In this document: positions 1-64,000 of the stretch, piece by piece
How the letters are laid out: the number at the start of each line of letters is the position of its first letter
Position numbering within the stretch: the stretch's first letter is position 1
DNA from: Bacillota bacterium
Lineage (GTDB): Bacteria > Armatimonadota > HRBIN16
DNA length: 64,000 nt
Assembly: GCA_023511455.1 (NCBI GenBank)
Contig: JAIMBJ010000003.1
Coordinates: forward strand, 1 to 64,000
Direction: 5' to 3'
Notes under the pieces: model-generated
Databases searched by the model: none
What the model saw: the letters and a program-made list of their open reading frames with translations, nothing else
Told to the model about the DNA's origin: nothing
Program-made: the position numbers and the translations under genes

Positions 1-105
1 CTGTGATACCATCGAAGCGTTTGGATATGTGACATTTCAAACTGGGAATTAAATGTGACTCGCCATTGGTAACAACAGGTTGCTCCCTGGCATCCGTTCC
101 ATCGC

Positions 106-134
106 TTGCACCTGTCGCCCGGTGTTGCTATCAT
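106..134 (+). promoter_or_regulatory. Sigma-70-type promoter of kdsA, predicting a leaderless mRNA
   Basis: A -35 box TTGCAC (106-111) and a -10 box TATCAT (129-134) are separated by exactly 17 bases. Transcription would start about 7 bases after the -10 box, near 141, which is the A of the kdsA ATG. No Shine-Dalgarno sequence precedes that ATG, which fits a leaderless transcript. Confidence 0.6.
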
Positions 135-140
135 ATAGAC

Positions 141-974
141 ATGGACGGACAGGTTGTTACCCCAGTACATGTCGACAAAGTAGTTATCGGCGCAGGAGTG
201 CCTGCGCTGATCGCCGGACCGTGCGTCATCGAGAGCGAGGCACTGTGCCTGCAGATTGCCCATGAACTGAAAGCCATCTGCGAGCGTGTAGGTATTCCCT
301 GCATTTTCAAAGCCTCTTTTGACAAAGCCAACCGCACCTCGCTGCATTCCTTCCGGGGACTGGGTATCGAGCAGGGCTTGCGCGTGCTGGCATCGGTCAA
401 ACAACAGGTCGGAGTGCCGGTAACCACCGACATCCACGAGCCATGGCAGGCAGAACGCGCCGCCGAAGTGGTAGACCTGCTACAGATACCTGCTTTTCTG
501 TGCAGGCAGACCGATTTGCTGGTCGCCGCCGCTCGCTCCGGCAAGCCGGTGAACGTGAAGAAGGGTCAGTTCATGGCGCCGTGGGATATGCGCCACGTGG
601 TGGAGAAGCTGCGCGAGAGTGGCGCAACGGGTGTGATGCTGACCGAACGCGGCGTCTCCTTCGGCTATAACACGCTGGTGGTAGACTTCACCGCGCTGCC
701 CCAGATGCGTGCACTGGGTACACCGGTGGTATTTGACGCGACGCACAGCGTGCAGTTGCCGGGTGGCGCAGGCGCACGCAGCGGCGGCAGGCGTGAGTTC
801 ATTCCCCATCTGGTGCGGGCGGCTGTCGCGGTGGGTATCGATGCCCTCTTTATGGAGGTGCATCCCGAACCTGACCAGGGGTTGTCCGACCCCGCCACCA
901 TGTTTCCTCTGCGGGAACTGGAAGTTTTACTGACGCAGGTCGTGGCGATACATCAGGCAATCCGCCGGGGATAA
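141..974 (+). CDS. kdsA: 3-deoxy-8-phosphooctulonate (KDO-8-P) synthase
   Basis: Condenses phosphoenolpyruvate with arabinose-5-phosphate to give KDO-8-phosphate, the precursor of the KDO sugar of lipopolysaccharide; cytoplasmic. The 277-residue protein carries the family landmarks AGPCVIES near the N-terminus, [19 protein letters not shown], and [11 protein letters not shown] followed by [10 protein letters not shown] and MEVHPEPD. Cysteine in GPCVIES, where E. coli KdsA has asparagine, together with the later His, Glu and Asp, points to the metal-dependent class. I chose the ATG at 141 because an upstream in-frame extension from 66 has no family similarity and the promoter ends only six bases before 141. 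It agrees with the OstA/LptD-like protein at 56565 in implying an LPS-bearing outer membrane. Confidence 0.95.
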
Positions 975-979
975 GAGTC

Positions 980-1114
980 ATGCGCTGGCGAAGAGGGCTT
1001 TGGATTGGTAGTGGGTTGTTCGCGCTGGTATTGGCTCTGTGGTTTTGTGAACATTCCGGCTTCCCCTGCGAAGGTTCTCCCGCAGCGCAGGATATTCGCC
1101 TCCGCCTTCAGTAA
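980..1114 (+). CDS. Possible 44-aa membrane-anchored small protein
   Basis: A short open frame begins 5 bases after the kdsA stop (ATG at 980) and ends with TAA at 1112-1114. The predicted peptide starts with a positively charged stretch (MRWRRGLW), then one hydrophobic segment of about 15 residues, then a short polar tail with two cysteines. Basic start plus single transmembrane segment is what an N-terminal signal anchor looks like. Its position after kdsA recalls lptC of other LPS loci, but nothing beyond the anchor is present, so it may be a remnant of such a gene, a real small protein, or chance. No good ribosome binding site is visible, although coupling to kdsA translation is possible. 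Confidence 0.3.
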   Translation: MRWRRGLWIGSGLFALVLALWFCEHSGFPCEGSPAAQDIRLRLQ

Positions 1115-1149
1115 TCTGGTAATAACACCGTTTTGGAGGAGAGTGACGA

Positions 1150-2139
1150 ATGGCAGGAAAGGTACGGATTGGTTTCATTGGGTGTGGCGGCATGGCTCGC
1201 TCCCACATGAAGGTTTTCTTCACCAGCGTTCCCGAAGCGCAAATCGTCGCGCTGTGCGACCCCAGCGACGAGCAAATCAAGCGATGCATGGAGGCTTTTC
1301 CCTCCCTGAAAGAGGTACCCGTTTTTAAGGACTACCGCGAAATGCTGGAAAAGGTGGCGATGGACGCGGTGGCCATCATCACGCCACATACGCAGCACTT
1401 CCAGCAGGCGATGGACGCGCTGGACAAAGGGCTGCACGTGTTGATTGAGAAACCGATGGTATGCACCATCGAGCACGCAAAGATTCTGGTCAATCGCTTT
1501 ACGGAGACGGGCAAGGTAGGGCTGGTTTCCTACCAGCGTCACTACGCACCGCAGTTCCGCTACATCAAGCAGAGCATCGAATCCGGTAAAGTGGGCGAGG
1601 TGCAGTTCATCTCCGCGCTGCAGTGCCAGGGCTGGTACAAGGGCACGATGGGCACCTGGCGTCAGGACCCCGAGCTCTCCGGAGGCGGACAGCTGAACGA
1701 CTCGGGCAGCCATCTGGTAGACATTATCCTGTGGACTACCGGGCTGACGGTACAGACGGTCACCGCCTTCACGGAGAACTTCGAGTCGAAGGTGGATATC
1801 AACAGCGCACTGTCCATCAAGTTCCGCAACGGTGCGCTGGGCAACATCTCCATCGTGGGCAACGCCCCCACCTGGCATGAAGACATCACCTTCTGGTGCA
1901 GTGAGGGTATGTTCCTGTACCGGAACGGACACCTGCAGTTCGTGGACGCTGCAGGTAAGCGACACGACCTGACCGAGAAGGACATGCCCGCTGGCAGCAG
2001 CCCCGGACGCAACTTTGTCGATGCCATCCTGAAGGGGGTGCCGGTGGAGTCGCCACCGGAGTGTGGGCTGCGCGTCATCGAGATGACCGAAGCCGCGTGG
2101 AAGTCCGCCGCACAAAACGGAATGCCGGTCACGGTGTAG
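1150..2139 (+). CDS. Gfo/Idh/MocA-family NAD(P)-dependent oxidoreductase
   Basis: A 329-residue member of the glucose-fructose oxidoreductase / inositol dehydrogenase family; substrate unknown, probably a sugar or cyclitol. The N-terminal Rossmann fold shows GFIGCGGMARSHM (residues 5-17), and the family EKP motif occurs as IEKPMVCT near residue 100, followed by the alpha/beta domain with a conserved GG-LNDSGSH segment around residue 180. The ATG at 1150 is preceded by a strong GGAGGAG ribosome binding site. It stands alone; the next gene is convergent. Members of this family often act beside sugar isomerases such as the one at 5130, but the two are not adjacent here. Confidence 0.88.
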   Translation: MAGKVRIGFIGCGGMARSHMKVFFTSVPEAQIVALCDPSDEQIKRCMEAFPSLKEVPVFKDYREMLEKVAMDAVAIITPHTQHFQQAMDALDKGLHVLIEKPMVCTIEHAKILVNRFTETGKVGLVSYQRHYAPQFRYIKQSIESGKVGEVQFISALQCQGWYKGTMGTWRQDPELSGGGQLNDSGSHLVDIILWTTGLTVQTVTAFTENFESKVDINSALSIKFRNGALGNISIVGNAPTWHEDITFWCSEGMFLYRNGHLQFVDAAGKRHDLTEKDMPAGSSPGRNFVDAILKGVPVESPPECGLRVIEMTEAAWKSAAQNGMPVTV

Positions 2140-2152
2140 GATAAAGGTTAGT

Positions 2153-2179
2153 GGGCGGGCTACGCGCGGTAGCCTGCCC
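2153..2179. terminator. Hairpin between convergent genes
   Basis: An 11-bp stem (2153-2163 with 2169-2179, one G-U pair) closes a 5-base loop. It lies between the stop of the oxidoreductase (2139) and the stop of ald on the other strand (2220). No T-tract follows on either side, so it is terminator-like by position and stability only. Confidence 0.45.
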
Positions 2180-2219
2180 TTCGGTCCTGCTGATAGCGAA
2201 CTGGTCTTTGCAGAGACAG

Positions 2220-3332
2220 TCACAGCACGGCTTCCACCGGTGTATAGGTCAGCCCGAACAGCTCCGCAATCGCAGCATAAGTCACTTTGCCATCCACGAT
2301 ATTGAGCCCACGCTGCAGAGGTGGATGCTTGCGTGCCGCCTCCCGCCAGCCGAGATTCGCCAGCTCCAGCACCCAGCGGGTGGTCTCATTGGTCAGGGCG
2401 TAGGTGCTGGTACCGGGCACCGCACCGGGCATGTTTGTCACACAATAGTGGATGATGCTGTCCACCGTGTAGGTTGGATGCGAATGGGTGGTGGGTTTAG
2501 ACGTTTCGGCGATGCCGCCCTGATCGATGCTGATGTCCACAATCACCGCGCCCGGCTTCATCAGCGACAGCATGTCGCGTGTGATGAGAATGGGCGCACG
2601 CGCCCCCGGACGCAGTGCCGCTCCGATGACCAGGTCCGCGCGGCGCAGCTCCTCGCGGATGTTGTAGGCGTTGGACATCAGCGTGTCCACGTTCTTGGGC
2701 AGGATGTCTTCCAGCACCCGCAGGCGGGCGGTGTTGATGTCCATCACCGTGACGTTCGCGCCAATGCCTGCGGCTATCTTCGCCGCGTTCGTGCCTGCTA
2801 CGCCGCCGCCGAGTACCAGCACATGCGCGGGGCGCACCCCGGGCACGCCGGAAAGCAGGATACCGCGCCCTTCCATCGGTCGCTCCAGATACTTCGCCCC
2901 CTCCTGAATCGCCATCCGCCCGGCGATTTCGCTCATCGGAATCAGTAGCGGCAGCGATCCGTCGTCCAGCTGGATGGTCTCGTAGGCGATGCACACCGCC
3001 CCGCTGCGTATCATCGCCTGTGTCAAGCCCTCATCAGCCGCAAAGTGGAAATAGGTGAACAGAACCTGTCCGGGGCGCATGAGAGGGTATTCCTGTGGCA
3101 AAGGTTCCTTGACCTTCACCACCATATCCGCCTGCGCGTATACGGTTTGCGCATCGGGCACGATTCGAGCGCCAGCCTGTGCATACTCTTCGTCGGTGAT
3201 GCCGGTGCCTTTGCCCGCGCCCGATTCGAGAAGCACCGTATGCCCTGCTTTGGTCAATATCTCCACGCCCGCAGGCACCATTGCCACGCGGTACTCGCTG
3301 TCCTTAATCTCTCGCGGCACACCGATAACCAT
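2220..3332 (-). CDS. ald: Alanine dehydrogenase
   Basis: Catalyses reversible NAD-dependent oxidative deamination of L-alanine to pyruvate and ammonia in the cytoplasm. The 370-residue length is typical. Visible landmarks: the N-terminal VGVPREIK-type start (MVIGVPREIKDSEYRVA), the KVKEP segment carrying the substrate-binding lysine near residue 75, FTYFHFA with the catalytic histidine near residue 96, and the nucleotide-binding VLVLGGGVAGTNAAKIA around residue 170. The start at 3332 has an upstream GGGAGGAG ribosome binding site. It is divergent from the dGTPase-like gene and convergent with the Gfo/Idh gene, so it is monocistronic. Confidence 0.95.
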   Translation of the reverse strand: MVIGVPREIKDSEYRVAMVPAGVEILTKAGHTVLLESGAGKGTGITDEEYAQAGARIVPDAQTVYAQADMVVKVKEPLPQEYPLMRPGQVLFTYFHFAADEGLTQAMIRSGAVCIAYETIQLDDGSLPLLIPMSEIAGRMAIQEGAKYLERPMEGRGILLSGVPGVRPAHVLVLGGGVAGTNAAKIAAGIGANVTVMDINTARLRVLEDILPKNVDTLMSNAYNIREELRRADLVIGAALRPGARAPILITRDMLSLMKPGAVIVDISIDQGGIAETSKPTTHSHPTYTVDSIIHYCVTNMPGAVPGTSTYALTNETTRWVLELANLGWREAARKHPPLQRGLNIVDGKVTYAAIAELFGLTYTPVEAVL

Positions 3333-3446
3333 CTTCCGTTTCTCCTCCCTAACGCCGTTGTTAGCCGGGGACTGTACACCGTACCCTCAACAACTCATTC
3401 TCCTTCGCGGCAGGGATCTCCTGCGGGGGGCGTAGCCCGTCCTGCG

Positions 3447-3475
3447 TTGCGCTTGCGTGCATCATACGGTATACT
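3447..3475 (+). promoter_or_regulatory. Promoter of the dGTPase-like gene
   Basis: TTGCGC (3447-3452) and TATACT (3470-3475) are 17 bases apart. The expected start of transcription is near 3482, which lies inside a possible GTG-initiated extension of the gene and so favours the ATG at 3513 as the real start. Confidence 0.55.
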
Positions 3476-3512
3476 ATGAGTGTTGCCGAACTCAGTGCTG
3501 AGTGTTTATTCC

Positions 3513-4598
3513 ATGACCAGCATCTCTATTCGGGACGGTTCCATCCGCCAACAGATTGAGCAATGGGAGCTGCAGACCCTCTCGCCGTACGCGGCGAAAA
3601 GCACGCAATCGCGTGGTAGACTGCGCCACGAACCACCCTGCCCGGTCAGAACCTGCTTCCAGAGAGACCGCGACCGGGTGTTGCACTCTAAGGCGTTCCG
3701 CCGCCTGAAGCACAAAACGCAGGTCTTCCTTGATCCTGAAGAAGACCACTATCGCACGCGCCTGACGCACACGCTGGAGGTGGCGCAGATTGCCCGTACG
3801 ATCAGCCGCGCCCTGCGTCTCAATGAAGACCTGACCGAAGCCATCGCGCTGGCGCACGATTTGGGGCATCCGCCGTTTGGACACGCGGGGGAGCAGGCGC
3901 TGGACGAGGTGTTGCAGGAATATCTGCCCGGCAAACGCTTCCGCCACTGGGAGCAGAGCCTGCGCGTGGTGGACGTGCTGGAGCGAGAGGGCAGGGGACT
4001 GAACTTGACCCACGAGACGCGGGAAGGTATCCTGTACCATAGTAAAGGTAGAGCCGACCTCGACGCCGACCTTCTGCCCGATGAATGCACGCTGGAGGCA
4101 CAGGTAGTGCGCATCGCCGACCGAATCGCCTATGTGAATCACGACATCGACGATGCCATTCGGGCGAGGGTCATTCAGCCGAACGATTTACCGTCAGAGT
4201 GCGTCCAATTGCTTGGTGAAACTTCGTCTGAGCGCATCGAGTCTATGGTACTGGATGTGATTGAAAACAGCCTGGGGTGCGCTCACGTTTGTATGAGCGT
4301 CCCCGTACAGCAGGCGACAGACAGGCTGAAAGAGTTCCTGTTTGAACGGGTGTATCAGGAAGAGGCTATCGGCTTGAAGGAGCTGCAAAAGGCGAAGGGT
4401 ATCTTGAAGGCACTGTTCCGCTTCTATATGGAGCATCCGGAGCTGTTACCACAGAGCGGGCGGCGATTGACCGATAATACCAGTGTGGAGGCTCTGGCGC
4501 AGGCGGTGTGCGACTACCTGGCAGGTATGACCGACCGCTTCGCCATGAACACCTACAGCAACTATTTTGTGCCGCGCATGTGGCATATCACCTCCTGA
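3513..4598 (+). CDS. dgt: Deoxyguanosinetriphosphate triphosphohydrolase-like protein
   Basis: HD-superfamily dNTPase that cleaves dNTPs to the deoxynucleoside and triphosphate, helping to balance dNTP pools. The 361-residue protein has the family opening [20 protein letters not shown], then the metal-binding motif [13 protein letters not shown], the central [13 protein letters not shown] (second His-Asp pair), and a downstream [13 protein letters not shown]. These residues make up the H...HD...D metal site. The ATG at 3513 gives the usual N-terminus; an in-frame GTG at 3480 would add 11 residues, but the promoter places transcription start near 3482. The next gene follows 15 bases after the stop, so the two are probably co-transcribed. 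Confidence 0.9.
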
Positions 4599-4613
4599 CA
4601 AGGAGAAACGACG

Positions 4614-4949
4614 ATGGAAGACTCTCAGAACATGCGAACCGGTATCTTCTGCTCCTGCGGGCAGCGCATCTACGAAAAGGATGTGGTGCAGCGGGGCTAC
4701 TACCTGCGTCGAGTCGGCTCGAACTTTGTGTATATCCGTTACCGGTGTCCCAAATGCAAGCGGCTCGGCGAGCAGTTCATCCGGCAGGAGGCATGGAACG
4801 AGCGACTGCTGCGCGGCGAAGCCAACGAACTCACCCCCTCGGAGAAAGAGCGGGTGGAAAAACTCGGACCGATTACCATCGATGAGATGATCGACTTCCA
4901 CGAATACCTGGAGCAAGACCCCTCCCTGCGCCTGATGCCGGATAAGTAG
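4614..4949 (+). CDS. Small zinc-ribbon-like protein of unknown function
   Basis: A 111-residue acidic protein I cannot assign to a named family. Two cysteine pairs (CSCG near residue 13 and CPKC near residue 46) are placed about 30 residues apart, as in a zinc ribbon; between them lies a tyrosine- and arginine-rich beta-like stretch (GYYLRRVGSNFVYIRYR). The C-terminal half is charged and probably helical. A good ribosome binding site (AAGGAG) precedes the ATG, and the gene lies 15 bases downstream of the dGTPase-like gene, suggesting one transcript and perhaps a nucleic-acid-related role. That role is inference from context only. Confidence 0.7.
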   Translation: MEDSQNMRTGIFCSCGQRIYEKDVVQRGYYLRRVGSNFVYIRYRCPKCKRLGEQFIRQEAWNERLLRGEANELTPSEKERVEKLGPITIDEMIDFHEYLEQDPSLRLMPDK

Positions 4950-5129
4950 CACCCTACACCAAAAGCCAGCTGTAAAGGGCAGAAACTGGGTATTTCGCTG
5001 ACGATTGGCGTGATGGGAGCGAATAGTCTCCGAAAGCCTCACACTGTTCAGCAAGACGAGAGGCTGCAGGAATCCTTCTGCCGAACAGAGAACCCCCTCC
5101 ACATAAACCGTGCGTCAGGAGGAAAGGTG

Positions 5130-5900
5130 ATGGCGTTCAAACAGTCGTTCTCGTGGTGGTGCTTTGCCGGGCGACCAGATATCGGTGGCGATGCCGCGAA
5201 GTTGCTCCAAGGGGCAAAATCCATCGGATACGATGGGGTCGACCTCGCCCCGACCGAGATACTGGATATGGTCAAGGAGCACGGGCTGGAAATAGCCAGC
5301 TATGTGGGGCACGCCTCGCTGACCGATGGGCTGAATCGGCGCGAAAACCATCAACGCATCGCCGAGGAACTGCACCGCAACATCGAACTGGCGAAGAAGT
5401 ATGGCATCCCCAATCTGGTATGCTTCTCGGGCAACCGCAACGGGCTGGACGATGAGCGCGGCGCGGAAAACACCGCTGAGGGACTGAAACTGGTCGCCAA
5501 AGCGGCGGAAGAGGCTGGGGTGATGCTGGTGGTGGAGCTGCTCAACTCCAAAGTCGACCACAAGGACTATCAATGCGACCGCACTGCATGGGGCGTGAAG
5601 GTGTGCCAGATGGTGGGTTCGCCCGCGGTGAAGCTGCTGTACGACATCTATCACATGCAGATTATGGAAGGCGATATCATCCGCACCATCCGCCAGAACA
5701 TTCAGTGGATCGGGCACATGCACACCGCTGGCAACCCCGGGCGCAACGATATGGACGAGACGCAGGAGCTGTACTACCCCGCCATCGCCCGCGCCATCCA
5801 GGAGACGGGCTACGACCGCTGGGTAGGGCACGAGTTCATCCCCAAGGGCAACGATACCTTCGCCGCCCTGCGCCACGCCTACGAGCTGTTCCGGGTGTAA
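5130..5900 (+). CDS. Hydroxypyruvate isomerase / sugar phosphate isomerase-epimerase family protein
   Basis: A 256-residue TIM-barrel protein of the xylose isomerase-like superfamily, closest in look to hydroxypyruvate isomerase. Signs: FKQSFSWWCFAG at the N-terminus, LVCFSGNRNG, the metal-ligand region VVELLNSKVDHKDYQCD near residue 145, LLYDIYHMQIMEGD near residue 175, GHMHTAGNPGRN near residue 205 and a final GHEFIPKGND. The E-D-H-E set fits the metal site of this fold. The start at 5130 is chosen for its AGGAGG ribosome binding site; an in-frame start at 5010 lacks both a good site and family similarity. It would interconvert hydroxypyruvate and tartronate semialdehyde or a related sugar; the exact substrate cannot be read from sequence. 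Confidence 0.85.
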   Translation: MAFKQSFSWWCFAGRPDIGGDAAKLLQGAKSIGYDGVDLAPTEILDMVKEHGLEIASYVGHASLTDGLNRRENHQRIAEELHRNIELAKKYGIPNLVCFSGNRNGLDDERGAENTAEGLKLVAKAAEEAGVMLVVELLNSKVDHKDYQCDRTAWGVKVCQMVGSPAVKLLYDIYHMQIMEGDIIRTIRQNIQWIGHMHTAGNPGRNDMDETQELYYPAIARAIQETGYDRWVGHEFIPKGNDTFAALRHAYELFRV

Positions 5901-5911
5901 TCGTTCGCCAT

Positions 5912-5936
5912 GCCCCTGTCGCCAACCGACAGGGGC
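5912..5936 (+). terminator. Strong hairpin after the isomerase gene
   Basis: A perfect 10-bp stem (5912-5921 with 5927-5936) closes a 5-base loop just 12 bases after the stop codon. No T-run follows, so it is a candidate 3'-end stabiliser or terminator. The rest of the gap to 6161 holds an AT-rich patch (about 5990-6030) that probably contains the promoter for the Rieske-cytochrome operon, although I cannot pick confident hexamers there. Confidence 0.45.
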
Positions 5937-6161
5937 GACCGCGGCTCCCCTGTCATCCTCTTTCTCAATGGCTCAATGGAAGGAATCCCTCTAGATATGA
6001 TAAAATATATATTGATGTAGAACTCTAATTAGCAGCGCCGTTCACGTTGTTGGATACATCTGGATAGACAAGCCCGGTTGGCTTGCCTGGGAGGGTTCCG
6101 GAAAACGGGAGCAGAACAGCAGTTCTGGGGCAACGGATTGAGGAGTGAGGGAGCAGCAAGC

Positions 6162-6638
6162 ATGGAACAGCAAGTCACACGCCGTCAGTGGCTGGCATTT
6201 CTGGTGAAAGCATTGGGAACTGTTTTGGCATTCGCGTATGGCATTCCCGTGCTGGCGATGGTGATTGTTCCTGCCTTTCGCAAACAAAAGTCGCCATGGA
6301 TTAAGGTTGGCGAAATCAAAGAGTTTCCTGCAGGCGAACCCAAAGCGGTGACCCTGAGCTATCAGCGACGGGATGGCTGGGTTATCCGCACCGTTCGCAG
6401 CACAGTGTATGTGGTAAACGGCACAGATGGCTCGCTCAAGGTGCTTTCCAATATCTGTACTCACGCCAGCTGCGCGGTGCGCTGGGAAGCAAGTAAGAGC
6501 GCCTTCTACTGCCCGTGCCACGTCGCGTATTTCGACGCGGATGGTAAGGTGATACAGGGTCCGCCCCCACGCCCTCTGGTGCAGTACCCGTACAAGGTGG
6601 AAGGTGGCTCGCTGTATGTGCGCCTGGATAACGTATAG
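6162..6638 (+). CDS. Rieske [2Fe-2S] iron-sulfur protein of a cytochrome b complex
   Basis: Electron-transfer subunit of a bc1/b6f-type quinol oxidoreductase, anchored in the inner membrane with its cluster on the outer face. The 158-residue protein has a basic N-terminus with RRQW, one hydrophobic anchor (about residues 13-40), and the two cluster-binding boxes CTHASC (near residue 102) and CPCH (near residue 119), each supplying one Cys and one His, plus a Cys pair that can form the stabilising disulfide. The PPPRPL turn after the second box is the usual proline loop. Start at 6162 is supported by a GAGGGA site. It sits 24 bases upstream of the cytochrome b gene, clearly as one operon. Confidence 0.92.
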   Translation: MEQQVTRRQWLAFLVKALGTVLAFAYGIPVLAMVIVPAFRKQKSPWIKVGEIKEFPAGEPKAVTLSYQRRDGWVIRTVRSTVYVVNGTDGSLKVLSNICTHASCAVRWEASKSAFYCPCHVAYFDADGKVIQGPPPRPLVQYPYKVEGGSLYVRLDNV

Positions 6639-6662
6639 CGCGTCGCAAGGAGGTAGATAACC

Positions 6663-8795
6663 ATGTTGCGCAAGCTGCTTGACTGGCTGGAGCGGGAGAC
6701 CGGCGTTATCAGCGCCTGGGGGCGTTTCTGGGCGCAGCCTCTGCCCCAAGGGGTAGGCTGGTGGCACATCTTCGGGGCGTTGACGCTGATAACACTGGTC
6801 ATACTGTTCCTCACTGGCGGCGCGCTGATGTTCTACTATAGTCCTACCCCAGACCAGGCCTACGCTTCGGTGCAATATATCGAACATTATTTGCCTGCCG
6901 GACAGTTCATCCGCGCCCTGCACTACTGGGCAGCACGGCTTATCGTGCTGCTGGTGATCATCCATATCGTCCGGGTGTTTCTGTGGGGAGCCTACAAGCG
7001 TCCCCGCCAGATGATATGGGTTAGCGGAGTGTTGCTGCTGTTAGTGGTCATTGGCTTTGGATTAACCGGCTATGCGCTGCCGTGGGACCAAAAGGCGTAT
7101 TGGGGCACGGTGGTGCGTCTGAAGATTGCCGAGGGCATCCCACTGATTGGCCCGTCCGTGGCTGCCTTTCTGCGTGGCGGCGACACGGTGGGCGCGGTCA
7201 CCCTGATGCGTTTCTTTGTGTTGCACGTGTTTGTGCTGCCTGCGCTGGTCTTCCTGCTGACTGCATGGCATGTGATACAGGTGCGCCGTCTGGGGGTAAC
7301 GCCACCGGGTGTGCAGGTTACTGAGGAAGCCAGTGTGCCGCACACGCAAATGCTATACCCCGACCACACCGCTCGTATTGCCGTGGGAGCCCTCATCCTC
7401 TCGGTGTTGCTCATCGGGCTATCGTTGCGGTTCCCTGCGCCGCTCGAGCCGCGTGCGAATCCCTTAGACACGGCATACAAGCCACATCCCGATTTTTATG
7501 TGCTATGGATGCACGAGCTGGTCAACCTCTTCCCGCCTCATTTAGAGTTCGTGGGCTCGTTTGTGTTGCCGACCATCCTGCTGCTGTTGCTGCTTGTGGT
7601 GCCTTTTGTGGAGCGCAATCCCGAGCGTCAACCGAGGAAGCGACTGAAGGCACTGAGTGCAGGTACTTTGGTACTGCTGGCGATCGTCGCGCTTAACGTG
7701 AAGGGGATGGAAGCCCTGCCGCAGCCAGAGCGGCTGTCCCCTCTGGAGCAGCGCGGGCAGCAGATTTTTGTGGAGCTGAAGTGCTACTCCTGTCACGGCA
7801 TCAACGGCGGCGGCGGGCCCGTAGGGCCCGACCTGGGTCTGGGAGGCAAACGCGACCCGGAGATGGTGCGTGCCCTGCTGCGCAACCCGTCCGCCCATAA
7901 CGCCCATACTATCATGCCTGCCTACCAGCTGCCCAGGGAACAGGAAGATGCGCTGGTGGCATATATCGTCAGCATCGGCCCAAACTCCAAAATGCCGCCC
8001 ATTCCGCCGACGGAGCCCGAGAAACCTGCTTCGCACTTCGAGGAGAACTGGTTCGTGAACCACAAGTTCGAGGTGCGCAAAGACCCCGGCAGCTGTAGCG
8101 ACTGTCATAAGCCGTTCTTCTGTCAGGCATGCCATCAGAACCGCCGCCCCAGCTCACACGATGCCCAGTGGCTGAAGTTCCACTTTGGCAACGCCGCCGA
8201 GCGACCGGAGATGTGCGCCACCTGTCACTCACCGGACTACTGTGAGACCTGCCACAAGGTCATGCGCCACGATACCCAGTGGTTGCGACAGCATGGGGCG
8301 AAGTTGAACGAGCTGGGCGACAAAATGCGTTGGTCGGGAGAGACCATGAGGCAGCTGTGCAGTCACTGCCACACGCCGCAGTCGTGCCAGAACTGTCACG
8401 GCGTACCGATGCCACATCCCGAAGGCTGGGACGAGAAGCACGCGCAGGTCGGGCATCAGAACCCGGCGCTGTGCCAGCGGTGCCACAACTTCCAGTCCGA
8501 CACCTGCCAGACCTGCCACCAGATGCGCCCCTCCTCCCACACGGAGGACTTCCGCAAGGAGCATCCCCGCCGCATCACCGATAGTGGCGCGAGCTGTCAG
8601 GTGTGTCACGGGCGCAACGCCTGCATGGACTGCCACAAGGTGCCCATGCCGCATCCGCCAGATTTTGGCGAGTCGCACGCTAAACTGGGGCAACAGCGGG
8701 GCTGGAAAGGTTACACTGGAGTGAAGAAGCTGCAGGCAGCGCAGTGCGCTACCTGCCATGATGTCAAATACTGTAATCAGTGCCATCAACCGTAG
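6663..8795 (+). CDS. Cytochrome b6/subunit IV/cytochrome c fusion with a 12-heme C-terminal tail
   Basis: A 710-residue fusion. Residues about 1-215 are cytochrome b6-like: two His pairs spaced 14 residues apart (HYWAARL...IIH and LHVFV...AWH) bind the two b hemes, and GYALPWDQ matches the b6 signature. Residues about 235-355 resemble subunit IV, with further membrane helices. A mono-heme cytochrome c domain follows (CYSCH at residue 374, with MPAYQLP supplying a likely axial Met). From residue 478 to 708 come twelve more CxxCH motifs as six couples, mostly CxxCHx4CxxCH, so 13 c-type sites in total. A GGAGG site precedes the ATG. With the Rieske protein it forms a complex that would oxidise menaquinol and pass electrons through a heme wire to periplasmic acceptors; the acceptor is unknown. 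Confidence 0.92.
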   Translation: MLRKLLDWLERETGVISAWGRFWAQPLPQGVGWWHIFGALTLITLVILFLTGGALMFYYSPTPDQAYASVQYIEHYLPAGQFIRALHYWAARLIVLLVIIHIVRVFLWGAYKRPRQMIWVSGVLLLLVVIGFGLTGYALPWDQKAYWGTVVRLKIAEGIPLIGPSVAAFLRGGDTVGAVTLMRFFVLHVFVLPALVFLLTAWHVIQVRRLGVTPPGVQVTEEASVPHTQMLYPDHTARIAVGALILSVLLIGLSLRFPAPLEPRANPLDTAYKPHPDFYVLWMHELVNLFPPHLEFVGSFVLPTILLLLLLVVPFVERNPERQPRKRLKALSAGTLVLLAIVALNVKGMEALPQPERLSPLEQRGQQIFVELKCYSCHGINGGGGPVGPDLGLGGKRDPEMVRALLRNPSAHNAHTIMPAYQLPREQEDALVAYIVSIGPNSKMPPIPPTEPEKPASHFEENWFVNHKFEVRKDPGSCSDCHKPFFCQACHQNRRPSSHDAQWLKFHFGNAAERPEMCATCHSPDYCETCHKVMRHDTQWLRQHGAKLNELGDKMRWSGETMRQLCSHCHTPQSCQNCHGVPMPHPEGWDEKHAQVGHQNPALCQRCHNFQSDTCQTCHQMRPSSHTEDFRKEHPRRITDSGASCQVCHGRNACMDCHKVPMPHPPDFGESHAKLGQQRGWKGYTGVKKLQAAQCATCHDVKYCNQCHQP

Positions 8796-8796
8796 A

Positions 8797-8870
8797 GGGT
8801 AAACACCCGTTGCCGCTTAGCGTTGGTGGGCAGCCCGACCATGCTGAAACACCTGCTAAGCGGTTTACCC
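8797..8870. terminator. Interrupted inverted repeat between convergent genes
   Basis: GGGTAAA (8797-8803) and CCGCTTAGC (8813-8821) pair with GCTAAGCGG (8855-8863) and TTTACCC (8864-8870), giving 16 paired bases with a 9-base bulge on one arm. It starts one base after the cytochrome stop and overlaps the stop of the ABC permease gene on the other strand. No T-run is present. It most likely serves as a shared 3' end. Confidence 0.45.
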
Positions 8871-9686
8871 CTTGACGGCTCCGGCGGTCAGTCCCGCAAT
8901 GAACTCCTTCTGCAGTAACATGAAGAGGATAATCACCGGTAGCACGCTCAGCAAAGTGCCCGCCATCAGCGTGCCGTACTGTTGTTGATATAACCCCACC
9001 AGCTGGTTCAGCGCGATGGGCAGGGTGAACCGTTCGGTCTTGTGCAGGATGATCTGGGGCCAGAGGAAGCTGTTCCATGTACCCATAAAGCTGATGAGGC
9101 AAAACGCGCCAATCATCGGGCGGGAGACAGGCATCACGATGTCCCAGTAGATACGGAACTCCGAGCATCCGTCGATTCGCGCCGCGTGGAGCAGCTCATC
9201 GGGTACTTGCAGGATGGATTGACGGAACAGGAAGATGCCGAACACGCTGACCGCGCCGGGCACTACCAGCCCTGCGTAGCTGTCCACCAGCCCCATTCGG
9301 TAGATGAGTTCGTACAGCGGCGCCATCAACACCTGACTGGGCAACATCATGGTGGAAAGCATCAGAATCATGATGGGCTTTTTACCTTTGAAGTCGTACT
9401 TTGCCAGCGCGAAGCCCGCCAGCGAGGAGAAGAACAGCTGCACAATGACCATCGTGCTGGCAACGAAGATGCTGTTTATCATATAGCGGTGGAAGGGTAC
9501 GGTGCTGAACAGGTCGCGGAAGTTATAGGTGCTGAGGCGTGGCGCGAAGAAGGTGTAGCTGAACAGGTCATCGGGCGATTTGAGCGTTGCCGCCAGCAGC
9601 CACACCATCGGCGTCAGCGTCAGGGCGGCAAAAGCCAGCAGAGACAGGTTGACCACGAAGCGAGCGACTCGCTGAAAAGTCTTCAT
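8865..9686 (-). CDS. Carbohydrate ABC transporter permease (MalG type)
   Basis: Inner-membrane permease of the CUT1-like sugar importer family; 273 residues with about six hydrophobic segments. The EAA loop that contacts the ATPase is visible as the segment LHAARIDGCSEFRIYWDIVMPVSRP near residue 190 (EAA-x3-G-like with D-G). The ATG at 9686 shares its A with the TGA of the upstream permease gene and has a strong GGGGGGAG site; an in-frame start 18 bases further up is less likely. It is third in a three-gene operon (binding protein, permease, permease). No ATPase gene is present, as is common for such operons that share an MsmK/UgpC-type ATPase. Confidence 0.9.
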   Translation of the reverse strand: MKTFQRVARFVVNLSLLAFAALTLTPMVWLLAATLKSPDDLFSYTFFAPRLSTYNFRDLFSTVPFHRYMINSIFVASTMVIVQLFFSSLAGFALAKYDFKGKKPIMILMLSTMMLPSQVLMAPLYELIYRMGLVDSYAGLVVPGAVSVFGIFLFRQSILQVPDELLHAARIDGCSEFRIYWDIVMPVSRPMIGAFCLISFMGTWNSFLWPQIILHKTERFTLPIALNQLVGLYQQQYGTLMAGTLLSVLPVIILFMLLQKEFIAGLTAGAVKG

Positions 9687-10633
9687 CAGTCTCCCCCCTT
9701 CCACGCGCCCGTCACGCGCATCTGCACCAGGCTAATCATCAGCACGCCCAGAGCCAGCGTCCATCCAACGGTCGAAGCGTAGCCCAGATCGCCCGTAATA
9801 AAGCCTGTCTGATAGAGGTACATCACGATGGTCAGACCCGCCTGGTCGGGACCGGCGGAGTTATTGAGCATAATCCAGGGCAGTTCGAACAGCTGGAACG
9901 AGCCGATGGTGCTCATCACCAGGACGAACACCGCCACCGGTTTGATGCCGGGCAGGGTCACCGCCCAGAACTGGTGCCAGGCGTTGGCGCCGTCCACCGT
10001 CGCCGCCTCGTACAGGTCTTTATCCACCGCCTGCAGCGCGGCAAGGAAATAAATCATATTGAAGCCCACGTACATCCACAGCGACGTCAACACCAGGGCA
10101 GGCATCACCAGATTGGGGTTCGCCAGCCATTTGGTGTCCAGCGGCACGCCGGCGATGAAGTGCAGGAAACGGTTGACCAGCCCGTATTGCGGGATGAACA
10201 GCACGCTGAACAGCACGCCCACAAACACCTGCCCCAGCAGATTGGGCGAGAAGAAGGCGAGGCGCAGAATCTCGCGCCCGCGCACCCAGCGGCTGTTCAG
10301 CAACAGCGCGAGGCCCAGGCTCAACGGCAGTTGCAGAAACACCGACCAGAAGGCAAAAACGGCAGTATTCCACACCGCCTTATGGAAATCGCGGTCGGAG
10401 AACAGGAAGATAAAGTTCTGCAACCCCACGAACACCGCGCTTTTCGGACCGTTTGTGGCGTAAAACGCGAGTATCAGGCTCTTGACGATAGGGTACGCGC
10501 CGAAGATGGCGAACAGTATCAGGAACGGCGATACGAACAGGTAGGGCGCCATCTTATATTGCAGCACGAACCAGCGCGAGGTGCGCACGGCTCGCGCGGG
10601 CGCAATCGAGATGTCGGTAGGTCGGGTTGCCAT
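9686..10633 (-). CDS. Carbohydrate ABC transporter permease (MalF type)
   Basis: The partner permease, 315 residues. An N-terminal cytoplasmic stretch of about 35 residues precedes the first membrane helix (YLFVSPFLILFAIFGAYPI), followed by five further helices. The coupling loop is seen in YEAATVDGANAWHQFWAVTLPGIKP near residue 210, matching the EAAxxDGA consensus. Start and stop each overlap the neighbouring gene by one base (TGATG), so translation of the three genes is coupled. Sugar specificity cannot be inferred. Confidence 0.92.
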   Translation of the reverse strand: MATRPTDISIAPARAVRTSRWFVLQYKMAPYLFVSPFLILFAIFGAYPIVKSLILAFYATNGPKSAVFVGLQNFIFLFSDRDFHKAVWNTAVFAFWSVFLQLPLSLGLALLLNSRWVRGREILRLAFFSPNLLGQVFVGVLFSVLFIPQYGLVNRFLHFIAGVPLDTKWLANPNLVMPALVLTSLWMYVGFNMIYFLAALQAVDKDLYEAATVDGANAWHQFWAVTLPGIKPVAVFVLVMSTIGSFQLFELPWIMLNNSAGPDQAGLTIVMYLYQTGFITGDLGYASTVGWTLALGVLMISLVQMRVTGAWKGGD

Positions 10634-11958
10634 CAGTAGGGGTTCCTCCGCATCAGTCTTCGTACTTCGTCTGCGCTCTGTTTGAGGCGTTTGCGCACGA
10701 ACTCCTCGAAGCCTTTGTCACCGTTTTGCTTGTAATATTGCACGCACGCCACCAGCGCCTCGCTGAGCTTGCCCTTCGCCGTGCCGATAAAGGGACTGGT
10801 GTACTGGAACGGCACATCGGGCGCCAGCTGCGCGTACAGCCTGCCCAGTGGCTGATTGCTCCAGTAGGGGCGCGGTTCATCGTAGGCGGGGTGATCCCAG
10901 GCGTCCTTCGCGGGAGGCAAAATGTTGGTGTCTCGGAACCGCTGTGCGAGGTCGTCTTTGTTCAGGTAAAGATGCAGTGCCAGCTCCCACGCCAGATCGG
11001 GGTATTTGCAGTGTTTGGTAATGCCTATCATCGTGCCGCCCCAGGTGCTGGTGCGCCTGCCGCCCGGATAAACCGCAGGCAGAGGCATCAGCGCCATCTT
11101 ACCGCGCATTTTGGGCACGTCCACCTCGATGGTCTTGGAACGCCAGTCAGGGGTGATCATGCACAGGAAGTAGCCGTCTTCTACCGCGCGGGTGAAGATT
11201 TGCCCGCCACCCAGGTCGCTGGCGATGCGGTTGGGTCCGGCAACCAGCGGCACGTAAAAGAGCATGGTCTGCACCGCGATTTCGTTGTCCATGATGCAGT
11301 TGCCCTGTGGGTCGAACAGACCGCCGCCGCGCTGGTACAGCAGGGGTTCGAAACGGCTGGACTCGCTGTCGGGCAGCTCCAGCATGTAGCGTTTACCTGG
11401 GATGGTGACCTTTCGCCCCACAGCGATGAAGTCATCCCACGTCTGGATTTTGCTCACGTCGATGCCCAGCTGGTCGAAGATGTCGCGGCGGTAGGCAATC
11501 ATCACGGGATGGACGTCGTGCGGCAGCCCAAAGATGCGCCCGCGGCTGGTGTAAGGGGCAAATCGTGCCTGCACCATGCGGTCGTATAACCCCGATTGCT
11601 TGATGCGGTCGGTCAGGTCGCGGAAGCCGACGTCCTTGAGTGGTCCGCGGAAGAAACTGCCCGCCGCGCTGATTTCCACCTCCACCAGGTCGGGCACATC
11701 GAGGTCGGAGAGGAACGCCGCCTGCAAGCGCGAGGTCACCGCCTGCCATGAGACCAGCTGCAGGTCTACCTTCACGCCCGGATGTTTGGCTTCAAACGAG
11801 GGTATCGCCTGCTTGTAGGCGTCATAGTGCGTTTTGGCGAACGTCCACATCACCAGCGTGGCTTTCTTCGGCGGAATGGGATTGAATGCCAGCCACACCG
11901 CCGAAAGTATCGATAGAACGAGCATACTCAGAGCCGCAGGTCCATACGGAAAACGCAT
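10633..11958 (-). CDS. Sugar ABC transporter substrate-binding protein
   Basis: Extracytoplasmic solute-binding protein of family 1, 441 residues, which delivers an oligosaccharide or sugar to the two permeases encoded downstream. It has an N-terminal hydrophobic segment (LVLSILSAVWLAF) without a lipobox cysteine, so it is probably membrane-anchored or cleaved by signal peptidase I. Typical features are LVMWTFAKTHYDAYKQAIPSF, the KHPGVKVDLQLV strand, and the late TWGGTMIGITKHCKYPDLAW segment. I prefer the ATG at 11958; a GTG nine bases upstream is also possible, and the ribosome binding site is weak for both. The 180-base gap upstream holds a small 6-bp hairpin (12100-12114) after the VIT-VWA gene. 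Confidence 0.88.
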   Translation of the reverse strand: MRFPYGPAALSMLVLSILSAVWLAFNPIPPKKATLVMWTFAKTHYDAYKQAIPSFEAKHPGVKVDLQLVSWQAVTSRLQAAFLSDLDVPDLVEVEISAAGSFFRGPLKDVGFRDLTDRIKQSGLYDRMVQARFAPYTSRGRIFGLPHDVHPVMIAYRRDIFDQLGIDVSKIQTWDDFIAVGRKVTIPGKRYMLELPDSESSRFEPLLYQRGGGLFDPQGNCIMDNEIAVQTMLFYVPLVAGPNRIASDLGGGQIFTRAVEDGYFLCMITPDWRSKTIEVDVPKMRGKMALMPLPAVYPGGRRTSTWGGTMIGITKHCKYPDLAWELALHLYLNKDDLAQRFRDTNILPPAKDAWDHPAYDEPRPYWSNQPLGRLYAQLAPDVPFQYTSPFIGTAKGKLSEALVACVQYYKQNGDKGFEEFVRKRLKQSADEVRRLMRRNPY

Positions 11959-12137
11959 GGTAAACACCCCAGAAGCGTGATACCCTTAGAAGAAATATTT
12001 CCATCTGCCTGCGTCTGATTCCTGCCCTTAAACGATTTAGATTGGGGTGCTGGGCTACCGGCGCGGTCGCCCGGCAACAGTTGCGGCTCCCCCGGAGGTT
12101 CGCCCTTCGGGCGATACGCCGGACACCAGCATCTCCA

Positions 12138-14411
12138 CTACGCCCTCGCCTCGATCAACCGCCACTCGTCTTCCGTCAGGTCGGTCTTGCCATCCGGTGC
12201 GATTTGCACCGCTACGCGCTCCAGCTGCACCAGCACCTCCTCGCCCAGCGACAGGTACTGCCGCAGCTCAGGACGTCTGCGCAACAGGGCGAAGTGCGCG
12301 TCGCTGAACGCCTGCACCTTAATCACCTGCTGTCCGCTCTGATAGCGGCTGTCCATCCACTGCCTGCCCTGCTGGTAGAAGGTACGCCCGCCGATGTTGC
12401 GCACCACCTGCTGGGCGCGCTGGGCTGTGCCGTCGGGTGCAACCAACAGTCCGAGGCTTTCGTGACTCTGCGCTGGTATTCCCGGCAGTCCAGCCATGGC
12501 GGGCGGAGCCGCTGCACCTCCAGTACCCTGCCGTTGCAGTGCCTGAGCTCGCACGCTGGCATCTACTGCTCCCTTGCCCAGGGTCAGACCAGAGATCAGC
12601 AGCATCGTGACGAATTCCCTCGCTCGCAAGGACACTCGTCGGTCGTCGCCCCGTGCCAGAATCATGTCCTCGTCGATCAGGAAGGAAGTATATTCGGTGA
12701 CGATGCCGTACTCTCTGGCAAGGCGCACAATCTCGTCGATGACCTCCTGATTGCGACGCAGGCGCACCTCGTCCATCAGATAGCCGATTTTGCGCATTGC
12801 CCACAAGCGCGGGATGAAGTCCATGCTCTCGGCGCGGTCGGGGAAGTCCACCACGTGCCGGATGCGCTCCTGTCGCTGGCGAGACATCGCCTCCAGCACC
12901 ACGGCGCCACGCCCACTGCCCCTGTAGCGACCGGCGACGACTACCTGGTCACCGGCAAAAAGGTCTGGCAGGTCGCGCGGGTAAAGGTCATACGCATCGA
13001 CACCTTCGCAGAACAGCTTTAGGTCTGCCAGCACCGGCACGCTGATGGCGTTGTAGAAGGCGGAGACGCGCGCTTCAATGTTCTCTTCGGGGCGGACGTA
13101 GCTGGCAATCCCCCGGTTGCGCTGGCACAGCGTGTCCAGCAGATTCACGTTGACATCATAGCCCACGCCGAAGGCGAAAACGCGCACGCGACGGCTCTGG
13201 TTCATCTCGTCAACGGCGCTCAGGATGCGCTGAGGGTCGGTCTCGCCCACGGTGGGCAAGCCGTCGGTCAGGAACACCACTGCCTGCAGCACATTCCTCT
13301 GCTCGTTGGGGAACAGACGCAACGCTTCGCGCAGGGCGTCGGCGATGTTGGTGCCTCCCTGTGCGGTCAGTGCCTCGACTTCGCGCACCGCCTTCTCGAC
13401 GTTCTCGCGGGTGACGGGTACCAGCCCGTCGAACAGCTTTTGCGGCTGCTCGTTGAAGAGGATGACGTTAAATCGGTCTTCGGGCTGCAGGTTGCGCACA
13501 CAATACGCCAGCGCCTCTTTCGCCTGCTTGATTTTGTCGCCCCCCATGCTACCCGTGCGGTCGAAGACGAACACCAGGTGCCGGGGCATTCGGGGCGGTT
13601 GCTGGCCTCCGTTAGGGGCAAGCAGCAGGAGGAAGTAGCCGTCGCCCGTGGTGCGGTAGGTCAGCACGCGCAGGTCGTACTGCTCGGTGGAGGTGGTGTA
13701 GTATACCTGCAGGTCGCGCTCGGGGATAATGGTTTCTGCGCTCCACTCGATGGTGGCGCGGTTCGCTCCCTCACGCTTGACCACCGCTTCCGAATGCGAG
13801 GGGCAGTAGACGTTGGTCAGCGGTGCGACGGTGGCAATCTCCACTCGCACCCGCACGTAGCCCACCGGGTCCGTCGGGCGGGTAGCCGCGCGGGTGGCTC
13901 GCAGGGGAAGCAGGTAGCGGTTGACCTCGCCCTCGCGCCGCAGGGTTTCCGTGTAGCGCAACTGGATGCGCCGCTCGCCCTTTGGGGGAATGGGGAACAC
14001 CCGCGCCCGCAGCACGTTGCGCTCGGCGAACTCCAGCAGGGCGGGGTCTCTTCGGCGGCGGACGATGTTCTCGTAGATGCGTCGCGCCTCCTCTTTGGGC
14101 AGCAGGCGCGCTTCTACCGCCCTATCGCCGACCGTCAGCGTGAAGCGGGTGACCGCCGCCCCTTCCGGCACAGGGAACCAGTATTCCGCCTCCTGCGCGA
14201 CCTCGGTGAGGTTCACGAAGGTCTGTTCGATGGTCGTTTCTGCCACGCCGTCGCGGATGGAGACGTTGACCAGATGCTGTTTCACCCGGAAGGGCAACGG
14301 AACGCGCGTATCACGGGGAGAACCGTCGGCGACGGGTATCAGGATGCCCTGCGCCAGCAGGGGGACCGCAAACCCCAGCAGCAACACCATCACCAGCGCG
14401 GGAGTGCGCAT
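12138..14411 (-). CDS. VIT and von Willebrand factor A domain protein, exported
   Basis: A 757-residue protein with a signal peptide (MRTPALVMVLLLGFAVPLLAQG). Residues about 35-160 form a VIT (vault / inter-alpha-trypsin) domain, recognisable from VNVSIRDGVAETTIEQTFVN and EAEYWFPVPEGAAVTRF. Residues about 275-455 form a VWA domain; the metal-ion-dependent adhesion site reads DRTGSM, a Thr in place of the more usual first Ser, with the later TDGLPTVGE. The remaining 300 residues are not assigned. Such proteins act in protein-protein or matrix adhesion at the cell surface. A clear AGGAGG site precedes the start. Monocistronic; partners unknown. Confidence 0.88.
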   Translation of the reverse strand: MRTPALVMVLLLGFAVPLLAQGILIPVADGSPRDTRVPLPFRVKQHLVNVSIRDGVAETTIEQTFVNLTEVAQEAEYWFPVPEGAAVTRFTLTVGDRAVEARLLPKEEARRIYENIVRRRRDPALLEFAERNVLRARVFPIPPKGERRIQLRYTETLRREGEVNRYLLPLRATRAATRPTDPVGYVRVRVEIATVAPLTNVYCPSHSEAVVKREGANRATIEWSAETIIPERDLQVYYTTSTEQYDLRVLTYRTTGDGYFLLLLAPNGGQQPPRMPRHLVFVFDRTGSMGGDKIKQAKEALAYCVRNLQPEDRFNVILFNEQPQKLFDGLVPVTRENVEKAVREVEALTAQGGTNIADALREALRLFPNEQRNVLQAVVFLTDGLPTVGETDPQRILSAVDEMNQSRRVRVFAFGVGYDVNVNLLDTLCQRNRGIASYVRPEENIEARVSAFYNAISVPVLADLKLFCEGVDAYDLYPRDLPDLFAGDQVVVAGRYRGSGRGAVVLEAMSRQRQERIRHVVDFPDRAESMDFIPRLWAMRKIGYLMDEVRLRRNQEVIDEIVRLAREYGIVTEYTSFLIDEDMILARGDDRRVSLRAREFVTMLLISGLTLGKGAVDASVRAQALQRQGTGGAAAPPAMAGLPGIPAQSHESLGLLVAPDGTAQRAQQVVRNIGGRTFYQQGRQWMDSRYQSGQQVIKVQAFSDAHFALLRRRPELRQYLSLGEEVLVQLERVAVQIAPDGKTDLTEDEWRLIEARA

Positions 14412-14583
14412 GTTTCCGTCCTCCTTTGCACGGTTTTGCGCATTTTAGACGATGGCACGGGGCAAGGGGTTATCCGTAAGGTGCTTCATCTCCGTCTGCT
14501 GGCTAATTTGAATGTAAAATATGCTTCACAAAACCACCCCATTTCCTCCTTGATACAACCTCGCAAGATTTACCATCTTATAA

Positions 14584-14898
14584 ATGTGCAGACACGCCAC
14601 GCGGGTGCTGCGGGTGGAGCTTCGCACCAGGCGAGTGGGCACGGAGAGTAACCCCGCTGCGCCGGTATACGTCAAAGTGGTGGAGACCACTGCCCCGACG
14701 GATGTGGTGGAAGTGGAATTGACCTTGCCCGCGGGGGCGTATACAGTTCAGGCGAAAGCGAACCACTGGCTGCGCGGGGAGGTGGCGGTGGTCTCGTCGG
14801 TGTCGTGGATATTCGCTGCGCCGACGGGGGCGGACAAGGTGACGCTGTTCGACTTCGGCGTGCTGGTCAAAAACTTCGGTGAGACGGGAGAGGAGTAG
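14584..14898 (+). pseudogene. Remnant of a secreted dockerin-like protein C-terminus
   Basis: An open frame of 104 codons without signal peptide or ribosome binding site. The encoded sequence resembles the last part of secreted proteins that end in a beta-sandwich followed by calcium-loop repeats: VELTLPAGAYTVQAKANHWLR, then DKVTLFDFGVLVKNFG. In intact members I know by pattern, the VTLFDFG helix follows an NGDxDGDN calcium loop and is duplicated; here the loop is missing and only one copy remains. The large upstream catalytic or binding part is absent. I read it as a gene fragment. The rest of 14412-14981 holds an AT-rich stretch (about 14500-14585) and the hairpin listed next, and no other gene. 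Confidence 0.45.
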
Positions 14899-14931
14899 TG
14901 ATGCCTCCCATCCCCTCAATTCGTCGGTAGG

Positions 14932-14964
14932 GCAGGGGAGGATGCGCTGTAGCATCTCCCCTGC
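14932..14964 (-). terminator. Hairpin downstream of the oxidoreductase operon
   Basis: A 9-bp stem (14932-14940 with 14956-14964) continues after a one-base bulge into a 4-bp stem around a 6-base loop. It lies 17 bases after the stop of korB on the minus strand. A T-run is lacking, so rho-independent action is uncertain. Confidence 0.5.
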
Positions 14965-14981
14965 TCTGTGCTCCCACTGCC

Positions 14982-15863
14982 CTACATGTACCGCTTAAAC
15001 AGCTGCTCCACGCTGGCGTTCTCGGTATATGCCTGCTGCTGGATGTGGGCGAGTTCTTCATCCAGTGTGGGGCGCTCCACCCGATACAGGATGCCGACGG
15101 GGAACGGATTCTCTTCCTCCGCCAGCCGCAGCGCGGCGTACTTGTCCGTCGGGTCGTGCGTTTCGGGGATTTCGTATACTTTACCTTTATAGTGGTCGTA
15201 GGTCTGCACCTTGTTGAAGGTCACGCATGGGCTGAACACGTCCACCAGCGCGAAACCGCGATGCCGGATGGCTTCCGAAATGAGGCGCGCCAGATGATTG
15301 GGCATGCCGGAGTAACCGCGCGCCACGAAGGTGGCTCCCGACACGATGGCGATTTGTAGCGGGTTCAACATGCCCTCTACGTTGCCAAAGGGGGTGGTCT
15401 TGGTCACAAAGCCGTGCGAGCTGGTGGGTGAGGTCTGTCCTTTCGTCAAACCGTAAATCTGGTTGTTCATCACGATGTAGGTGATGTCGATGTTGCGTCG
15501 GGCGGCGTGGGGGAAATGCTCCATGCCAATCGCGTAGGCATCGCCGTCCCCGCCCACTCCGATGACCGTTAGTTCGGGGTTTGCCAGCTTGATGCCTGTT
15601 GCTACCGGCAGGATACGCCCGTGTACTCCGTGAAAGCCGTATGTCGCCACGAAGCTGGGCGTTCGGCTGGAGCATCCGATACCTGAGACCAGCACCGTCC
15701 TGTCGGGATCCAGATTCAGCTGGCTCATGGCTTTCAGCAGGGCGTTCAGCACGCCATAGTCGCCACAGCCGGGGCACCAGATAGGCTCCAGATGGCTTCT
15801 GTAGTCCTTCGGCTGGCGCTGGACGGGCTGGGTTTGTATGGATAAGGTCTGTGTCTCTGCCAT
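14982..15863 (-). CDS. korB: 2-oxoacid:ferredoxin oxidoreductase, beta subunit
   Basis: Thiamine-diphosphate-binding subunit of a 2-oxoglutarate (or related 2-oxoacid):ferredoxin oxidoreductase, which makes acyl-CoA, CO2 and reduced ferredoxin, or runs in reverse. The 293-residue protein shows IWCPGCGDYGVLNAL near residue 28 and the ThDP motif GDGDAYAIGMEH with NNQIYGLTKGQTSPTS downstream, as in KorB. A GAGAGGAG site precedes the start, 15 bases after korA. It is the second gene of a two-gene operon. Use of 2-oxoglutarate rather than another 2-oxoacid is inference from overall resemblance to KorB; no separate delta ferredoxin subunit is present. Confidence 0.9.
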   Translation of the reverse strand: MAETQTLSIQTQPVQRQPKDYRSHLEPIWCPGCGDYGVLNALLKAMSQLNLDPDRTVLVSGIGCSSRTPSFVATYGFHGVHGRILPVATGIKLANPELTVIGVGGDGDAYAIGMEHFPHAARRNIDITYIVMNNQIYGLTKGQTSPTSSHGFVTKTTPFGNVEGMLNPLQIAIVSGATFVARGYSGMPNHLARLISEAIRHRGFALVDVFSPCVTFNKVQTYDHYKGKVYEIPETHDPTDKYAALRLAEEENPFPVGILYRVERPTLDEELAHIQQQAYTENASVEQLFKRYM

Positions 15864-15878
15864 TCTCTGTCTCCTCTC

Positions 15879-17615
15879 TCACATCCGGGCAACGCGGATG
15901 ATTTCTTCTTTGATTTCTTCCGGGTCAAAGGGCAAACCCGTATCCTTCGCGTAGGAAAACGGTTCGATATTCGTTTGCGAACGCAGATAGGCGGCGAATT
16001 GACCGGTAAAGTTCTTTTCCGGCACCAGCACCCTTTTGACCTTGCTGGCGAACTCCTCCATGCACTTCACCGGCAGGGGCATCAGCATCTTCGGGTACAG
16101 GGCTGCCGCCTTCACGCCTTCCTGTTGCGCCAGCTGAATGGCTTCGCGGATGACTCCCTCGGTGGAACCCCAGCCGATGATGCCCACGTCCGCCCCCTCG
16201 GGCTCGCCCCACACGCGCACAAACTGTTCCGCATATTGCTCGCCGAGGTGTTGTAGCTTGCGGAATCGCTTGGATTTCATCGCCTGCAGGTTTTCGGGCG
16301 TGTAGGTGGGGTCGCTCCACTCGTTATGCTCGATACCTGTCGACATATAGGCTTTGTGTGGCACGCCGGGTATCGCCATGGGCGAGACGCCGGTTTCTGT
16401 GATGGCATAGCGGGCGTAATGGCCATTGGTGCTGACATCCGGCATGATGCGCTCCCAGCGCGGCACGCGCGCCAGATCAGGCTTCGGGATGGTACAGCGA
16501 CGGTGCGCCAGCGACTGGTCGGACAGCACGATGACCGGCAGCTGGTAGCGCTCGGCGATATTGAAGGCGTGCTGAATCAGATAGAAACAGTCTTCCACGC
16601 TGGTCGGCGCCATCACCACGCGCGGCGACTCGTTGTGCACGCCATACAGGGCGATATTCAGGTCACCCTGAGAGGTCTTCGTGGGTAGACCCGTGCTTGC
16701 GCCTCCCCGTTGTACGTCCACAATCACCGCCGGGATTTCCGCCTGCGCCGCGAGGTTAATCTGCTCGACCATCAGCGAAAAGCCGGGTCCGGATGTCGCG
16801 GTCATGGCGCGCTTGCCCGCGAAGGACGCACCCAGAACAATCCCCAGCGACGAGATTTCGTCTTCCGCCTGGATAACCACTCCACCAAAGCGAGGCAAAA
16901 CCGGCGCCAGCACCTCCATGATGTCCGTCGCAGGGGTAATGGGATAACCCGCGTACACGCCGACCCCCGCATGGATGGCTCCCAGCGCTATCGCCTCGTT
17001 GCCGTTGATGATGAGGCGATCGGGGTTGCCCCTGTCTATGCCCGCGAGCAGGGGAGTCCACCGGTCTATATGCTCGGAAACGTAGTGGTATCCCGCGTGC
17101 AGCGCCTGATAGTTTCTCTGCACGACCTCTTCGCCTTTCCGCTTGAAGGTCTGCTCGGCAATCTTTTCGCCCGCTTCCACCGGCGCGCCAAGATAGCGTA
17201 GAATCACCCCCAGTGCCACCATGTTCTTGGTGAGTATCGAGCCTGTCTCTTTGGCTATCGTGCCAATGGGAACGGGGATCACGCGGTGGTTGGGCAGGTC
17301 ATGGGTGGGCACATTGTCGCTGTCGTAAATCAGCGTGCCCCCCGCGCGCAGCGAGGCGATGTTGTCACGATAACCCTCCTCGTTCAGTGCCACAAATACA
17401 TCCACACGACTGCCGTAGGAGAGAAGCACGTGGTCTGCAACACGCACCTGATACAGCACGGTGCCCCCTTTAATCTCGGCAGGATAGGTGCGGAAGGTGT
17501 ATACTTCATAGCCCAATCGCGCTAACGCCGTCGTTAGCATCTCACCGAGGCTCAGCACCCCTTCGCCCGACTCTCCCGCCAGGCGCACCACAAAGTCTGT
17601 TCGTGAGCCTTCCAT
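15879..17615 (-). CDS. korA: 2-oxoacid:acceptor oxidoreductase, fused gamma-alpha subunit
   Basis: Partner of korB. Of its 578 residues, about 1-185 are the gamma domain (VVRLAGESGEGVLSLGEM, TYPAEIKGG) and the rest the alpha domain, with GYPITPATDIMEVLA around residue 215 and QAEDEISSLGIVLGASFAGKRAMTATSGPG, the pyrimidine-binding region. The gamma-alpha fusion is standard for this two-subunit class. The ATG at 17615 has an AAGGGG site; an in-frame start at 17669 falls inside the likely promoter and is rejected. The pair connects central carbon metabolism to ferredoxin, and so possibly to the NAD-linked hydrogenase encoded at 21.7-27.2 kb. Confidence 0.92.
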   Translation of the reverse strand: MEGSRTDFVVRLAGESGEGVLSLGEMLTTALARLGYEVYTFRTYPAEIKGGTVLYQVRVADHVLLSYGSRVDVFVALNEEGYRDNIASLRAGGTLIYDSDNVPTHDLPNHRVIPVPIGTIAKETGSILTKNMVALGVILRYLGAPVEAGEKIAEQTFKRKGEEVVQRNYQALHAGYHYVSEHIDRWTPLLAGIDRGNPDRLIINGNEAIALGAIHAGVGVYAGYPITPATDIMEVLAPVLPRFGGVVIQAEDEISSLGIVLGASFAGKRAMTATSGPGFSLMVEQINLAAQAEIPAVIVDVQRGGASTGLPTKTSQGDLNIALYGVHNESPRVVMAPTSVEDCFYLIQHAFNIAERYQLPVIVLSDQSLAHRRCTIPKPDLARVPRWERIMPDVSTNGHYARYAITETGVSPMAIPGVPHKAYMSTGIEHNEWSDPTYTPENLQAMKSKRFRKLQHLGEQYAEQFVRVWGEPEGADVGIIGWGSTEGVIREAIQLAQQEGVKAAALYPKMLMPLPVKCMEEFASKVKRVLVPEKNFTGQFAAYLRSQTNIEPFSYAKDTGLPFDPEEIKEEIIRVARM

Positions 17616-17667
17616 GTTTCCACCCCTTTGTGTTGTAGGCAAGAGCCACATTGCATCTGCGATTTCC

Positions 17668-17673
17668 ATTATA
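17668..17673 (-). promoter_or_regulatory. -10 box of the korAB promoter
   Basis: An exact TATAAT reads leftward at 17673-17668, 53 bases upstream of the korA start codon, giving a leader of about 46 bases. No good -35 hexamer lies at the right distance, so an activator or an unusual -35 may be used. Confidence 0.45.
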
Positions 17674-17773
17674 CCGCATCCCCTGTGAAGTGGATATTTT
17701 TAGCTATGCCAAATAACTGGTGTTTACATTCTACCGCAAATTCTGACTTCTGCAGCAGTCCCACGGCTTATTG

Positions 17774-17782
17774 TGGTATAAT
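17774..17782 (+). promoter_or_regulatory. Extended -10 promoter of the fluoride-controlled operon
   Basis: TATAAT (17777-17782) is preceded by TG and one base (17774-17776), the extended -10 arrangement, and no clear -35 box is seen. Transcription would begin near 17789, about 10 bases before the riboswitch aptamer. Confidence 0.6.
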
Positions 17783-17798
17783 AGAAGCGCACAACGTA

Positions 17799-17866
17799 GA
17801 GGGCGATGGAGGTCCGCCCGCCCTTTGAGTGAAAGGGCGAACCGCCGATTTGGCTAATGGCTCCTG
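17799..17866 (+). promoter_or_regulatory. Fluoride (crcB) riboswitch
   Basis: The RNA contains the hallmarks of the fluoride aptamer: GGGCGATG (17801-17808), a GAGG arm, CGCCC (17815-17819) able to form the conserved pseudoknot with GGGCG, then ACCGCC...GGC forming the small stem and TAATGGCTCC closing the outer helix. Compared with the short Thermotoga aptamer, an extra hairpin (GCCCTTT/AAAGGGC, about 17819-17838) is inserted after the pseudoknot strand. The 3' arm ATGGCTC is shared with the terminator that follows, so fluoride binding would prevent termination and switch the operon on. Recognition is by eye from the known consensus. Confidence 0.85.
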
Positions 17867-17891
17867 TTCGTGTGAACAGTGAGCCATTTTT
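17857..17891 (+). terminator. Riboswitch-controlled intrinsic terminator
   Basis: ATGGCTCCTGTTC (17857-17869) pairs with GAACAG (17874-17879) and GAGCCAT (17881-17887), with a 4-base loop and one bulged T, followed directly by TTTTT (17887-17891). The 5' arm overlaps the last helix of the fluoride aptamer, the standard expression-platform layout for an ON switch. Confidence 0.85.
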
Positions 17892-17910
17892 GCGTTTATG
17901 AGGGTGAATG

Positions 17911-18543
17911 ATGCATCTGCCGGAGGTGGCACTGGAAGAGGCATTGCGGGAAGGTGAATGCGCCCTGTGCTGGCTGGCGCATCGGCACCTGTTGCGCCGG
18001 GTAGACGCGCTCTTCAGGGAGCATGTCAACGACCCGCTATGGCGGCAATCTCTGCGCGAAGGTAAGGGTTTGTGCACCTACCACGCCGCGCTGGTGCTCT
18101 CACGGGCAGATGTGCTGTCCCTGTCGATCATCGCCGAAGACGTGCTGGCGCACGCATCGCTCACTGCCCCCTCCGAACGGGCGCGCAGCGCGCGGGATTG
18201 CCTTCTATGTGACGCACAGGCGCACGATGTGGCGCAGGCGGCAAATCTGCTGACACAGCTGCTTCGTCAGGTAGAATGGCGGGCACACTATGAGGAAAGC
18301 AAAGGGCTTTGCCTGCCTCACCTGCGGAGTGTGTTGCAGAGCGCGACGCCGGAAGTACAGGCGTGGCTTATCGCCAACGAGAGGCAGCGATGGCAGACCA
18401 TGCGGGCGCAGCTGCAGGAGGTCATCCGCAAGCACGACTACCGCTACCAGCATGAGCCGTGGGGCGATGAGGTGGGCAGCTGGAGGCGGGCGATTCACAA
18501 ACTCTACGGCGTTTTTGCCGAGGAGGTGCACCATGAACGATAG
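17911..18543 (+). CDS. Cysteine-motif protein under fluoride riboswitch control (DUF6062-like)
   Basis: A 210-residue, largely helical cytoplasmic protein of unknown function. It has two similar halves, each with a paired-cysteine box followed by a Cys-x-x-His box: GECALCW then GLCTYH in the first, and CLLC then GLCLPH in the second. This duplicated C-x2-C ... C-x2-H pattern looks like two metal sites and recalls the DUF6062 family, an assignment I hold loosely. The ATG at 17911 has AGGG six bases upstream; an ATG at 17908 is an alternative. It is the first gene after the fluoride riboswitch, so it should be induced by fluoride; its role in fluoride stress is unknown. Confidence 0.8.
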   Translation: MHLPEVALEEALREGECALCWLAHRHLLRRVDALFREHVNDPLWRQSLREGKGLCTYHAALVLSRADVLSLSIIAEDVLAHASLTAPSERARSARDCLLCDAQAHDVAQAANLLTQLLRQVEWRAHYEESKGLCLPHLRSVLQSATPEVQAWLIANERQRWQTMRAQLQEVIRKHDYRYQHEPWGDEVGSWRRAIHKLYGVFAEEVHHER

Positions 18544-18988
18544 TCACCGCAGACATCTCTTTGCCCTGCTGGTGCAACTGGAAGACACTGTCAGCCGTAT
18601 CACGCAGGCGGGCTGGATGGGTATCTCACCCTCTGGCGGCGGGCAACGGCTCACTCCTCTGCCCCCTTCACAGTGGCGGATGCTGCAGGAAGCCCTCGAA
18701 AGATTGGTGGACAGCTACCACGATGCGCTCAGCCGCCTGGTTCCCGACCTGACCAAGCAGCACGACCAGCCGGAACCGATAGAGACCACTTACTACTGGC
18801 TGCGGTTACTGCTGGGTAGCCTGCACGACTCGCTCCTGCCCGAGCTGGACCCCGAACGGTTTGAGAAGCGGTACGGCAATTTGAGTGAGGAGGAACGGGA
18901 GGCGCTACGTCGGTTACAGCGCACCGTCGAGCGCGAGCTGAAACATGTGCAGGACATCGCACAGATGCACTTTCTGCCGAAACGATAA
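18533..18988 (+). CDS. Hypothetical helical protein, second gene of the fluoride operon
   Basis: A 151-residue protein I do not recognise. It is predicted helical and charged, with a central YYWLRLLLGSLHDSLLPELDPERF and a C-terminal EEEREALRRLQRTVEREL stretch that may form a coiled coil. No signal peptide or membrane segment is seen. Its ATG lies 11 bases inside the end of the preceding gene and has an excellent AGGAGG site, so the two are translationally coupled and probably work together. Control by the fluoride riboswitch is inferred from the operon layout. Confidence 0.75.
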   Translation: MNDSHRRHLFALLVQLEDTVSRITQAGWMGISPSGGGQRLTPLPPSQWRMLQEALERLVDSYHDALSRLVPDLTKQHDQPEPIETTYYWLRLLLGSLHDSLLPELDPERFEKRYGNLSEEEREALRRLQRTVERELKHVQDIAQMHFLPKR

Positions 18989-19006
18989 GGAGGATTGTAG
19001 AGAAGA

Positions 19007-19670
19007 ATGAACGTTTGGTGGACGGCGTTTATCTGGGTAGCTCTGGCGCTAGCCGCATCGGTGGTTTCCATCCGTCTGGCGCTGAGCGTTGCGCTGGCGG
19101 AAATCCTGTTCGGCGTGCTGGGAGGCAACTTGCTACATATTCAGACCAACGAGTGGATTAACTTTCTGGCAGGGCTGGGCGGTGTGTTGCTCACCTTTCT
19201 GGCAGGCGCGGAAACCGATTGGCGCGTGCTATGCAGCGAGTGGAGGGGGGCATTTGCGTTGGGAATGCTCTCTTTCTTGGCTGCGCTGGTCGCTGAAGTG
19301 GCGGTGGTTCGGTGGATCCTAAGGTGGGCATGGAGTGCCTCGCTCCTTGCGGGTGTGGCACTGGCGCCTACCTCCATTGCCATCGTATACACCGTGTTGG
19401 TGGATACCGGCATGAACCACATACCTCTGGGTAGACGGATGCTGATCGCCTGCTTTCTATCCAACCTAGCTGCGATGGTGCTGTTGGGCTTGGTTTTTAC
19501 CAAACCGAGCGCGTGGCTAGCGGACATCAGGGGCATTCCACATTGCACGAGCGGGTGTTCGGTAGCACGGCATCTTCGATTGTCGCGCACGTGCCCTGTC
19601 ATGTGCTGGTGGTGAAATGGGGCAGGAGCCGAACTGCCTGCACGAGAAGCTGTTTCCAACGCTGGCAGAG
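19007..19670 (+). pseudogene. Broken cation/proton antiporter with UspA tail
   Basis: Codons from 19007 encode about 170 residues of the N-terminal membrane part of a CPA2-type Na+/H+ antiporter (LALAASVVSIRLALSVALAEILFGVLGGNLLHI, FLAGAETD, ALAPTSIAIVYTVLVDTGMN). Near 19525 the frame leaves the family sequence. In another frame, about 19513-19615, the sequence matches the end of a universal stress protein domain (GHSTLHERVFGSTASSIV, then PCHVLVVKWG). Intact antiporter-UspA proteins are far longer, so several hundred codons have been deleted at the junction, leaving a frameshifted remnant. Na+/H+ antiporters and UspA proteins are known members of fluoride-riboswitch regulons, so the gene has decayed in its expected location. 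Confidence 0.75.
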
Positions 19671-19684
19671 GAGGCGTATGCTTC

Positions 19685-20854
19685 GTGAAAAAGCTGTCGC
19701 GCCCGGTGTTTTTCGTCGTCCTGCTGGGGCTGGTGAGCCTCTGCGCAGACATGACCTACGAGGGCGCACGCAGCATCACCGGACCCTTCCTGGGTACACT
19801 GGGCGCGAGTGGCGCAGTGGTGGGCTTCGTCTCCGGGCTGGGGGAGCTGGCAGGCTACGCCTTGCGCCTGGTCTCGGGCTACCTCAGTGACCGCACCCGC
19901 CGCTACTGGCTGCTGACCTTCACGGGCTACACAGTGAACCTTCTGGCAGTGCCCTTACTCGCGCTGGCTGGACACTGGTTGCTGGCATCCACGCTGATTG
20001 TGGTGGAACGGCTCGGCAAAGCCATCCGCACTCCGGCACGCGACGCCATGCTCTCCCACGCCACCCGGCAGATGGGGCATGGCTGGGGGTTCGGTCTGCA
20101 TGAGGCGATGGACCAGATAGGTGCGGTGCTGGGACCACTGATTGTCTTTGCTGTGCTTTCCTATCGCAACGATTACCGGCTGGGGTTTGCCGTGTTACTG
20201 GTACCCGCGTTACTGGCGTTGATGGCGCTCACTGTAGCCAGGCTGCAGTTTCCCCGTCCGCAGGAGCTGGAGTCCAAAGCGGTTCCCCTGCAAACGCGCG
20301 GCTTCAGCCAGACCTACTGGCTGTATCTGGGCGCGGTCGGACTGGTGGCGGCAGGCTATGCGGACTTCCCCCTGATGGCATATCACTTCGGCAAGACAGG
20401 TGTGGTGGCATCCAGCCATATCGCGCTGTTTTATGCGCTGGCGATGGGTGTGGATGCCATCGGTGCGCTGGTGCTGGGACGGCTTTTTGACCGCATCGGT
20501 TTTTACACGCTGATTCTCGCGACGGTGATTTCCGCCGGATTTGCACCTCTGGCGTTTCTGGGCGGATTCTTCGGAGCCGTCTCCGGGGCGATTCTGTGGG
20601 GTATCGGCATGAGCGCGCAGGAATCGGTGATGCGGGCGGCGGTGGCGCAGCTGGTTCCCTCCGAACGTCGCGGCACCGGTTTCGGTGTCTTTCACACGGG
20701 CTACGGGCTGGCATGGTTTATCGGCAGTGCATTGATGGGCTGGCTGTATGACCGCTCGGTGCTCGCGCTGGTAACCTTTTCGGTTCTGACGCAGGTGGCG
20801 GCGATGGTCGCGTTCATGGCTCTGGCGCGCGGGCACAATCGCCATCTGCACTAG
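19685..20854 (+). CDS. Major facilitator superfamily permease
   Basis: A 389-residue transporter with about twelve membrane helices and a short N-terminus. Signs of the family: GLGELAGYALRLVSGYLSDRTRRYW in the loop between helices 2 and 3, and the matching GRLFDRIGFYTL motif after helix 8. MTYEGARSITGPFLG near the start is typical of an MFS group often annotated only as permease; the substrate is not known. It starts with GTG at 19685, supported by AGAGGAGG 10 bases upstream, so it could be the last gene of the fluoride operon. Its 3' end overlaps bioY on the other strand by 41 bases. Confidence 0.85.
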   Translation: MKKLSRPVFFVVLLGLVSLCADMTYEGARSITGPFLGTLGASGAVVGFVSGLGELAGYALRLVSGYLSDRTRRYWLLTFTGYTVNLLAVPLLALAGHWLLASTLIVVERLGKAIRTPARDAMLSHATRQMGHGWGFGLHEAMDQIGAVLGPLIVFAVLSYRNDYRLGFAVLLVPALLALMALTVARLQFPRPQELESKAVPLQTRGFSQTYWLYLGAVGLVAAGYADFPLMAYHFGKTGVVASSHIALFYALAMGVDAIGALVLGRLFDRIGFYTLILATVISAGFAPLAFLGGFFGAVSGAILWGIGMSAQESVMRAAVAQLVPSERRGTGFGVFHTGYGLAWFIGSALMGWLYDRSVLALVTFSVLTQVAAMVAFMALARGHNRHLH

Positions 20855-21425
20855 ATTGCCTGCTCTGTGCCAGCAGTTTCCGTCCCCATGGCAGCAGCGC
20901 GGTCGCAACCAGCAGCTTGGCAACGTCGCCAGGGATAAAGGGCAACAACCCCAACGCCAGAGTCCGCTCTACTCCGACAAACACTGCCAGCCAGGGCAAG
21001 CCAAACAGGTAAATGATAACGTTGCCCATCAGCATCGCCGCAAGCGCCGTGCCATACTGGCGATCCCAGCCGCGCTCTGCCAACAGTCCGACCGCATACG
21101 CTGCTGCCACAAAGCCAAACAGATAGCCTCCAGTGGGCCCCAGCAGGTGCGACACTCCTGCTGCTCCTTTAGCAAACACCGGGTATCCGACTGCGCCTTC
21201 GGCAAGATAAGTCACCGCACACATGCTGGCGCGACGACTGCCTAACAGTACAGCCATCAGTAGCACCGCCAGCGTCTGCCCGGTGATAGGGACGGGGCTG
21301 AACGGTAAAGGTATCGCGACACGCGCACTCCATGCGATGAACAATGTGCCCGCAAGAATGCAACCGATGTCGTATATCAGAGCATACGGTTTAGCCACAG
21401 GACGAAATGCATCAGCAACGGTCAT
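20814..21425 (-). CDS. bioY: Biotin transporter BioY
   Basis: S component of an ECF-type biotin importer, or a solitary biotin transporter; inner membrane, 203 residues with six hydrophobic segments. The family signature is clear: PLPFSPVPITGQTLAVLLMAVLLGSRRA near residue 40, and LLGPTGGYLFGF near residue 90. The ATG at 21425 has AGGAGG upstream. No ecfA or ecfT gene and no biotin genes are nearby. The C-terminal 14 codons overlap those of the MFS gene tail-to-tail. Confidence 0.92.
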   Translation of the reverse strand: MTVADAFRPVAKPYALIYDIGCILAGTLFIAWSARVAIPLPFSPVPITGQTLAVLLMAVLLGSRRASMCAVTYLAEGAVGYPVFAKGAAGVSHLLGPTGGYLFGFVAAAYAVGLLAERGWDRQYGTALAAMLMGNVIIYLFGLPWLAVFVGVERTLALGLLPFIPGDVAKLLVATALLPWGRKLLAQSRQSSADGDCARAPEP

Positions 21426-21588
21426 CCAAACCTCCTAGGATGGGCGCGGTTACGCTGTGTCTCAATCATTACGCGCCAGCCGTCGGAAACCCTGCTTGAA
21501 AGCCTCGATACCCTGTTTCCTCCTGCTGACGACACTCACAGTTGCCGAAAATATACCGGTTAGAGCGACGGAATGGGTGTGCCCGTGA

Positions 21589-21753
21589 GATTCAGCGAGA
21601 GGACGGGGTTCCCTCCAACAAAGGGCTATCGATGACCTGAAAAAGGCGGATGCCTCCACCAGCCGCGATATGACCCTGTATTTTGTGACGGCGGGCAAAG
21701 TGTTCGAGGCGGCGATACGCACCCTATCCCACTACACTCAGGCGTTGTGGTAA
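21589..21753 (+). other. Gap between bioY and the hydrogenase genes, with an orphan reading-frame fragment
   Basis: The 312-base gap 21426-21737 holds no complete gene. From 21589 to the TAA at 21751-21753 there is a 54-codon open stretch whose end (AIDDLKKADASTSRDMTL, then LSHYTQALW) reads like ordinary soluble-protein sequence, but it has no start with a ribosome binding site. It may be the tail of a deleted gene. It overlaps the end of the protease gene on the opposite strand by 16 bases. Confidence 0.2.
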
Positions 21754-22253
21754 TCGAGCAGCCGGTCACCTTCCAGAGGTAATGAGGGCTGGCTCGCACC
21801 GCCAGCGGTGCGAAGCACAAAACGTCTGATCATAGCCGTCGCCCGTTCTACAGCCTTTTCCACTTCGGGCGACAGCCTCTCCTGGTGTTCGAAATGCACA
21901 CTTTTCACGGTGAGCAGGTATGCCTGCGCCGGAGCCGAACCGTACACTGCCTGCGCAATGAGGCACAGCTCGGCGGGACCTGCGGAATGAGTGAAAGAGG
22001 CGTTGGCGGAGGGTGTAGCGGCGACGGTTTCCCAATCCAGCTCACCCACGGGTTCACCCTCTCTCGCGTCGACGAAAACGGCTACGCGGCATTGACTGAG
22101 CGGCTCGGCAAGGTCGGGAGTCAGCTGGTGGCAGGCGATGACCTGTACACCTTCCACAGGTTCCTCGATCAGACGCTCTGCAACCCACCAGCCGAAGCCG
22201 TCATCTTGCCGGAGGGTATTGCCGTAACCGATGACCAGAATGGGGCAGGACAT
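21738..22253 (-). CDS. [NiFe] hydrogenase maturation protease
   Basis: Endopeptidase of the HyaD/HybD/HoxW type that removes the C-terminal extension of the hydrogenase large subunit once nickel is inserted. The 171-residue protein begins PILVIGYGNTLRQDDGFGWWVAERL, with the nickel-sensing acidic residue in the D-D-G-F-G segment, then VFVDAREGEPVGEL and a conserved FTHSAGPAELCLIAQ histidine. I chose the ATG at 22253 (AGAGG upstream) because the extension to 22325 is unlike the family and overlaps a hairpin repeat. Its substrate is HoxH encoded just upstream, whose cleavable tail is visible. Confidence 0.88.
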   Translation of the reverse strand: MSCPILVIGYGNTLRQDDGFGWWVAERLIEEPVEGVQVIACHQLTPDLAEPLSQCRVAVFVDAREGEPVGELDWETVAATPSANASFTHSAGPAELCLIAQAVYGSAPAQAYLLTVKSVHFEHQERLSPEVEKAVERATAMIRRFVLRTAGGASQPSLPLEGDRLLDYHNA

Positions 22254-22278
22254 GTTTGCCTCTGGACACCTGTTCGCG

Positions 22279-22343
22279 TGGAGGGCGAGGCTCCTGCCGA
22301 GCCTTTTGGCATTTTTCCGGCTCACCGGCAGGTTCGCCCTCCA
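22279..22343. repeat. 65-bp interrupted palindrome between hoxH and the protease gene
   Basis: A perfect 10-bp outer stem (22279-22288 with 22334-22343) is followed by an inner CCTGCCG/CGGCAGG stem and a GAGCC/GGCTC stem around an AT-richer loop. It fills most of the 108-base gap between two genes of the same operon. The form suggests a dispersed extragenic palindrome (REP- or MITE-like). Confidence 0.6.
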
Positions 22344-22361
22344 GGTGGTAGACCTATCCGA

Positions 22362-23783
22362 TTACCGCCTCACCTCATCCAGAACCTCGCCGGTGGGTGA
22401 GAGCAGCTGGATGTGCAGCGGCATCTGCCCCACAGCGTGTGTGGAGCAGCTCAGGCAGGGGTCAAAGCAGCGGATGACCGCTTCCACCCGGTTGAGCATT
22501 CCCTCCTGAATGCGGTCGCCCTTCACAAAGTGTTTCGCCGCCTGCAAGATACCTCGATTCATCGCGAGGTTGTTGTGTCCGGTGGCGATAATCAGATTCG
22601 CCCAGGTAATCAACCCATCTTTATCGATGCGATAGTGGTGGATGAGTGTACCGCGGGGTGCTTCCGCCACACCGATGCCCTCGCTGCGGTTGGGCCCCGC
22701 CATCGCCTGCACGCGCGTATCGAGGATATCCGGCTCATGCAGTAGCTGCTGGATACGCTCCAGCCCGTACAGTATTTCAATCAGGCGGGCATAGTGGTAG
22801 TAGAACGAGCTGAGCACCGCCCCTCGCTCCAGTGCTCGGAACTCCGCCCATGCCTCATCGGCACGTGGCGTACCGCACCGGTCTATCAGGTTCAACCTCG
22901 CCAGCGGACCCACCCGGTACACTCCCTCGGGATAGCCAATCGGCTTGTAGTAGGGGAACTTCAGGTAGGTCCACGGTTCGACCGCCTCGCCGATATAATG
23001 CTCATAATCGTTGGGGTCGATCTTATCGGCGATGACGTTACCGGCGGAATCGACCACGCGAAGCACGCCGTCGTAGTGTTCCAGTGCGCCTGTTTCGGTC
23101 ACCAGTCCCAGGAACAGCGAGGGGAAGTTGGCGAAGGTCTGTATCTCTTCGCTGAACTGGTTCATGGTCTTTTTGAACCAGGCGATAGCGCGCTGGGTGA
23201 TATCGATACCTTCGGGGATGCTTGCCAGCATCTGCTCGCGCTTCTCCGCGCTGAGCGGCTGGGCTACCCCACCCGGTACGATCCAGGAGGGGTGGATGCG
23301 CTTACCCGCCAGCCACTCGATCATCTGCTGGCCAATCTGGCGCAGACGGATGCCATCGCGCGCCATCTGCGGGTTTGCCTGAATCACGCCCACAATGTTG
23401 CGCACGGCAGGGTCGGCGTCCATGCCTAGGAGGAAATCGGGTGAGGAGAGGTGGAAGAAGCTGAGCGCGTGCGACTGTACCAGCTGAGCGAGATTGAAAA
23501 TGCGCCGCAGCTTCTCTGCGGTTTCAGGGATGCGCACCGCCAGCAGGGCATCGCACGCCTTGCCGGAGGCGATGAGGTGGCTGACGGGGCAGATACCGCA
23601 GATGCGCGCGGTCAGCGCGGGCATTTCGCTGAATCGCCGTCCCTCGCACAGCTTCTCGAAGCCGCGAAACTGGGTGATATGGATACGCGCATCGCGCACG
23701 ATGCCCTGTTCATCCAGCTGGATGGTGATTTTGGCATGTCCCTCGATGCGCGTGATCGGGTCTATGGTCAACGTTTGAGCCAT
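22362..23783 (-). CDS. hoxH: NAD-linked [NiFe] hydrogenase large subunit
   Basis: Catalytic subunit carrying the NiFe site; reversibly oxidises H2. The 473-residue protein has both cysteine motifs: [10 protein letters not shown] near residue 60 and DPCLSCSTH near the end, followed by a tail of about 25 residues that the maturation protease should remove after the His. [14 protein letters not shown] at the N-terminus is also standard. The ATG at 23783 has a GTAGGAGGT site; the longer in-frame version to 23891 runs into hoxY and is rejected. It is the fifth gene of hoxEFUYH. Together with diaphorase subunits HoxFU it belongs to the bidirectional group 3d enzymes, which couple H2 to NAD+/NADH in the cytoplasm. 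Confidence 0.95.
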
Positions 23784-23794
23784 TTTGCTACCTC

Positions 23795-24328
23795 CTACGC
23801 TCCAAAGCGCGTCAGCTTCGCCATATCCGGCATCCGGTCTGCCAGAAGGTCGCTGAGCGCGAGGAAGATGGTCTCTGCCGAAGGCGGGCATCCGGGAATG
23901 AACACATCTACCTTCACCACTTCGTGTACCGGACGCGCCTTCTCGATGAGCGCGGGAATGACCTCACGCGGCACCTGCGGGTGTAACGTGACGTTTTCGA
24001 GGTACGCCCGCTGTAATACCGCGTTTGTGCCGAACGGGTTGCGCATGGAGGGCACGTTACCGGTCACCGCGCAGTCGCCAAAAGCCACCAGTATCTTCGT
24101 GCGCTCGCGCACCATTCGGATCTTGTGCAGGTCTTCCTCACTGCTCACTGCCCCTTCGACCAGGGTGATATCCACCTCTTCAGGAAACTCCTTCAGGTCT
24201 ACCAGGGGGCTGTATACTAAATCCGCCTGCTGGAACACCTCCACCAGCCGCTCGTCCATGTCCAGAAAGGACATGTGGCAACCGGAGCAGCCGTCCAGCC
24301 ATACGGTTGCTATGCGTTTCTTGCTCAT
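23795..24328 (-). CDS. hoxY: NAD-linked [NiFe] hydrogenase small subunit
   Basis: Electron-transfer subunit that holds a [4Fe-4S] cluster next to the NiFe site. The short 177-residue form, without signal peptide, is typical of cytoplasmic group 3 hydrogenases. Cluster ligands are visible in [11 protein letters not shown] (residues 10-20), [12 protein letters not shown] near residue 85 and PGCPPSAE near residue 150. Its ATG overlaps the hoxU stop as ATGA, so translation is coupled. Confidence 0.93.
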
Positions 24329-25044
24329 CGCCGTTCCTCCCGCATCATGGTGAGGTAGGGCAGAAACTGCCGCTTCTTCAGCCGCTCGTAGACTGGCTTG
24401 CCCTTCTCAAACAGCGCACCGGTGGGGCAGACGTTCACGCACTTGCCGCAGCTGGTGCAGGTTTCGGACTCGCCCCACGGCTGGTTCAGGTCGGTGATAA
24501 CGCGGCTGTCTATACCACGCCCCATCACATCCCAGGTGTGTGCGCCCTCGATCTCGTCGCACACGCGCACGCATCGCGTGCACAGGATGCACCGGTTGTG
24601 GTCCACCACGAATCGCTCGTGGCTGGCGTCTACCGGCAGGCGCGGGAAACGGTAGGGCACGCTGACATGCGTCATGCCCAGTATCTGCGCCATGCTCTGT
24701 AGCTCGCAGTGTCCGTTCACCACGCACACCGAGCAGATGTGATTGCGCTCGGAGAAGAGCAACTCCAGCACCATGCGGCGGTACTTCTGCAGTCGCTCGG
24801 ACTGCGTGTACACCTCCATCCCCTCTTCGACCCGCGTCACGCACGCAGGTAGCAGACGCGACACACCCTTTATCTCCACCAGGCACAATCGGCACGCGCC
24901 GATTGGGGTCAGCCCTTCCAGGTTGCACAGCGTCGGGATGAAGATGCCGTTTTGCCGGGCGACCTCGAGGATGGTCTCGTCTTCACGACCGCTCACATCG
25001 CGGTCATCTATCTTCAGCGTTTTGACGCGAACTGGCTGATTCAT
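24325..25044 (-). CDS. hoxU: Hydrogenase diaphorase subunit HoxU
   Basis: Iron-sulfur relay between HoxY and HoxF, homologous to the N-terminal part of NuoG. Of 239 residues, the first 80 form a [2Fe-2S] ferredoxin domain ([17 protein letters not shown]), followed by a His-Cys region ([15 protein letters not shown]) and two [4Fe-4S] motifs, [13 protein letters not shown] and [16 protein letters not shown]. The gene follows hoxF by 11 bases with AGGAGGAG as its binding site, and ends in an ATGA overlap with hoxY. Confidence 0.93.
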
Positions 25045-25055
25045 CTATGCTCCTC

Positions 25056-26687
25056 CTAATGACGCATCTGGCATACCCCGGCGGGGCACTGCTTGTCCAC
25101 GATGTGGGCGATGTACTCATCGCGGAAGTACTGGAGCGTGCTCAGCACAGGGTTAGGTGCGGTTTGTCCCAGCCCGCACAGGCTGGTGTACTTCACCATG
25201 TCGCACAGCTCCTCCAGCAGGGCAAGGTCGTCCATCGTTGCCTGACCGGAGGTGATCTTATCCAGCAGGTGGTACATCTGCGCGGTACCAACGCGGCAGG
25301 GCACGCACTTGCCGCAAGACTCGGTGACGCAGAAGTCCATGAAGAACTTCGCCACGTCCACCATGCAGGAGGTTTCGTCCATCACGATCATACCTCCTGA
25401 ACCCATGATGGAACCGACCTTTGCCAGCGACTCGTAGTCTACGGGCATGTCGAGATACTGTTCGGGGATGCACCCGCCCGAGGGACCCCCGGTCTGCACC
25501 GCCTTAAACTGATGTCCGTCGGGGATGCCGCCGCCGATGTCGAAGATAATCTCGCGCAGGGTGATGCCCATCGGTACCTCGATCAAGCCGGTGTTCTTCA
25601 CACGTCCTGCCAGCGCGAATACCTTGGTACCCTTACTCTTTTCCGTGCCGATGCTGGCGAACCAGTCGCCCCCATTCCGGATAATGGGCGCGACGTTGGC
25701 GAAGGTTTCCACGTTGTTAATCAGGGTGGGATAACCCCACAATCCGTACTCCGCCGGGTAGGGTGGGCGTGGACGGGGCTGTCCGCGTTTGCCCTCGATG
25801 GAGGCGATGAGAGCCGTTTCCTCGCCACACACAAAAGCACCGGCGCCCAGGCGAATGTCCACATGGAAGCTGAAGGTGGTTCCGCAGATGTTGTTGCCCA
25901 ACAGACCGAGGCGTTCTGCCTGCCGGATAGCGGTGCGCAGCCGTTTGACCGCCAGGGGGTACTCGGCACGCACATACAGGAAGCCCTGACTGGCGCCCAC
26001 CGCGTAGGCGGCGATCGCCATGCCTTCCAGCACACGGTGTGGGTCACTCTCCAGCACGCTGCGGTCCATGAACGCGCCGGGGTCGCCTTCGTCGGCGTTG
26101 CAGATAACAAACTTGCGACTGCCTCCCGCTTTGGCAACGGTGCTCCACTTCAAGCCCGTTGGGTAGCCTGCGCCGCCGCGTCCGCGCAGTCCGCTACGGG
26201 TAATCTCGTCAATCACGTCCTGAGGGGACATGTCTTCCAGCACACGCGCCAGCGCAGTGTAACCGTCGCGGGCGATGTAGTCCTCTATCTTCTCGGGGTC
26301 GATGACCCCGCTGTTTTCCAGCACAATCTTGTACTGCTTGGTGAAGAAGGACATATCGGAGGGGCATACCAGCCGCTCCACCGGCTTCTTCCCCAGGCTT
26401 TGCACAATGTCGGCAGCGTCTGTCTCGGTGACATTCTGATACATCACGCCGTCGGGTTCGACGAGCATCAGTGGGCCCGCCGTACATAATCCGAGACAGC
26501 CAACCCCTTTGACCTCGCACTCGCCCTCCAGTCCGCGCTGGGCGATTTCGTTTTGCAGAGCCTCCCGAACGCGGTCGCTGCCTGCGGACAGACACCCTGC
26601 CGCGACGCATATCTTGATGCGGTGCCGGGGTTCAGGGCGAGCCCCTTCCTGAGACTCTGCCAGCTTACGCAGTTCCTCTGGGGTCAT
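25056..26687 (-). CDS. hoxF: Hydrogenase diaphorase subunit HoxF (NADH/FMN binding)
   Basis: Binds FMN and NAD(H) and exchanges electrons with the hydrogenase module; a NuoF homologue. The 543-residue length includes an N-terminal thioredoxin-like [2Fe-2S] domain ([20 protein letters not shown] at about residues 25-80), then the [22 protein letters not shown] loop near residue 170, [14 protein letters not shown], and the [12 protein letters not shown] [4Fe-4S] motif near residue 440. The start is the ATG at 26687, which overlaps the hoxE stop as ATGA and sits 10 bases from GGAGG; a GTG four codons upstream would sit directly on that site. Confidence 0.94.
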
Positions 26688-27178
26688 TGGTCTGTCCACC
26701 TCCCTATCCGTTGTAGTGCCTCGTCGGGTGTTACCTTACCTGCCACTTCGCCGTCGAAGACCACCGCAGGCGCCAGACCACATGCGCCGATACAACGCGC
26801 TGTGAGCAACGACAGCTTGCCGTCTGCTGTGGTCTCGCCCGGCTGAATCTGGTATTTCTCCGAAATGGCAGCCACCACCTGAGGGGCACCTTTGATGTAG
26901 CAGGCGGTTCCCATACATACCACGCAGGTGTGCTCGCCCTGTGGCTTCAGGGTGAAGAAGTGGTAGAAGGTAGCCACTCCGTATACCTTGCTCAAAGGTA
27001 CCCGAAGCGCTTTGGACACATATTCCAACGCCTCTGTCTCCAGATACCCGAAGGTCTGCTGGACAGAGTGCAGGGTTTCAATCAACGCATTGGGACTGTA
27101 CCCATGCCGACGCATGGTGGCTTCCACAATCCGCCATCGTTTGTCATCCGAAGGCGGAGACGGTTTGGTGAAATGCAT
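26684..27178 (-). CDS. hoxE: Hydrogenase subunit HoxE (NuoE-like)
   Basis: A 164-residue thioredoxin-like [2Fe-2S] protein homologous to NuoE and the first gene of the operon. Cluster cysteines are seen in [16 protein letters not shown] and [13 protein letters not shown] helical N-terminal domain ([15 protein letters not shown]) precedes the ferredoxin fold. It has a GGAGG site and a leader of about 247 bases from the predicted promoter. HoxE marks the five-subunit HoxEFUYH form known from cyanobacteria and other phyla. It may add an alternative electron entry or exit point such as ferredoxin, which the korAB enzyme could supply (inference). Confidence 0.92.
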
Positions 27179-27231
27179 CTTTTTCGCTTCCTCCGTCTGT
27201 AGTGTGATGTGCTATCCTTGGGGGCGAAGGG

Positions 27232-27392
27232 GAAAGCCGCAGAACTGACAAAAATCCCGGCTTTCTGCGGTCGGAGAAACGTCTATGTTGAAGTGGCTTC
27301 TTTGCCACCTTTTCTTCCCTCACAAAGCCCCTCGTCTCACACAGCACCTTTCGCTTCTCGACCACTAAACGAGGTTGCATTGAGGTGCTGTG
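27232..27392 (-). ncRNA. Structured 5' leader of the hox operon, candidate regulatory RNA
   Basis: In RNA order, the leader begins with a perfect 10-bp helix (27392-27383 with 27349-27340) whose loop contains CCUCGU (27374-27369), complementary to ACGAGG just downstream (27335-27330): an H-type pseudoknot. Next comes a 7-bp hairpin (27310-27304 with 27297-27291). Last are two mutually exclusive 8-bp hairpins built from 27270-27258 and 27244-27232: CCGCAGAA/TTCTGCGG or GAAAGCCG/CGGCTTTC. Coding potential is absent. It is about 50 bases upstream of hoxE, where a switch could affect translation. No known riboswitch class is recognised. Confidence 0.5.
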
Positions 27393-27431
27393 CTTTCACT
27401 ATTTTGATATACTACATTTACTTGCACCTTT

Positions 27432-27460
27432 ACTATACCACATTAACCTGGCGGTTGCAA
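27432..27460 (-). promoter_or_regulatory. Promoter of the hox operon
   Basis: Reading leftward, TTGCAA (27460-27455) and TATAGT (27437-27432) are separated by exactly 17 bases, and the -10 box has an upstream TGG (extended -10). Start of transcription would be near 27425. The 382-base gap 27179-27560 holds this promoter, the structured leader, and the start region of prmC, for which TTGAAC-17-TAATCT (27485-27513) is a weak candidate on the plus strand. Confidence 0.6.
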
Positions 27461-27560
27461 GCAGATACCGTGGATGTCCGTATCTTGAACTGGCCCGTGG
27501 TTTGTGCTAATCTTTTGATACAGCAGAATAGTTCGGACCTCTTGGAAGCATTTGAGCGAA

Positions 27561-28412
27561 ATGACCATCAACCAGATGATTGTGCAGGGGACGCGCGTTC
27601 TCGAACAGGCGGGCGTGGATACTCCGCGTCTGGACACAGAGCTGCTGCTGCAGCACCTGCTGGGTGTTGGGCGAGCCTATCTCTACGCTCATCCCGAAGA
27701 GGAGGTGGGCGGGGATATCATACAGGAGTGGCAGACTCGTCTGGAACGCCGGGCGCACCGCGAGCCACTGGCGTACATTCTGGGCAAAGCGGGCTTCTAC
27801 GGCCTGGAGTTTGCCGTGACTCCTGACGTGCTGGTCCCTCGTCCAGAAACAGAGGTGCTTGTGGAAGCGGTGCTCGCCAAACAGCCGGCCACCGTGGCGG
27901 ACATTGGCACGGGAAGCGGGTGTATTGCGGTAGCAGTGGCGGTGAGTCTGCCTCAGGCGTGGGTGTGGGCGACCGACATCAGCGAAGCCGCCCTGCGTGT
28001 AGCCCGCGAGAACGCGCAACGTCACGGTGTGGCAGAGCGCGTGTGCTTTCTGCAGGGCGACCTGCTGCAACCGCTGGCAGGGCATCGCTTTGAGGTCATC
28101 GCTTCCAACCCGCCGTATGTTGCGGAAAGCGAACGGCTGTGCCTGCAGCCCGAAGTGCGCGATTGGGAGCCGCCACACGCGCTGTTTGCTGGCGGTGATG
28201 CCCTGCAGTTCCACCGACGGCTGGCGGCAGAAGCGCATTTCCATCTACAGGAGGGTGGATGGCTCGTGATGGAGGTCGGTATGGGGCAGGCGGAGGCGGT
28301 CGCCAGCCTGCTGGAAGAGTCGGGATATACGGCGGTGCGTATTCTCAACGACCTCGCAGGCATCGGGCGCGTGGTGGAGGGAAGGTATCGTTCATCTTGC
28401 CAAAAGGAGTAG
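27561..28412 (+). CDS. prmC: Peptide chain release factor N5-glutamine methyltransferase
   Basis: Methylates the glutamine of the GGQ motif in release factors RF1 and RF2, which is needed for efficient termination. The 283-residue protein has the helical N-terminal domain (LDTELLLQHLLGVGRAYLYAHPEE), the REPLAYILGKAGFYG linker, the SAM-binding VADIGTGSGCIAVAVA near residue 115 and the catalytic NPPYV near residue 180. I use the ATG at 27561; a TTG nine bases upstream is the longer alternative, and neither has a strong ribosome binding site. Heads a likely operon with the Sua5-type gene 4 bases downstream. Confidence 0.92.
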   Translation: MTINQMIVQGTRVLEQAGVDTPRLDTELLLQHLLGVGRAYLYAHPEEEVGGDIIQEWQTRLERRAHREPLAYILGKAGFYGLEFAVTPDVLVPRPETEVLVEAVLAKQPATVADIGTGSGCIAVAVAVSLPQAWVWATDISEAALRVARENAQRHGVAERVCFLQGDLLQPLAGHRFEVIASNPPYVAESERLCLQPEVRDWEPPHALFAGGDALQFHRRLAAEAHFHLQEGGWLVMEVGMGQAEAVASLLEESGYTAVRILNDLAGIGRVVEGRYRSSCQKE

Positions 28413-28416
28413 AACT

Positions 28417-29064
28417 ATGGCACAGGTAATACAGGTAGTACCGGGTTCTCCTGACTCACTGAATGATGCGGTGCAACAGGCGTCCGACGTTCTTCATCGG
28501 GGTGGACTGGTTATCTTCCCGACGGAGACGGTGTACGGATTGGCGGCGGATGCCCTTTCGGAGGAAGCGGTGCGTCGGGTGTGGGAGGTCAAAGGTCGCC
28601 CATCGGACAAGCCGTTGCCGGTGCAGGTAGCGGACGTCGACGGTCTGCGGCTGTTATGGCGCGAGGTGCCTGAAGACCTGGTAGCCCTCATCCGCGCCTT
28701 TATGCCCGGACCGTTGACGCTCGTCTACTGGCGCAGCGCCCTGGTACCCAATGTCGTCACTGCAGGGGCAGATACCGTAGGGGTGCGGATACCTGACCAT
28801 CCGGTGGCGCTGGCGCTGTTACGGGCTTTTGGCAGACCCATTGTCGCGCCCAGTGCCAATCTGTCGGGTGAGGAACCGCCTTCACGGGTGGAGGACGTAT
28901 CACCTCGCCTGCTGGAACAGGTGGAACTGATGATAGACGCGGGATACACTGGCGGCGGTGTGCCCTCTACCGTGCTGGACGTGACCGTGCGCCCAGCGCG
29001 AGTGCTGCGTGCCGGCGCGCTTTCCACCAGTGAGCTGCGGAAGTATCTGGATGTCGACGGCTAA
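28417..29064 (+). CDS. Threonylcarbamoyl-AMP synthase (Sua5/YrdC/YwlC family)
   Basis: Makes L-threonylcarbamoyl-AMP from threonine, bicarbonate and ATP for the t6A37 modification of tRNAs that read ANN codons. The 215-residue YrdC-domain protein shows IFPTETVYGLAADAL near residue 32, KGRPSDKPLPVQV near residue 60, VGVRIPDHPVALALL and PSANLSGEEPPS. It is nearer the short YrdC/TsaC length than full Sua5, lacking the extra C-terminal domain. AAAGGAG lies upstream of the ATG. Neighbourhood with prmC, another translation-related gene, is common. Confidence 0.92.
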   Translation: MAQVIQVVPGSPDSLNDAVQQASDVLHRGGLVIFPTETVYGLAADALSEEAVRRVWEVKGRPSDKPLPVQVADVDGLRLLWREVPEDLVALIRAFMPGPLTLVYWRSALVPNVVTAGADTVGVRIPDHPVALALLRAFGRPIVAPSANLSGEEPPSRVEDVSPRLLEQVELMIDAGYTGGGVPSTVLDVTVRPARVLRAGALSTSELRKYLDVDG

Positions 29065-29072
29065 CCCCCAGC

Positions 29073-29101
29073 TTCCCCTCTGCGCGTCCACGCGGTATAA
29101 T
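29073..29101 (+). promoter_or_regulatory. Promoter of the CPBP protease gene
   Basis: An exact TATAAT (29096-29101) has TTCCCC 17 bases upstream (29073-29078), a weak -35. Transcription should start about 14 bases before the chosen start codon, giving a very short leader. Confidence 0.5.
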
Positions 29102-29121
29102 CAGGGCAGAGGTTGATGGGA

Positions 29122-30030
29122 ATGCCAGCGTTCATGGAACTGATTGCGCTTCTTCTGCTGATGGCTTACGCGGCGGCGCAGCTGGGCATACTCGCCGTGT
29201 GGGGCGTGCACACCTACTACGTACGTCGGGGGATGCCTGGGCTTCTCGCCGATCGATGGAGTTTCCTGGACCTCTGGATTGGTTTTCATCTCGCGCTGTT
29301 TTTTACCCTCGCGTCGCTGGTGGCGGTCGCCATCTGGATGGGACTTTTGCTGGCGCTTTTCTCTCCCCAGAGTATTCCCGCGTTAGAGCGTATGTTCTAC
29401 ACCGCAGACCGAAACGCCCCATTGTTCTGGGCGGCGTTATTGTTTGTGTTGATCGTACAGAACGCCGCCTTCGTATCGGTAGCGATGTGGTATACGCTGG
29501 GCAAATACGGGATAGATACAGACAGGCTCGGTTTGGCATGGAACTGGCAGGCGGTGCGCCAGGGGGTGTTATGGGGTGGCGTGGCGTTTCTGATTACCCC
29601 GCTGGTGGAACTGCTCAGCATGGGGGTGCTGAGGCTGGTGCTGGGAGCCGCCGCGTTTGAACGTCTGATGGACTGGGAGCGGCAGACTGTGGCTCTCGAC
29701 TCGTGGCTGGAGACGCTTCAGCCCGGTATCATCACGCTGGGGTTTATACTGGTGGTCGCGGTAGCCGCGCCCATCGGCGAGGAGATATTCTTCCGCGGCT
29801 TTGTGTTTAACCTGCTGCGACACCGCACCACCTTCACCTCGGCGGTGTGGCTGTCTGCGGCGCTATTCGCACTGCTTCATGCGTCGGTCAAAAACTTTCT
29901 GCCGATTCTGATAATAGGCGTTTTGCTGGCGCGTCTGTATGCGCGGACAGGCTCCCTGTGGAGCAGCGTGGTCATGCACGGCACGTTCAACTTTCTGTCG
30001 GCAATGGCGGCAATCATTCTGGGAGGTTAG
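29122..30030 (+). CDS. CPBP-family intramembrane metalloprotease
   Basis: A polytopic membrane protein of 302 residues with about eight hydrophobic segments, of the CAAX-protease/bacteriocin-processing (Abi) family. The three family motifs are visible near the C-terminus: EEIFFRGFVF (EExxxR), FALLHAS and HGTFNF, providing the Glu and His residues of the metal site inside the membrane. The ATG at 29122 lies 9 bases from GAGG; an ATG six bases upstream is too close. Substrate unknown; in bacteria these proteases may process peptides or act in immunity to bacteriocins. Four bases before the next gene, so likely co-transcribed. Confidence 0.9.
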   Translation: MPAFMELIALLLLMAYAAAQLGILAVWGVHTYYVRRGMPGLLADRWSFLDLWIGFHLALFFTLASLVAVAIWMGLLLALFSPQSIPALERMFYTADRNAPLFWAALLFVLIVQNAAFVSVAMWYTLGKYGIDTDRLGLAWNWQAVRQGVLWGGVAFLITPLVELLSMGVLRLVLGAAAFERLMDWERQTVALDSWLETLQPGIITLGFILVVAVAAPIGEEIFFRGFVFNLLRHRTTFTSAVWLSAALFALLHASVKNFLPILIIGVLLARLYARTGSLWSSVVMHGTFNFLSAMAAIILGG

Positions 30031-30033
30031 TCC

Positions 30034-30852
30034 ATGCGCTGGATAAGTCCTGCCGGTATTGTCATCATCATGTTCGCGCTGTTGGCAGGCTGTCAGAGGA
30101 CAGCGATGATGCCGGGCGCTGTGCCTGCCCCCTTACAGCAGGCGGAGAAACACCTGCGCAACGGCGACATCGCCGCCGCGAGGCAGGCGGCGGATTCCTA
30201 CCTGCAGCAATCGCCCACCTTTCAGTCCTATCTGCAGGTACTGGCGCTGTGGAGCAGCAACGAGCAGTACGAGCTCAGCGCGGAATACGCGGAGCGTGCG
30301 CTTAAGGATACCCGACTCCGGCTGAACTCGCTGGAAGAGGCTCAGCTGTGGCAGATACGGGCGGACTCGCTGGGGTATCTCAAGCGCTACGAAGAAGCCA
30401 TTCCGTGTTACGAAGAGGTGTTGAAACGTACACCGAGCAACCCGGTTACGCTGAACAACTACGCCTATCTGCTGGCAGAGGCGAACACCCGACTGGACGA
30501 AGCGGAAGCGATGGCAAACCGTGCGCTTGCTGCCGAACCCAACAACCCCGTTTATTTGGATACGCTGGGTTGGATATACTATCGCCAGGGGCGGTATCAG
30601 CAGGCGGTGCAGCTGCTGGAGCAGGCGGTGCAGGACGCCCCGCAGGAACCGGAACTGCGTTATCATCTCGGCATGGCATACTGGCGACGGGGACGGCTGC
30701 CGGAGGCGCGGGTGGAACTGCGCAAAGCGGCAAACCTGTGGCGCATCCAGAAGGGCAAGCCATACGAAGACGCGCTCAAAGCACTGGAGCAGGTGGAGAA
30801 GGGGATTCGGGCGAACCCTCCAGAAGAACGGCGTGAGCGCATCGAATTGTAA
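30034..30852 (+). CDS. TPR-repeat lipoprotein
   Basis: A 272-residue exported protein with a lipobox (LLAGC, cysteine at residue 21), so it should be lipid-anchored in the periplasm or outer membrane. The remainder has about five tetratricopeptide repeats, clearest in AIPCYEEVLKRTPSNPVTLNNYAYLL, EAMANRALAAEPNNPVYLDTLGWIYYRQG and AVQLLEQAVQDAPQEPELRYHLGMAYWRRG. TPR lipoproteins act as scaffolds for envelope assembly. Its immediate partner could be the membrane protease upstream. The gene ends 10 bases before the HEPN gene. Confidence 0.88.
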   Translation: MRWISPAGIVIIMFALLAGCQRTAMMPGAVPAPLQQAEKHLRNGDIAAARQAADSYLQQSPTFQSYLQVLALWSSNEQYELSAEYAERALKDTRLRLNSLEEAQLWQIRADSLGYLKRYEEAIPCYEEVLKRTPSNPVTLNNYAYLLAEANTRLDEAEAMANRALAAEPNNPVYLDTLGWIYYRQGRYQQAVQLLEQAVQDAPQEPELRYHLGMAYWRRGRLPEARVELRKAANLWRIQKGKPYEDALKALEQVEKGIRANPPEERRERIEL

Positions 30853-30862
30853 GGAAACGTCG

Positions 30863-31252
30863 ATGCCCCAGCGATACCTGGACTGGATAAGACAAGCGCG
30901 GAGAGACCTTGAACACGCCCTGCGCTCCTTGCAGGACGGGGATTACGAGTGGGCGTGTTTTGCCGCACAGCAGGCTGGGGAGAAAGCGGTTAAAGCCGTA
31001 TACCAGAAACTGGGCGCGGATGCCTGGGGGCATTCTGTCACGTCGTTGTTACAAAGCCTTCCGTCCGACCTTCAGCCACCGTCCGACCTGCTGGACGTCG
31101 CTCGCGAGCTGGATAAGTTTTATATTCCGCCGCGTTACCCAAACGCTCACCCGGGCGGTGCGCCGATGGATTACTACACTCGTGCAGAAGCCGAAAGGGC
31201 AGTGGACTATGCTCAACAAGTCATCGCCTTCTGTGAAGGTCACCTGGTTTGA
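30863..31252 (+). CDS. HEPN-domain protein, presumed toxin of an MNT-HEPN pair
   Basis: A 129-residue helical HEPN protein. The family start DWIRQARRDLEHALRSL is followed by WACFAAQQAGEKAVKAVY, and the R-x4-H motif associated with RNase activity or self-modification appears as RYPNAH near residue 95, then GGAPMDYYTRAEAERAVDYA. In known MNT-HEPN modules the HEPN protein is a ribonuclease toxin neutralised by AMP transfer from the MNT protein. Start supported by AAGGA. It overlaps the nucleotidyltransferase gene by 44 bases, which fits a coupled two-gene module. Confidence 0.85.
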   Translation: MPQRYLDWIRQARRDLEHALRSLQDGDYEWACFAAQQAGEKAVKAVYQKLGADAWGHSVTSLLQSLPSDLQPPSDLLDVARELDKFYIPPRYPNAHPGGAPMDYYTRAEAERAVDYAQQVIAFCEGHLV

Positions 31253-31610
31253 CTACACAGCGGTATGGGCGGAGGTACAGCGCTTCGCGCAGGAGCTGCT
31301 GCAGCAGTTCAGCGAGGTCGAGGAGGTGCGCGTGTTCGGCTCGCTGGTTCGGCGGGAGTGTGTGCCCGGCAGCGATGTAGACCTGTTGCTCATGCTGCGC
31401 GAGAGTTCAGAGCCTTTCCACCACAGAATCTCCCGTTACCTGCCGCGCAGACCCATGCCGGTCGCGGTGGATGTGTTTCCCTACACCCTTGATGAGCTGC
31501 AGCAGATGCTTGCCGACGGCAATCACTTCCTGCGGCGGGCGATGCAGGAGAGCGTGCCGCTTGCCCGACGGGAACATCATCACCGCCTTGCCCCATCCCG
31601 CACCCCTTGA
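31209..31610 (+). CDS. Minimal nucleotidyltransferase (MNT), presumed antitoxin
   Basis: A 133-residue protein of the polymerase-beta nucleotidyltransferase superfamily. The catalytic signature GS-x10-D-x-D is seen as VFGSLVRRECVPGSDVDLLL around residues 50-68, and a third acidic residue in VAVDVFPY near residue 90. It pairs with the HEPN protein whose gene overlaps it by 44 bases. ATG at 31209 has GGG nine bases upstream; a GTG at 31233 is an alternative start. The C-terminal ten or so residues (HHHRLAPSRTP) look atypical and may be a short extension. Confidence 0.85.
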   Translation: MLNKSSPSVKVTWFDYTAVWAEVQRFAQELLQQFSEVEEVRVFGSLVRRECVPGSDVDLLLMLRESSEPFHHRISRYLPRRPMPVAVDVFPYTLDELQQMLADGNHFLRRAMQESVPLARREHHHRLAPSRTP

Positions 31611-31636
31611 CAGAAACTGCTCGAAACCGTTAGCAT
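31607..31636 (+). promoter_or_regulatory. Promoter of polA
   Basis: TTGACA (31607-31612) overlaps the stop codon of the MNT gene, and TAGCAT (31631-31636) follows 18 bases later. The expected start of transcription is near 31643, giving polA a leader of about 30 bases. Confidence 0.5.
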
Positions 31637-31673
31637 ACTGCTGAACAGAAAACATCCCGAGGAAACCGCGACC

Positions 31674-34400
31674 ATGAGCCAGCACCCAGGTGCGGCACCC
31701 AAACTGGTGCTGATTGACGGACACAGCTTGCTTTACCGTGCCTTCTACGCCACGCGCCCGCTGTCTACCACCGACGGACGCCCCACCAACGCCATCTACG
31801 GCTTTGCGGGGATGCTGTGGCAGATTTTGGAAGACGAACAGCCCGACGCTATCGTGGTGGCGTTCGATACCGCTGCGCCCACCTTCCGCCACGAGGAGTT
31901 CACCGACTACAAGGCGCATCGTCCCGAAACGGCGGAGACTTTCTACGTGCAGGTTCCCGCTGCGCGGGAGCTGGTAGAGGCGATGGGAATACCCGTCATC
32001 GCGCTGGAGGGCTTCGAAGCGGACGATGTGCTGGGCACGCTGGCGCGCCGTGCCCGCGAGCAGGGGTACCAGGTGCTGATTGTCACGGGGGATCAGGATG
32101 CGCTGCAGCTGGTGGACGAAGGAGCGGCGGTGCTGATGCCGCAGAAGGGTATGGGGCAGACCGTGCGCTACGACCGGCAGGCAGTGGTCGAGCGGTTCGG
32201 GCTGGAGCCGTCGCAACTGCCCGATTTCAAAGCGTTGAAGGGCGACCCTTCCGATAACATTCCTGGCGTACCCGGCATTGGCGACAAGAAAGCGGCAGCC
32301 CTGCTGAAGCAGTTCGGCAGTGTGGAGAACCTGCTGCAACGTCTTCATGAAGTGGAAGACCCCAAACTGCGCGCCTTGCTGGAGCAGTATCGCGAGCAAA
32401 TCCCTCAGTACAAACGGCTGGCTACCATTGTGTGCGATGCGCCCGTGCCCGACACGCCGCCCCGATGGCAACCCACGCCTGAACAGTTCGCCCGCCTGCA
32501 GCAGGTGCTGGAAAGCCTGGAGTTTCGCTCCTTCCTTCGCCGGCTGCCGGAGCTTCGCGCGAGATGGTTGAAGATGGAGACCCCCACGCTACCCCTGGAG
32601 ACCCCCGCTGAGGTGCGCACTGTCGGCGTGAGATGGAGCGTAGCACGCACCGAAGACGAGGTACGCCGATGGGTACGGCGTTGCCTGCAAACGCCGAAAG
32701 TGGGCGTTCGTGCGCTGGTACAGGGCACGCACGTGATGGAGTTGCAGCTGAGCGGCGTAGCGGTTGCCCTCTCGCGCGAGGAGGCGGTTTTTGTGCCGGG
32801 CAGCTCAGCGGTTGCCTCTCTGTTCGATGAGGGGGGCAACAGTCTCGTCGGCTTACTCACGCCATTGTGGGAAGGGGAGCAGGTCGGCAAAGCCGGTTAC
32901 CATATCAAACCCCTGCAGGCTGTGCTTATCCGTTCTGGAGTGGAGCCGAAGCAGTTCGTTTTCGATGCGATGCTGGCGGGATACGTGCTGCAATCGGGAC
33001 GAAGCAGCTACCCGCTGCCCGACCTCGTGCAGGACTATCTGGGCGAGAGGCTGCCTGCAGAGGATACCACCGCTGAGAGCGGTCTCGCCGCCTTTACCTG
33101 CGCCGAAGCCGCCGCCTGCCTAAGGTTGGAGCAGGTGATGAACCAGCAAGTGGCGGCTATCGGATGCACGGATGTGCTGCACCGTATCGAGATGCCTCTC
33201 TCCGAGGTGCTGGCGCGGATGGAGCTGGCGGGCGTGGCAGTGGATGTGCCGTACCTGCACCAGCTCTCTGACATGCTGGACAGCCTGCTGCGCACGAAAG
33301 AGAGCGAAATCTACACGCTGGCAGGGGAGCCGTTCAACATCTCCTCGCCCAAGCAGCTGGGACAAATCCTGTTCGACAAACTACGGTTGCCTGCTGGAAA
33401 GAAGACGCGCACCGGAGCCTACTCTACCGACGCCGAGGTGCTGGAGCAGCTGGCGGTAGAACACCCGATATGCCGCAGCATACTGGAGTACCGCGAGCTG
33501 AGCAAGCTGAAGTCCACCTACGCCGATGTGCTGCCGCGTCTGGTGCATCCCTCTACCGGGCGCATCCACACCTCCTTTAACCAGACGGTCGCCGCCACGG
33601 GACGCCTCTCCAGTAGCGAACCGAACCTGCAGAACATCCCCATCCGCAGTGAGGTGGGAAGGCAGATACGCCGTGCTTTTGTGGCAGCACCGGGCAACAG
33701 ACTGCTGGCAGCAGACTACTCGCAGATTGAGCTGCGCTTGCTGGCACACGTCAGCGGCGATGAGAGACTCCTGACGGCGTTTGCGGAGGACCGCGACATC
33801 CATGCCGCCACCGCTATGCTGTTGTTCGGGGTGCCAGAGGATGGTGTCACTCCTGAACTGCGCCGCAAGGCAAAAACGGTGAACTTCGCCGTGCTTTACG
33901 GCATGAGTGACTACGGTTTGTCGCAGGAACTGGGAATGCCCGTGCAGGAAGCACGCGCCTTCATCGAGAACTACTTCCGCCAATTGCCCGGCGTGCGTCG
34001 CTACATCGAGGAGACGCTGGACTTCGCACGGCAGCACGGTTACGTGACCACCCTGTACGGTAGGCGGCGCTACGTGCCCGAAATCAACCATGCCAACCGT
34101 AACGTGCGTCAGGCGGCGGAACGTGCAGCTATCAACTCGCCCCTGCAGGGAACCGCTGCCGACATCATTAAACTGGCGATGGTCGAGCTCGACCGTCGCC
34201 TGCGGCAGGGGAACTGGAAAGCGAAGATGGTGCTGCAGGTGCACGATGAATTGGTACTGGATGCCCCGCCGGAGGAGATCCCCGCGCTGGCGAATCTGGT
34301 GCGAGAATGTATGTCCGGGGTAGCCAGCCTGCGCGTCGCGCTGAAAGTGGATGTGGAAGCAGGCGATAATTGGACGCAGATGGAGAAGTTGAACCAGTAA
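31674..34400 (+). CDS. polA: DNA polymerase I
   Basis: Repair and Okazaki-fragment polymerase, 908 residues. Residues 1-295 are the 5'-3' exonuclease/flap domain (LVLIDGHSLLYRAFYA, VTGDQDALQLVD, KGDPSDNIPGVPGIGDKKA). The polymerase domain has motif A DYSQIELRLLAHVSGDERL (about residue 681), motif B RRKAKTVNFAVLYGMSDYG (about 728) and motif C QVHDEL (about 855). The middle 3'-5' exonuclease domain is present as a fold but lacks its catalytic acids: no D-x-E in motif I and no Asp after YHIKPL in motif II, so proofreading is probably lost, as in Taq polymerase. Confidence 0.96.
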   Translation: MSQHPGAAPKLVLIDGHSLLYRAFYATRPLSTTDGRPTNAIYGFAGMLWQILEDEQPDAIVVAFDTAAPTFRHEEFTDYKAHRPETAETFYVQVPAARELVEAMGIPVIALEGFEADDVLGTLARRAREQGYQVLIVTGDQDALQLVDEGAAVLMPQKGMGQTVRYDRQAVVERFGLEPSQLPDFKALKGDPSDNIPGVPGIGDKKAAALLKQFGSVENLLQRLHEVEDPKLRALLEQYREQIPQYKRLATIVCDAPVPDTPPRWQPTPEQFARLQQVLESLEFRSFLRRLPELRARWLKMETPTLPLETPAEVRTVGVRWSVARTEDEVRRWVRRCLQTPKVGVRALVQGTHVMELQLSGVAVALSREEAVFVPGSSAVASLFDEGGNSLVGLLTPLWEGEQVGKAGYHIKPLQAVLIRSGVEPKQFVFDAMLAGYVLQSGRSSYPLPDLVQDYLGERLPAEDTTAESGLAAFTCAEAAACLRLEQVMNQQVAAIGCTDVLHRIEMPLSEVLARMELAGVAVDVPYLHQLSDMLDSLLRTKESEIYTLAGEPFNISSPKQLGQILFDKLRLPAGKKTRTGAYSTDAEVLEQLAVEHPICRSILEYRELSKLKSTYADVLPRLVHPSTGRIHTSFNQTVAATGRLSSSEPNLQNIPIRSEVGRQIRRAFVAAPGNRLLAADYSQIELRLLAHVSGDERLLTAFAEDRDIHAATAMLLFGVPEDGVTPELRRKAKTVNFAVLYGMSDYGLSQELGMPVQEARAFIENYFRQLPGVRRYIEETLDFARQHGYVTTLYGRRRYVPEINHANRNVRQAAERAAINSPLQGTAADIIKLAMVELDRRLRQGNWKAKMVLQVHDELVLDAPPEEIPALANLVRECMSGVASLRVALKVDVEAGDNWTQMEKLNQ

Positions 34401-34418
34401 AAGCAGGAAACAGGATGC

Positions 34419-35876
34419 ATGGTGGCAAAACCTATAGCGCGCGTTAGCGCCGTGAATACACAGGGAGCAAGTCGTATTATGCCGGAAGAACCGATAGAGG
34501 ACTCTGTATTATCAACCGGAGAGGAGCCGCTGGAAACAGCCGTTCCAGAACCACCCTCCGAGGGCGATTCTATATCACCAGCTGGAGAGCGGCCGCTGGA
34601 AACACCTGCTACAGAACCATCCTCCGAGCGTGATGAATTCGCTCGCGCCGTGCAGCAGATGAGCGCGGAAGAGCTGGAGCGTGCCACTCGCACCGTGCGC
34701 AGAGGGGAACTGATTCGCGGCACGGTGGTGCATGTGGACGAAAAGGGGGTGCTGGTAGACATCGGCACCAAGTCGGAAGGAATTATCCCCCTGAACGAAC
34801 TCTCCCGTCAGCCCAATCAACCCCCTGAAGAGGTGGTGCAGGTGGGGCAGGAGGTTGACGTGGTGGTGCTCAAGCCCGAGACCGAAGAGGGGCAAATCAT
34901 CCTTTCCAAGAAACGCGCGGACTACGAGGTGGCATGGCAACGCCTCGAAGAGGCGATGCAGGCAAACGAAACCATCGATGGCACGGTCACTGAACGGGTG
35001 AAAGGTGGCTTCATGGTAGACGTCGGTGTACGCGGTTTCGTGCCTGCTTCGCATGTGGGTATGAGCCGTGCCCCCTTGCCTGATAGCGCGCTGGAGAAGT
35101 ATGTGGGGCAGACCATCCCGCTGAAGGTGCTGGAAGTAGACAGAAAGAACCGCAAGGTGGTGCTGTCTAACCGTCTGGCGGAGGCGGAGCGTCGCGAGCA
35201 GCAGCGCCAACAGGTGTTCGACAGCATCCAGGAAGGACAGGTCATCGAGGGAACCGTGCGCCGGCTGGTGGACTATGGCGCGTTCGTAGACCTGGGCGGT
35301 ATCGACGGCTTACTGCACATTAGCGAGATGTCGTGGAAGCGCATCAAGCACCCATCTGACGTGCTGCGCGAGGGGCAACGGGTGCGTGTACAGGTGCTGC
35401 GCGTGGACCCCGCGTCGCGTAAAATATCGCTGGGGCTGAAGCAGCTCATCCCCGACCCCTGGCTGGATGTGGAGCAGCACTATCAGATCGGGCAGGTGGT
35501 CAGGGGCAAAGTGGCTCGCCTCGCCCCCTTTGGAGCGATTGTAGACCTGCCGGGCGATCTGGAAGCCACCATCCCGCTGGCAGAACTGTCCACGCGACGG
35601 GTGCGCAGCGCGGCGGAGGTGGTGCAGGAAGGACAGGAAGTAGAAGCTCTGGTCGTGCAGATTACCCCTGCCGAGCATCGCATGGTGCTGAGCATACGCC
35701 GCCTGCAAAAGCAGCGAGAAGAACAGGAAAAAGAGCACCTGATGGAGCAGTACAGCAGCAGCTCGCGCGGCTTCACGATTGGCGAAGTCGTGGGCAAGAA
35801 CTTCACCTTTGAAACTGGGGAGGGCGAATCCTCGTCAAAAAATGAGGATGAGCAAGAGCAGGCACCGGCGGAGTAA
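34419..35876 (+). CDS. rpsA: S1-domain RNA-binding protein (ribosomal protein S1 homologue)
   Basis: A 485-residue protein with an acidic, Pro/Glu-rich N-terminal 75 residues containing an internal near-repeat, then four S1 (OB-fold) domains at about residues 95-170, 180-250, 265-340 and 350-425. The domains show the expected pattern, for example GTVVHVDEKGVLVDIG, GTVTERVKGGFMVDVG, GTVRRLVDYGAFVDLGGIDG and GKVARLAPFGAIVDLPG. S1 brings mRNA to the 30S subunit; four-domain forms are common outside Proteobacteria. The ATG at 34419 has AGGA just upstream; an ATG at 34479 would trim the acidic tail and is possible. It sits 18 bases after polA and 2 bases before coaE. Confidence 0.88.
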   Translation: MVAKPIARVSAVNTQGASRIMPEEPIEDSVLSTGEEPLETAVPEPPSEGDSISPAGERPLETPATEPSSERDEFARAVQQMSAEELERATRTVRRGELIRGTVVHVDEKGVLVDIGTKSEGIIPLNELSRQPNQPPEEVVQVGQEVDVVVLKPETEEGQIILSKKRADYEVAWQRLEEAMQANETIDGTVTERVKGGFMVDVGVRGFVPASHVGMSRAPLPDSALEKYVGQTIPLKVLEVDRKNRKVVLSNRLAEAERREQQRQQVFDSIQEGQVIEGTVRRLVDYGAFVDLGGIDGLLHISEMSWKRIKHPSDVLREGQRVRVQVLRVDPASRKISLGLKQLIPDPWLDVEQHYQIGQVVRGKVARLAPFGAIVDLPGDLEATIPLAELSTRRVRSAAEVVQEGQEVEALVVQITPAEHRMVLSIRRLQKQREEQEKEHLMEQYSSSSRGFTIGEVVGKNFTFETGEGESSSKNEDEQEQAPAE

Positions 35877-35878
35877 CC

Positions 35879-36481
35879 ATGCTGGTTGCTATCACCGGCG
35901 GCATCGCCGAAGGCAAAAGCACCGTCTTGCGATGGTTTGAGGAGTGGGGAGCGCACAGTCTCAGCCTGGACCAGATTGCACGCGCTCTCAGCAAACCGCA
36001 GGAGGTGCTTTGGCAAGCCATTGTGGCGGAGTTCGGGCAGGGATACCTGCTACCCGATGGTGAACTAAATCGCAAGCAGCTGGGGGAGGCGGTTTTTGGC
36101 GATAATGCGCTGCGGCGACGGTTAAATCGCATCAGCCACCCCCTTATCCTGCAACGGATGCATCTGGAGATACAAAACATTCAGCGCCAGCAGGCGGATG
36201 CTGTGGTCGTGGTGGAGGTGCCGCTGCTAATAGAGTGTGCCCTTTACCTCGATTTTGACAGGATAGTGGTGGTGGAAGCAGGAGAGCAGTTTCAACGTGC
36301 GCGCCTGTTGGCGAGCGGACTGGACGAACAGGGTATCGCAAAACGCCTTGCTGCCCAGCTTCCTACCCGTGTAAAGAGGATTTTTGCCGACTGGGTCGTA
36401 TGGAATCGTGAAAATTTGGAGCAAACTCGTGAACAGAGCTGGCGCATCTGGCAGGAGTTGCAGCAGGAAATTGCGAAATAA
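35879..36481 (+). CDS. coaE: Dephospho-CoA kinase
   Basis: Last step of coenzyme A synthesis: phosphorylates the 3'-hydroxyl of dephospho-CoA. The 200-residue P-loop kinase starts VAITGGIAEGKSTVL; the loop reads GGIAEGKS where GGIGSGKS is usual, with the lysine and serine kept. DQIARAL near residue 36 and VEVPLLIE near residue 110 are the substrate- and Walker-B-like regions. Two bases separate it from the S1 gene, so it is in the polA-rpsA-coaE run. Confidence 0.93.
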   Translation: MLVAITGGIAEGKSTVLRWFEEWGAHSLSLDQIARALSKPQEVLWQAIVAEFGQGYLLPDGELNRKQLGEAVFGDNALRRRLNRISHPLILQRMHLEIQNIQRQQADAVVVVEVPLLIECALYLDFDRIVVVEAGEQFQRARLLASGLDEQGIAKRLAAQLPTRVKRIFADWVVWNRENLEQTREQSWRIWQELQQEIAK

Positions 36482-36504
36482 TGGCGTAAGTGTTGTGCGG
36501 GCTG

Positions 36505-36533
36505 TTGACAACGCGTAGAGGCGTTCTTATAAT
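36505..36533 (+). promoter_or_regulatory. Perfect consensus promoter of the large surface-protein locus
   Basis: TTGACA (36505-36510) and TATAAT (36528-36533) are separated by exactly 17 bases, a complete match to the sigma-70 consensus. Transcription should begin near 36540, 72 bases before the 1807-residue protein gene. The seven genes to 58508 all lie downstream on the same strand with gaps of 15-105 bases. Confidence 0.8.
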
Positions 36534-36611
36534 CATGCAGGAACCCTGTAGGAGTTGGCGAAGAATCATCGTGGGTAAGACGGCAAGCACCGCAAGAAGT
36601 GAGGAGGAAGG

Positions 36612-39600
36612 ATGGCATTGAGAGGCGCTAATGGTTGGGTATCGCCCGTGTTTCGGGCATGGACGCTCCTGCTGGGAGCAACTATCGTTGCAGTGCTCTT
36701 CAGCCAGTCAGTGGCTTTGGCGCAGCCGAAGCCCCGCTTCCCGCGTTTTCCCATTGTTGGCACTCCGGATCGCGTACCCGTCGACCTGAAGCGCGACTGG
36801 GATATGCTCAACGGGAGAGGTACTCCCGAACAGACCACCAATCTAACCAATTCGCCAGCGGATGAGCTGGGACCGCTGTGGTCTGGCGATGACCGGTTCA
36901 TTTACTTCTACTCGAACCGCGTCAGCGCGACCAACGGCGCTCGGGGCAGCAACTTCCGCATCTACGTCATGCGTCCCGACGGCACGGACATCCGTCAGGT
37001 GACTACCGAAGACGGCGACCAGATTGAACCCGCGCTGTCGCTCAACCAGAACCGACTGGCATACGTTGCCCGCGCCTCTGCCGCCGCGCCGTATCATCTG
37101 TTTGTGCGCAACCTCACCACAGGGGCGGTGCTGAGCCTCACCCGCGAACGAACCGACCTTCCCTTCACCGAAGTGCGGCAACCCACGTGGTCTCCCAGCG
37201 GGCTGGAGGTGGCTTTTGCCGGTAAGGTAGGGAACTTCTACCATATCTTCGTCATCAACGTGGACACCGGCGTGATTCGGCAGGTCACCGACGGAAACTG
37301 TAACGACATGGAGCCTGCCTGGTCGCCGGATGGGAACCTGATTGCCTTTACCTCCGACCGCACAGATGCAGCGGGGACAGGCTCCAAACCCACCACCGAC
37401 ATCTGGACGGTGACCGCCTACGCGCGCGACCCAGCCAGTGCGGTAGTGCGCCGGGTAACCGACTTCGCACCGGGCGGCGTCAGCAGCACCAATAAGCAGC
37501 CGTCGTGGAGCCTGCGCGAGCTGCCGCGCTTCATCACAGGCGTCAACCGACCACTCCTGTGGCTGGCATTCGCCTCCAACCGGCAGGATACCAACAACGA
37601 CGGCACACCCGACGCAGTGGGCAGCACGTTTGACATCTACTTCCTGGACGCCACCGTACTGCCGGACGGCTCCGGGTTGCAGACAGTCGAACCTACCGCG
37701 CAGGTGTATCGCATTGATGCGCGTGACCCTGCCTACAGCACAAATGAAGAGATGCCTACCTGGTCGCAGTTCACGACCGCGCTCAAGCTCGCGCACGTGA
37801 GCAACCGCACGGGCAACTGGGACATCTTTTCCACTTCCATTGTAGACGTCAACGCGCCGGAGCTCCTGAAAGCGGATGTCAATGAAAACGAGATTGTGGA
37901 AGTAATACCTCGCGTCTCGCTGCCAGGCACCACTGTGCGTTTTCGCGTGAGGGCGCGAGACCCGGAAAGTGGAGTGGCCGGAGTCTACCTGCAGATTAAA
38001 GACCCGGATAGCCGATATCAAGACGCGCAGGGCATCGAGCATAAGATTTTCCTCAACGCCGGACCTATTCCGGTTGGTGGGCAAGGTGTACGGGCGACCA
38101 TAGTGCCCTGGGAGATCGATTGTCAGCCGATTGACCCGGCAACGAACACCTATGTGACCCTGAGCAATACGTTGCCTGGCCGCCCGACCATGATAGCAAA
38201 CCGGTTTCTCGGCTATCCACCTCAGATGTATGAGCCGGGCACGGACGATTTTGCCGCCTTCAGTGGAGTCCAGAATCCGCCCAAGAGCCACTGGCTGCGC
38301 CTTTACGACGACGGTCCTGCCTCACAAGGAGGCAACGAGCCAGAGGGTGAGGTCGCTGGTGACGGTATCTACACCAATGTGTGGGCAACGCCTGCGGATA
38401 ACCCCAGCGACTGGTATGTGGATGTCATCATTTACGACCGCGCGGTGAACCCGTTCCGTCCCACCCAGCAGTCCAACTGGAAGATTTACGACAACGTCTG
38501 GGGGTTCTCCACCAGGCCGTTTAGCGCGTCCAGCAAGGTTCTGTTCGTGTCCGACTACACGCTGGGGCAGAAGTTCTTCCAGGGGCGGTTTGGGATTAAC
38601 TTTGCCCTCGACAACGTGTTCTTTACCTACTGGGGAGTGGAGTCCTGGCTGACCGGCATCGACATCAACTACTTGCCGTCCTCCGGTTTCTACTTCTCCA
38701 GCGATACCGACACCGAGCCAAAACCGGTGCGAGATACGTGGAACGCGCTCGGTCCAGGCTCCTATGGAACCCGGCAGCCCAATGGTCTACCGTGGTCTAA
38801 TCTCGCTTTCTGGTCGGTAGACCCCCGCATCAGCGACTCACAGAACTACGACATCTGGCGGATCTTGTGCCGTGGTCCGGTGCCTCAGTCTGTCTATCTT
38901 GCGTATCTTCCGCGGCGGGAACTGCAACCCAGCCCAACGAACCCGCGCACTGCAACGCAAACCGTGACCGTCGCTGACCGCTGCATCATCTGGTCTGCGC
39001 CGTACGCAGGGGATGTGTGGGCAGGCAACGGCACTATCACCGACCTGAACACCCAGCGCGACCTGACCAACTTCGTGGCGGCAGGTGGACGGCTGTATGT
39101 CACCGGACAGGATATCGGCTGGGCTTTGACGCTCAACGGGACGCAGCCAAGCGCGTTCTATACGAACGTGATGAAGGCGCGCTACATCGATGACCAGCAT
39201 CCGTCCCTGGATCCGCTGAATCGCAATACGTTGAGCGGCGGAAATACGCTGGCGAACCCCTTCGCCTGGACGACGTGGAACGAGCATAACTACTATCAAT
39301 TGACCTCATCCACCTTGCAGTACTCTCCCCCCATTTCGGGTGGTTTCCAACTGCAGCCTGGACCCGACGACAACAACCTGTATTTCAATGATGGCTGTCC
39401 CAACCAGAGGTATGTGGACGGAATTAATCCGCTTAGCCCGGCGAGGACGGAGCTGACCTTCGAAGACGGCGTGCAAGGGTTAATTTACTGGTTTGATGCT
39501 GCGAGTTCCGGCAAAGTGGTTTTTGCCAGCTTCGGACACGAAGGACTGAACCGCCAGTACTACACTCTGGACAATGTGGCTTACGGTTATAACGTGCCGC

Positions 39601-42035
39601 AGAAGCTGATGCACAATATTATCTGCTGGCTGCGCACGGGCACCATCGTAGGCACGGTGCGCGATGTGGATGGCGGCGCGCCCATCGAAGGCGCGCTGGT
39701 ACGTGCCATTTTTGGCGGCGGTAACGAGCGCACCACGGGACCGCAAATCGGCACCGCGTTCACCCGAAGGGATGGCACGTACAATATCGGTGGATTGGAC
39801 GCCTCGGTGTATGAGGTGGTAGCGGCCTTCCCGGGCTACACAGCGCAAAAGGTAACGCTGGCAGGAGTACACGGTGGCGACTTCGGCGAGACGAGCTTCC
39901 TTCTCACCAAGGCGGAGCCGGGCGTGCTGAAGGGCAGGGTGACTTATCCCGATGGCACAACCCCCATTCAGGGCGCGCTGGTGACCGCCACCGAGGTCAT
40001 CACCGGACAGCAGTTCACCGCGGTTTCCGATGCGCAGGGCAACTACGTCATCCCCCGCCTCCCCACCAGCCGAGTGGAAGACGGCGGTGGATACGATGTC
40101 ACCGCGACGAAGGAGGGCTTCTCGCCCGACCAGCCGCCGCAGCCGGTGCGCGTGAGCATCCCGCCCGCCACCGAGGTCACGCAGGACTTCCGCTTGAAAC
40201 CTGCACCCGGTAACGTGACGGGCACTGTCACCCGTTCCGACACGGGTGAGCCTATCGCGAACGCACTGGTGACGGTGCGCAGCGGCACTACCACGGTGGC
40301 ATCTGCCACCACCGACGAGAACGGACAGTACACCATTACCGGCGTGGACGGCGGAACCTATCAGGCGACCGCCTCCGCCGCGGGCTTCTCGCCGCAGACC
40401 AAGACCATCACGGTGGTGTCGAACCAGACCATCACGGAGAACTTCCAGCTCGACCCCGTGCCGCCGGGCAGTGTGTCCGGTCTGGTCATTCGCCAGGGCG
40501 ACCAGCAGCCGGAAGAGGGTGTGGAAGTGGAGGTGGTCTCCAGCAATAAGACCTACCGCACCACCACCGGCCCGGCGCAGACGGAAAACGGCTATACCTT
40601 CAACTGGCGCATCACGGGCGTGGATGCGGGCGAGTACACCGTGCGCGTGCGCAAGAGCGGCTTCACGCCAGTGCCGGAATCGCGCCAGATCACGGTGCAG
40701 TCTGAGACCGAGACCACCGGTGTGAACTTCTCGCTGAAGCCACTGCACACGTTCAGCGCAGGGCTGAGCCTCATTTCCGTGCCGTTTGACTATTCGACGC
40801 AAGACCCTGCCGACGTGCTGAACGTGCCGGTGGCAGACCGCCCGAACTTCAAACTGTTCGCGTGGTCGCTGGGACGCTACGTGCTGTATCCGAACGTGCC
40901 GGCAGACCGCGTGCGTCTGGGACGCGCCTTCTTCCTGAATGTGCCCAGGCCGCTGGTCATCACGCAGGAAGGGGCATCTGCGGATCCCGGCGTACCGTTT
41001 GAGATACAGCTGGCACCCGGCTGGAACCTGATTGGCGTGCCGTATAACTTCTCGCTGCGCTGGCTGGATATGAAGGTGCGCGACGGCGCTGGCGTCGTCA
41101 GCGTGCAGGAGGCGATTGCCAGGCAAGCGATACGCAACGGTCTGTGGACGTACGTGAGCGGACAGTATGTGCTGGCGACCGAGCTGCAGCCGTGGTTGGG
41201 CTACTGGGTGCGTGCCAACCGTGCGGTTACCCTGCTGATTGACCCTGCGGGGCGCAGCCGCAGTGCGCTCTCCCGCTCGGCGGAACCGGTGCAGACCGAC
41301 GGCTGGCTGGTGCAGATTGTCGCCAGCACGGGCAGCGTGATGGATGCCAGCAACTACTTCGGCGTGGCAAGCCGCGCCGCCGACGGGTATGATGCGCTGT
41401 TCGATGTGGAGCGACCGCCGTTCATCGACGGGCAGCCGATGGTGCAGGTGGCGTTCGAGCATCCTGAATGGGGTGCGTACGCGGGGCAGTATGCGGTGGA
41501 TGTACGCTCCCGCGCCGTCGGGCAAGTGTGGCGGTTCACGGTAACGACGAGTGTCTCCAATAGCGATGTGACCTTGCGCTTCCCGAACGTGGCGCATGTG
41601 CCTCGTGGACTGAACCTGTATCTGGTGGATGAAACCACCGGTCAGCGTCGCTCGCTGCGCACGCTGGCGGCCTACACCTTCCGCAGCGGCGAGGGAATGA
41701 CCACTCGCTCGTTCCGCATCGAGGTGGCGAACGAACAGCGTGCCAGCCTGCGCATCAGCAACGTGAGCCTGACGGGACGTGGCAGCACCCGCACCATCTC
41801 CTTCTCGCTGAGCGCGGAGGCGTCGGTGAGCGTGGTAGTGCTGCGCAACGGGCAGCCGGTGCGCGAGCTGCTGACGCAGTCCACGCGGTCGGCTGGCATC
41901 AACACGGTCACGTGGGACGGACGCGACCGCAGCGGTGTATCGCTTCCTGCAGGGGCATACACCGTGGAGATACGCGCTACCGGCACCGATGGGCAGGTTG
42001 CTCGCAGTGTGGTGCCTGTGGTGCTGACACGATAA
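36612..42035 (+). CDS. Giant secreted protein: beta-propeller, carboxypeptidase-regulatory repeats, FlgD-like C-terminus
   Basis: 1807 residues. A signal peptide (hydrophobic, about residues 17-37, ending VALAQP) is followed by a TolB-like PD40 propeller at about 75-430, with repeats such as EPAWSPDGNLIAFTSDR. A middle region of about 430-1005 is unassigned. Four carboxypeptidase-regulatory-like Ig repeats follow (about 1008-1378), each with a GTV/GRV start and GxYxI/V core. From about 1383 comes a module shared with three other proteins of the locus: GLSLISVP, PGWNLIGVPYNF, GYWVRA, SRAADGYD, then a FlgD-like domain (about 1715-1807) ending in VPVVLTR. GGAGGAAGG precedes the ATG. Probably a cell-surface protein; enzymatic function is not evident. 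Confidence 0.88.
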   Translation: MALRGANGWVSPVFRAWTLLLGATIVAVLFSQSVALAQPKPRFPRFPIVGTPDRVPVDLKRDWDMLNGRGTPEQTTNLTNSPADELGPLWSGDDRFIYFYSNRVSATNGARGSNFRIYVMRPDGTDIRQVTTEDGDQIEPALSLNQNRLAYVARASAAAPYHLFVRNLTTGAVLSLTRERTDLPFTEVRQPTWSPSGLEVAFAGKVGNFYHIFVINVDTGVIRQVTDGNCNDMEPAWSPDGNLIAFTSDRTDAAGTGSKPTTDIWTVTAYARDPASAVVRRVTDFAPGGVSSTNKQPSWSLRELPRFITGVNRPLLWLAFASNRQDTNNDGTPDAVGSTFDIYFLDATVLPDGSGLQTVEPTAQVYRIDARDPAYSTNEEMPTWSQFTTALKLAHVSNRTGNWDIFSTSIVDVNAPELLKADVNENEIVEVIPRVSLPGTTVRFRVRARDPESGVAGVYLQIKDPDSRYQDAQGIEHKIFLNAGPIPVGGQGVRATIVPWEIDCQPIDPATNTYVTLSNTLPGRPTMIANRFLGYPPQMYEPGTDDFAAFSGVQNPPKSHWLRLYDDGPASQGGNEPEGEVAGDGIYTNVWATPADNPSDWYVDVIIYDRAVNPFRPTQQSNWKIYDNVWGFSTRPFSASSKVLFVSDYTLGQKFFQGRFGINFALDNVFFTYWGVESWLTGIDINYLPSSGFYFSSDTDTEPKPVRDTWNALGPGSYGTRQPNGLPWSNLAFWSVDPRISDSQNYDIWRILCRGPVPQSVYLAYLPRRELQPSPTNPRTATQTVTVADRCIIWSAPYAGDVWAGNGTITDLNTQRDLTNFVAAGGRLYVTGQDIGWALTLNGTQPSAFYTNVMKARYIDDQHPSLDPLNRNTLSGGNTLANPFAWTTWNEHNYYQLTSSTLQYSPPISGGFQLQPGPDDNNLYFNDGCPNQRYVDGINPLSPARTELTFEDGVQGLIYWFDAASSGKVVFASFGHEGLNRQYYTLDNVAYGYNVPQKLMHNIICWLRTGTIVGTVRDVDGGAPIEGALVRAIFGGGNERTTGPQIGTAFTRRDGTYNIGGLDASVYEVVAAFPGYTAQKVTLAGVHGGDFGETSFLLTKAEPGVLKGRVTYPDGTTPIQGALVTATEVITGQQFTAVSDAQGNYVIPRLPTSRVEDGGGYDVTATKEGFSPDQPPQPVRVSIPPATEVTQDFRLKPAPGNVTGTVTRSDTGEPIANALVTVRSGTTTVASATTDENGQYTITGVDGGTYQATASAAGFSPQTKTITVVSNQTITENFQLDPVPPGSVSGLVIRQGDQQPEEGVEVEVVSSNKTYRTTTGPAQTENGYTFNWRITGVDAGEYTVRVRKSGFTPVPESRQITVQSETETTGVNFSLKPLHTFSAGLSLISVPFDYSTQDPADVLNVPVADRPNFKLFAWSLGRYVLYPNVPADRVRLGRAFFLNVPRPLVITQEGASADPGVPFEIQLAPGWNLIGVPYNFSLRWLDMKVRDGAGVVSVQEAIARQAIRNGLWTYVSGQYVLATELQPWLGYWVRANRAVTLLIDPAGRSRSALSRSAEPVQTDGWLVQIVASTGSVMDASNYFGVASRAADGYDALFDVERPPFIDGQPMVQVAFEHPEWGAYAGQYAVDVRSRAVGQVWRFTVTTSVSNSDVTLRFPNVAHVPRGLNLYLVDETTGQRRSLRTLAAYTFRSGEGMTTRSFRIEVANEQRASLRISNVSLTGRGSTRTISFSLSAEASVSVVVLRNGQPVRELLTQSTRSAGINTVTWDGRDRSGVSLPAGAYTVEIRATGTDGQVARSVVPVVLTR

Positions 42036-42110
42036 TCACAGGAGCATCGTCCCCATATGGGGAAGAGATATCGACGAAATGAAACGAACGAATAGGGGGA
42101 ATCGGTAAAG

Positions 42111-43880
42111 GTGAAACGCTTCCGGAAAGGGTTAATCGCTCGCGCGTTGAGCTGGACGCTGATCGTGGCGATGATTGTACCGGGGATCGCGTCCTTGACG
42201 CCGGTGCCTGCAGCTGCACAACAGGCGGCTCGCGGTACCGTAGCGGTGGTGGATTTCACCGTGCGTCCTGGGCTGCAGCAGGCGCTGCTGAGCCGCGCTG
42301 CTACGGATGCGGTGGCGATTGAGCTGTCGCGCGCGGGCTTTAACGTGCTTCCACGCACGCAGGTACAAAACGCGCTGCAGGAGCTCTCTCTAGAGCCGAT
42401 ACTCGACCGCCTGGGGGTCGTGAAACTGGGTAAGACCCTGGCGGTGGACTCTATCGTGTCTGGCGAAGTTGTCGCGGTCACGCTGGAAGGCTCGCCAAGA
42501 ACCGCCCGGGTCACTATCCTGGTGCGCGTGACCGACGTGGCGTCGGGTGAGGACGTCAACGGCGCCGCTGTGACCGGACAGAGCAACCCGCGAGTGGGCT
42601 ACGTTGGAGACGATGACCAGCTCATCCGGGAAGCGATCAGCAACGCCGCATTGCAGGCGGCGACCACGATTGCCTCCTATACCATACCTGAAGCCACTGT
42701 CTTGAATACCGTTGGCACCGACGAAGTGCTGCTCAACCGGGGTACCCGCAATGGTATTCAGGCTGGTATGGAGATGATAGTGTTGCGCGGTAGAGATGTT
42801 GTGGGGCGCATCCGGGTCACCCGTCCGAGCACCAGCGATGCGATTGCCAGGGTGATCAGCAGCACACTCGGCATCCAGCCCGAAGACCGGGCACGTGCCG
42901 TCTTCAAGCTTCCCACCGTGCAACTGGACAGGGGTAAGGTCAAAATCGCAGAGCCTCGTGCCAAGCCCAAATCCGCCGGTTTGAGTAACCTGGGCAAAAT
43001 CCTTGTGGTAGCTGGTCTCATTTTCGGAGCCACCCGAATCGCACAGGGAGGAAGCAGAGGCGTTGACAGCGTGAAGGCAGAGGCAGTCATCGACCCAACC
43101 GGGCCGGCAGTGAAAATCTCGTGGAAACCGAGCGTGTTTGCTCAGGCGAACCAGGACCGTATCCTGTACCACATTTATCGTGAACCCGCGGACCCCACCC
43201 GCCCGCGAGTGCCGGTGCTGTCTGCCCGCTCGAACGAAACCTACGTGATAGATACGCAGGCGGCGCGCACGGTTAACTGGGTGGACATTCCGCCGGGGCA
43301 GGAAGTGGACAGCCCTGACCTGGAAGAGGAAGAGGACATGCCAGGCGTAACCGCAGGACAGTCGTATCGCTACGCGGTAACGCTCATTTACCGATTTGTA
43401 TCGCCGCTGACCGGACAGCAAACTGGAGGGCAGCAACAGCAGCAGGAAGTCACCTACCGTGAAAGCGATAAGCAATGGACGGGCTTTGCTACGCCGCTTG
43501 CCCAACCAGTGCTGCTGCTCCCGGCCAACGGTAGTCAGGATGTCAACCTGAGCTCGGTGGACTTTGAGTTTCAAGCAGTGCCCGGAGCACAGGCTTATCG
43601 GGTGGAAGTTTCCACTGACCCCACCTTCCAGAATAAAGCGCTGTCGTTCTACACCAACGAAGTAATGCTGCCCGCTGGTTCGACGGTAACCATTCGCAAC
43701 ATCAACCTGCGCGCAAAGTTCTCGGGTGCACAGCGCCTGTACTGGCGGGCAGGGGCACGCAACATCAACGACCAGCCGGGGCCCGCTCCGTGGACTGGCG
43801 ACACCAGGGGACAGTACCGGTACATCTGGAGCGAACCCTTCTCGTTCGTGCCGATTGAGGAGCCTCCCCCTGCTCCATAA
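42111..43880 (+). CDS. CsgG-like protein with membrane segment and FN3-like C-terminus
   Basis: 589 residues with a signal-like N-terminus (residues about 8-38). Residues about 40-140 resemble the CsgG/LpoB/FlgT fold: GTVAVVDFTVRPGLQQALLSR then AVAIELSRAGFNVLPRTQV and KTLAVDSIVSGEVV. A second alpha/beta part (about 190-270) follows, then one hydrophobic helix (about 295-310, ILVVAGLIFGATRIA). The C-terminal 260 residues look like fibronectin-III or other beta-sandwich domains (VKISWKPSV, AYRVEVSTDPTFQNKA). CsgG forms the outer-membrane pore for curli subunits; whether this one makes a pore is unknown. It starts with GTG at 42111. A shorter relative is encoded at 55776 in the same locus. Confidence 0.8.
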   Translation: MKRFRKGLIARALSWTLIVAMIVPGIASLTPVPAAAQQAARGTVAVVDFTVRPGLQQALLSRAATDAVAIELSRAGFNVLPRTQVQNALQELSLEPILDRLGVVKLGKTLAVDSIVSGEVVAVTLEGSPRTARVTILVRVTDVASGEDVNGAAVTGQSNPRVGYVGDDDQLIREAISNAALQAATTIASYTIPEATVLNTVGTDEVLLNRGTRNGIQAGMEMIVLRGRDVVGRIRVTRPSTSDAIARVISSTLGIQPEDRARAVFKLPTVQLDRGKVKIAEPRAKPKSAGLSNLGKILVVAGLIFGATRIAQGGSRGVDSVKAEAVIDPTGPAVKISWKPSVFAQANQDRILYHIYREPADPTRPRVPVLSARSNETYVIDTQAARTVNWVDIPPGQEVDSPDLEEEEDMPGVTAGQSYRYAVTLIYRFVSPLTGQQTGGQQQQQEVTYRESDKQWTGFATPLAQPVLLLPANGSQDVNLSSVDFEFQAVPGAQAYRVEVSTDPTFQNKALSFYTNEVMLPAGSTVTIRNINLRAKFSGAQRLYWRAGARNINDQPGPAPWTGDTRGQYRYIWSEPFSFVPIEEPPPAP

Positions 43881-43898
43881 CGGCAGGTCAGGATAGAT

Positions 43899-43932
43899 GC
43901 GCCCCCTCTGCCCGTCTCAGGAGAGGGGGCGC
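43899..43932 (+). terminator. Hairpin inside the surface-protein locus
   Basis: A perfect 11-bp GC-rich stem (43899-43909 with 43922-43932) closes a 12-base loop between the CsgG-like gene and the subtilisin gene. It lacks a T-run, so it may attenuate or stabilise rather than end transcription. Confidence 0.4.
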
Positions 43933-43985
43933 GTGAAGAAGTCACAAACGACAGGAAAAGACGACTTATGCGTCGGAGGTGTCAG

Positions 43986-46937
43986 GTGAAAATGCGCGCG
44001 CGGATGTTTGGCATTCTGGCGACGTTTGTGCTGTTAGGTGTTTTGACCGCAGGTGCTGTGCCACAACAGGCGGTGCGCCAGTTTGTGGCAGGAGAACTCA
44101 TCGTTTCACTGCAGCCCAGTACCAGCGTGGAACAGCTTCAGAGCCTGGCGCAACAGATGGATATGACGGTCAACTATCTGGGCGTGCCAGGCGTGTACCA
44201 CCTGGTGATGAAAGGTGCCAGAGAGGGCGCAGTGACCGACGAGCAAACCCTTCAGACAGTGCAAAAGCTGGAGGAATCCGGTCTCTTTGCTTACGTGGGA
44301 CCGAACAGGATTTATTATCCCCTGCAGAGAGAAGTGCGCCCGAACGACCCCCGTTACGGCGAGCAGTGGGGGCTCGAGATGATTAACATGCCGCGCGCGT
44401 GGGTGTTCCAGAAGGGCAAGGCGAATGTGGTGGTGGCTATCGTGGATAACGCATTTGAAACCACCCACCCCGACATTCGGGAGAGGTTCATCGCGGGAAG
44501 AGACGTAGCTGACCAGGACAACGACGTGAGTCCGCCGAGTCGGATGTCCCCCTGGGAGCATGGCACCGCGGCGGCAGGCATTATTGGGGCTTCCACCAAT
44601 AACAACCTAGGTGTAGCGGGTGTGGCATGGGAAGGGGTTCGTTTGTTGCCCGTGAAAGCCTCCGCAGACACGGATGGGGTAGGCTTTACCCAGGACGCGC
44701 TGATACGGGCGGTGCAATTCTGCATCGAACAACGCGTGCAAGTGGTGAATTTGAGTCTCGGAGGGATTACAGACAGTGACGTGCCGGACCTGAGAGACCC
44801 ATTTAACCAATTGATACTTTCCGGCGCTCAACAGGGCATCATCTTCGTAGCGGGAGCGGGCAACTTTTTTGCAGAAGGGAACCTACCGGTGACCCCAGCC
44901 AACTTAGCCTCGGTGAGCGATATGGTGCTGGCAGTGGCTGCGGTGGGTCCTCGCCGGGAACGCGCCGCCTACTCGCAGGCACGTCCTTATACCACAGTGG
45001 CGGCGCCGGGAGGCAACAGTGCCTCTACTGGCATCCCAAGCGACGATATTTTGACTACCACTCTGGGCGGCAGCTATGGGTATGTAATGGGCACGTCCTT
45101 TGCTGCGCCTCATGTGTCTGGGGCGGTAGCCATCCTGCTCTCCCAGGGAGTCAGGTCCACCGAGGTCAAGAGGTTGATTCAGGATACCGCTGCGGCGGAT
45201 GGACGCTCGGTACCCAACCCCGAGTTCGGTTACGGCATCCTCGACGTGTACAACGCCATTCGCCGGGTAGCCACCTCAGCGGCGATAGTCAGTCCGGCAC
45301 GTTCTGAAGTCGTTGAGACGCTGAAGCCCACGCTCGTTTTCAGCGTCACGAACACCTCCGCCGCTCTGGTAAGCATCACGATTGACGGACAGGCGGTACC
45401 GTCCACCGAGATTGCGGACAGCTATGTGGTGGACCCCAGCGGTGTGGTAGCAACGATTAAGCTGACCCGCAGGCTGGCACCGGGCACGCACACGGTGCGC
45501 GTGACTGCCCGTAACGTCAACGACCCAACCATCAGCAGCACGGATGAGGTGTCGTTCCAGGTGTCTCCGCGCGTGCTGCGGGCGGGGCGTTCGCTGATTT
45601 CGCTGCCCTATTTCCAACCGCAAACCGGTCAGCCCACACGCTCGGTCAGTGCGGAGACGATGCTGGGCACCGCATTCCAGATGTTCCGCTGGCTGCCGGA
45701 GGCAGGACGGTATGCCAAGTACAGCTCGTGGGGTGCACCGAAGGACCCCGCCGCCTCATTCGACCAGGTGAGCGAGCAGGTCGGTCCCCTGGGCGGCAGT
45801 GCGATGGCGCCGCTGGGACTGGCGTACTTCATTGACCTGCCCTCCGACACGGCAGTATTGACCGAAGGTGCTCCTGCGCCGGAAGTGCCGTTCCGCATTC
45901 CGTTGAAAAAAGGCTGGAACATGATTGGCAACCCGTTTGCCTTCAACGTGCCCTGGGTAGCCTGCGAGGTGGAAACCAGCGGCGGCGTGCGACTGAGCCT
46001 TCAGGAGGCGGCGGATAAGGAAATCATTCTGCCCCAGCTGTTCCGCTATGAAAACGGCACGTATACCTGGCAGACCGCGCCTGCAGGCGTGCTCTACAAG
46101 TGGGAAGGCTTCTGGGTGCGCGCCTTCCAAGACTGCACCTTAATTGTGATGCCTCTGCCGACAGGCGGGCGTTCCGTGAGTGCGAATGCTACCCTTCCCG
46201 GCGGCGGTGGCTGGCTCCTGCGGTTCTCGGCAGTGGCTGGCGTGGTACGTGATGGCAACACCGTCATCGGTGTGAACAGTCGGGCGGCAGACGGCTATGG
46301 ATGTGAGGATGTGCCCAAACCGCCGTCGCTCAGCCCATATGTGAGCGTCCGGATACTCAATCCCGATTGGGGAGCACGCGCGGGAGCGTACGCTCAGGAC
46401 GTGCGGCGCAGTGATAACCGCCGCCAAACATGGCAGCTGCAGGTGGAGACCGACCAGTTGAACGAGCCGGTAACCTTGCGGTGGGAAGGCATCAAGGATG
46501 TGCCCGCACGTGTGCGCCTGACGCTGGTCGATGAGGTAACCGGCAGGCGGATAGCGATGCGCACCACGGGCAGCTACACCTACCAGCCCGGTGGCGCAAG
46601 CAGCCGCAGCTTCACCGTTATCGCCGAACCGGATGTGCGTTCCGCACTGCGGGTGTCGTCGGTGCGTGTGCGGGCGACGCGTGGTAGCGGCTTCAGCATT
46701 GACTATACGCTGTCTGGCGAGGCGCAGGTACAGATTGCCATCACCGATGCTTCAGGCAAGCCGGTTGCCACTCTGATGCAGAACACCCGTTCGGCGGGCG
46801 TTCACAGTGCGACGTGGAACGGGCGCGATAGCAAGGGCATCGCGGTACCATCGGGCACCTATCTGGTGCGCGTGGAAGCCACCAGCCCGGATGGCGAGCG
46901 TGCCCGCATGGTGACACCGATAGTGATTACTCGGTAA
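43986..46937 (+). CDS. Subtilisin-family serine protease with FlgD-like C-terminal module
   Basis: A 983-residue exported S8 protease. Signal peptide (FGILATFVLLGVLTAGAVP), an inhibitor-like propeptide (about 30-115), then the catalytic domain with all triad residues visible: Asp154 in VAIVDNAF, His192 in EHGTAAAG and Ser371 in MGTSFAAPHVSG, with the oxyanion-region Asn in GAGNFF. An Ig-like stretch follows, then from residue 534 the shared module (GRSLISLP, KGWNMIGNPF, GFWVRAF, NSRAADGYG) and the FlgD-like domain ending in TPIVITR. Start is GTG at 43986, six bases after GGAGG. It could degrade external protein or process the other tailed proteins of the locus; the second idea is inference from position only. 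Confidence 0.9.
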   Translation: MKMRARMFGILATFVLLGVLTAGAVPQQAVRQFVAGELIVSLQPSTSVEQLQSLAQQMDMTVNYLGVPGVYHLVMKGAREGAVTDEQTLQTVQKLEESGLFAYVGPNRIYYPLQREVRPNDPRYGEQWGLEMINMPRAWVFQKGKANVVVAIVDNAFETTHPDIRERFIAGRDVADQDNDVSPPSRMSPWEHGTAAAGIIGASTNNNLGVAGVAWEGVRLLPVKASADTDGVGFTQDALIRAVQFCIEQRVQVVNLSLGGITDSDVPDLRDPFNQLILSGAQQGIIFVAGAGNFFAEGNLPVTPANLASVSDMVLAVAAVGPRRERAAYSQARPYTTVAAPGGNSASTGIPSDDILTTTLGGSYGYVMGTSFAAPHVSGAVAILLSQGVRSTEVKRLIQDTAAADGRSVPNPEFGYGILDVYNAIRRVATSAAIVSPARSEVVETLKPTLVFSVTNTSAALVSITIDGQAVPSTEIADSYVVDPSGVVATIKLTRRLAPGTHTVRVTARNVNDPTISSTDEVSFQVSPRVLRAGRSLISLPYFQPQTGQPTRSVSAETMLGTAFQMFRWLPEAGRYAKYSSWGAPKDPAASFDQVSEQVGPLGGSAMAPLGLAYFIDLPSDTAVLTEGAPAPEVPFRIPLKKGWNMIGNPFAFNVPWVACEVETSGGVRLSLQEAADKEIILPQLFRYENGTYTWQTAPAGVLYKWEGFWVRAFQDCTLIVMPLPTGGRSVSANATLPGGGGWLLRFSAVAGVVRDGNTVIGVNSRAADGYGCEDVPKPPSLSPYVSVRILNPDWGARAGAYAQDVRRSDNRRQTWQLQVETDQLNEPVTLRWEGIKDVPARVRLTLVDEVTGRRIAMRTTGSYTYQPGGASSRSFTVIAEPDVRSALRVSSVRVRATRGSGFSIDYTLSGEAQVQIAITDASGKPVATLMQNTRSAGVHSATWNGRDSKGIAVPSGTYLVRVEATSPDGERARMVTPIVITR

Positions 46938-46991
46938 GGCGTGAGCAAGAAAGAGATGACACACGGGGAAGATACACAGGGAGGACAGATG

Positions 46992-49622
46992 ATGAAACTC
47001 GTCGGTTTGAGCAAACGACGATGGACAGCGTGCGTGCTGATGGCAGGGCTGCTGCTGGGCGTTCTATCGGCTGTTACACAGGCGCAGCCCAGCAACGACT
47101 TTCGTGCAGTTTACATCAACAATGGCATCTTAGCCGCCGGTATCGGATTAGATGGACAGGTTGGTATCGGTGGTACGAACTACGATGCTATCGGGCGCAT
47201 CACCCTTGGCACGGCGCAGGGCGCACGCTTTACGACGGATGATGATAACCAGCCGCTGCTGTTTGCCTTCCCGTATCCCTGCGGTAATTTCGGTGTGGTG
47301 ACGGTGCGGGTGGAGTCGGCAGAGGAAACGACCGATGTCATCTGGGGAAGCGAGGACGGAGATTGGGTGGATGGTGTCGAACCCTATGCCGACCGCAACG
47401 GTCGCTCCACGATTGTGGGGCGATGGCGGCACAGTGACACCGGCATCCGAGTGGATCAAATCGTGGAGCTGGTGGGAGCTTACGCGCGCATCACGTGGAC
47501 TATCACCAACGAAGGCACGACGGCGCAGAGCGTCGGCTTGCGCCTGCTGCTAGACGAAGAAGTGGGGGGGGCGGTTGGTCTGCCGACGTCCCACTATGTC
47601 ATTGTGCCTGGTTACTTCCCCGTGCAAAATGACCTCGACCTCCAAGGTGGACAGGTGCCTTCTCTTGTAGATGCTGCTCCCAGACGCACCGCGAACGCCC
47701 CGATTCTGCGCTGGGTGTTCAAGCAGAATGGACTGACTACCCCCGACAGAGTAGTCATTGCCCAGTTTTCTCGCCTGGCAGCGAATCTTTGGGAGTTCAC
47801 GGCAATTCCCGAGTTGGAGGTCACGGATTATGCTTTTGCGTGCTATTGGAGTCCACAGTCGCTGGCACCGGGCAGGTCGCGCACTATCGTCACGTTGATT
47901 GGTTTGGGTACCAGCACCAACGACCCCACCGGGCGCTATGCGTTAGACACCGAGTCGCCGGGTGTGGTCGGTCTGGATGCCAGTAAGGCCAACCAGCTCT
48001 CGCCTGAGGAGTTTACCATCGGGGCATCCATCACCAATTACCGCTCACTCAATGCACTGGAAAACGTAACTTTCGAGAACGTGAGCTTTGCGATTTCGCT
48101 TCCACAGGGGCTGGCGCTCGCAGATGGTGAGAGTGTGAACAAGACGGTTCCCTCTGTGCTTCCCGGCGAGGTGGCAACGGTCAGCTGGCGCGTGAGACCG
48201 ACCGGGGAGAAGATGGGCGAGCTAACCTACCGGATATACTCCACCGTATCGCCGGGTAGCCTGTCGAAGAGCGTTTCACGATCACTGATCGTGCCGATGA
48301 CCACAAGGGTGGACCTGAAGACCGGCTTCCAGATGGTAAGCTTTCCGTTCGCGTTCGATAACACGGACCCTGCAGCCATTCTGGGGCTGGAGCAGGGCGA
48401 CTTTACGCTGTTGCGCTGGGACGCCACCCAGCGACGCTATGCGCTGGTCAACAGTATCCGCCCTGGTGAGGGCTACTGGCTGCGGGTCAACACCGACCAG
48501 ACCCTGACACTGAGCGGGGCAAAGATTGCGGGAGACGTCTTTGGCGGCACCTTGCGGCTGGCTCTGCCGCAGGGCTGGGTGCAAATTGGGAATCCCTATC
48601 CCTACCCGGTACCTATCGGGTTGATTCGCTTTATCGACGTCACGCAGGGCATGGCTATGACCTATGCGGAGGCGGTACAGCGTGGTCTGGTGCGCAGTGT
48701 GCTGTTCTACTACGATACCACGCCACCTGTTGGCTACAAGCCCATCTCGCTGTACAGCGATCCCTCCGCTCCGATGATGCCGGGGCGCGGCTACTGGATA
48801 TATGTGGACAGCCGCAATCTGGAGGTGATATTCCCGAACGTCATCACGCCCGGAGCGACCATTACCTTCCCCAGCCGACTGGGCGGGGCTCCCGTGCGCT
48901 GGCAGGTGCAGTTCATTGCGCAAAGCGAAGGCAAGCAGGATGCAACCGCCGTCATTGGAGCCGCCTCTCGCGCGGCAGACAGCATCGACATGTATGATAT
49001 GCCCAAGCCGCCTGCTCCGGTGGAGGAGAGCGTGCAAACCCTGTTGATTGCGCCGGATGGTCAAAGCCTACTGGCGCAGGACCTCCGCGCCGACGGCACT
49101 CGTCGGCAGGTGTGGGAGATGGTGGTCTCCGCACCTAAACCCAACAGCGCGGTGGTGCTTCGGTGGAGCGGTATGCAGAGCGTGCCTTCGTCCCTGCGGC
49201 TGAAGCTGGTGGACACGGAGGCAAAAGTCACCCGCGATCTACGAGCGACCTCGTCCTACACCTTCACCGCGGGCGCGTCAGGCAGCCGACGGTTCCAGAT
49301 AGTGGCAGAGCCTCGCGGCGTAGCTGGATTGCGCATCACTTCATTTCGAGTGACGCTCACGCGTGGTGGGGCAGTATCTATCAGCTATGCTCTGAGCGAC
49401 ACCGCCAGCGCGAAGGTGCGCATTGTGAACGCAGCGGGCAAGGTTGTACAGACCCTGCAAGCAGGAGAAGCCGCATCGCGCGGCGTAACAAATCTGACAT
49501 GGAACGGACGCGACGGCGCGGGCATCGCCGTGCCTGCCGGAGGTTATCTGGTAGAGGTCATCGCGACCTCGGAGGATGGACAGACGGCGCGCGCTGTGCA
49601 GCCGGTAGTGATAACGCGGTAA
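46992..49622 (+). CDS. Secreted protein with unknown N-terminal beta domain and FlgD-like C-terminal module
   Basis: 876 residues. A signal peptide (about 8-32, ending VTQAQP) leads to an N-terminal domain of about 330 residues that I do not recognise; its texture is beta-rich (ITWTITNEGTTAQSVGLRLLLDEEVGG), possibly a carbohydrate-binding or mutarotase-like sandwich. A CARDB/Ig-like segment follows (about 330-435). From residue 445 the shared module appears: GFQMVSFPF, QGWVQIGNPYPYP, RGYWIYV, ASRAADSIDMYD, then the FlgD-like domain ending in QPVVITR. ATG at 46992 is 7 bases from GGAGG; the ATG immediately upstream is also possible. The gap to the protease gene is 54 bases. Confidence 0.85.
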   Translation: MKLVGLSKRRWTACVLMAGLLLGVLSAVTQAQPSNDFRAVYINNGILAAGIGLDGQVGIGGTNYDAIGRITLGTAQGARFTTDDDNQPLLFAFPYPCGNFGVVTVRVESAEETTDVIWGSEDGDWVDGVEPYADRNGRSTIVGRWRHSDTGIRVDQIVELVGAYARITWTITNEGTTAQSVGLRLLLDEEVGGAVGLPTSHYVIVPGYFPVQNDLDLQGGQVPSLVDAAPRRTANAPILRWVFKQNGLTTPDRVVIAQFSRLAANLWEFTAIPELEVTDYAFACYWSPQSLAPGRSRTIVTLIGLGTSTNDPTGRYALDTESPGVVGLDASKANQLSPEEFTIGASITNYRSLNALENVTFENVSFAISLPQGLALADGESVNKTVPSVLPGEVATVSWRVRPTGEKMGELTYRIYSTVSPGSLSKSVSRSLIVPMTTRVDLKTGFQMVSFPFAFDNTDPAAILGLEQGDFTLLRWDATQRRYALVNSIRPGEGYWLRVNTDQTLTLSGAKIAGDVFGGTLRLALPQGWVQIGNPYPYPVPIGLIRFIDVTQGMAMTYAEAVQRGLVRSVLFYYDTTPPVGYKPISLYSDPSAPMMPGRGYWIYVDSRNLEVIFPNVITPGATITFPSRLGGAPVRWQVQFIAQSEGKQDATAVIGAASRAADSIDMYDMPKPPAPVEESVQTLLIAPDGQSLLAQDLRADGTRRQVWEMVVSAPKPNSAVVLRWSGMQSVPSSLRLKLVDTEAKVTRDLRATSSYTFTAGASGSRRFQIVAEPRGVAGLRITSFRVTLTRGGAVSISYALSDTASAKVRIVNAAGKVVQTLQAGEAASRGVTNLTWNGRDGAGIAVPAGGYLVEVIATSEDGQTARAVQPVVITR

Positions 49623-49670
49623 GCAAGGGGAGGATTGGCGAAGAAAATGGTTAAGGGAGAGAAAAAGACC

Positions 49671-52600
49671 ATGCGAAACGGGTGGAAGTGGCTCACTCTG
49701 GCTTTCGCCAGCCTTTGGGTGCTCACATGGGCAACGGGCACTTTGGCTGCTCCAAGCGTGGGTAGCACTTCGGTCCGTCCGCACCGTGTACTTCAGCAGG
49801 GGGCAACTGCTGACGGCTCTGTCAGTACATGGTTTGTTTTCCAGGCGGTGGTGACGCCTGGCGCGGACAACGAGGTCATCCTGGATGTGTTTGTGACCTT
49901 CAACGGGCTGCCGGGGTTGCGGCTGACGCCGGTTGGAGGTGGCGTATACCGCGCCGCGATAAGAGGAAGTCAGATCGGCATTGGTACGCACAGCCTCGGT
50001 GTGCTGGTGAACTGGACGACAGACCAGCCGCAGGACCCGGTTACTGCCGCATTTAGCCCGGATACGCTCATTGTCATTCCGCAAATTACGAATGTTCTCA
50101 GCCGAGCGCAGCTGTGGCGCGTGAAGACGCTTTTCGATGACGAAGCGCTGGCAGCATCTGACCCCTTGCAGAGAGACCCGCTTCGCCCGGACCCTCTGGA
50201 CCTGCTGGCGCCGGACGATGGCTCCAGCTCTACCCGCTATCGCTACCGGGTGCTCTACCGACATCCGTTCGGTATCCCGCCGCAGCCGATTTACAGCTCC
50301 TTTACAATGAACGCGGCTGACGGGAGCTTCACCTATCAGTTTGTATCCGATACTTTCATGCCGCCACCGCCGTACACCGCTGTTCCACACGCGGAGCCCG
50401 TGTGGGGCACGGGAAGAGTGGAAACCAATGACTTTGGCGGCGTATACATCTATATCGATGGCGAACCGCACTGGATGGTACCAGTGTACAAGCTTGACGC
50501 GGGCGGTAATCCGATACCGCTTGGTAGCCTGACGCCGGACGACTTCCGCAACGGTGTGGTGTACGAATATGTCTGGGAGCCAACGCACTACGCCAGTCAG
50601 TCTGGCGATAGCCGGTATGGCTTGCCCTACAAATACGGTCGCCCCACCGACAACGCGTTTGTGGTGGCACCGTATGGTGTGCACAGCTACGATTTTCGCG
50701 CAGGGGTAGACCACTTCCCGACGGAGGACAGTGCGCCTGCGGTCTTCCAGCCGGGTAACCCCTTGCAGGACCCATCGTATCCGCTGTTCTCGGGGGAACA
50801 TCCCCGTATCACGCCAGTGCTCAGTGGCTTCCGCTCGATGTTCGAGCCGAACTTCCTGCATCTGGGCACGGTTCGCAAAGCAACGGGCGACACGACCGTC
50901 TTCTGGAACCCGGACCAGCAGCTGCCTAACGGACCGTTCCATCCGCAGCCCGGTCCTACCGCTCCGGGCACGCAGTCCTTCCCGGTGGCGATGGGTACGG
51001 AAGACACGGTGTTCGAATTCCGTATCCGCTACCAGGGCGACCGCGACCCGGCATACATCAAGGTCTTTATCAGCAACGACTTCACCGGCGAGAGCTATCC
51101 CCTCCATCTGACCATGCAACCGCTGGACCCGGCGCAGACCAATCCGGGTGTCTACGTGGCACGCACTCGCCTGCCGCGAGGACCGCACACCTACTACTTT
51201 GAGGCAAACGACGGTACCCGCACGGTGCGGTTCCCCGTCCGTCCTCTGGATGACCCCGTACTGCCTGCCGGTGGTATCCACACGAAGGGACGCAACTTCT
51301 TCATGGGACCCTTCGTCAATACCAAACCGATACTGTCTGACTACTCGGTCACGCCGGCAACGGGCAAGCAGGGAACCAACTTTGTCTTCCGCGTGAAGTA
51401 CACCGACCCGAATAACCAGCGTCCGGTGCGCGCACGGCTGCACCTGCAGCTGAGCGATGACCCTGCGCCGCGCGGGACGTGGGTCACGGTGAACATGGTG
51501 CGCGAGAGCCCGGATAGCGTGCCGTATTCGGATGGGGTGGTGTATAAGTTTGATACCTCCTCCGACCCGAGCATCGTCCTGCAGCCGGGCACGCGACACT
51601 ACTACTTCGAGTTTGTGGACAACTGGGGTGACCCGTACGACCCCAACACCCTGCTGGCAGGCGAGACTACGCTGCTGCCTGCCAACGCTACCACCGACCC
51701 GGATGATGACGCCAATAAAGTGGTGGTGGAAAACACCATCGCCGGACCGATTGTCGTAGAGAACAAACCGCCATATCTGGTGAAGCCTGATACCGTAGTC
51801 GGCGACGTGAACTGGGCGCCAGGCGCAGCGGATGTGGGTGGTGACTATCTCGCGTCGGATACCTTCGAGAACACGGCGACGTCGTTCACCTTCCGCACGA
51901 AGTATGTAGACAAGAACAACGACGCTCCCACCTTCATCAAGGTGCAGTACCGCAACACCGCCGACCCGGGCAGCGTGTTTGAGCGTGACTTGAGCATTGC
52001 GCCAGGCAGCGGCACGCTCTACTCGGACGGCGTGGTGTATCAGGTGACCGGTATTAAACTGCCCATCGGTCAGACCGAGTTCCGCTTCACCACCTCCGAC
52101 GGTACGGTGGTGACTACAACGGGCTGGCAGACCGGTCCCAACGTGGTGGCGAACACCGCGCCGGTACTGGAAGAGCCAGCCGGTGGAACGGTGACACCCA
52201 CCAGCGGCGACCAGGGCACGCTCTACACCTTCCGTGTCGTTTACAAGGACGCTGAAGGACAGGCGCCTGTCGCCACGAACGGTGGCTTCATCCGTGTGTG
52301 GATCGATGGTACAGAGTACGACATGGTACCCGGCGGCGCACCCGACTACGTCAACGGTACCGTGTTTGAATACGCAACGACGCTTGGTGCTGAACCTGCT
52401 GTCCATCAGTATCACTTTGTAGCATCCGACGGTGGCAACACGGTTCGCCTGCCGACGACGGGCGAGTTCAGCGGACCCAGCGTGAACGACTTCAACAAGC
52501 TGTCTAATCCGCGCGTGACCATCACGCCTGCGGGCAACAGCGAACCGCGCGGACGCAGCGATGCGGCATACGCGTTCCAGATTACCTTCACCAACCCCAA

Positions 52601-55600
52601 CGGCACACCGCCGGTGGGCAACATCGAGGTGCTGGTGGACGGCACGCCTTACGTGCTGAACGAGACTATTCCCGCCAGCCCCACGCCAGCGGACTTCCGC
52701 AACGGCGTGACCTACAGCCTGACGCTAAACGCACCGGTAGCGCCCATGACGCCCGGGCAGCACCAGTTCCAGTTCCGGTTCCAGAACGGTGCCTTCTCAA
52801 CTCAGCTGCAGAGCGTCGCGGTGAACCATAAGCCGGTGCTTTCGGATAACAAGGTGACCACCGATGGCAGCACGGCGACCACGCAGGTGTCTAAGGTGGC
52901 GCGCCCCATCTTCCTCGTTACTTACCGGGATGCCGACAATGACGCGCCGAAGTTCGTCAAGCTGTTTATCGACGGAGACGTGACGGGCGTGAATATGACC
53001 TCCACTGGCGGTACGAACTATCGGGCTGGTGTGGTATACCGGTATCAGTCCCCGGCGCCGCTTGCCATCGGCGACCATACCTACCGCATCGCGGCACAGG
53101 ATGCCGACCCCTTCGCGGAAGATGCGGCGGAGGTCAACGGCGCGTTTGAGGTGCTGAACCTGAAACCGGTGCTGAGCAACGGTACGGTGACGCCCGCTAC
53201 CGGCTCGCACAACGCGGCGTTCACTTATAGCGTGAAGTACACCGACGGCGACGGCGATGCCCCCGCCTTCGTGCGAGTACGCATCCTGAAGCCAGACAGC
53301 ACCGAGCAGGTGCTGAACCTGACCGGTTCGGGTGATTATGCGCAGGGCGTGACCTTCAGCGGAACCATTCCGGCGAACTCACGCCTGCTCACAGGTAATT
53401 ATCAGTTCCGGTTTGAGGCGAACGACGGCACAGTAGACGCCGACCCGTTGCTGGGCGATGGACCAACGGTGACCAACGCCAGTCCTGTGTTGAGCAACGG
53501 TACGGTTGTTCCAGTTCGGGAGTCGGGACGTGCCGCGTTCCAGTATTCGGTGACCTATACTGATGCGGATGGCGATGCTCCAGAGTTCGTGCGGGTGGTG
53601 GTCATTCAACCGGATAATACCGAGCGCACCCTGGACATGACTGGCAGTGGCACCGACTACACGAGCGGTGTTATCTACACGGCACAGGTGCCGGCGAACT
53701 CCAACCTCGCTCCTGGCAACTACGGCTTCCGGTTTGAAGCCAGGGACGACTATGGTGCGGACGCTGACCCGCTCACTGGCACGGGACCGCAGGTGAACAA
53801 CCCGCCGCAGCTGGTCAACCCGAGGGTCACCCCGCTGTCGGGCAAGCTCAGCACGGAGTTCGTGTACGAGGTCACGTACAAGGATGCCGATGGCGACGCA
53901 CCCAGAGCGTTCAGCGGCACACCCGGCGGCGAGGTGCAGATCAATATCGACGGTACCTGGTACGCCATGACGAAGGTCGGTGCGGGTACCGACTACAGGG
54001 CAGGTGTAACCTACCAGCTCAAGCGGCGCCTGAGCGAAGGCGGACACACCTTCCAGTTCCGCGCTCAGGACCAGTACGATGCCGTGGAGACGGCAGTCCT
54101 GAGTGGTCCGACCGTGAACAAAGCGACCATCACGCTCACTGCGCCCAGCGGGACCGCTGCCCTCGGTGAGACCGTCACACTGAGCGGACAGCTCACGCTG
54201 TCGGGCAGTGCAACGGTGAACGCCTCGGTGCAGGTGGTGATTTCCCCGCCGGTGGGTGCGGGTGAGGTGAAGAACGTGAATACCGCTTCGGACGGCTCGT
54301 TCTCGGTGCAGTTCACGCCGGGCACCACCGGCACGTGGTCTGCCTATGCCTCGTGGGCAGGCAACGAGGAATACGACGGTGTGAACAGCGCACCGGTGAC
54401 CATACAGGTGCAGGGCGCAACCTTCACCATCCAGCCCGGTATCAGCATGATTTCCATCCCGCTGATACCGCCATCCAGCGACCCCGACTTCCTGTTCGGG
54501 TTCGACACTCGCACGATTAACCTGGTCCGCTGGCAACCTCTGGAGAACCGCTACGTCAGCGGCGGCAGTGTGGCAGCGCAGGCGGGTGCTGGTTACTGGG
54601 TGCGTGCAATCAGCGCAGTGAACGTATCGCCTGTGGGCACGCTGGCAGACCAGAACCAGCCGTTCTCCATCCAGCTGATACAGGGCTGGAACATGATAGG
54701 CTCGGTCTATCTGCAGCCGACCCTGCTGGGTGCGGCGCAGGTGCGCGTGGCTGGTCAGGTGATGACCCTTGCTGAGGCGGCAAAGAGGGGTCTGGTTCGC
54801 GACTACGCATGGCGTTACGACCCGGTCGCCCGCGCCTACAGGATAGTGAGTGCGGGTGAGAACCTGCAGCCCTTCGTGGGATACTGGATACGCGCCCTGG
54901 TCGATGCTGAGCTCATCCTGAACCCGCCGGGAAGCCGCTCCGCAGGTGGTATGCAGATTAGCCGCTCGGCGAAGATGAGCGAAGCCGACTGGATGGTGCA
55001 ACTAGTGGCTCGCGCTGGCGAGGCGACGGACTCCGACAACTACATCGGTGTGTCGGGTGACAGCCTGCAGGTGGAGAAGCCTGCGCCGCTGGAGAACTAC
55101 GTGCATGTGCAGTTGCTGTCGCCGGAGAGCAATACTCCGCTGGCAGTAGACGTGCGACGCAGCGCGGGCGCGAAGCAAGTATACACCTTTGAGGTGCTTA
55201 CCGACATGCCAAACACGCCAGTGACCCTCTCGTGGCCCAATCTGGCGAAGATTAGCCGCAACGTCGAGATGGTGCTGGTGGATGTAGACGCCAACGTGCG
55301 CCGCGTGATGACCAATCTACCGTCCTACACCTACAACAGCGGTGCCAACGGCGGCACTCGCCGTTTCCAGATTATCGTGCAGCCTCGAGTGCGCACGGCA
55401 GCGATGATCAGCAACGTGCGCGTGGCGCAGACCCGTGCAGCGGGAAGCACGCGGGTGCAGATTAGCTACGCGCTGAATACGGAAGCATCGGTGGCGGTGC
55501 AGATTACCGACGCTGCCGGCAAGCCGATACGCGCTTTGCAGGCTGGTCAGGCTGGACGCGGCGTGAACAACATCACGTGGGACGGTCGCAATAGCGCGGG

Positions 55601-55700
55601 CGTGGCGGTTCCGGCTGGTGCCTACATGGTGAGGATAACCGCTACCACCGAGGATGGTCAGACCGCCAGCGTGGTTCAGCCGATTGTTCTGACGAGGTAA
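49671..55700 (+). CDS. Giant cadherin-like repeat protein with FlgD-like C-terminal module
   Basis: 2009 residues, the largest protein in the window. After a signal peptide (WLTLAFASLWVLTWATGTLAAP) come about 450 unassigned residues, then seven or eight repeats of about 90-110 residues between roughly 540 and 1485. Each repeat opens P-x-L-x-(N/D)-x-x-V-T-P and carries a Y-x-D-x-(D/N)-x-D-A-P acidic box, for example YTDADGDAPEFVRV, suggesting calcium-binding adhesion repeats. An Ig-like domain follows (about 1488-1588). The shared module starts at 1591 (GISMISIP, QGWNMIGSV, GYWIRA) and ends in the FlgD-like domain with QPIVLTR. Start at 49671 is chosen because it gives the cleanest signal peptide. 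Likely a long stalk or adhesin on the cell surface. Confidence 0.87.
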   Translation: MRNGWKWLTLAFASLWVLTWATGTLAAPSVGSTSVRPHRVLQQGATADGSVSTWFVFQAVVTPGADNEVILDVFVTFNGLPGLRLTPVGGGVYRAAIRGSQIGIGTHSLGVLVNWTTDQPQDPVTAAFSPDTLIVIPQITNVLSRAQLWRVKTLFDDEALAASDPLQRDPLRPDPLDLLAPDDGSSSTRYRYRVLYRHPFGIPPQPIYSSFTMNAADGSFTYQFVSDTFMPPPPYTAVPHAEPVWGTGRVETNDFGGVYIYIDGEPHWMVPVYKLDAGGNPIPLGSLTPDDFRNGVVYEYVWEPTHYASQSGDSRYGLPYKYGRPTDNAFVVAPYGVHSYDFRAGVDHFPTEDSAPAVFQPGNPLQDPSYPLFSGEHPRITPVLSGFRSMFEPNFLHLGTVRKATGDTTVFWNPDQQLPNGPFHPQPGPTAPGTQSFPVAMGTEDTVFEFRIRYQGDRDPAYIKVFISNDFTGESYPLHLTMQPLDPAQTNPGVYVARTRLPRGPHTYYFEANDGTRTVRFPVRPLDDPVLPAGGIHTKGRNFFMGPFVNTKPILSDYSVTPATGKQGTNFVFRVKYTDPNNQRPVRARLHLQLSDDPAPRGTWVTVNMVRESPDSVPYSDGVVYKFDTSSDPSIVLQPGTRHYYFEFVDNWGDPYDPNTLLAGETTLLPANATTDPDDDANKVVVENTIAGPIVVENKPPYLVKPDTVVGDVNWAPGAADVGGDYLASDTFENTATSFTFRTKYVDKNNDAPTFIKVQYRNTADPGSVFERDLSIAPGSGTLYSDGVVYQVTGIKLPIGQTEFRFTTSDGTVVTTTGWQTGPNVVANTAPVLEEPAGGTVTPTSGDQGTLYTFRVVYKDAEGQAPVATNGGFIRVWIDGTEYDMVPGGAPDYVNGTVFEYATTLGAEPAVHQYHFVASDGGNTVRLPTTGEFSGPSVNDFNKLSNPRVTITPAGNSEPRGRSDAAYAFQITFTNPNGTPPVGNIEVLVDGTPYVLNETIPASPTPADFRNGVTYSLTLNAPVAPMTPGQHQFQFRFQNGAFSTQLQSVAVNHKPVLSDNKVTTDGSTATTQVSKVARPIFLVTYRDADNDAPKFVKLFIDGDVTGVNMTSTGGTNYRAGVVYRYQSPAPLAIGDHTYRIAAQDADPFAEDAAEVNGAFEVLNLKPVLSNGTVTPATGSHNAAFTYSVKYTDGDGDAPAFVRVRILKPDSTEQVLNLTGSGDYAQGVTFSGTIPANSRLLTGNYQFRFEANDGTVDADPLLGDGPTVTNASPVLSNGTVVPVRESGRAAFQYSVTYTDADGDAPEFVRVVVIQPDNTERTLDMTGSGTDYTSGVIYTAQVPANSNLAPGNYGFRFEARDDYGADADPLTGTGPQVNNPPQLVNPRVTPLSGKLSTEFVYEVTYKDADGDAPRAFSGTPGGEVQINIDGTWYAMTKVGAGTDYRAGVTYQLKRRLSEGGHTFQFRAQDQYDAVETAVLSGPTVNKATITLTAPSGTAALGETVTLSGQLTLSGSATVNASVQVVISPPVGAGEVKNVNTASDGSFSVQFTPGTTGTWSAYASWAGNEEYDGVNSAPVTIQVQGATFTIQPGISMISIPLIPPSSDPDFLFGFDTRTINLVRWQPLENRYVSGGSVAAQAGAGYWVRAISAVNVSPVGTLADQNQPFSIQLIQGWNMIGSVYLQPTLLGAAQVRVAGQVMTLAEAAKRGLVRDYAWRYDPVARAYRIVSAGENLQPFVGYWIRALVDAELILNPPGSRSAGGMQISRSAKMSEADWMVQLVARAGEATDSDNYIGVSGDSLQVEKPAPLENYVHVQLLSPESNTPLAVDVRRSAGAKQVYTFEVLTDMPNTPVTLSWPNLAKISRNVEMVLVDVDANVRRVMTNLPSYTYNSGANGGTRRFQIIVQPRVRTAAMISNVRVAQTRAAGSTRVQISYALNTEASVAVQITDAAGKPIRALQAGQAGRGVNNITWDGRNSAGVAVPAGAYMVRITATTEDGQTASVVQPIVLTR

Positions 55701-55709
55701 GTCCGGACA

Positions 55710-55733
55710 GGGGCTTCCTGCAGGGGAAGCCCC
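55710..55733 (+). terminator. Hairpin after the 2009-residue protein gene
   Basis: A perfect 9-bp stem (55710-55718 with 55725-55733) encloses 6 bases, starting 10 bases after the stop. Only a mixed T/C stretch follows, so it may be a weak terminator that lowers expression of the last two genes. Confidence 0.45.
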
Positions 55734-55775
55734 TTCCCCAAATATCCGAGAGCAAGATGAGGAGGTTCAGAAGCA

Positions 55776-56549
55776 ATGAATCCTTTCCGACGGGCATCCG
55801 TGCGGATGTGGACGGCGCGAGCAGTCGTATGTGCGATGCTATCGCCGATTCTGTTCAGCCCTGCAGTGGCAGTGGCTGCGCAGGATAAACCCCTACCACC
55901 CACGGTGGTGGTGCTGCCTTTCGCGCCATCTATGGAGATGAGCGGAACCGTACCCGCGACGCTCGGCGCCAGCCTGACCCGCGCGGTGACGTCGAGCCTC
56001 AGAAGCACCGGCAAGTTCGACGTGGTACAGTTCACTGCTGCCAATCCCTCCATTGCCCGCGCAGTGGAAGAGCAGCGGCTGCGCACGGCGCAGGTCACAC
56101 CGCCCTTTGAAGACCCGGAAGTGGCAGTGCTGGTGGCACGTGAGATGGGCACGCAGTACGCGCTCGCTGGTGTCATAGAGGATTACACCTATGACGCGGG
56201 CGCGCGCAAGACTTCGTTGACGGTGTCGGTGCAATGGCTGGAAGTGAAAAGCGGGCGGGCTCTGAAAACGGTAGCCATCTCCGCCGAGGCGACTGGAACC
56301 GCTACCAGCACGCAAGATGAAGTGAACGCCAAAGTGGTCTCTGAGGCAGTCAATCGCGTGCTTCAGGAACTCGCCATTGGCGAGGTCAGCGTAGTGCAGC
56401 CCTCTCAGGTTCCGGCGAAGAAGCCGACCGTGAAGCGCGGTTCCACCGTGGGTTGGGTAGTGCTGGGGCTTGGCTTGATTGCAGCCCTTGCATCCGGTGC
56501 GCGTGGTGGCGGTGGCGGCATGGATATGCCTCCTCCACCTCCGCAGTAG
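55776..56549 (+). CDS. Short CsgG-like exported protein
   Basis: 257 residues with a signal peptide (about 12-35, ending AVAVAAQ). Residues 40-190 have the CsgG/LpoB-like pattern TVVVLPFAPSMEMSGTVPATLG, then LTRAVTSSLRSTGKFDVV, AREMGTQYALAGVIEDYTYD, and a strand-rich SLTVSVQWLEVKSGRALKTV. A C-terminal hydrophobic helix (about 224-242) ends in glycine- and proline-rich residues (GGGGGMDMPPPPPQ), a layout like the central helix of the other CsgG-like protein at 42111. GAGGAGG-type site upstream. Together the two may form a complex in the envelope for display of the tailed proteins; this is inferred from co-location. Confidence 0.8.
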   Translation: MNPFRRASVRMWTARAVVCAMLSPILFSPAVAVAAQDKPLPPTVVVLPFAPSMEMSGTVPATLGASLTRAVTSSLRSTGKFDVVQFTAANPSIARAVEEQRLRTAQVTPPFEDPEVAVLVAREMGTQYALAGVIEDYTYDAGARKTSLTVSVQWLEVKSGRALKTVAISAEATGTATSTQDEVNAKVVSEAVNRVLQELAIGEVSVVQPSQVPAKKPTVKRGSTVGWVVLGLGLIAALASGARGGGGGMDMPPPPPQ

Positions 56550-56564
56550 TGGAGGCGATGGTGC

Positions 56565-58508
56565 GTGAATGTGCGCACGGGTATCCTCTCACTGCTTCTG
56601 ATTGTTTGGAGCGGCGTTGCGTTTGGCGCGGCGCCGCTTTATAGCATTAAACTGTCCGCATCTCCCTCTATCCTGCTGTCGGATGGTAAATCTGTAGCGC
56701 TGGTGAGCGCGGAAGTACGCGACGCGAAGGGCAATCTGGTTCCCGATGGCACCCAGGTGCAGTTCAGCGCGTCTCTGGGGATATTGCGTGACACGGTCGT
56801 TGCCACCAGCGCAGGCATTGCCCGAACGCAGATTACCAGCTCGAGCTTACCGGGCGTTGCGACCATCACGGCGGCACTGCCCGGTGCGTCTGCCTTCGAA
56901 GAGATTCGCATCACCTTTACCGATGACCCCGAAATGCTGAGGCAACGAGCCAATACCTATCTGTTCAACTCTCCACAGTATCTGGCATACAGTGCGGACT
57001 GGCAGTGCATCGAGGCGGTTTCTCCCGAACAGAAGGCGGAAATCGTTGTGGGTGCTTTGCGCCTGCAAGCACGCAGCTATCAGTACAGACTGGATGAGGA
57101 CCTGGTGATTGCAGAGGGAGCTGTGCTGTCACGGGGGAAGAGAAGCCTTTCGGCAGAAAGATTGCGCTATTATCCACGCCGCGATGAAGGGCAAGCGGTC
57201 ATCGTGACGGAGGACGGACAGATACGGGAGGTGGCGTTCCGGGGACCTTTCTGGGAACAGGAGCCAGTTGCTGTCAGCAGACCCGATGCCTACACCTACA
57301 CGGACCTCTCCACCAGCGAGCTGCTGTTTGTGGCAGATAGCGCGGTTCTGCTCCTAGGGGAGCGTATCCAGTTCCGCCATGCAAAGATGTATGTCGCCGG
57401 GCAGAAGCTAATAACCCTGCCCATGTACGACCTTAATTTCCGGACGGGAGAGGCACTGGGACAACAGATTATCGGTGTCAACTCAGGGGGGCTGACCATC
57501 GACCTGCCCTTCTATTACGTCGTGTCCCCGGAAGCGGTGGGTGCTTTGCGCCTGCGACACGCCCAGAGGGTGGGGCGCGCGGTGTATGCGATACGCCCGG
57601 GCTGGTCGCTGGATTTGGAGCATAGCTACAGCCGTCCGGGCGTCATGGAAGGGGCATTTGCGCTTACCAGCCTGGCACGCGGAGATTGGGGCATTCGCTG
57701 GAGCCATGCGCACTGGTTCAGCCAGAACGCCAGCACGCATCTGTACGTGGATGTGCCGGCGCATCGGAATCTGTATGTCAACAGCGGGTTGTCCTATGGC
57801 TTCGGGCAGGGACGCATTGGGCTGAACCTTTCGGGTGGGCAGAGCCTGGCAGGTACACGCTACCGTGACCTGCGCAGTGACCTCTACGTGGAAAGCAACC
57901 CGATGAAGCTGGGCAGCCTGCTGAAAATGACTGTTTCCACCACGTTCAGCAGCCGGGTGACCGAGTTTTCGGAGCAGCGCGTGCGTACCGATGGCGCCGG
58001 TTTGCGCTCACGACTCTATACCACTCCTCTGCGACTTGCAGGCTTCACCATGAACTCTTCGGTAACAGCCAGCTACCTTTGGGGCAATAGCCAGACCACT
58101 GGTTCCAGCCTGATGGCAACCGTCTCCGCCAGCAGGGCATTGTGGGACGGTGCGCTGCTGAGCCTGACGTATGACTACACACACGACCGTCTCGTGCGGG
58201 CAACTGGTTACGGCAGGCAGCGCCTCAGCGGGATGTTCGCCTGGTCTGCAGGACAGCGGTTCAACGCCTCGCTGGTGGGCACGCGCGTTCTGGACAGTGA
58301 CTCCTTGACCCTCTTCGCCGATGCATCCTACCGTTTGAGTTCGTTGTGGCGGTTGGGTGCGAATTTCAGCTTCAATCGCTTTCAAGGCGCACGCTATAAT
58401 GACCTCGAGATCTCTATCGGATACCGTATCGGCATCCGCGAACTATTGCTCACCTGGTCCAGCCTGACCCATCGGTGGCAGGTAGACCTGATTGCTGCGG
58501 GTTTTTAG
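56565..58508 (+). CDS. Outer-membrane protein: invasin-like Ig, OstA/LptA-like domain, LptD-like beta-barrel
   Basis: 647 residues. Signal peptide (LSLLLIVWSGVAFGA), then a bacterial Ig-like (Big1/invasin) domain at about 25-120 (VSAEVRDAKGNLVPDGTQVQFSAS). Residues about 150-275 resemble the OstA/LptA beta-jelly-roll (DEDLVIAEGAVLSRG, LSAERLRYYPRRDEG). The remainder has alternating beta-strand texture, with the LptD-like AGQKLITLPMYDLNF transition, and ends in phenylalanine as expected for BAM-folded barrels. GTG start at 56565 is 9 bases from GGAGG. It may insert LPS, or act as the outer-membrane gate for the exported proteins of this locus. Its stop codon abuts the stop of the convergent BNR gene with no base between them. 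Confidence 0.8.
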   Translation: MNVRTGILSLLLIVWSGVAFGAAPLYSIKLSASPSILLSDGKSVALVSAEVRDAKGNLVPDGTQVQFSASLGILRDTVVATSAGIARTQITSSSLPGVATITAALPGASAFEEIRITFTDDPEMLRQRANTYLFNSPQYLAYSADWQCIEAVSPEQKAEIVVGALRLQARSYQYRLDEDLVIAEGAVLSRGKRSLSAERLRYYPRRDEGQAVIVTEDGQIREVAFRGPFWEQEPVAVSRPDAYTYTDLSTSELLFVADSAVLLLGERIQFRHAKMYVAGQKLITLPMYDLNFRTGEALGQQIIGVNSGGLTIDLPFYYVVSPEAVGALRLRHAQRVGRAVYAIRPGWSLDLEHSYSRPGVMEGAFALTSLARGDWGIRWSHAHWFSQNASTHLYVDVPAHRNLYVNSGLSYGFGQGRIGLNLSGGQSLAGTRYRDLRSDLYVESNPMKLGSLLKMTVSTTFSSRVTEFSEQRVRTDGAGLRSRLYTTPLRLAGFTMNSSVTASYLWGNSQTTGSSLMATVSASRALWDGALLSLTYDYTHDRLVRATGYGRQRLSGMFAWSAGQRFNASLVGTRVLDSDSLTLFADASYRLSSLWRLGANFSFNRFQGARYNDLEISIGYRIGIRELLLTWSSLTHRWQVDLIAAGF

Positions 58509-60596
58509 CTATCGCCAGCGGCCGATAAAGAACCCTCTGCCCATCGTGCCGAAGACCAGTTGTGTGGGGTCGTGCGGATTGAAGGCAATGACGTCGCCCC
58601 TCAGACAAGCCAGTCCTTCGTTCTGCTGGGTCCATGTGCTTCCGCCATCTGATGACACCCACACCCCTGTCGCGAAGCAGGTGTCATGATACGGGTGGTC
58701 ACTGGTGGAAACTGCCAGCCGCTTTGGATTGGTGGGGCATACAGCCACCCGCGCGATGTAGCGGTCGTCGCGCAGGCGTGACCATTTGCCCGACTCATAG
58801 CGCCACAAGCCGCCGTACTCAGCACTGCGCCACGCCGTAACATAGATGCGTTCGGGAAACAGAGGGTCTACAGCCACCCACGTACACGGTTTCGGAGAGC
58901 CTTCCACCAGCTTGAGTTCTCTGCCGCTGGAGGTAAACCACACGCCCGATTCGCCGCACACGTAAAAGGCGCGTGCGCCGGGTGATACTGGCGCAATCCA
59001 GCTGAAGCCAGGACCCTCATGAATCACCTGCCAGTGGTCGCCGCCATCGCTGCTGCAGTACAGTTTACCACCCACGGTAGCCCATACTTCACGGGGAGAA
59101 GCGGCGTAGATTCCCAGAGGCTGTGCCCGATCGTATCGTTCTGGCAGTCCATGTGATGTGCCAGCCAGTATCGTCCAGCTCCTGCCTCCATCTGTGGAGC
59201 GTGCGATACCTTCAAAATTTCCAAACTGCCCCAGTGTTACAAACATCAGATTTCCTGTATCGTCGGCAAACGCCACGTCATTGCCTCCACCCCAGAGAGG
59301 CATCCCATCCCCGCCCCATGTCCAGCTGCGTAAGCCATCGCGGCTCTGCCAGAAGTTTCCATGGTCCATCGCCAGCAGCACCGCATGACGGGAGTTACGC
59401 GGATTGAAGCGAAAGTTCACGCAGCACAAGCCTGAAAAACCTCTTCCCCTCCAGCTGTTTGCAGCTACACGCTTTGCTGTCACATCTATCCACGTTTTGC
59501 CTGCGTCACGGGTACGCAGGACGTATTCGCTGCCCGCCACAAAGGCAATGTTCGCGCTATGCGGAGCGAACTCAATCACCGTTGCTCCCAGCCCCGCAGG
59601 GTAGGCGCAGTCTACATCCTGCCGCCGCAAAATGGCTTGCCAGCTGGCTCCGCCGTCGGCGCTTCGGTACAGGGTGCTTCCATCCCAGGCAGTGTCGGCA
59701 GTAAGCAAGATGTCGGGTTGCGTGGGCGCAACCGCTATCGCCTCATAGCGTGCCGTCAGGTTAGGGTCGGTAGTGTTTTTGGTGCTCAAACCGTTGACTG
59801 ATGGCTTCCAGTGACGTCCGCCGTCCTCGCTGCGGTATATTCCGCCGGGCAATACAGGTTGCCCTGGCTGGGCTTGATAGTTGCTCAGGGCTACCCAGAG
59901 CCTGTGCGGGGCGCGCGGGTGTACAGCGATGTCCATCACCTGCAGATGGGGCAGACCGTTGTTGCGCGGTTGCCACGTTCTGCCTCCGTCTGTACTCACA
60001 AAGACCCCTGCACCCGGTACCACCGCATAGAAGGTAGTGAATGTACGTCCTGCAGCCTCTACGGCTACGATATTGCCGCCGGGCGATTGTGAATTGCCAG
60101 GATGACGAGCAGCCACTGTGCCAATACGCCGCCAGCGATTGCCCCCGTCCTTGCTCTCCCAGACGGCTCCCCACAGGGGTTCACCCGGCGAGTGCCACTG
60201 ACGGTGGGAGCCGCCGAAAGCAATGAGATGGTCAGGATAACGTGGGTTGATTAATACCTTTTGGATGGGAGCCGAGTAGTGCCAGTCGCTGGTCGGGGGG
60301 AAGCCATTCCGCATTAAACGCCAGTGTCGTCCACCGTCGGTGCTCAGGCAGGGACCACTCATCGTGCCTGCCCACACCATGCGCGGATGGGTGGGGTGGA
60401 AGGTGAAATCCGCAATCTCCCAGCTGGGCAAGCCGAACGTAGATTGCCAGCTGTCGCCCCTATCCGTACTCAGCCCGATGCCCAGCATGTCGCCGCCCAG
60501 CAAAACATGCCTGGGGTTATGTGGACTGACGGCGACGGAGGTGAGCCACCCTCCGCATCCGGGTTCGTTTAGTGGCGTCCAGCGTATGGCTGTCAT
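58509..60596 (-). CDS. BNR/Asp-box repeat beta-propeller protein
   Basis: 695 residues, built of BNR (Asp-box) repeats: at least ten S/T-x-D-x-G-x-x-W boxes are visible, such as STDGGRHW, SKDGGNRW, STDGGRTW, SEDGGRHW, SADGGASW, STDGGRSW and SSDGGSTW. Two sevenfold propellers in tandem, as in GH74 xyloglucanases and sortilin-like (VPS10) proteins, would fit the length. The start MTAIRWTPLNEPGCGGW shows no signal peptide, so export is not evident. Catalytic aspartates of GH74 cannot be assigned by eye; it may be a non-enzymatic propeller. Convergent with the barrel-protein gene and divergent from the rhomboid gene. Confidence 0.85.
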   Translation of the reverse strand: MTAIRWTPLNEPGCGGWLTSVAVSPHNPRHVLLGGDMLGIGLSTDRGDSWQSTFGLPSWEIADFTFHPTHPRMVWAGTMSGPCLSTDGGRHWRLMRNGFPPTSDWHYSAPIQKVLINPRYPDHLIAFGGSHRQWHSPGEPLWGAVWESKDGGNRWRRIGTVAARHPGNSQSPGGNIVAVEAAGRTFTTFYAVVPGAGVFVSTDGGRTWQPRNNGLPHLQVMDIAVHPRAPHRLWVALSNYQAQPGQPVLPGGIYRSEDGGRHWKPSVNGLSTKNTTDPNLTARYEAIAVAPTQPDILLTADTAWDGSTLYRSADGGASWQAILRRQDVDCAYPAGLGATVIEFAPHSANIAFVAGSEYVLRTRDAGKTWIDVTAKRVAANSWRGRGFSGLCCVNFRFNPRNSRHAVLLAMDHGNFWQSRDGLRSWTWGGDGMPLWGGGNDVAFADDTGNLMFVTLGQFGNFEGIARSTDGGRSWTILAGTSHGLPERYDRAQPLGIYAASPREVWATVGGKLYCSSDGGDHWQVIHEGPGFSWIAPVSPGARAFYVCGESGVWFTSSGRELKLVEGSPKPCTWVAVDPLFPERIYVTAWRSAEYGGLWRYESGKWSRLRDDRYIARVAVCPTNPKRLAVSTSDHPYHDTCFATGVWVSSDGGSTWTQQNEGLACLRGDVIAFNPHDPTQLVFGTMGRGFFIGRWR

Positions 60597-60738
60597 GGAT
60601 AACCTCCGGGCTGGTATCCTGCCGTTGTTGAACGTTCATCGTCAGCTGGTGAAACTCCTGCGACGAAACGTCTGTCCTCGTGAATGAGGAAACAAGCTCG
60701 CATCTGTCTAAAAACATAGCAAAAGGGGTCTCCATCCG

Positions 60739-61842
60739 ATGATATGCCCTCGTTGCCAGGAACCGTTAATGCGCTACCAGTCTTATGCGGGGCTGGTGTG
60801 GCAGTGCGCTCGCTGTGGGGGACGGGCGGTTGCGCTGTCTGTGCTGCGCAAGGCGGTAGAAGAGCGCACGGTGCGCACACTGTGGGTGGCTGCGACGCAG
60901 GGGCGTGTCAGGTCGTCGTTGCTCTGTCCATCGTGCCGCAAGCCGATGAGTGAGGCATCGGTGGGAGTAAACCTGCCGGTGACGGTAGATGTATGCGAAT
61001 TGTGTCAGTTTGTCTGGACGGATGCGGGTGAGCTGGAGCAGATGCCTGCTGCTCCGCCTCCCGTGAAGCCTCCGGAGCCAGACCTGCCTCCCGAAGCGAA
61101 GGAGGCTCTGGCAATGGCAAAGGTGGAAGCGCTGAGCAAGCGCACGCAGCGATACGGCATCGAAGAGGACATGCCTGACAACCTCTTGCAGGCGGCATTG
61201 TTAGTGCTGGGCTTGCCGGTGGAAGAGGATAACTTCCTGCAACGCCAGCCATACATGACATGGATTACCGCCTTCACGATTGCTGTCATCAGCATCCTTG
61301 CCTTTTTCCACATGGAGCGCGCGCTGAACACACTCGCCCTGATTCCGTCGGAGTGGTGGCGGTACGGCGGTATCACGCTATTCACCAGCTTTTTTGTGCA
61401 CGGTTCCATCTGGCACCTGTTGAGTAACCTCTACTTTCTGCTGGTATTTGGAGACAACGTGGAGGACCGTGTGGGGCACGGGCGCTTCGTGCTGCTGCTG
61501 GTACTGGCGACGCTGGCGGGGAATATACTGCACATCGCGTTTGACCCACGTCCCGACGTTCCCTGTATTGGCGCGAGCGGCGGCATTTCGGGGGTCATTA
61601 TGTTCTATGCGCTGGCGTTCCCGAACGCACGGCTTTACCTGATGTGGCGTTGGTGGTGGTACTTTCGTGTGTTCAGTCTGCCGGCGTGGGGGCTTGCCCT
61701 GATGTGGCTGTTGCTTCAGCTGCTGGGTGTGATGGAACAGATATCCGGCTTCGGCGGGGTTTCTGCGCTGGCGCATCTGGGCGGTGCGTTGGCGGGCTCT
61801 GCTTGCTGGCTACTGTGGCGGCGCGCGCAGCAGGAACTTTAG
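60739..61842 (+). CDS. Rhomboid intramembrane serine protease with N-terminal zinc ribbons
   Basis: 367 residues. The first 100 contain two TFIIB-type zinc-ribbon-like units: CPRCQ...CARCGG (residues 3-30) and CPSCRKPM...CELCQFVW (about 64-95). After a linker, six or so membrane helices form a rhomboid domain with the catalytic Ser in IGASGGISG (about residue 281) and catalytic His in LAHLGGALAG near residue 340; HGSIWHLLSNLYFL is the family's early motif. It would cleave membrane-anchored proteins. The 142 bases upstream contain its leader with AAGGGG, and no other gene. Confidence 0.9.
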   Translation: MICPRCQEPLMRYQSYAGLVWQCARCGGRAVALSVLRKAVEERTVRTLWVAATQGRVRSSLLCPSCRKPMSEASVGVNLPVTVDVCELCQFVWTDAGELEQMPAAPPPVKPPEPDLPPEAKEALAMAKVEALSKRTQRYGIEEDMPDNLLQAALLVLGLPVEEDNFLQRQPYMTWITAFTIAVISILAFFHMERALNTLALIPSEWWRYGGITLFTSFFVHGSIWHLLSNLYFLLVFGDNVEDRVGHGRFVLLLVLATLAGNILHIAFDPRPDVPCIGASGGISGVIMFYALAFPNARLYLMWRWWWYFRVFSLPAWGLALMWLLLQLLGVMEQISGFGGVSALAHLGGALAGSACWLLWRRAQQEL

Positions 61843-61892
61843 TTAGCGTGTGTAAGTGTAAAATCGAGTAATAGGTCGCGGAGGAAGAACGT

Positions 61893-62438
61893 ATGTACGA
61901 AATACCCATTCTGCATCCTGTCGTGGTGCACTTCCCCATTGCCTTTCTGCTTCTGGCGGCGGTCACCTCGCTAGTCTGGTTGGGCATTGGCAGCCATTTC
62001 TGGCGCAATGTCACGCTCGTTTTGCTCATTGCCGGGTTCATCGGTGGACTGGGGGCATACTTCACGGGCGAAGCGGCGGAAGAGTTCGGCGAAGGTAACG
62101 CCAGAGTGGAGCAGTTTGAAAAGCAGCACGAGAGCTTAGCGCTATTGACGCTGGTGGCGGCGTGGCTTGCGTTGTTTGTGCTTTCGGCGTACACCGGCGC
62201 GTATGTCCGACGCTTGCCGACAGGAACGAATGACAAGGACATGATAGCGGTGCGTGTGATTGTTACTGTGCTGGTGCTGGTAGCGGCAGTGCTGGTGGGG
62301 CGTACCGGGCACTTGGGAGGGTTAATGGTCTGGGGGCAACCCGCAGGTGGCGTCTCCGCAACGCCCTCAGGAGAGCAAACCCGTGAGATGCCGGCGCAGC
62401 GGGGGGGAGAACACGAACGGGAGGGAGACCGCGAATGA
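61893..62438 (+). CDS. DUF2231-family membrane protein
   Basis: A 181-residue protein with four hydrophobic segments and the family opening HPVVVHFPIAFLLLAAV (residues 8-24), where histidines sit at the start of the first helix, followed by GFIGGLGAYFTGEAAEE and a KQHESLALLTL histidine in the loop. Members of this family are found beside heme and respiratory proteins, and their conserved histidines may bind heme or metal; function is not established. The last 35 residues are polar and probably disordered. A GGAGG site precedes the ATG; tRNA-Pro follows on the other strand. Confidence 0.85.
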   Translation: MYEIPILHPVVVHFPIAFLLLAAVTSLVWLGIGSHFWRNVTLVLLIAGFIGGLGAYFTGEAAEEFGEGNARVEQFEKQHESLALLTLVAAWLALFVLSAYTGAYVRRLPTGTNDKDMIAVRVIVTVLVLVAAVLVGRTGHLGGLMVWGQPAGGVSATPSGEQTREMPAQRGGEHEREGDRE

Positions 62439-62449
62439 ACAAAAAATGG

Positions 62450-62523
62450 TCGGGGTGGGCGGACTTGAACCGCCGACCTCACGGACCCGAACCGTGCGCG
62501 CTACCAAACTGCGCCACACCCCG
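62450..62523 (-). tRNA. tRNA-Pro (anticodon CGG)
   Basis: Read on the minus strand, a 7-bp acceptor stem CGGGGTG/CACCCCG with discriminator A, a D arm, a 5-bp anticodon stem CACGG/CCGTG around loop TTCGGGT, and a T arm with GGTTCAAGTCC form a full cloverleaf of 74 bases. CCA is not encoded. Confidence 0.95.
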
Positions 62524-62538
62524 ACCGTCGGCAAGATT

Positions 62539-62568
62539 ATTATAGCAACAATGTGGCGCGGTTGTCAA
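62539..62568 (-). promoter_or_regulatory. Promoter of tRNA-Pro
   Basis: On the minus strand, TTGACA (62568-62563) and TATAAT (62544-62539) are 18 bases apart, both exact consensus hexamers. The start of transcription would be near 62532, about 9 bases before the mature tRNA. Confidence 0.75.
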
Positions 62569-62581
62569 CAGACCGGGGGGA

Positions 62582-62610
62582 TTGACGCTGCCGGTGTTTC
62601 GTGTTAATAT
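62582..62610 (+). promoter_or_regulatory. Promoter of the aldo/keto reductase gene
   Basis: TTGACG (62582-62587) and TAATAT (62605-62610) are 17 bases apart. It lies back to back with the tRNA-Pro promoter and gives a leader of about 36 bases. Confidence 0.6.
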
Positions 62611-62652
62611 ACAGCCGTCTTAAACGTTTCAGAACCTGCTGGAGGAGGAAAG

Positions 62653-63618
62653 ATGCAGTACCGCAAGCTGGGAAAATGGGGTGTGAAGGTCAGCGAAGTC
62701 AGTCTGGGCTCGTGGCTGACCTTCGGGCACGCGACCGATGAGGAATCCGCAGCGCAGTGTATCTACCGGGCGTACGAGCTGGGGATTAATCTCTTCGACA
62801 CCGCCAACGTCTATGCGGCGGGGCGGGCAGAAGAGGTGATGGGCAAGGCGTTAAAGGCGTTCCGTCGCGATTCCTACGTGCTGGCGACCAAAGTGTACTT
62901 CCCGATGGGCGACGGGCCAAACGACCGCGGGCTATCGCGCAAACACATTTTCGAGCAGTGCCATGCCAGCCTGAAGCGGTTGGGCACGGACTATATCGAC
63001 CTGTATCAGTGCCACCGTTACGATGTCCACACACCGCTGGAGGAGACGGTGCGCGCCATGGGCGACCTCATCCGCCAGGGCAAAATCCTCTACTGGGGTG
63101 TCAGCGAGTGGTCGGCATCGCAGATACTGGATGCCATTCACCTGTGCCGGCAGATGAACATCGACCCGCCTGTATCCAATCAGCCCCACTACAACATGCT
63201 GGGGCGGGAGATTGAGAAAGAAGTGTTGCCAATGTGCGAGCGTGTGGGTATGGGCAACATCGTTTACTCGCCGCTGGCGCAGGGAGTGTTGACGGGCAAG
63301 TATCAGCCGGGCTCACCGCCGCCGCCCGACACGCGCGCCGCAGACGAAAGTTCCAACATGTTCATGCGCTGGCTGATGAGCGATGAGGTATTAACCAAGG
63401 TGCAGAAACTGCGTCCGATTGCGGAGCGTAATGGATTGAGCATGGCGCAGCTCGCGCTGGCATGGTGTCTGCGTCAGCCGATGGTGTCCAGCGTGATTAT
63501 CGGGGCGCGCAAGGTCTCGCAGATAGAGGACAATGTCAAGGCTTCAGGGGTGCAGCTGTCGCCCGAAGACCTGCGCGACATCGATATGGCGCTGGGCTTC
63601 GCACAGCCGGAGGGGTAA
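62653..63618 (+). CDS. Aldo/keto reductase (Kv-beta / YghZ-like)
   Basis: A 321-residue NADPH-dependent TIM-barrel oxidoreductase. It shows MQYRKLGKWGVKVSEVSLGSW at the start, the catalytic-site residues in LFDTANVYAAGRAEE (Asp and Tyr near residue 55), a catalytic Lys in LATKVY near residue 83, and the H in YQCHRYD near residue 120, plus the C-terminal cofactor motif VIIGARKVSQIEDN. GVSEWSASQI and length place it near the YghZ/potassium channel beta-subunit-like group. Substrate unknown. GGAGGAGG precedes the ATG. Confidence 0.92.
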   Translation: MQYRKLGKWGVKVSEVSLGSWLTFGHATDEESAAQCIYRAYELGINLFDTANVYAAGRAEEVMGKALKAFRRDSYVLATKVYFPMGDGPNDRGLSRKHIFEQCHASLKRLGTDYIDLYQCHRYDVHTPLEETVRAMGDLIRQGKILYWGVSEWSASQILDAIHLCRQMNIDPPVSNQPHYNMLGREIEKEVLPMCERVGMGNIVYSPLAQGVLTGKYQPGSPPPPDTRAADESSNMFMRWLMSDEVLTKVQKLRPIAERNGLSMAQLALAWCLRQPMVSSVIIGARKVSQIEDNVKASGVQLSPEDLRDIDMALGFAQPEG

Positions 63619-63664
63619 GGCAGGTTGCTCTGGGGGCGACGGTGCAGATTGCGCCCTAGCCCCC

Positions 63665-63693
63665 TTGACATCTGTGCAAACGTGCCGTATAAT
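63665..63693 (+). promoter_or_regulatory. Perfect consensus promoter of the tRNA-Leu/tRNA-Gly unit
   Basis: TTGACA (63665-63670) and TATAAT (63688-63693) with a 17-base spacer match the consensus exactly. The start of transcription would be near 63700, 14 bases before tRNA-Leu, and both tRNAs are probably on one transcript. Confidence 0.8.
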
Positions 63694-63713
63694 AATAATG
63701 CAAACGTCCGAGC

Positions 63714-63798
63714 GGGCGAGTGGTGAAATCGGTAGACACGCCAGACTTAGGATCTGGTGCCGTAAGGCGTAGGAGTTCGAGTCTCCTCTCGCCCACCA
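63714..63798 (+). tRNA. tRNA-Leu (anticodon UAG)
   Basis: Acceptor stem GGGCGAG/CTCGCCC with discriminator A and an encoded CCA. The anticodon stem CCAGA/TCTGG holds loop CTTAGGA (anticodon TAG), and a long variable arm (TGCCGTAAGGCGT) marks a class II tRNA. The T arm contains GTTCGAGTC. Confidence 0.95.
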
Positions 63799-63817
63799 CT
63801 AACCCGACAGCGAACGA

Positions 63818-63893
63818 GCGGGAGTAGCTCAGTTGGTAGAGCGTCTGCTTGCCATGCAGAAGGTCGCGGGTTCGAATCCCGTCTCCCGCTCCA
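63818..63893 (+). tRNA. tRNA-Gly (anticodon GCC)
   Basis: A standard 76-base cloverleaf with encoded CCA: acceptor stem GCGGGAG/CTCCCGC, anticodon stem TCTGC/GCAGA around loop TTGCCAT, and T-loop GTTCGAATC. A run of T residues starts directly after CCA and may end the transcript. It lies 19 bases after tRNA-Leu. Confidence 0.95.
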
Positions 63894-63913
63894 TTTTTTT
63901 GTGAGGTCATCCC

Positions 63914-64000
63914 GTGAGCTCCCCCACAGTCACTGCGGTTGTGCTGGCGGGTGGTAAAAGCAAGCCTGACCTGCTCGCCGCCACGGGCGTGTCCAACCGT
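63914..64000 (+). CDS. Nucleotidyltransferase (MobA-like NTP transferase) family protein, 5' part
   Basis: Only the first 29 codons are in the window, from a GTG at 63914 after GAGGT. TVTAVVLAGGKSKPDLLA matches the N-terminal NTP-binding loop (V-L-A-G-G-K-x) of sugar-phosphate or molybdenum-cofactor nucleotidyltransferases; the exact function cannot be told from this fragment. Confidence 0.65.
   Translation, partial: MSSPTVTAVVLAGGKSKPDLLAATGVSNR

Follow-up and report, generated by a model that had tools for sequence, protein, structure and literature searches.

An Armatimonadota cytochrome b6-subunit IV-cytochrome c fusion with a couplet-modular multiheme tail, a candidate bc complex with a built-in heme wire

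What kind of respiratory complex is encoded by a gene that joins a whole cytochrome b to a long array of c-type hemes, and where would its electrons go? This question is raised by one gene (P0001; positions 6663-8795, + strand) in a 64,000-nucleotide stretch of contig JAIMBJ010000003.1 (the window) from the HRBIN16 lineage of the hot-spring phylum Armatimonadota. The open frame runs through 710 residues without a stop and encodes, in this order, cytochrome b6, subunit IV, a mono-heme cytochrome c and a 12-heme tail. It holds 13 CxxCH motifs in all, one at C374 and twelve at residues 478-708 in six couplets. A first-pass annotation of the window had already proposed that a whole cytochrome b part, a mono-heme cytochrome c and six CxxCH couplets are combined in this single chain, and Pfam searches, the CxxCH count, AlphaFold2 and Foldseek all agree with it.

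The cytochrome b6 part (residues 1-215; 6663-7307, + strand) has four transmembrane helices and matches Cytochrome_B (PF00033; residues 25-210, 4e-46). It aligns without gaps to cytochrome b6 of PDB entry 2zt9 (E 1e-53) and retains the b-heme histidines: H87/H101 and H188/H203 correspond to the b6 ligands, and in the homologue alignments H101, H188, and H203 are invariant and H87 is at least 90% conserved. The subunit IV part (residues ~230-351; 7350-7715, + strand) has three transmembrane helices, as seen in the AlphaFold2 model and the alignment, and its match to Cytochrom_B_C (PF00032; residues 265-351, 7e-4) lies slightly below the curated cut-off. The Qo motif at residues 276-279 (7488-7499) reads PDFY in the window and in the close genus, and PEWY in more distant homologues. 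A mono-heme class I cytochrome c domain follows (residues 356-445; 7728-7997, + strand; Cytochrom_C, PF00034, residues 363-437, E 5e-9), with its CxxCH at residue 374 and an axial Met418. C374, C377, H378, and M418 are identical in 17/17 full fusions in the alignment, and this heme is predicted to be His/Met-coordinated and to serve as the c-type acceptor for the Rieske protein. AlphaFold2 modelled most of residues 1-445 with a pLDDT of ~90 and seven long membrane helices, and Foldseek matched this model to solved cytochrome b of bc1 complexes. Given the known topology of b6 and subunit IV, the seven predicted helices imply that the chain ends in the periplasm, with every c heme on that side of the membrane.

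Directly upstream of the fusion lies a gene (6162-6638, + strand) for a Rieske [2Fe-2S] protein of 158 residues (PF00355, E 7e-15) with the motif CTHASC...CPCH and a twin-arginine-like N-terminus, and a Rieske gene is likewise found upstream in most homologous loci. The hallmarks of a Rieske/cytochrome b complex are all present, namely two b-heme histidine pairs, an operon-encoded Rieske protein, a Qo motif of the PEWY type and a c-type acceptor. The product of 6663-8795 is predicted to be a member of the Rieske/cytochrome b (bc) complexes with quinol:acceptor activity and a Q-cycle. We also considered cytochrome b6f proper, in which heme c_n is bound covalently to Cys35 of b6. The fusion is not a b6f because it has no cysteine at this position (I36 in the alignment with 2zt9); it is also a single chain with a class I cytochrome c, whereas b6f has split b6 and subunit IV and cytochrome f.

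The multiheme tail (residues 446-710; 7998-8792, + strand) is built from six modules, each of which contains a [P/S/R]H, a second histidine ~8 residues later, a short spacer and a couplet that is typically CxxCH-x4-CxxCH. All on the + strand, the couplets and their distal histidines are couplet 1 (C478, C487; 8094-8135) with H458 and H467, couplet 2 (C518, C527; 8214-8255) with H499 and H507, couplet 3 (C566, C575; 8358-8399) with H536 and H544, couplet 4 (C604, C615; 8472-8519) with H585 and H593, couplet 5 (C645, C654; 8595-8636) with H626 and H634, and couplet 6 (C695, C704; 8745-8786) with H664 and H672. Since each of the six modules has two distal histidines, the twelve hemes face exactly twelve regularly spaced candidate ligands. 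All 12 heme histidines and all 12 distal histidines are identical in 17 full-length homologues wherever the module is present, and modules one and two hardly vary within the phylum in the alignment. Bis-histidine coordination is predicted throughout the tail. Shuffled tails contained a mean of 0.19 and a maximum of 3 CxxCH (2000 trials), so the twelve observed motifs do not reflect chance. Pfam recognized the tail as generic Cytochrome_C7. None of the NCBIfam families, TIGR03508 (MtrA/DmsE decahemes) included, matches any of 17 tails, and a tail profile search of PDB chains gave no match at E 0.01; no sequence relationship to cytochrome nanowires of the OmcS/OmcE/OmcZ type was found. AlphaFold2 modelled the tail with a pLDDT of ~50, both within the whole chain and on its own.

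A chain of this kind could arise from a false assembly join, and the couplets could be missing from close homologues; both had been named as outcomes that would overturn the first-pass annotation. In comparisons with four sister sequences, the whole gene had a dN/dS of 0.065-0.070, and the tail taken by itself one of 0.05-0.065. With values of ~0.065 in every domain, purifying selection acts equally on core and tail. Because of this uniform selection and because the full fusion recurs in independently assembled genomes, an assembly or gene-join artefact is excluded. The couplets are kept under the same strong selection, and their number varies within the genus. All genomes of the same genus with a match carry the fusion (8/8), and the two without a match are only 77-80% complete.

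An architecture search across genomes, also proposed at the outset, found the full fusion in 23 of 291 Armatimonadota genomes, representing 10 families. In a tree of the core, 17/17 sampled full fusions lie on one side of a branch with support of 100/99, which places the full fusions in one clade. When 84,980 species genomes were scanned for the pattern, no full fusion was detected outside Armatimonadota save in one record labelled Bacillota (L034), whose core falls inside the Armatimonadota clade and which is listed in another genome collection as a genome of the same phylum. The couplet tail is missing from the next-best relatives, which are either b-IV-c fusions or split genes and come from Nitrospirota, FCPU426, Acidobacteriota, Chloroflexota, and others. 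One genome (G062) has a second fusion copy (L036:5216-7891) with a frameshift in its tail, which leaves 3 CxxCH in frame and 15 in another; this is either a sequencing error or a decaying copy.

The CxxCH count of the full fusions is 13, 15, 17, 19 or 21, in every case one more than an even number. The tail has 14 hemes in most genus members, 16 in the sister family and 12 in the window and in G006 (L023), and it evidently grows and shrinks by whole couplets over a range of 12-20 hemes. Couplet 3 of the window combines the first half of one couplet with the second half of the next, at a place where most sister species have an extra module. Such a hybrid is as expected from recombination between repeats. 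The window and G006 have lost one couplet module, and a CbcL-like gene that lies downstream in six sister species is also absent from both. Gain and loss by couplets provides a natural experiment on how heme wires evolve.

The initial claim that the Rieske protein is the only other subunit of the operon holds for the window, where the next gene downstream is on the opposite strand, but fails for most of the genus, where a third gene follows. In most sister species this gene encodes P0002, a CbcL-like 11-heme protein with a b561/FdhI-type C-terminal domain, which follows the fusion in six sister species and at L027 of a related family. No CbcL-like partner was found in the window's own genome. 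In other families the fusion stands among multiheme genes. Consecutive genes on the same strand of L036 encode a decaheme of the GSU2203/DmsE type, a barrel-like protein, a lipoprotein, the Rieske protein and the fusion. The order in L142 is a decaheme-porin fusion of 975 residues, ResB, 6-, 8-, and 28-heme proteins, Rieske and fusion; in L143 it is an NrfH-like 13-heme protein, Rieske, fusion and a DmsE-like nonaheme; and in L144 a regulator, a 7-heme protein, a CbcL-like protein, Rieske, a 19-heme fusion and CcmF. The lipoprotein of L036 (3210-4514), encoded between the barrel and Rieske genes, combines an ethylbenzene-dehydrogenase heme-b-type domain with a class I heme domain. In the 975-residue protein of L142 (13854-16778, - strand; G224), an MtrA/GSU2203-like decaheme is apparently fused to a porin-like barrel (GSU2204-like, Porin_4). 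This chain might be an outer-membrane conduit in one piece, and open frames of similar size occur in G016, G218, G030, and G221.

We read the respiratory gene content of the window's genome, which is 99% complete, from searches and sequence stretches. The fusion is the one bc-type complex found in it. A cluster on a different contig (C4:33.1-38.5 kb, equal to L127:9140-14538, G000 contig 4) encodes an MtrA-like decaheme (8 CxxCH and 2 CX4CH), a barrel-like protein of 565 residues ending in F and two octahemes with lipobox-like signals, and looks like a porin-cytochrome conduit. A search for the NapC/CymA family (PF03264) gave no match in this genome or in the fusion, with a positive E. coli control. 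The operon for ACIII (pentaheme ActA, Fe-S/Mo-like ActB, NrfD) directly adjoins the COX genes for a heme-copper oxidase. ACIII is the usual quinol oxidase partner of an adjacent heme-copper oxidase, and the pair probably forms a separate oxygen branch. A NorB-type reductase is present as well. Across the phylum, an MtrA/DmsE-like decaheme occurs in 21/23 fusion genomes compared with 77/268 others (Fisher 3e-9, ignoring kinship), and a CbcL-like protein in 16/23 compared with 24/268 (Fisher 1e-10, again ignoring kinship). As these counts ignore shared ancestry, they may only mark multiheme-rich lifestyles.

The reading that we favor, and regard as fairly probable, is that a Q-cycle complex delivers electrons to the tail, from where they reach periplasmic reductases and, via a conduit, acceptors outside the cell, while ACIII and COX serve oxygen. 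Two gene products, the Rieske protein and the fusion, would make up a Rieske/cytochrome b complex of the cytoplasmic membrane. Menaquinol, the presumed quinol, would be oxidised at the Qo site, with one electron passing through the two b hemes in a Q-cycle and the other moving from the Rieske cluster to the His/Met heme c (C374) and on to the twelve bis-His hemes on the periplasmic side of the same chain, which may stack into a continuous path. The tail would act both as a built-in wire and as a docking arm from which other multiheme proteins take up electrons, with periplasmic reductases and, through a decaheme-barrel-lipoprotein conduit, targets outside the cell as likely acceptors. The complex would take over the role of CymA, CbcL or a separate multiheme subunit from within a proton-motive complex, during anaerobic or night-time respiration, leaving oxygen to ACIII and the heme-copper oxidase. 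Bis-His hemes often have low potentials, and transfer from the Rieske protein and the His/Met heme into the tail would thus be uphill unless the tail is tuned up.

An outward multiheme route is supported by the conduit in the genome, the lack of a NapC/CymA protein, the separate ACIII-COX branch and, in a relative, conduit genes next to Rieske and fusion. The first-pass annotation had read the tail as a wire to distant acceptors and the complex as a possible exporter. The one-chain fusion, the conserved couplets with their own distal histidines, the conduit-type cluster, the decaheme co-occurrence and the L036 neighbors bear this out in part; the electron path, its direction and its end point are presumed. 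More tentatively, we suggest that a Q-cycle complex hard-wired in one polypeptide to a couplet-modular heme wire, and encoded in some lineages with an outer-membrane conduit, lets export run through a bc complex and not through non-pumping quinol dehydrogenases, a view that may well hold but that we would not call probable. HRBIN16 Armatimonadota are described in the literature as facultative anaerobes with multiheme cytochromes (PMC9671151), and HRBIN16-class organisms as having expression that peaks at night and multiheme cytochromes of unknown function embedded in the membrane (PMC11788075). The window is assigned to this group by its closeness to the HRbin16 record.

Electrons might instead remain in the periplasm, with the tail replacing NrfH/CymA and feeding soluble NrfA-like and octaheme nitrite or tetrathionate reductases, not the exterior. 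Among the proteins encoded by the genome, one is indeed NrfA-like (PF02335, 4e-71), another is of the octaheme tetrathionate reductase type (TIGR04315, 1e-175; L128:1798-4022, G000 contig 37), and none belongs to the NapC/NrfH family. An octaheme nitrite reductase candidate has also been reported from an organism of the HRBIN16 class (PMC11788075). However, the octaheme reductase has its own cytochrome b neighbor, the fusion adjoins conduit-type genes in relatives, and the fusion family is strongly associated with MtrA/DmsE-like decahemes, which makes a purely periplasmic hub unlikely. The cytochrome b next to the octaheme gene is thiosulfate-reductase-like, and the two would constitute a second quinol-linked multiheme route.

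The complex could also work in reverse, with extracellular Fe(II), minerals or partner cells feeding electrons through the conduit into quinone reduction. MtrA-like conduits also run inwards (MtoA/PioA), iron oxidisers operate their bc complexes in the reverse direction (PMC5566968), and PMC9671151 reports Cyc2 or MtoA-like genes from Armatimonadota of HRBIN16 and UBA5829. The latter source and PMC11788075 nevertheless describe HRBIN16 members as carbohydrate-degrading heterotrophs and facultative anaerobes, and we consider electron uptake distinctly improbable. It is very unlikely that the fusion is an ordinary aerobic complex III whose tail only supplies the heme-copper oxidase. Such a role would fit the COX operon with its c-type CoxB and the fusion being the sole bc-type complex found, but the COX genes directly adjoin a full ACIII operon, a nearby oxidase needs no twelve bis-His hemes, and relatives place the fusion with multiheme genes. 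That the tail merely stores electrons over short interruptions of acceptor supply, such as day/night shifts, without distant conduction is in keeping with many hemes on a possibly flexible arm and with the mats with daily oxygen swings inhabited by the published organisms (PMC11788075), but it seems barely credible given that modules one and two are almost absolutely conserved in the phylum, which points to defined contacts, and that conduit genes are linked to the fusion.

Multiheme proteins that accompany Rieske/cytochrome b complexes as separate partners are on record for Geobacter (PMC2825233), for Nitrospina, Kuenenia, and Methylomirabilis (PMC3578206, PMC12954380) and for Methanoperedens (PMC4683180). 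Fusion of cytochrome b to a c with one or two hemes is, according to PMC12954380, widespread in Gram-positives and also occurs in Kuenenia. Multiheme partners and b-c fusion are thus both known, and the new step is the placement of the wire in the same chain. Geobacter GSU2930-2937 (PMC2825233) likewise combines Rieske and cytochrome b with multiheme c in an electron-exporting host, with a proposed quinol oxidation site, but its c proteins (2, 10, 12, and 5 hemes) are all separate genes, whereas the fusion unites core, mono-heme c and 12-20 hemes. Kuenenia Kuste3096-3097, Kuste4569-4574, and Kustd1480-1485 (PMC12954380) and the octaheme operon of Nitrospina/Methylomirabilis (PMC3578206) share the b6 plus subunit-IV-like core and have cytochrome b fused to a diheme c, or a hexa- or octaheme c replacing cytochrome f. 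In these systems the multiheme c stands as a subunit of its own, and where c is fused to cytochrome b it binds just two hemes. The Kuenenia complexes also have NAD(P) oxidoreductase subunits and heme c_n, both of which the fusion complex lacks. The Methanoperedens cluster (PMC4683180) pairs Rieske/cytochrome b with two pentahemes for proposed electron transfer to an external acceptor but is archaeal and made of separate subunits.

Geobacter CbcL and the CbcL-like P0002 resemble the fusion in joining a quinone-active di-heme b membrane domain to multiheme c in one chain. They differ in having a b561/FdhI-type b domain, neither Rieske nor Q-cycle, and an unrelated, N-terminal heme domain; the fusion matches PF00033/PF00032 and not PF01292. 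The b-IV-c fusions of Nitrospirota, FCPU426, Acidobacteriota, and others are 35-40% identical in the core, with the same order and Rieske upstream, but stop after one or two class I heme domains and have no bis-His couplet tail. In Chloroflexota, subunit IV is also extended by many c hemes, but b6 is a separate gene and the extension consists of seven tandem mono-heme class I domains, not couplets with distal histidine pairs. We found no description of the full fusion in the open-licence papers searched, nor in the portions read of the HRBIN16 Armatimonadota papers that note multiheme cytochromes (PMC9671151, PMC11788075).

Well-studied electron exporters leave the quinone pool via CymA, CbcL or ImcH. 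If the favored reading is true, a bc complex with a built-in wire would be an exit route that conserves energy at the quinone-pool step. Because a wire in the same chain fixes stoichiometry and path genetically, whether a Q-cycle complex directly feeds a multiheme network can be tested on two genes.

Repeats like those of the tail also occur apart from the fusion. The 28-heme P0004 and the 21-heme P0005, whose genes adjoin fusion operons, contain repeats 34-35% identical to the fused tail; the NapC-type head is clear in P0004, and P0005 matches such a head only weakly. At these loci (L032:5389-7401 and L028:953-2509), one wire appears to be mounted on different heads.

Follow-up and report, generated by a model that had tools for sequence, protein, structure and literature searches.

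The closest described counterpart of the proteins analyzed here is the type 9 secretion system (T9SS), which three publications (PMC4793230, PMC11205867, PMC12421860) describe as confined to the Bacteroidetes or to the Fibrobacteres-Chlorobi-Bacteroidetes group. Export by this route is lost without the last few residues of the substrate, and the signal lies inside the last 22 residues, according to PMC4804311. The C-terminal domains (CTDs) of the substrates contain an almost invariant lysine near the C terminus that touches PorV, and the barrel of the channel, SprA, consists of 36 strands, as stated in PMC10994853. Judging by the titles and abstract openings of the papers listed, none describes a T9SS-like system in Armatimonadota.

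We analyzed a 64,000-nucleotide stretch of an Armatimonadota genome (contig JAIMBJ010000003.1, here called the window), in which four tandem genes, all on the + strand, code for large proteins with very similar C termini. Protein 1 (36612-42035, 1,807 amino acids [aa]) combines a TolB-like propeller with CarboxypepD_reg repeats and ends in VPVVLTR, protein 2 (43968-46937, 989 aa) is a subtilase ending in TPIVITR, protein 3 (46941-49622, 893 aa) matches no family along most of its sequence and ends in QPVVITR, and protein 4 (49635-55700, 2,021 aa) is a repeat protein ending in QPIVLTR. The four ends reported by the initial annotation are all present at the stop codons of + strand ORFs, with back-translated matches to PVVLTR, PIVITR, PVVITR, and PIVLTR plus the stop at 42015-42035, 46917-46937, 49602-49622, and 55680-55700, respectively, all on that strand. 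Searched as a back-translated pattern, P-[IV]-V-x-T-R-stop matches the window four times; 100 dinucleotide shuffles gave no match. The FlgD-like fold described ahead of each end was confirmed as well, as Pfam FlgD_ig scores above its cutoff in all four proteins. The ends are indeed nearly identical, but the likeness is not confined to them. All-against-all BLASTP aligned the four C-terminal regions pairwise over 388 to 515 columns with 31.8 to 37.6% identity, delimiting a common module of about 430 aa that closes with the FlgD-like domain and starts at about 40680, 45576, 48315, and 54429 in proteins 1 to 4, while the N-terminal parts differ. The interval first singled out, 41740-42035, covers only the last domain of protein 1 (about 41736-42032). 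As the homologous C-terminal stretch is found in all four proteins, the identical ends reflect, first of all, common descent.

Other genes of this region include two that code for exported proteins with weak MreC-like or LpoB-like matches (42111-43880 and 55776-56549, both +) and flank the last three tailed genes; their counterparts are arranged likewise in other members of the genus, as far as the fetched stretches extend. A rhomboid protease gene with a zinc-finger N terminus (60739-61842, +) lies near the tailed cluster.

A search of the whole genome (3.85 Mb, 73 contigs) with a profile of the tail identified the four window proteins and one protein on each of contigs C6, C15, C29, and C34 as strong matches, eight in all, plus a weak ninth (E = 0.006) in another protein. 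All eight tailed proteins end in P-x-x-x-T-R directly at the stop codon and contain FlgD_ig over the Pfam cutoff. A signal-peptide-like hydrophobic N terminus is present in seven; the C34 protein, as read, has none, and its start may be misplaced. Among the other ORFs of at least 200 aa in the stretches of this genome that were read, Arg is the last residue in 20 of 104 and Thr-Arg in 2 of 104. A small lipoprotein-like ORF containing a glycine run comes after each of the tailed genes on C6 and C34 (L033:5288-5665 and L036:7301-7732, both on the - strand). A lipoprotein adjacent to the tailed gene on C15 also ends in LTR, which we regard as a coincidence; its counterparts elsewhere end differently.

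Within the genus (10 genomes), the 74 tails read all lie at the stop codon, and all have a terminal Arg and Pro at position -6, with Thr at -2 in 64. In the rest of the phylum (76 tails from 19 genomes), the terminal Arg is kept in 68 cases, while Thr at -2 and Pro at -6 are found in only 16 and 29. Matches numbered 86 in the genus and 142 elsewhere, and the tails read are those that scored better, apart from a few of the 76 that came from fetched stretches outside the best-match list, and the counts leave out two contig-edge fragments (G008:C288 and G031:C91) and one further match (G021:C1:838103). In 38 tails, the last residues lie outside the profile alignment, which rules out selection for Arg by the profile; the terminal residue is still Arg in 30 of them, compared with an Arg share of 9% among their remaining residues. 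As the tails are relatives, no simple probability can be put on the Arg counts.

The eight-residue motif itself is therefore ruled out as the signal, since it is lost outside the genus, where the end residues other than Arg drift and the terminal Arg outlasts nearly all of its neighbors. Only this Arg and the FlgD-like fold persist throughout the phylum, which suggests that any signal would comprise the entire domain and a basic last residue, not VxPxVxTR. The initial annotation had also considered that the motif could simply be the last strand of any FlgD-like domain, with no enrichment at protein ends. The end is indeed the last strand of the FlgD-like domain, but this domain lies no more than 10 residues from the stop in all 150 tails read and was never met at an internal location.

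The last 440 residues of protein 3 were modeled with AlphaFold (16-sequence alignment; mean pLDDT 88.3, pTM 0.72) as several beta domains, of which residues 429-438 form the closing strand. The nearest solved structures by sequence are FlgD (E = 1.6e-11), PorU (E = 1.1e-4), and, weakly, the Porphyromonas chain 5m11 (0.046), which we take to be PorZ. In structural comparisons, the PorU CTD fits the last tail domain over 94 residues (Z = 11.6, 2.3 Å), and the highest-ranking structure, Vpr (Z = 13.5, 128 residues, 5.8 Å), covers more than this last domain. Ig-like domains of glycosidases reach Z = 11.3, near the score of the PorU CTD, and as they fit almost equally, the fold alone cannot decide the identity of the tail. 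Against eight CTDs from genomes with SprA-family proteins, the tail profile aligns with a probability of 98.8 over 67 columns, and we take the tail to be homologous to T9SS type A CTDs. Lys or Arg is also the last residue in 18 of 21 CTDs from SprA-bearing genomes, a sample reached from 30 loci by dropping one without a pick, three in the wrong frame, one from an Armatimonadota genome, and four taken as coming from two genomes without SprA over the cutoff.

Type A CTDs (TIGR04183) and the tails thus share the FlgD/Ig-like beta-sandwich at the extreme C terminus of many unrelated exported proteins, the profile homology, and the frequent Lys or Arg ends. The tails differ in remaining below the TIGR04183 cutoff (the best of the eight own proteins reaches 22.6 bits versus 23), in ending nearly always in Arg, and in following a conserved module made up of several beta domains. 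The near-terminal lysine is absent too, as the genus has Pro at -6 and no Lys/Arg majority at positions -3 to -7, and in the phylum Lys or Arg occupies -7 in 42% of tails at most. The FlgD hook cap is the closest solved relative by sequence and shares the Pfam FlgD_ig domain, but here the domain closes large exported proteins and carries the terminal Arg, and the eight proteins match the full FlgD equivalog model only partially, far below the FlgD cutoffs. The tail probably works like a type 9 CTD.

A candidate reader of the tail was found among the barrel proteins of the phylum. The SprA model TIGR04189 gives short matches below its cutoff in 27 of 41 genomes, including the one under study, and none of the 41 passes the cutoff, which four of eight positive control genomes do. 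The best match in the own genome is a 997-aa protein on contig C36, belonging to a barrel family of about 970 aa. A search with an alignment of five of these barrels yielded 36 loci in named genomes, which in many cases bear the label Armatimonadetes, Armatimonadota, Zipacnadia, or WS1. The loci closest to the own barrel have best-segment identities of 81 to 93% (79% in one case) and include the isolates RSWS16 and Ch118, of which Ch118 is labelled Chthonomonadia. With hhalign, 25 barrels align to five SprA-family proteins of 1,766 to 1,960 aa (four from genomes that pass the SprA cutoff and one from a genome that fails it) with a probability of 99.0 over 341 columns, placing barrel columns 117-462, the N-terminal third, onto SprA columns 123-649.

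A template-free model of the barrel, of middling confidence (pLDDT 69.1, pTM 0.50), has 36 strands when at least 8 residues are required per strand, a threshold of our own choice, and 33 when at least 9 are required. In a structural second look, SprA 8gl6 came first (Z = 19.3, 6.9 Å, 615 residues, model 113-971 on chain 133-2401), followed by 6h3i (Z = 18.5, 647 residues) and MtrB (Z = 18.2, 452 residues, 11.1 Å); MtrB is at most 0.3 Z from one SprA row and within about 1 Z of the best. Foldseek gave another order, with MtrB and SlpA at the head and SprA fourth. Compared with SprA/Sov, then, the barrel shares the N-terminal homology, the 36 strands, and the best structural match of the second look, but it is about half as long (about 970 versus about 1,800 to 2,400 aa), falls below the cutoff, and occurs in a genus in which no PorV partner turned up. 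We regard it as homologous to part of the T9SS channel SprA and as the likeliest reader of the tails.

Two other kinds of barrel were noted. Directly after the tailed genes and a small CsgG/LpoB-like gene, the window codes for a 647-aa protein (56565-58508, +) with an N-terminal Big_1/Invasin_D3 domain and what look like an OstA-type part and a C-terminal barrel. It was rejected as the reader, with an hhalign probability of 0.8 against the SprA-like family and no PDB relative of note. Family-related barrels of about 1,125 aa are also found in metagenome-assembled genomes of other or unplaced phyla (UBP15, ADurb.Bin236; loci L191, L192, and L193), with no tail match in the flanks.

Barrel and tail co-occur closely in 121 genomes of the phylum. 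With E values of at most 1e-50 for the barrel and 1e-14 for the tail, and tallying by eye, we counted 80 genomes with both, 37 with neither, and 4 discordant (Fisher P = 3e-26). Two of the latter have a strong tail without a strong barrel (G119, and G064, which has a barrel fragment close to the end of a contig), and two have a strong barrel without a strong tail (G074 and G099, both with weaker tails). At the family level, the split is 23 versus 11 with no exception in the tally (P = 3.5e-9). Because no family breaks this pattern, the co-occurrence could go back to a single deep clade.

Gene adjacency is support independent of the co-occurrence. In four other families of the phylum, the barrel counterpart adjoins a tailed gene. 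Among the loci outside the genus (L170 to L190) with at least 3.9 kb downstream of the barrel, a tailed gene, the counterpart of the one on the own contig C15, follows on the same strand in 12 of 13, the exception being L175; L188, with less sequence, holds a 13th tail. The last residue is Arg in 12 of these 13 tails, of which the L182 tail, ending in SAP, was left out of alignment A5. In the genus itself, the adjacency was seen in none of three informative loci (L167 to L169), and in the own genome the cassette is split over C36 and C15. The common order is a DUF5693 gene, a CsaB-type pyruvyl transferase, the barrel, a CarboxypepD lipoprotein, the tailed protein, and a second CarboxypepD lipoprotein; some loci lack one or more of these genes. 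The barrel-linked tailed protein (L035:6868-9891, -; L160, L161, L162, and L170 to L190) forms a phylum-wide family in which a zincin-like motif was recognized by eye and Pfam matches only the tail.

The initial annotation had proposed a sorting signal read by a machine. In the exact eight-residue end we see inheritance at the level of the genus, but a machine-read signal is still the best-supported reading, because homology, co-occurrence, and gene order all connect a candidate barrel with the tails. The same gene order could also indicate docking instead of transport, with the barrel as an S-layer-type or polysaccharide-linked surface protein on which the tail docks secreted proteins that have passed the outer membrane in some other way. 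S-layer anchoring is a known role of CsaB (its model carries the name S_layer_CsaB), and the CsaB-type and DUF5693 genes precede the barrel in many loci; high in the Foldseek list, moreover, are Deinococcus SlpA and the S-layer deinoxanthin-binding complex. Nevertheless, the SprA homology of the N-terminal third, the 36 predicted strands, and SprA as the best match of the second look point to a translocon type of barrel, and the barrels scanned yielded no SLH domain, so we consider docking unlikely.

It is improbable, in our judgment, that the FlgD-like domain is an ordinary structural element that merely closes large proteins, with the Arg aiding folding and no reader involved. Shared ends by descent are what a module homologous over its entire length would give, and generic Ig-like domains do match the tail fold. 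Against this reading stand a terminal Arg that outlives nearly all neighboring end residues across the phylum, a domain that is never internal in 150 tails, and the barrel linkage and co-occurrence. Tail cleavage of the LPXTG, PEP-CTERM, or GlyGly-CTERM kind, by a rhomboid-type enzyme or a membrane sortase, is very improbable in spite of the rhomboid gene near the window cluster, as the eight tails have no C-terminal hydrophobic, transmembrane helix (17-residue hydropathy maxima of 0.58 to 1.45 in the last 60 residues) and none of these signals is among the NCBIfam matches of the tailed proteins.

The usual partners of a type 9 channel were looked for as well. PorV has no match in any of the 10 genus genomes and only weak ones, none over the cutoff, in 16 of 41 genomes. 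PorU is over the cutoff in none of the 41, and the genus matches cover only about positions 870 to 1094 of the 1,095-position model; the CTD of PorU fits the last tail domain, but the genus shows no C25 peptidase part. Four other Armatimonadota genomes (G010, G012, G028, and G038) do have long matches to PorU-like C25 peptidases, below the cutoff. For GldL, the 41 genomes gave one weak match (G022) and none in the genus, and for GldM they gave no match, with the control genomes equally silent for both. As the genus yielded neither PorV nor the PorU peptidase, and GldL and GldM are unmatched there, we call the system T9SS-like and do not class it as a member of the T9SS. The tail is likely to be retained uncleaved, given the lack of a PorU-type peptidase among the genus matches.

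We therefore favor, with moderate confidence, a divergent and compact type-9-like route of export or display, in which the tails are T9SS type A-like sorting domains. The tailed proteins would be exported by Sec; once they are in the periplasm, the compact SprA-type outer membrane barrel would recognize their folded FlgD-like domain and its terminal Arg and would move them to the cell surface or display them on it. A single barrel, encoded on another contig, would serve all eight tailed proteins of this genome. Against this reading we count the separation of barrel and tail genes in the genus, the subcutoff scores of SprA, PorV, and PorU, the lack of a GldL or GldM match in the genus, the generic Ig-like fit, the closeness of MtrB, the middling barrel model, the one-clade option, and the missing near-terminal lysine.

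A wider proposal, which we put forward tentatively and with some doubt, is that Armatimonadota largely possess a stand-alone, minimal type-9-like route consisting of one half-length, 36-strand SprA-type barrel, linked to csaB/DUF5693 surface polysaccharide genes and lipoproteins, which exports or displays proteins via the Arg-ended FlgD-like tail without PorV, PorU, and perhaps GldLM; such a route could be an ancestral or a minimal T9SS. If true, this would place a half-size SprA-type channel and tailed substrates of its own in a distant phylum, as a minimal system for learning what the translocon needs, and the terminal Arg allows a one-residue test. It would also bear on whether the motor and the sortase are later additions and on how uncultured Armatimonadota display proteases and adhesin-like proteins on their surface.
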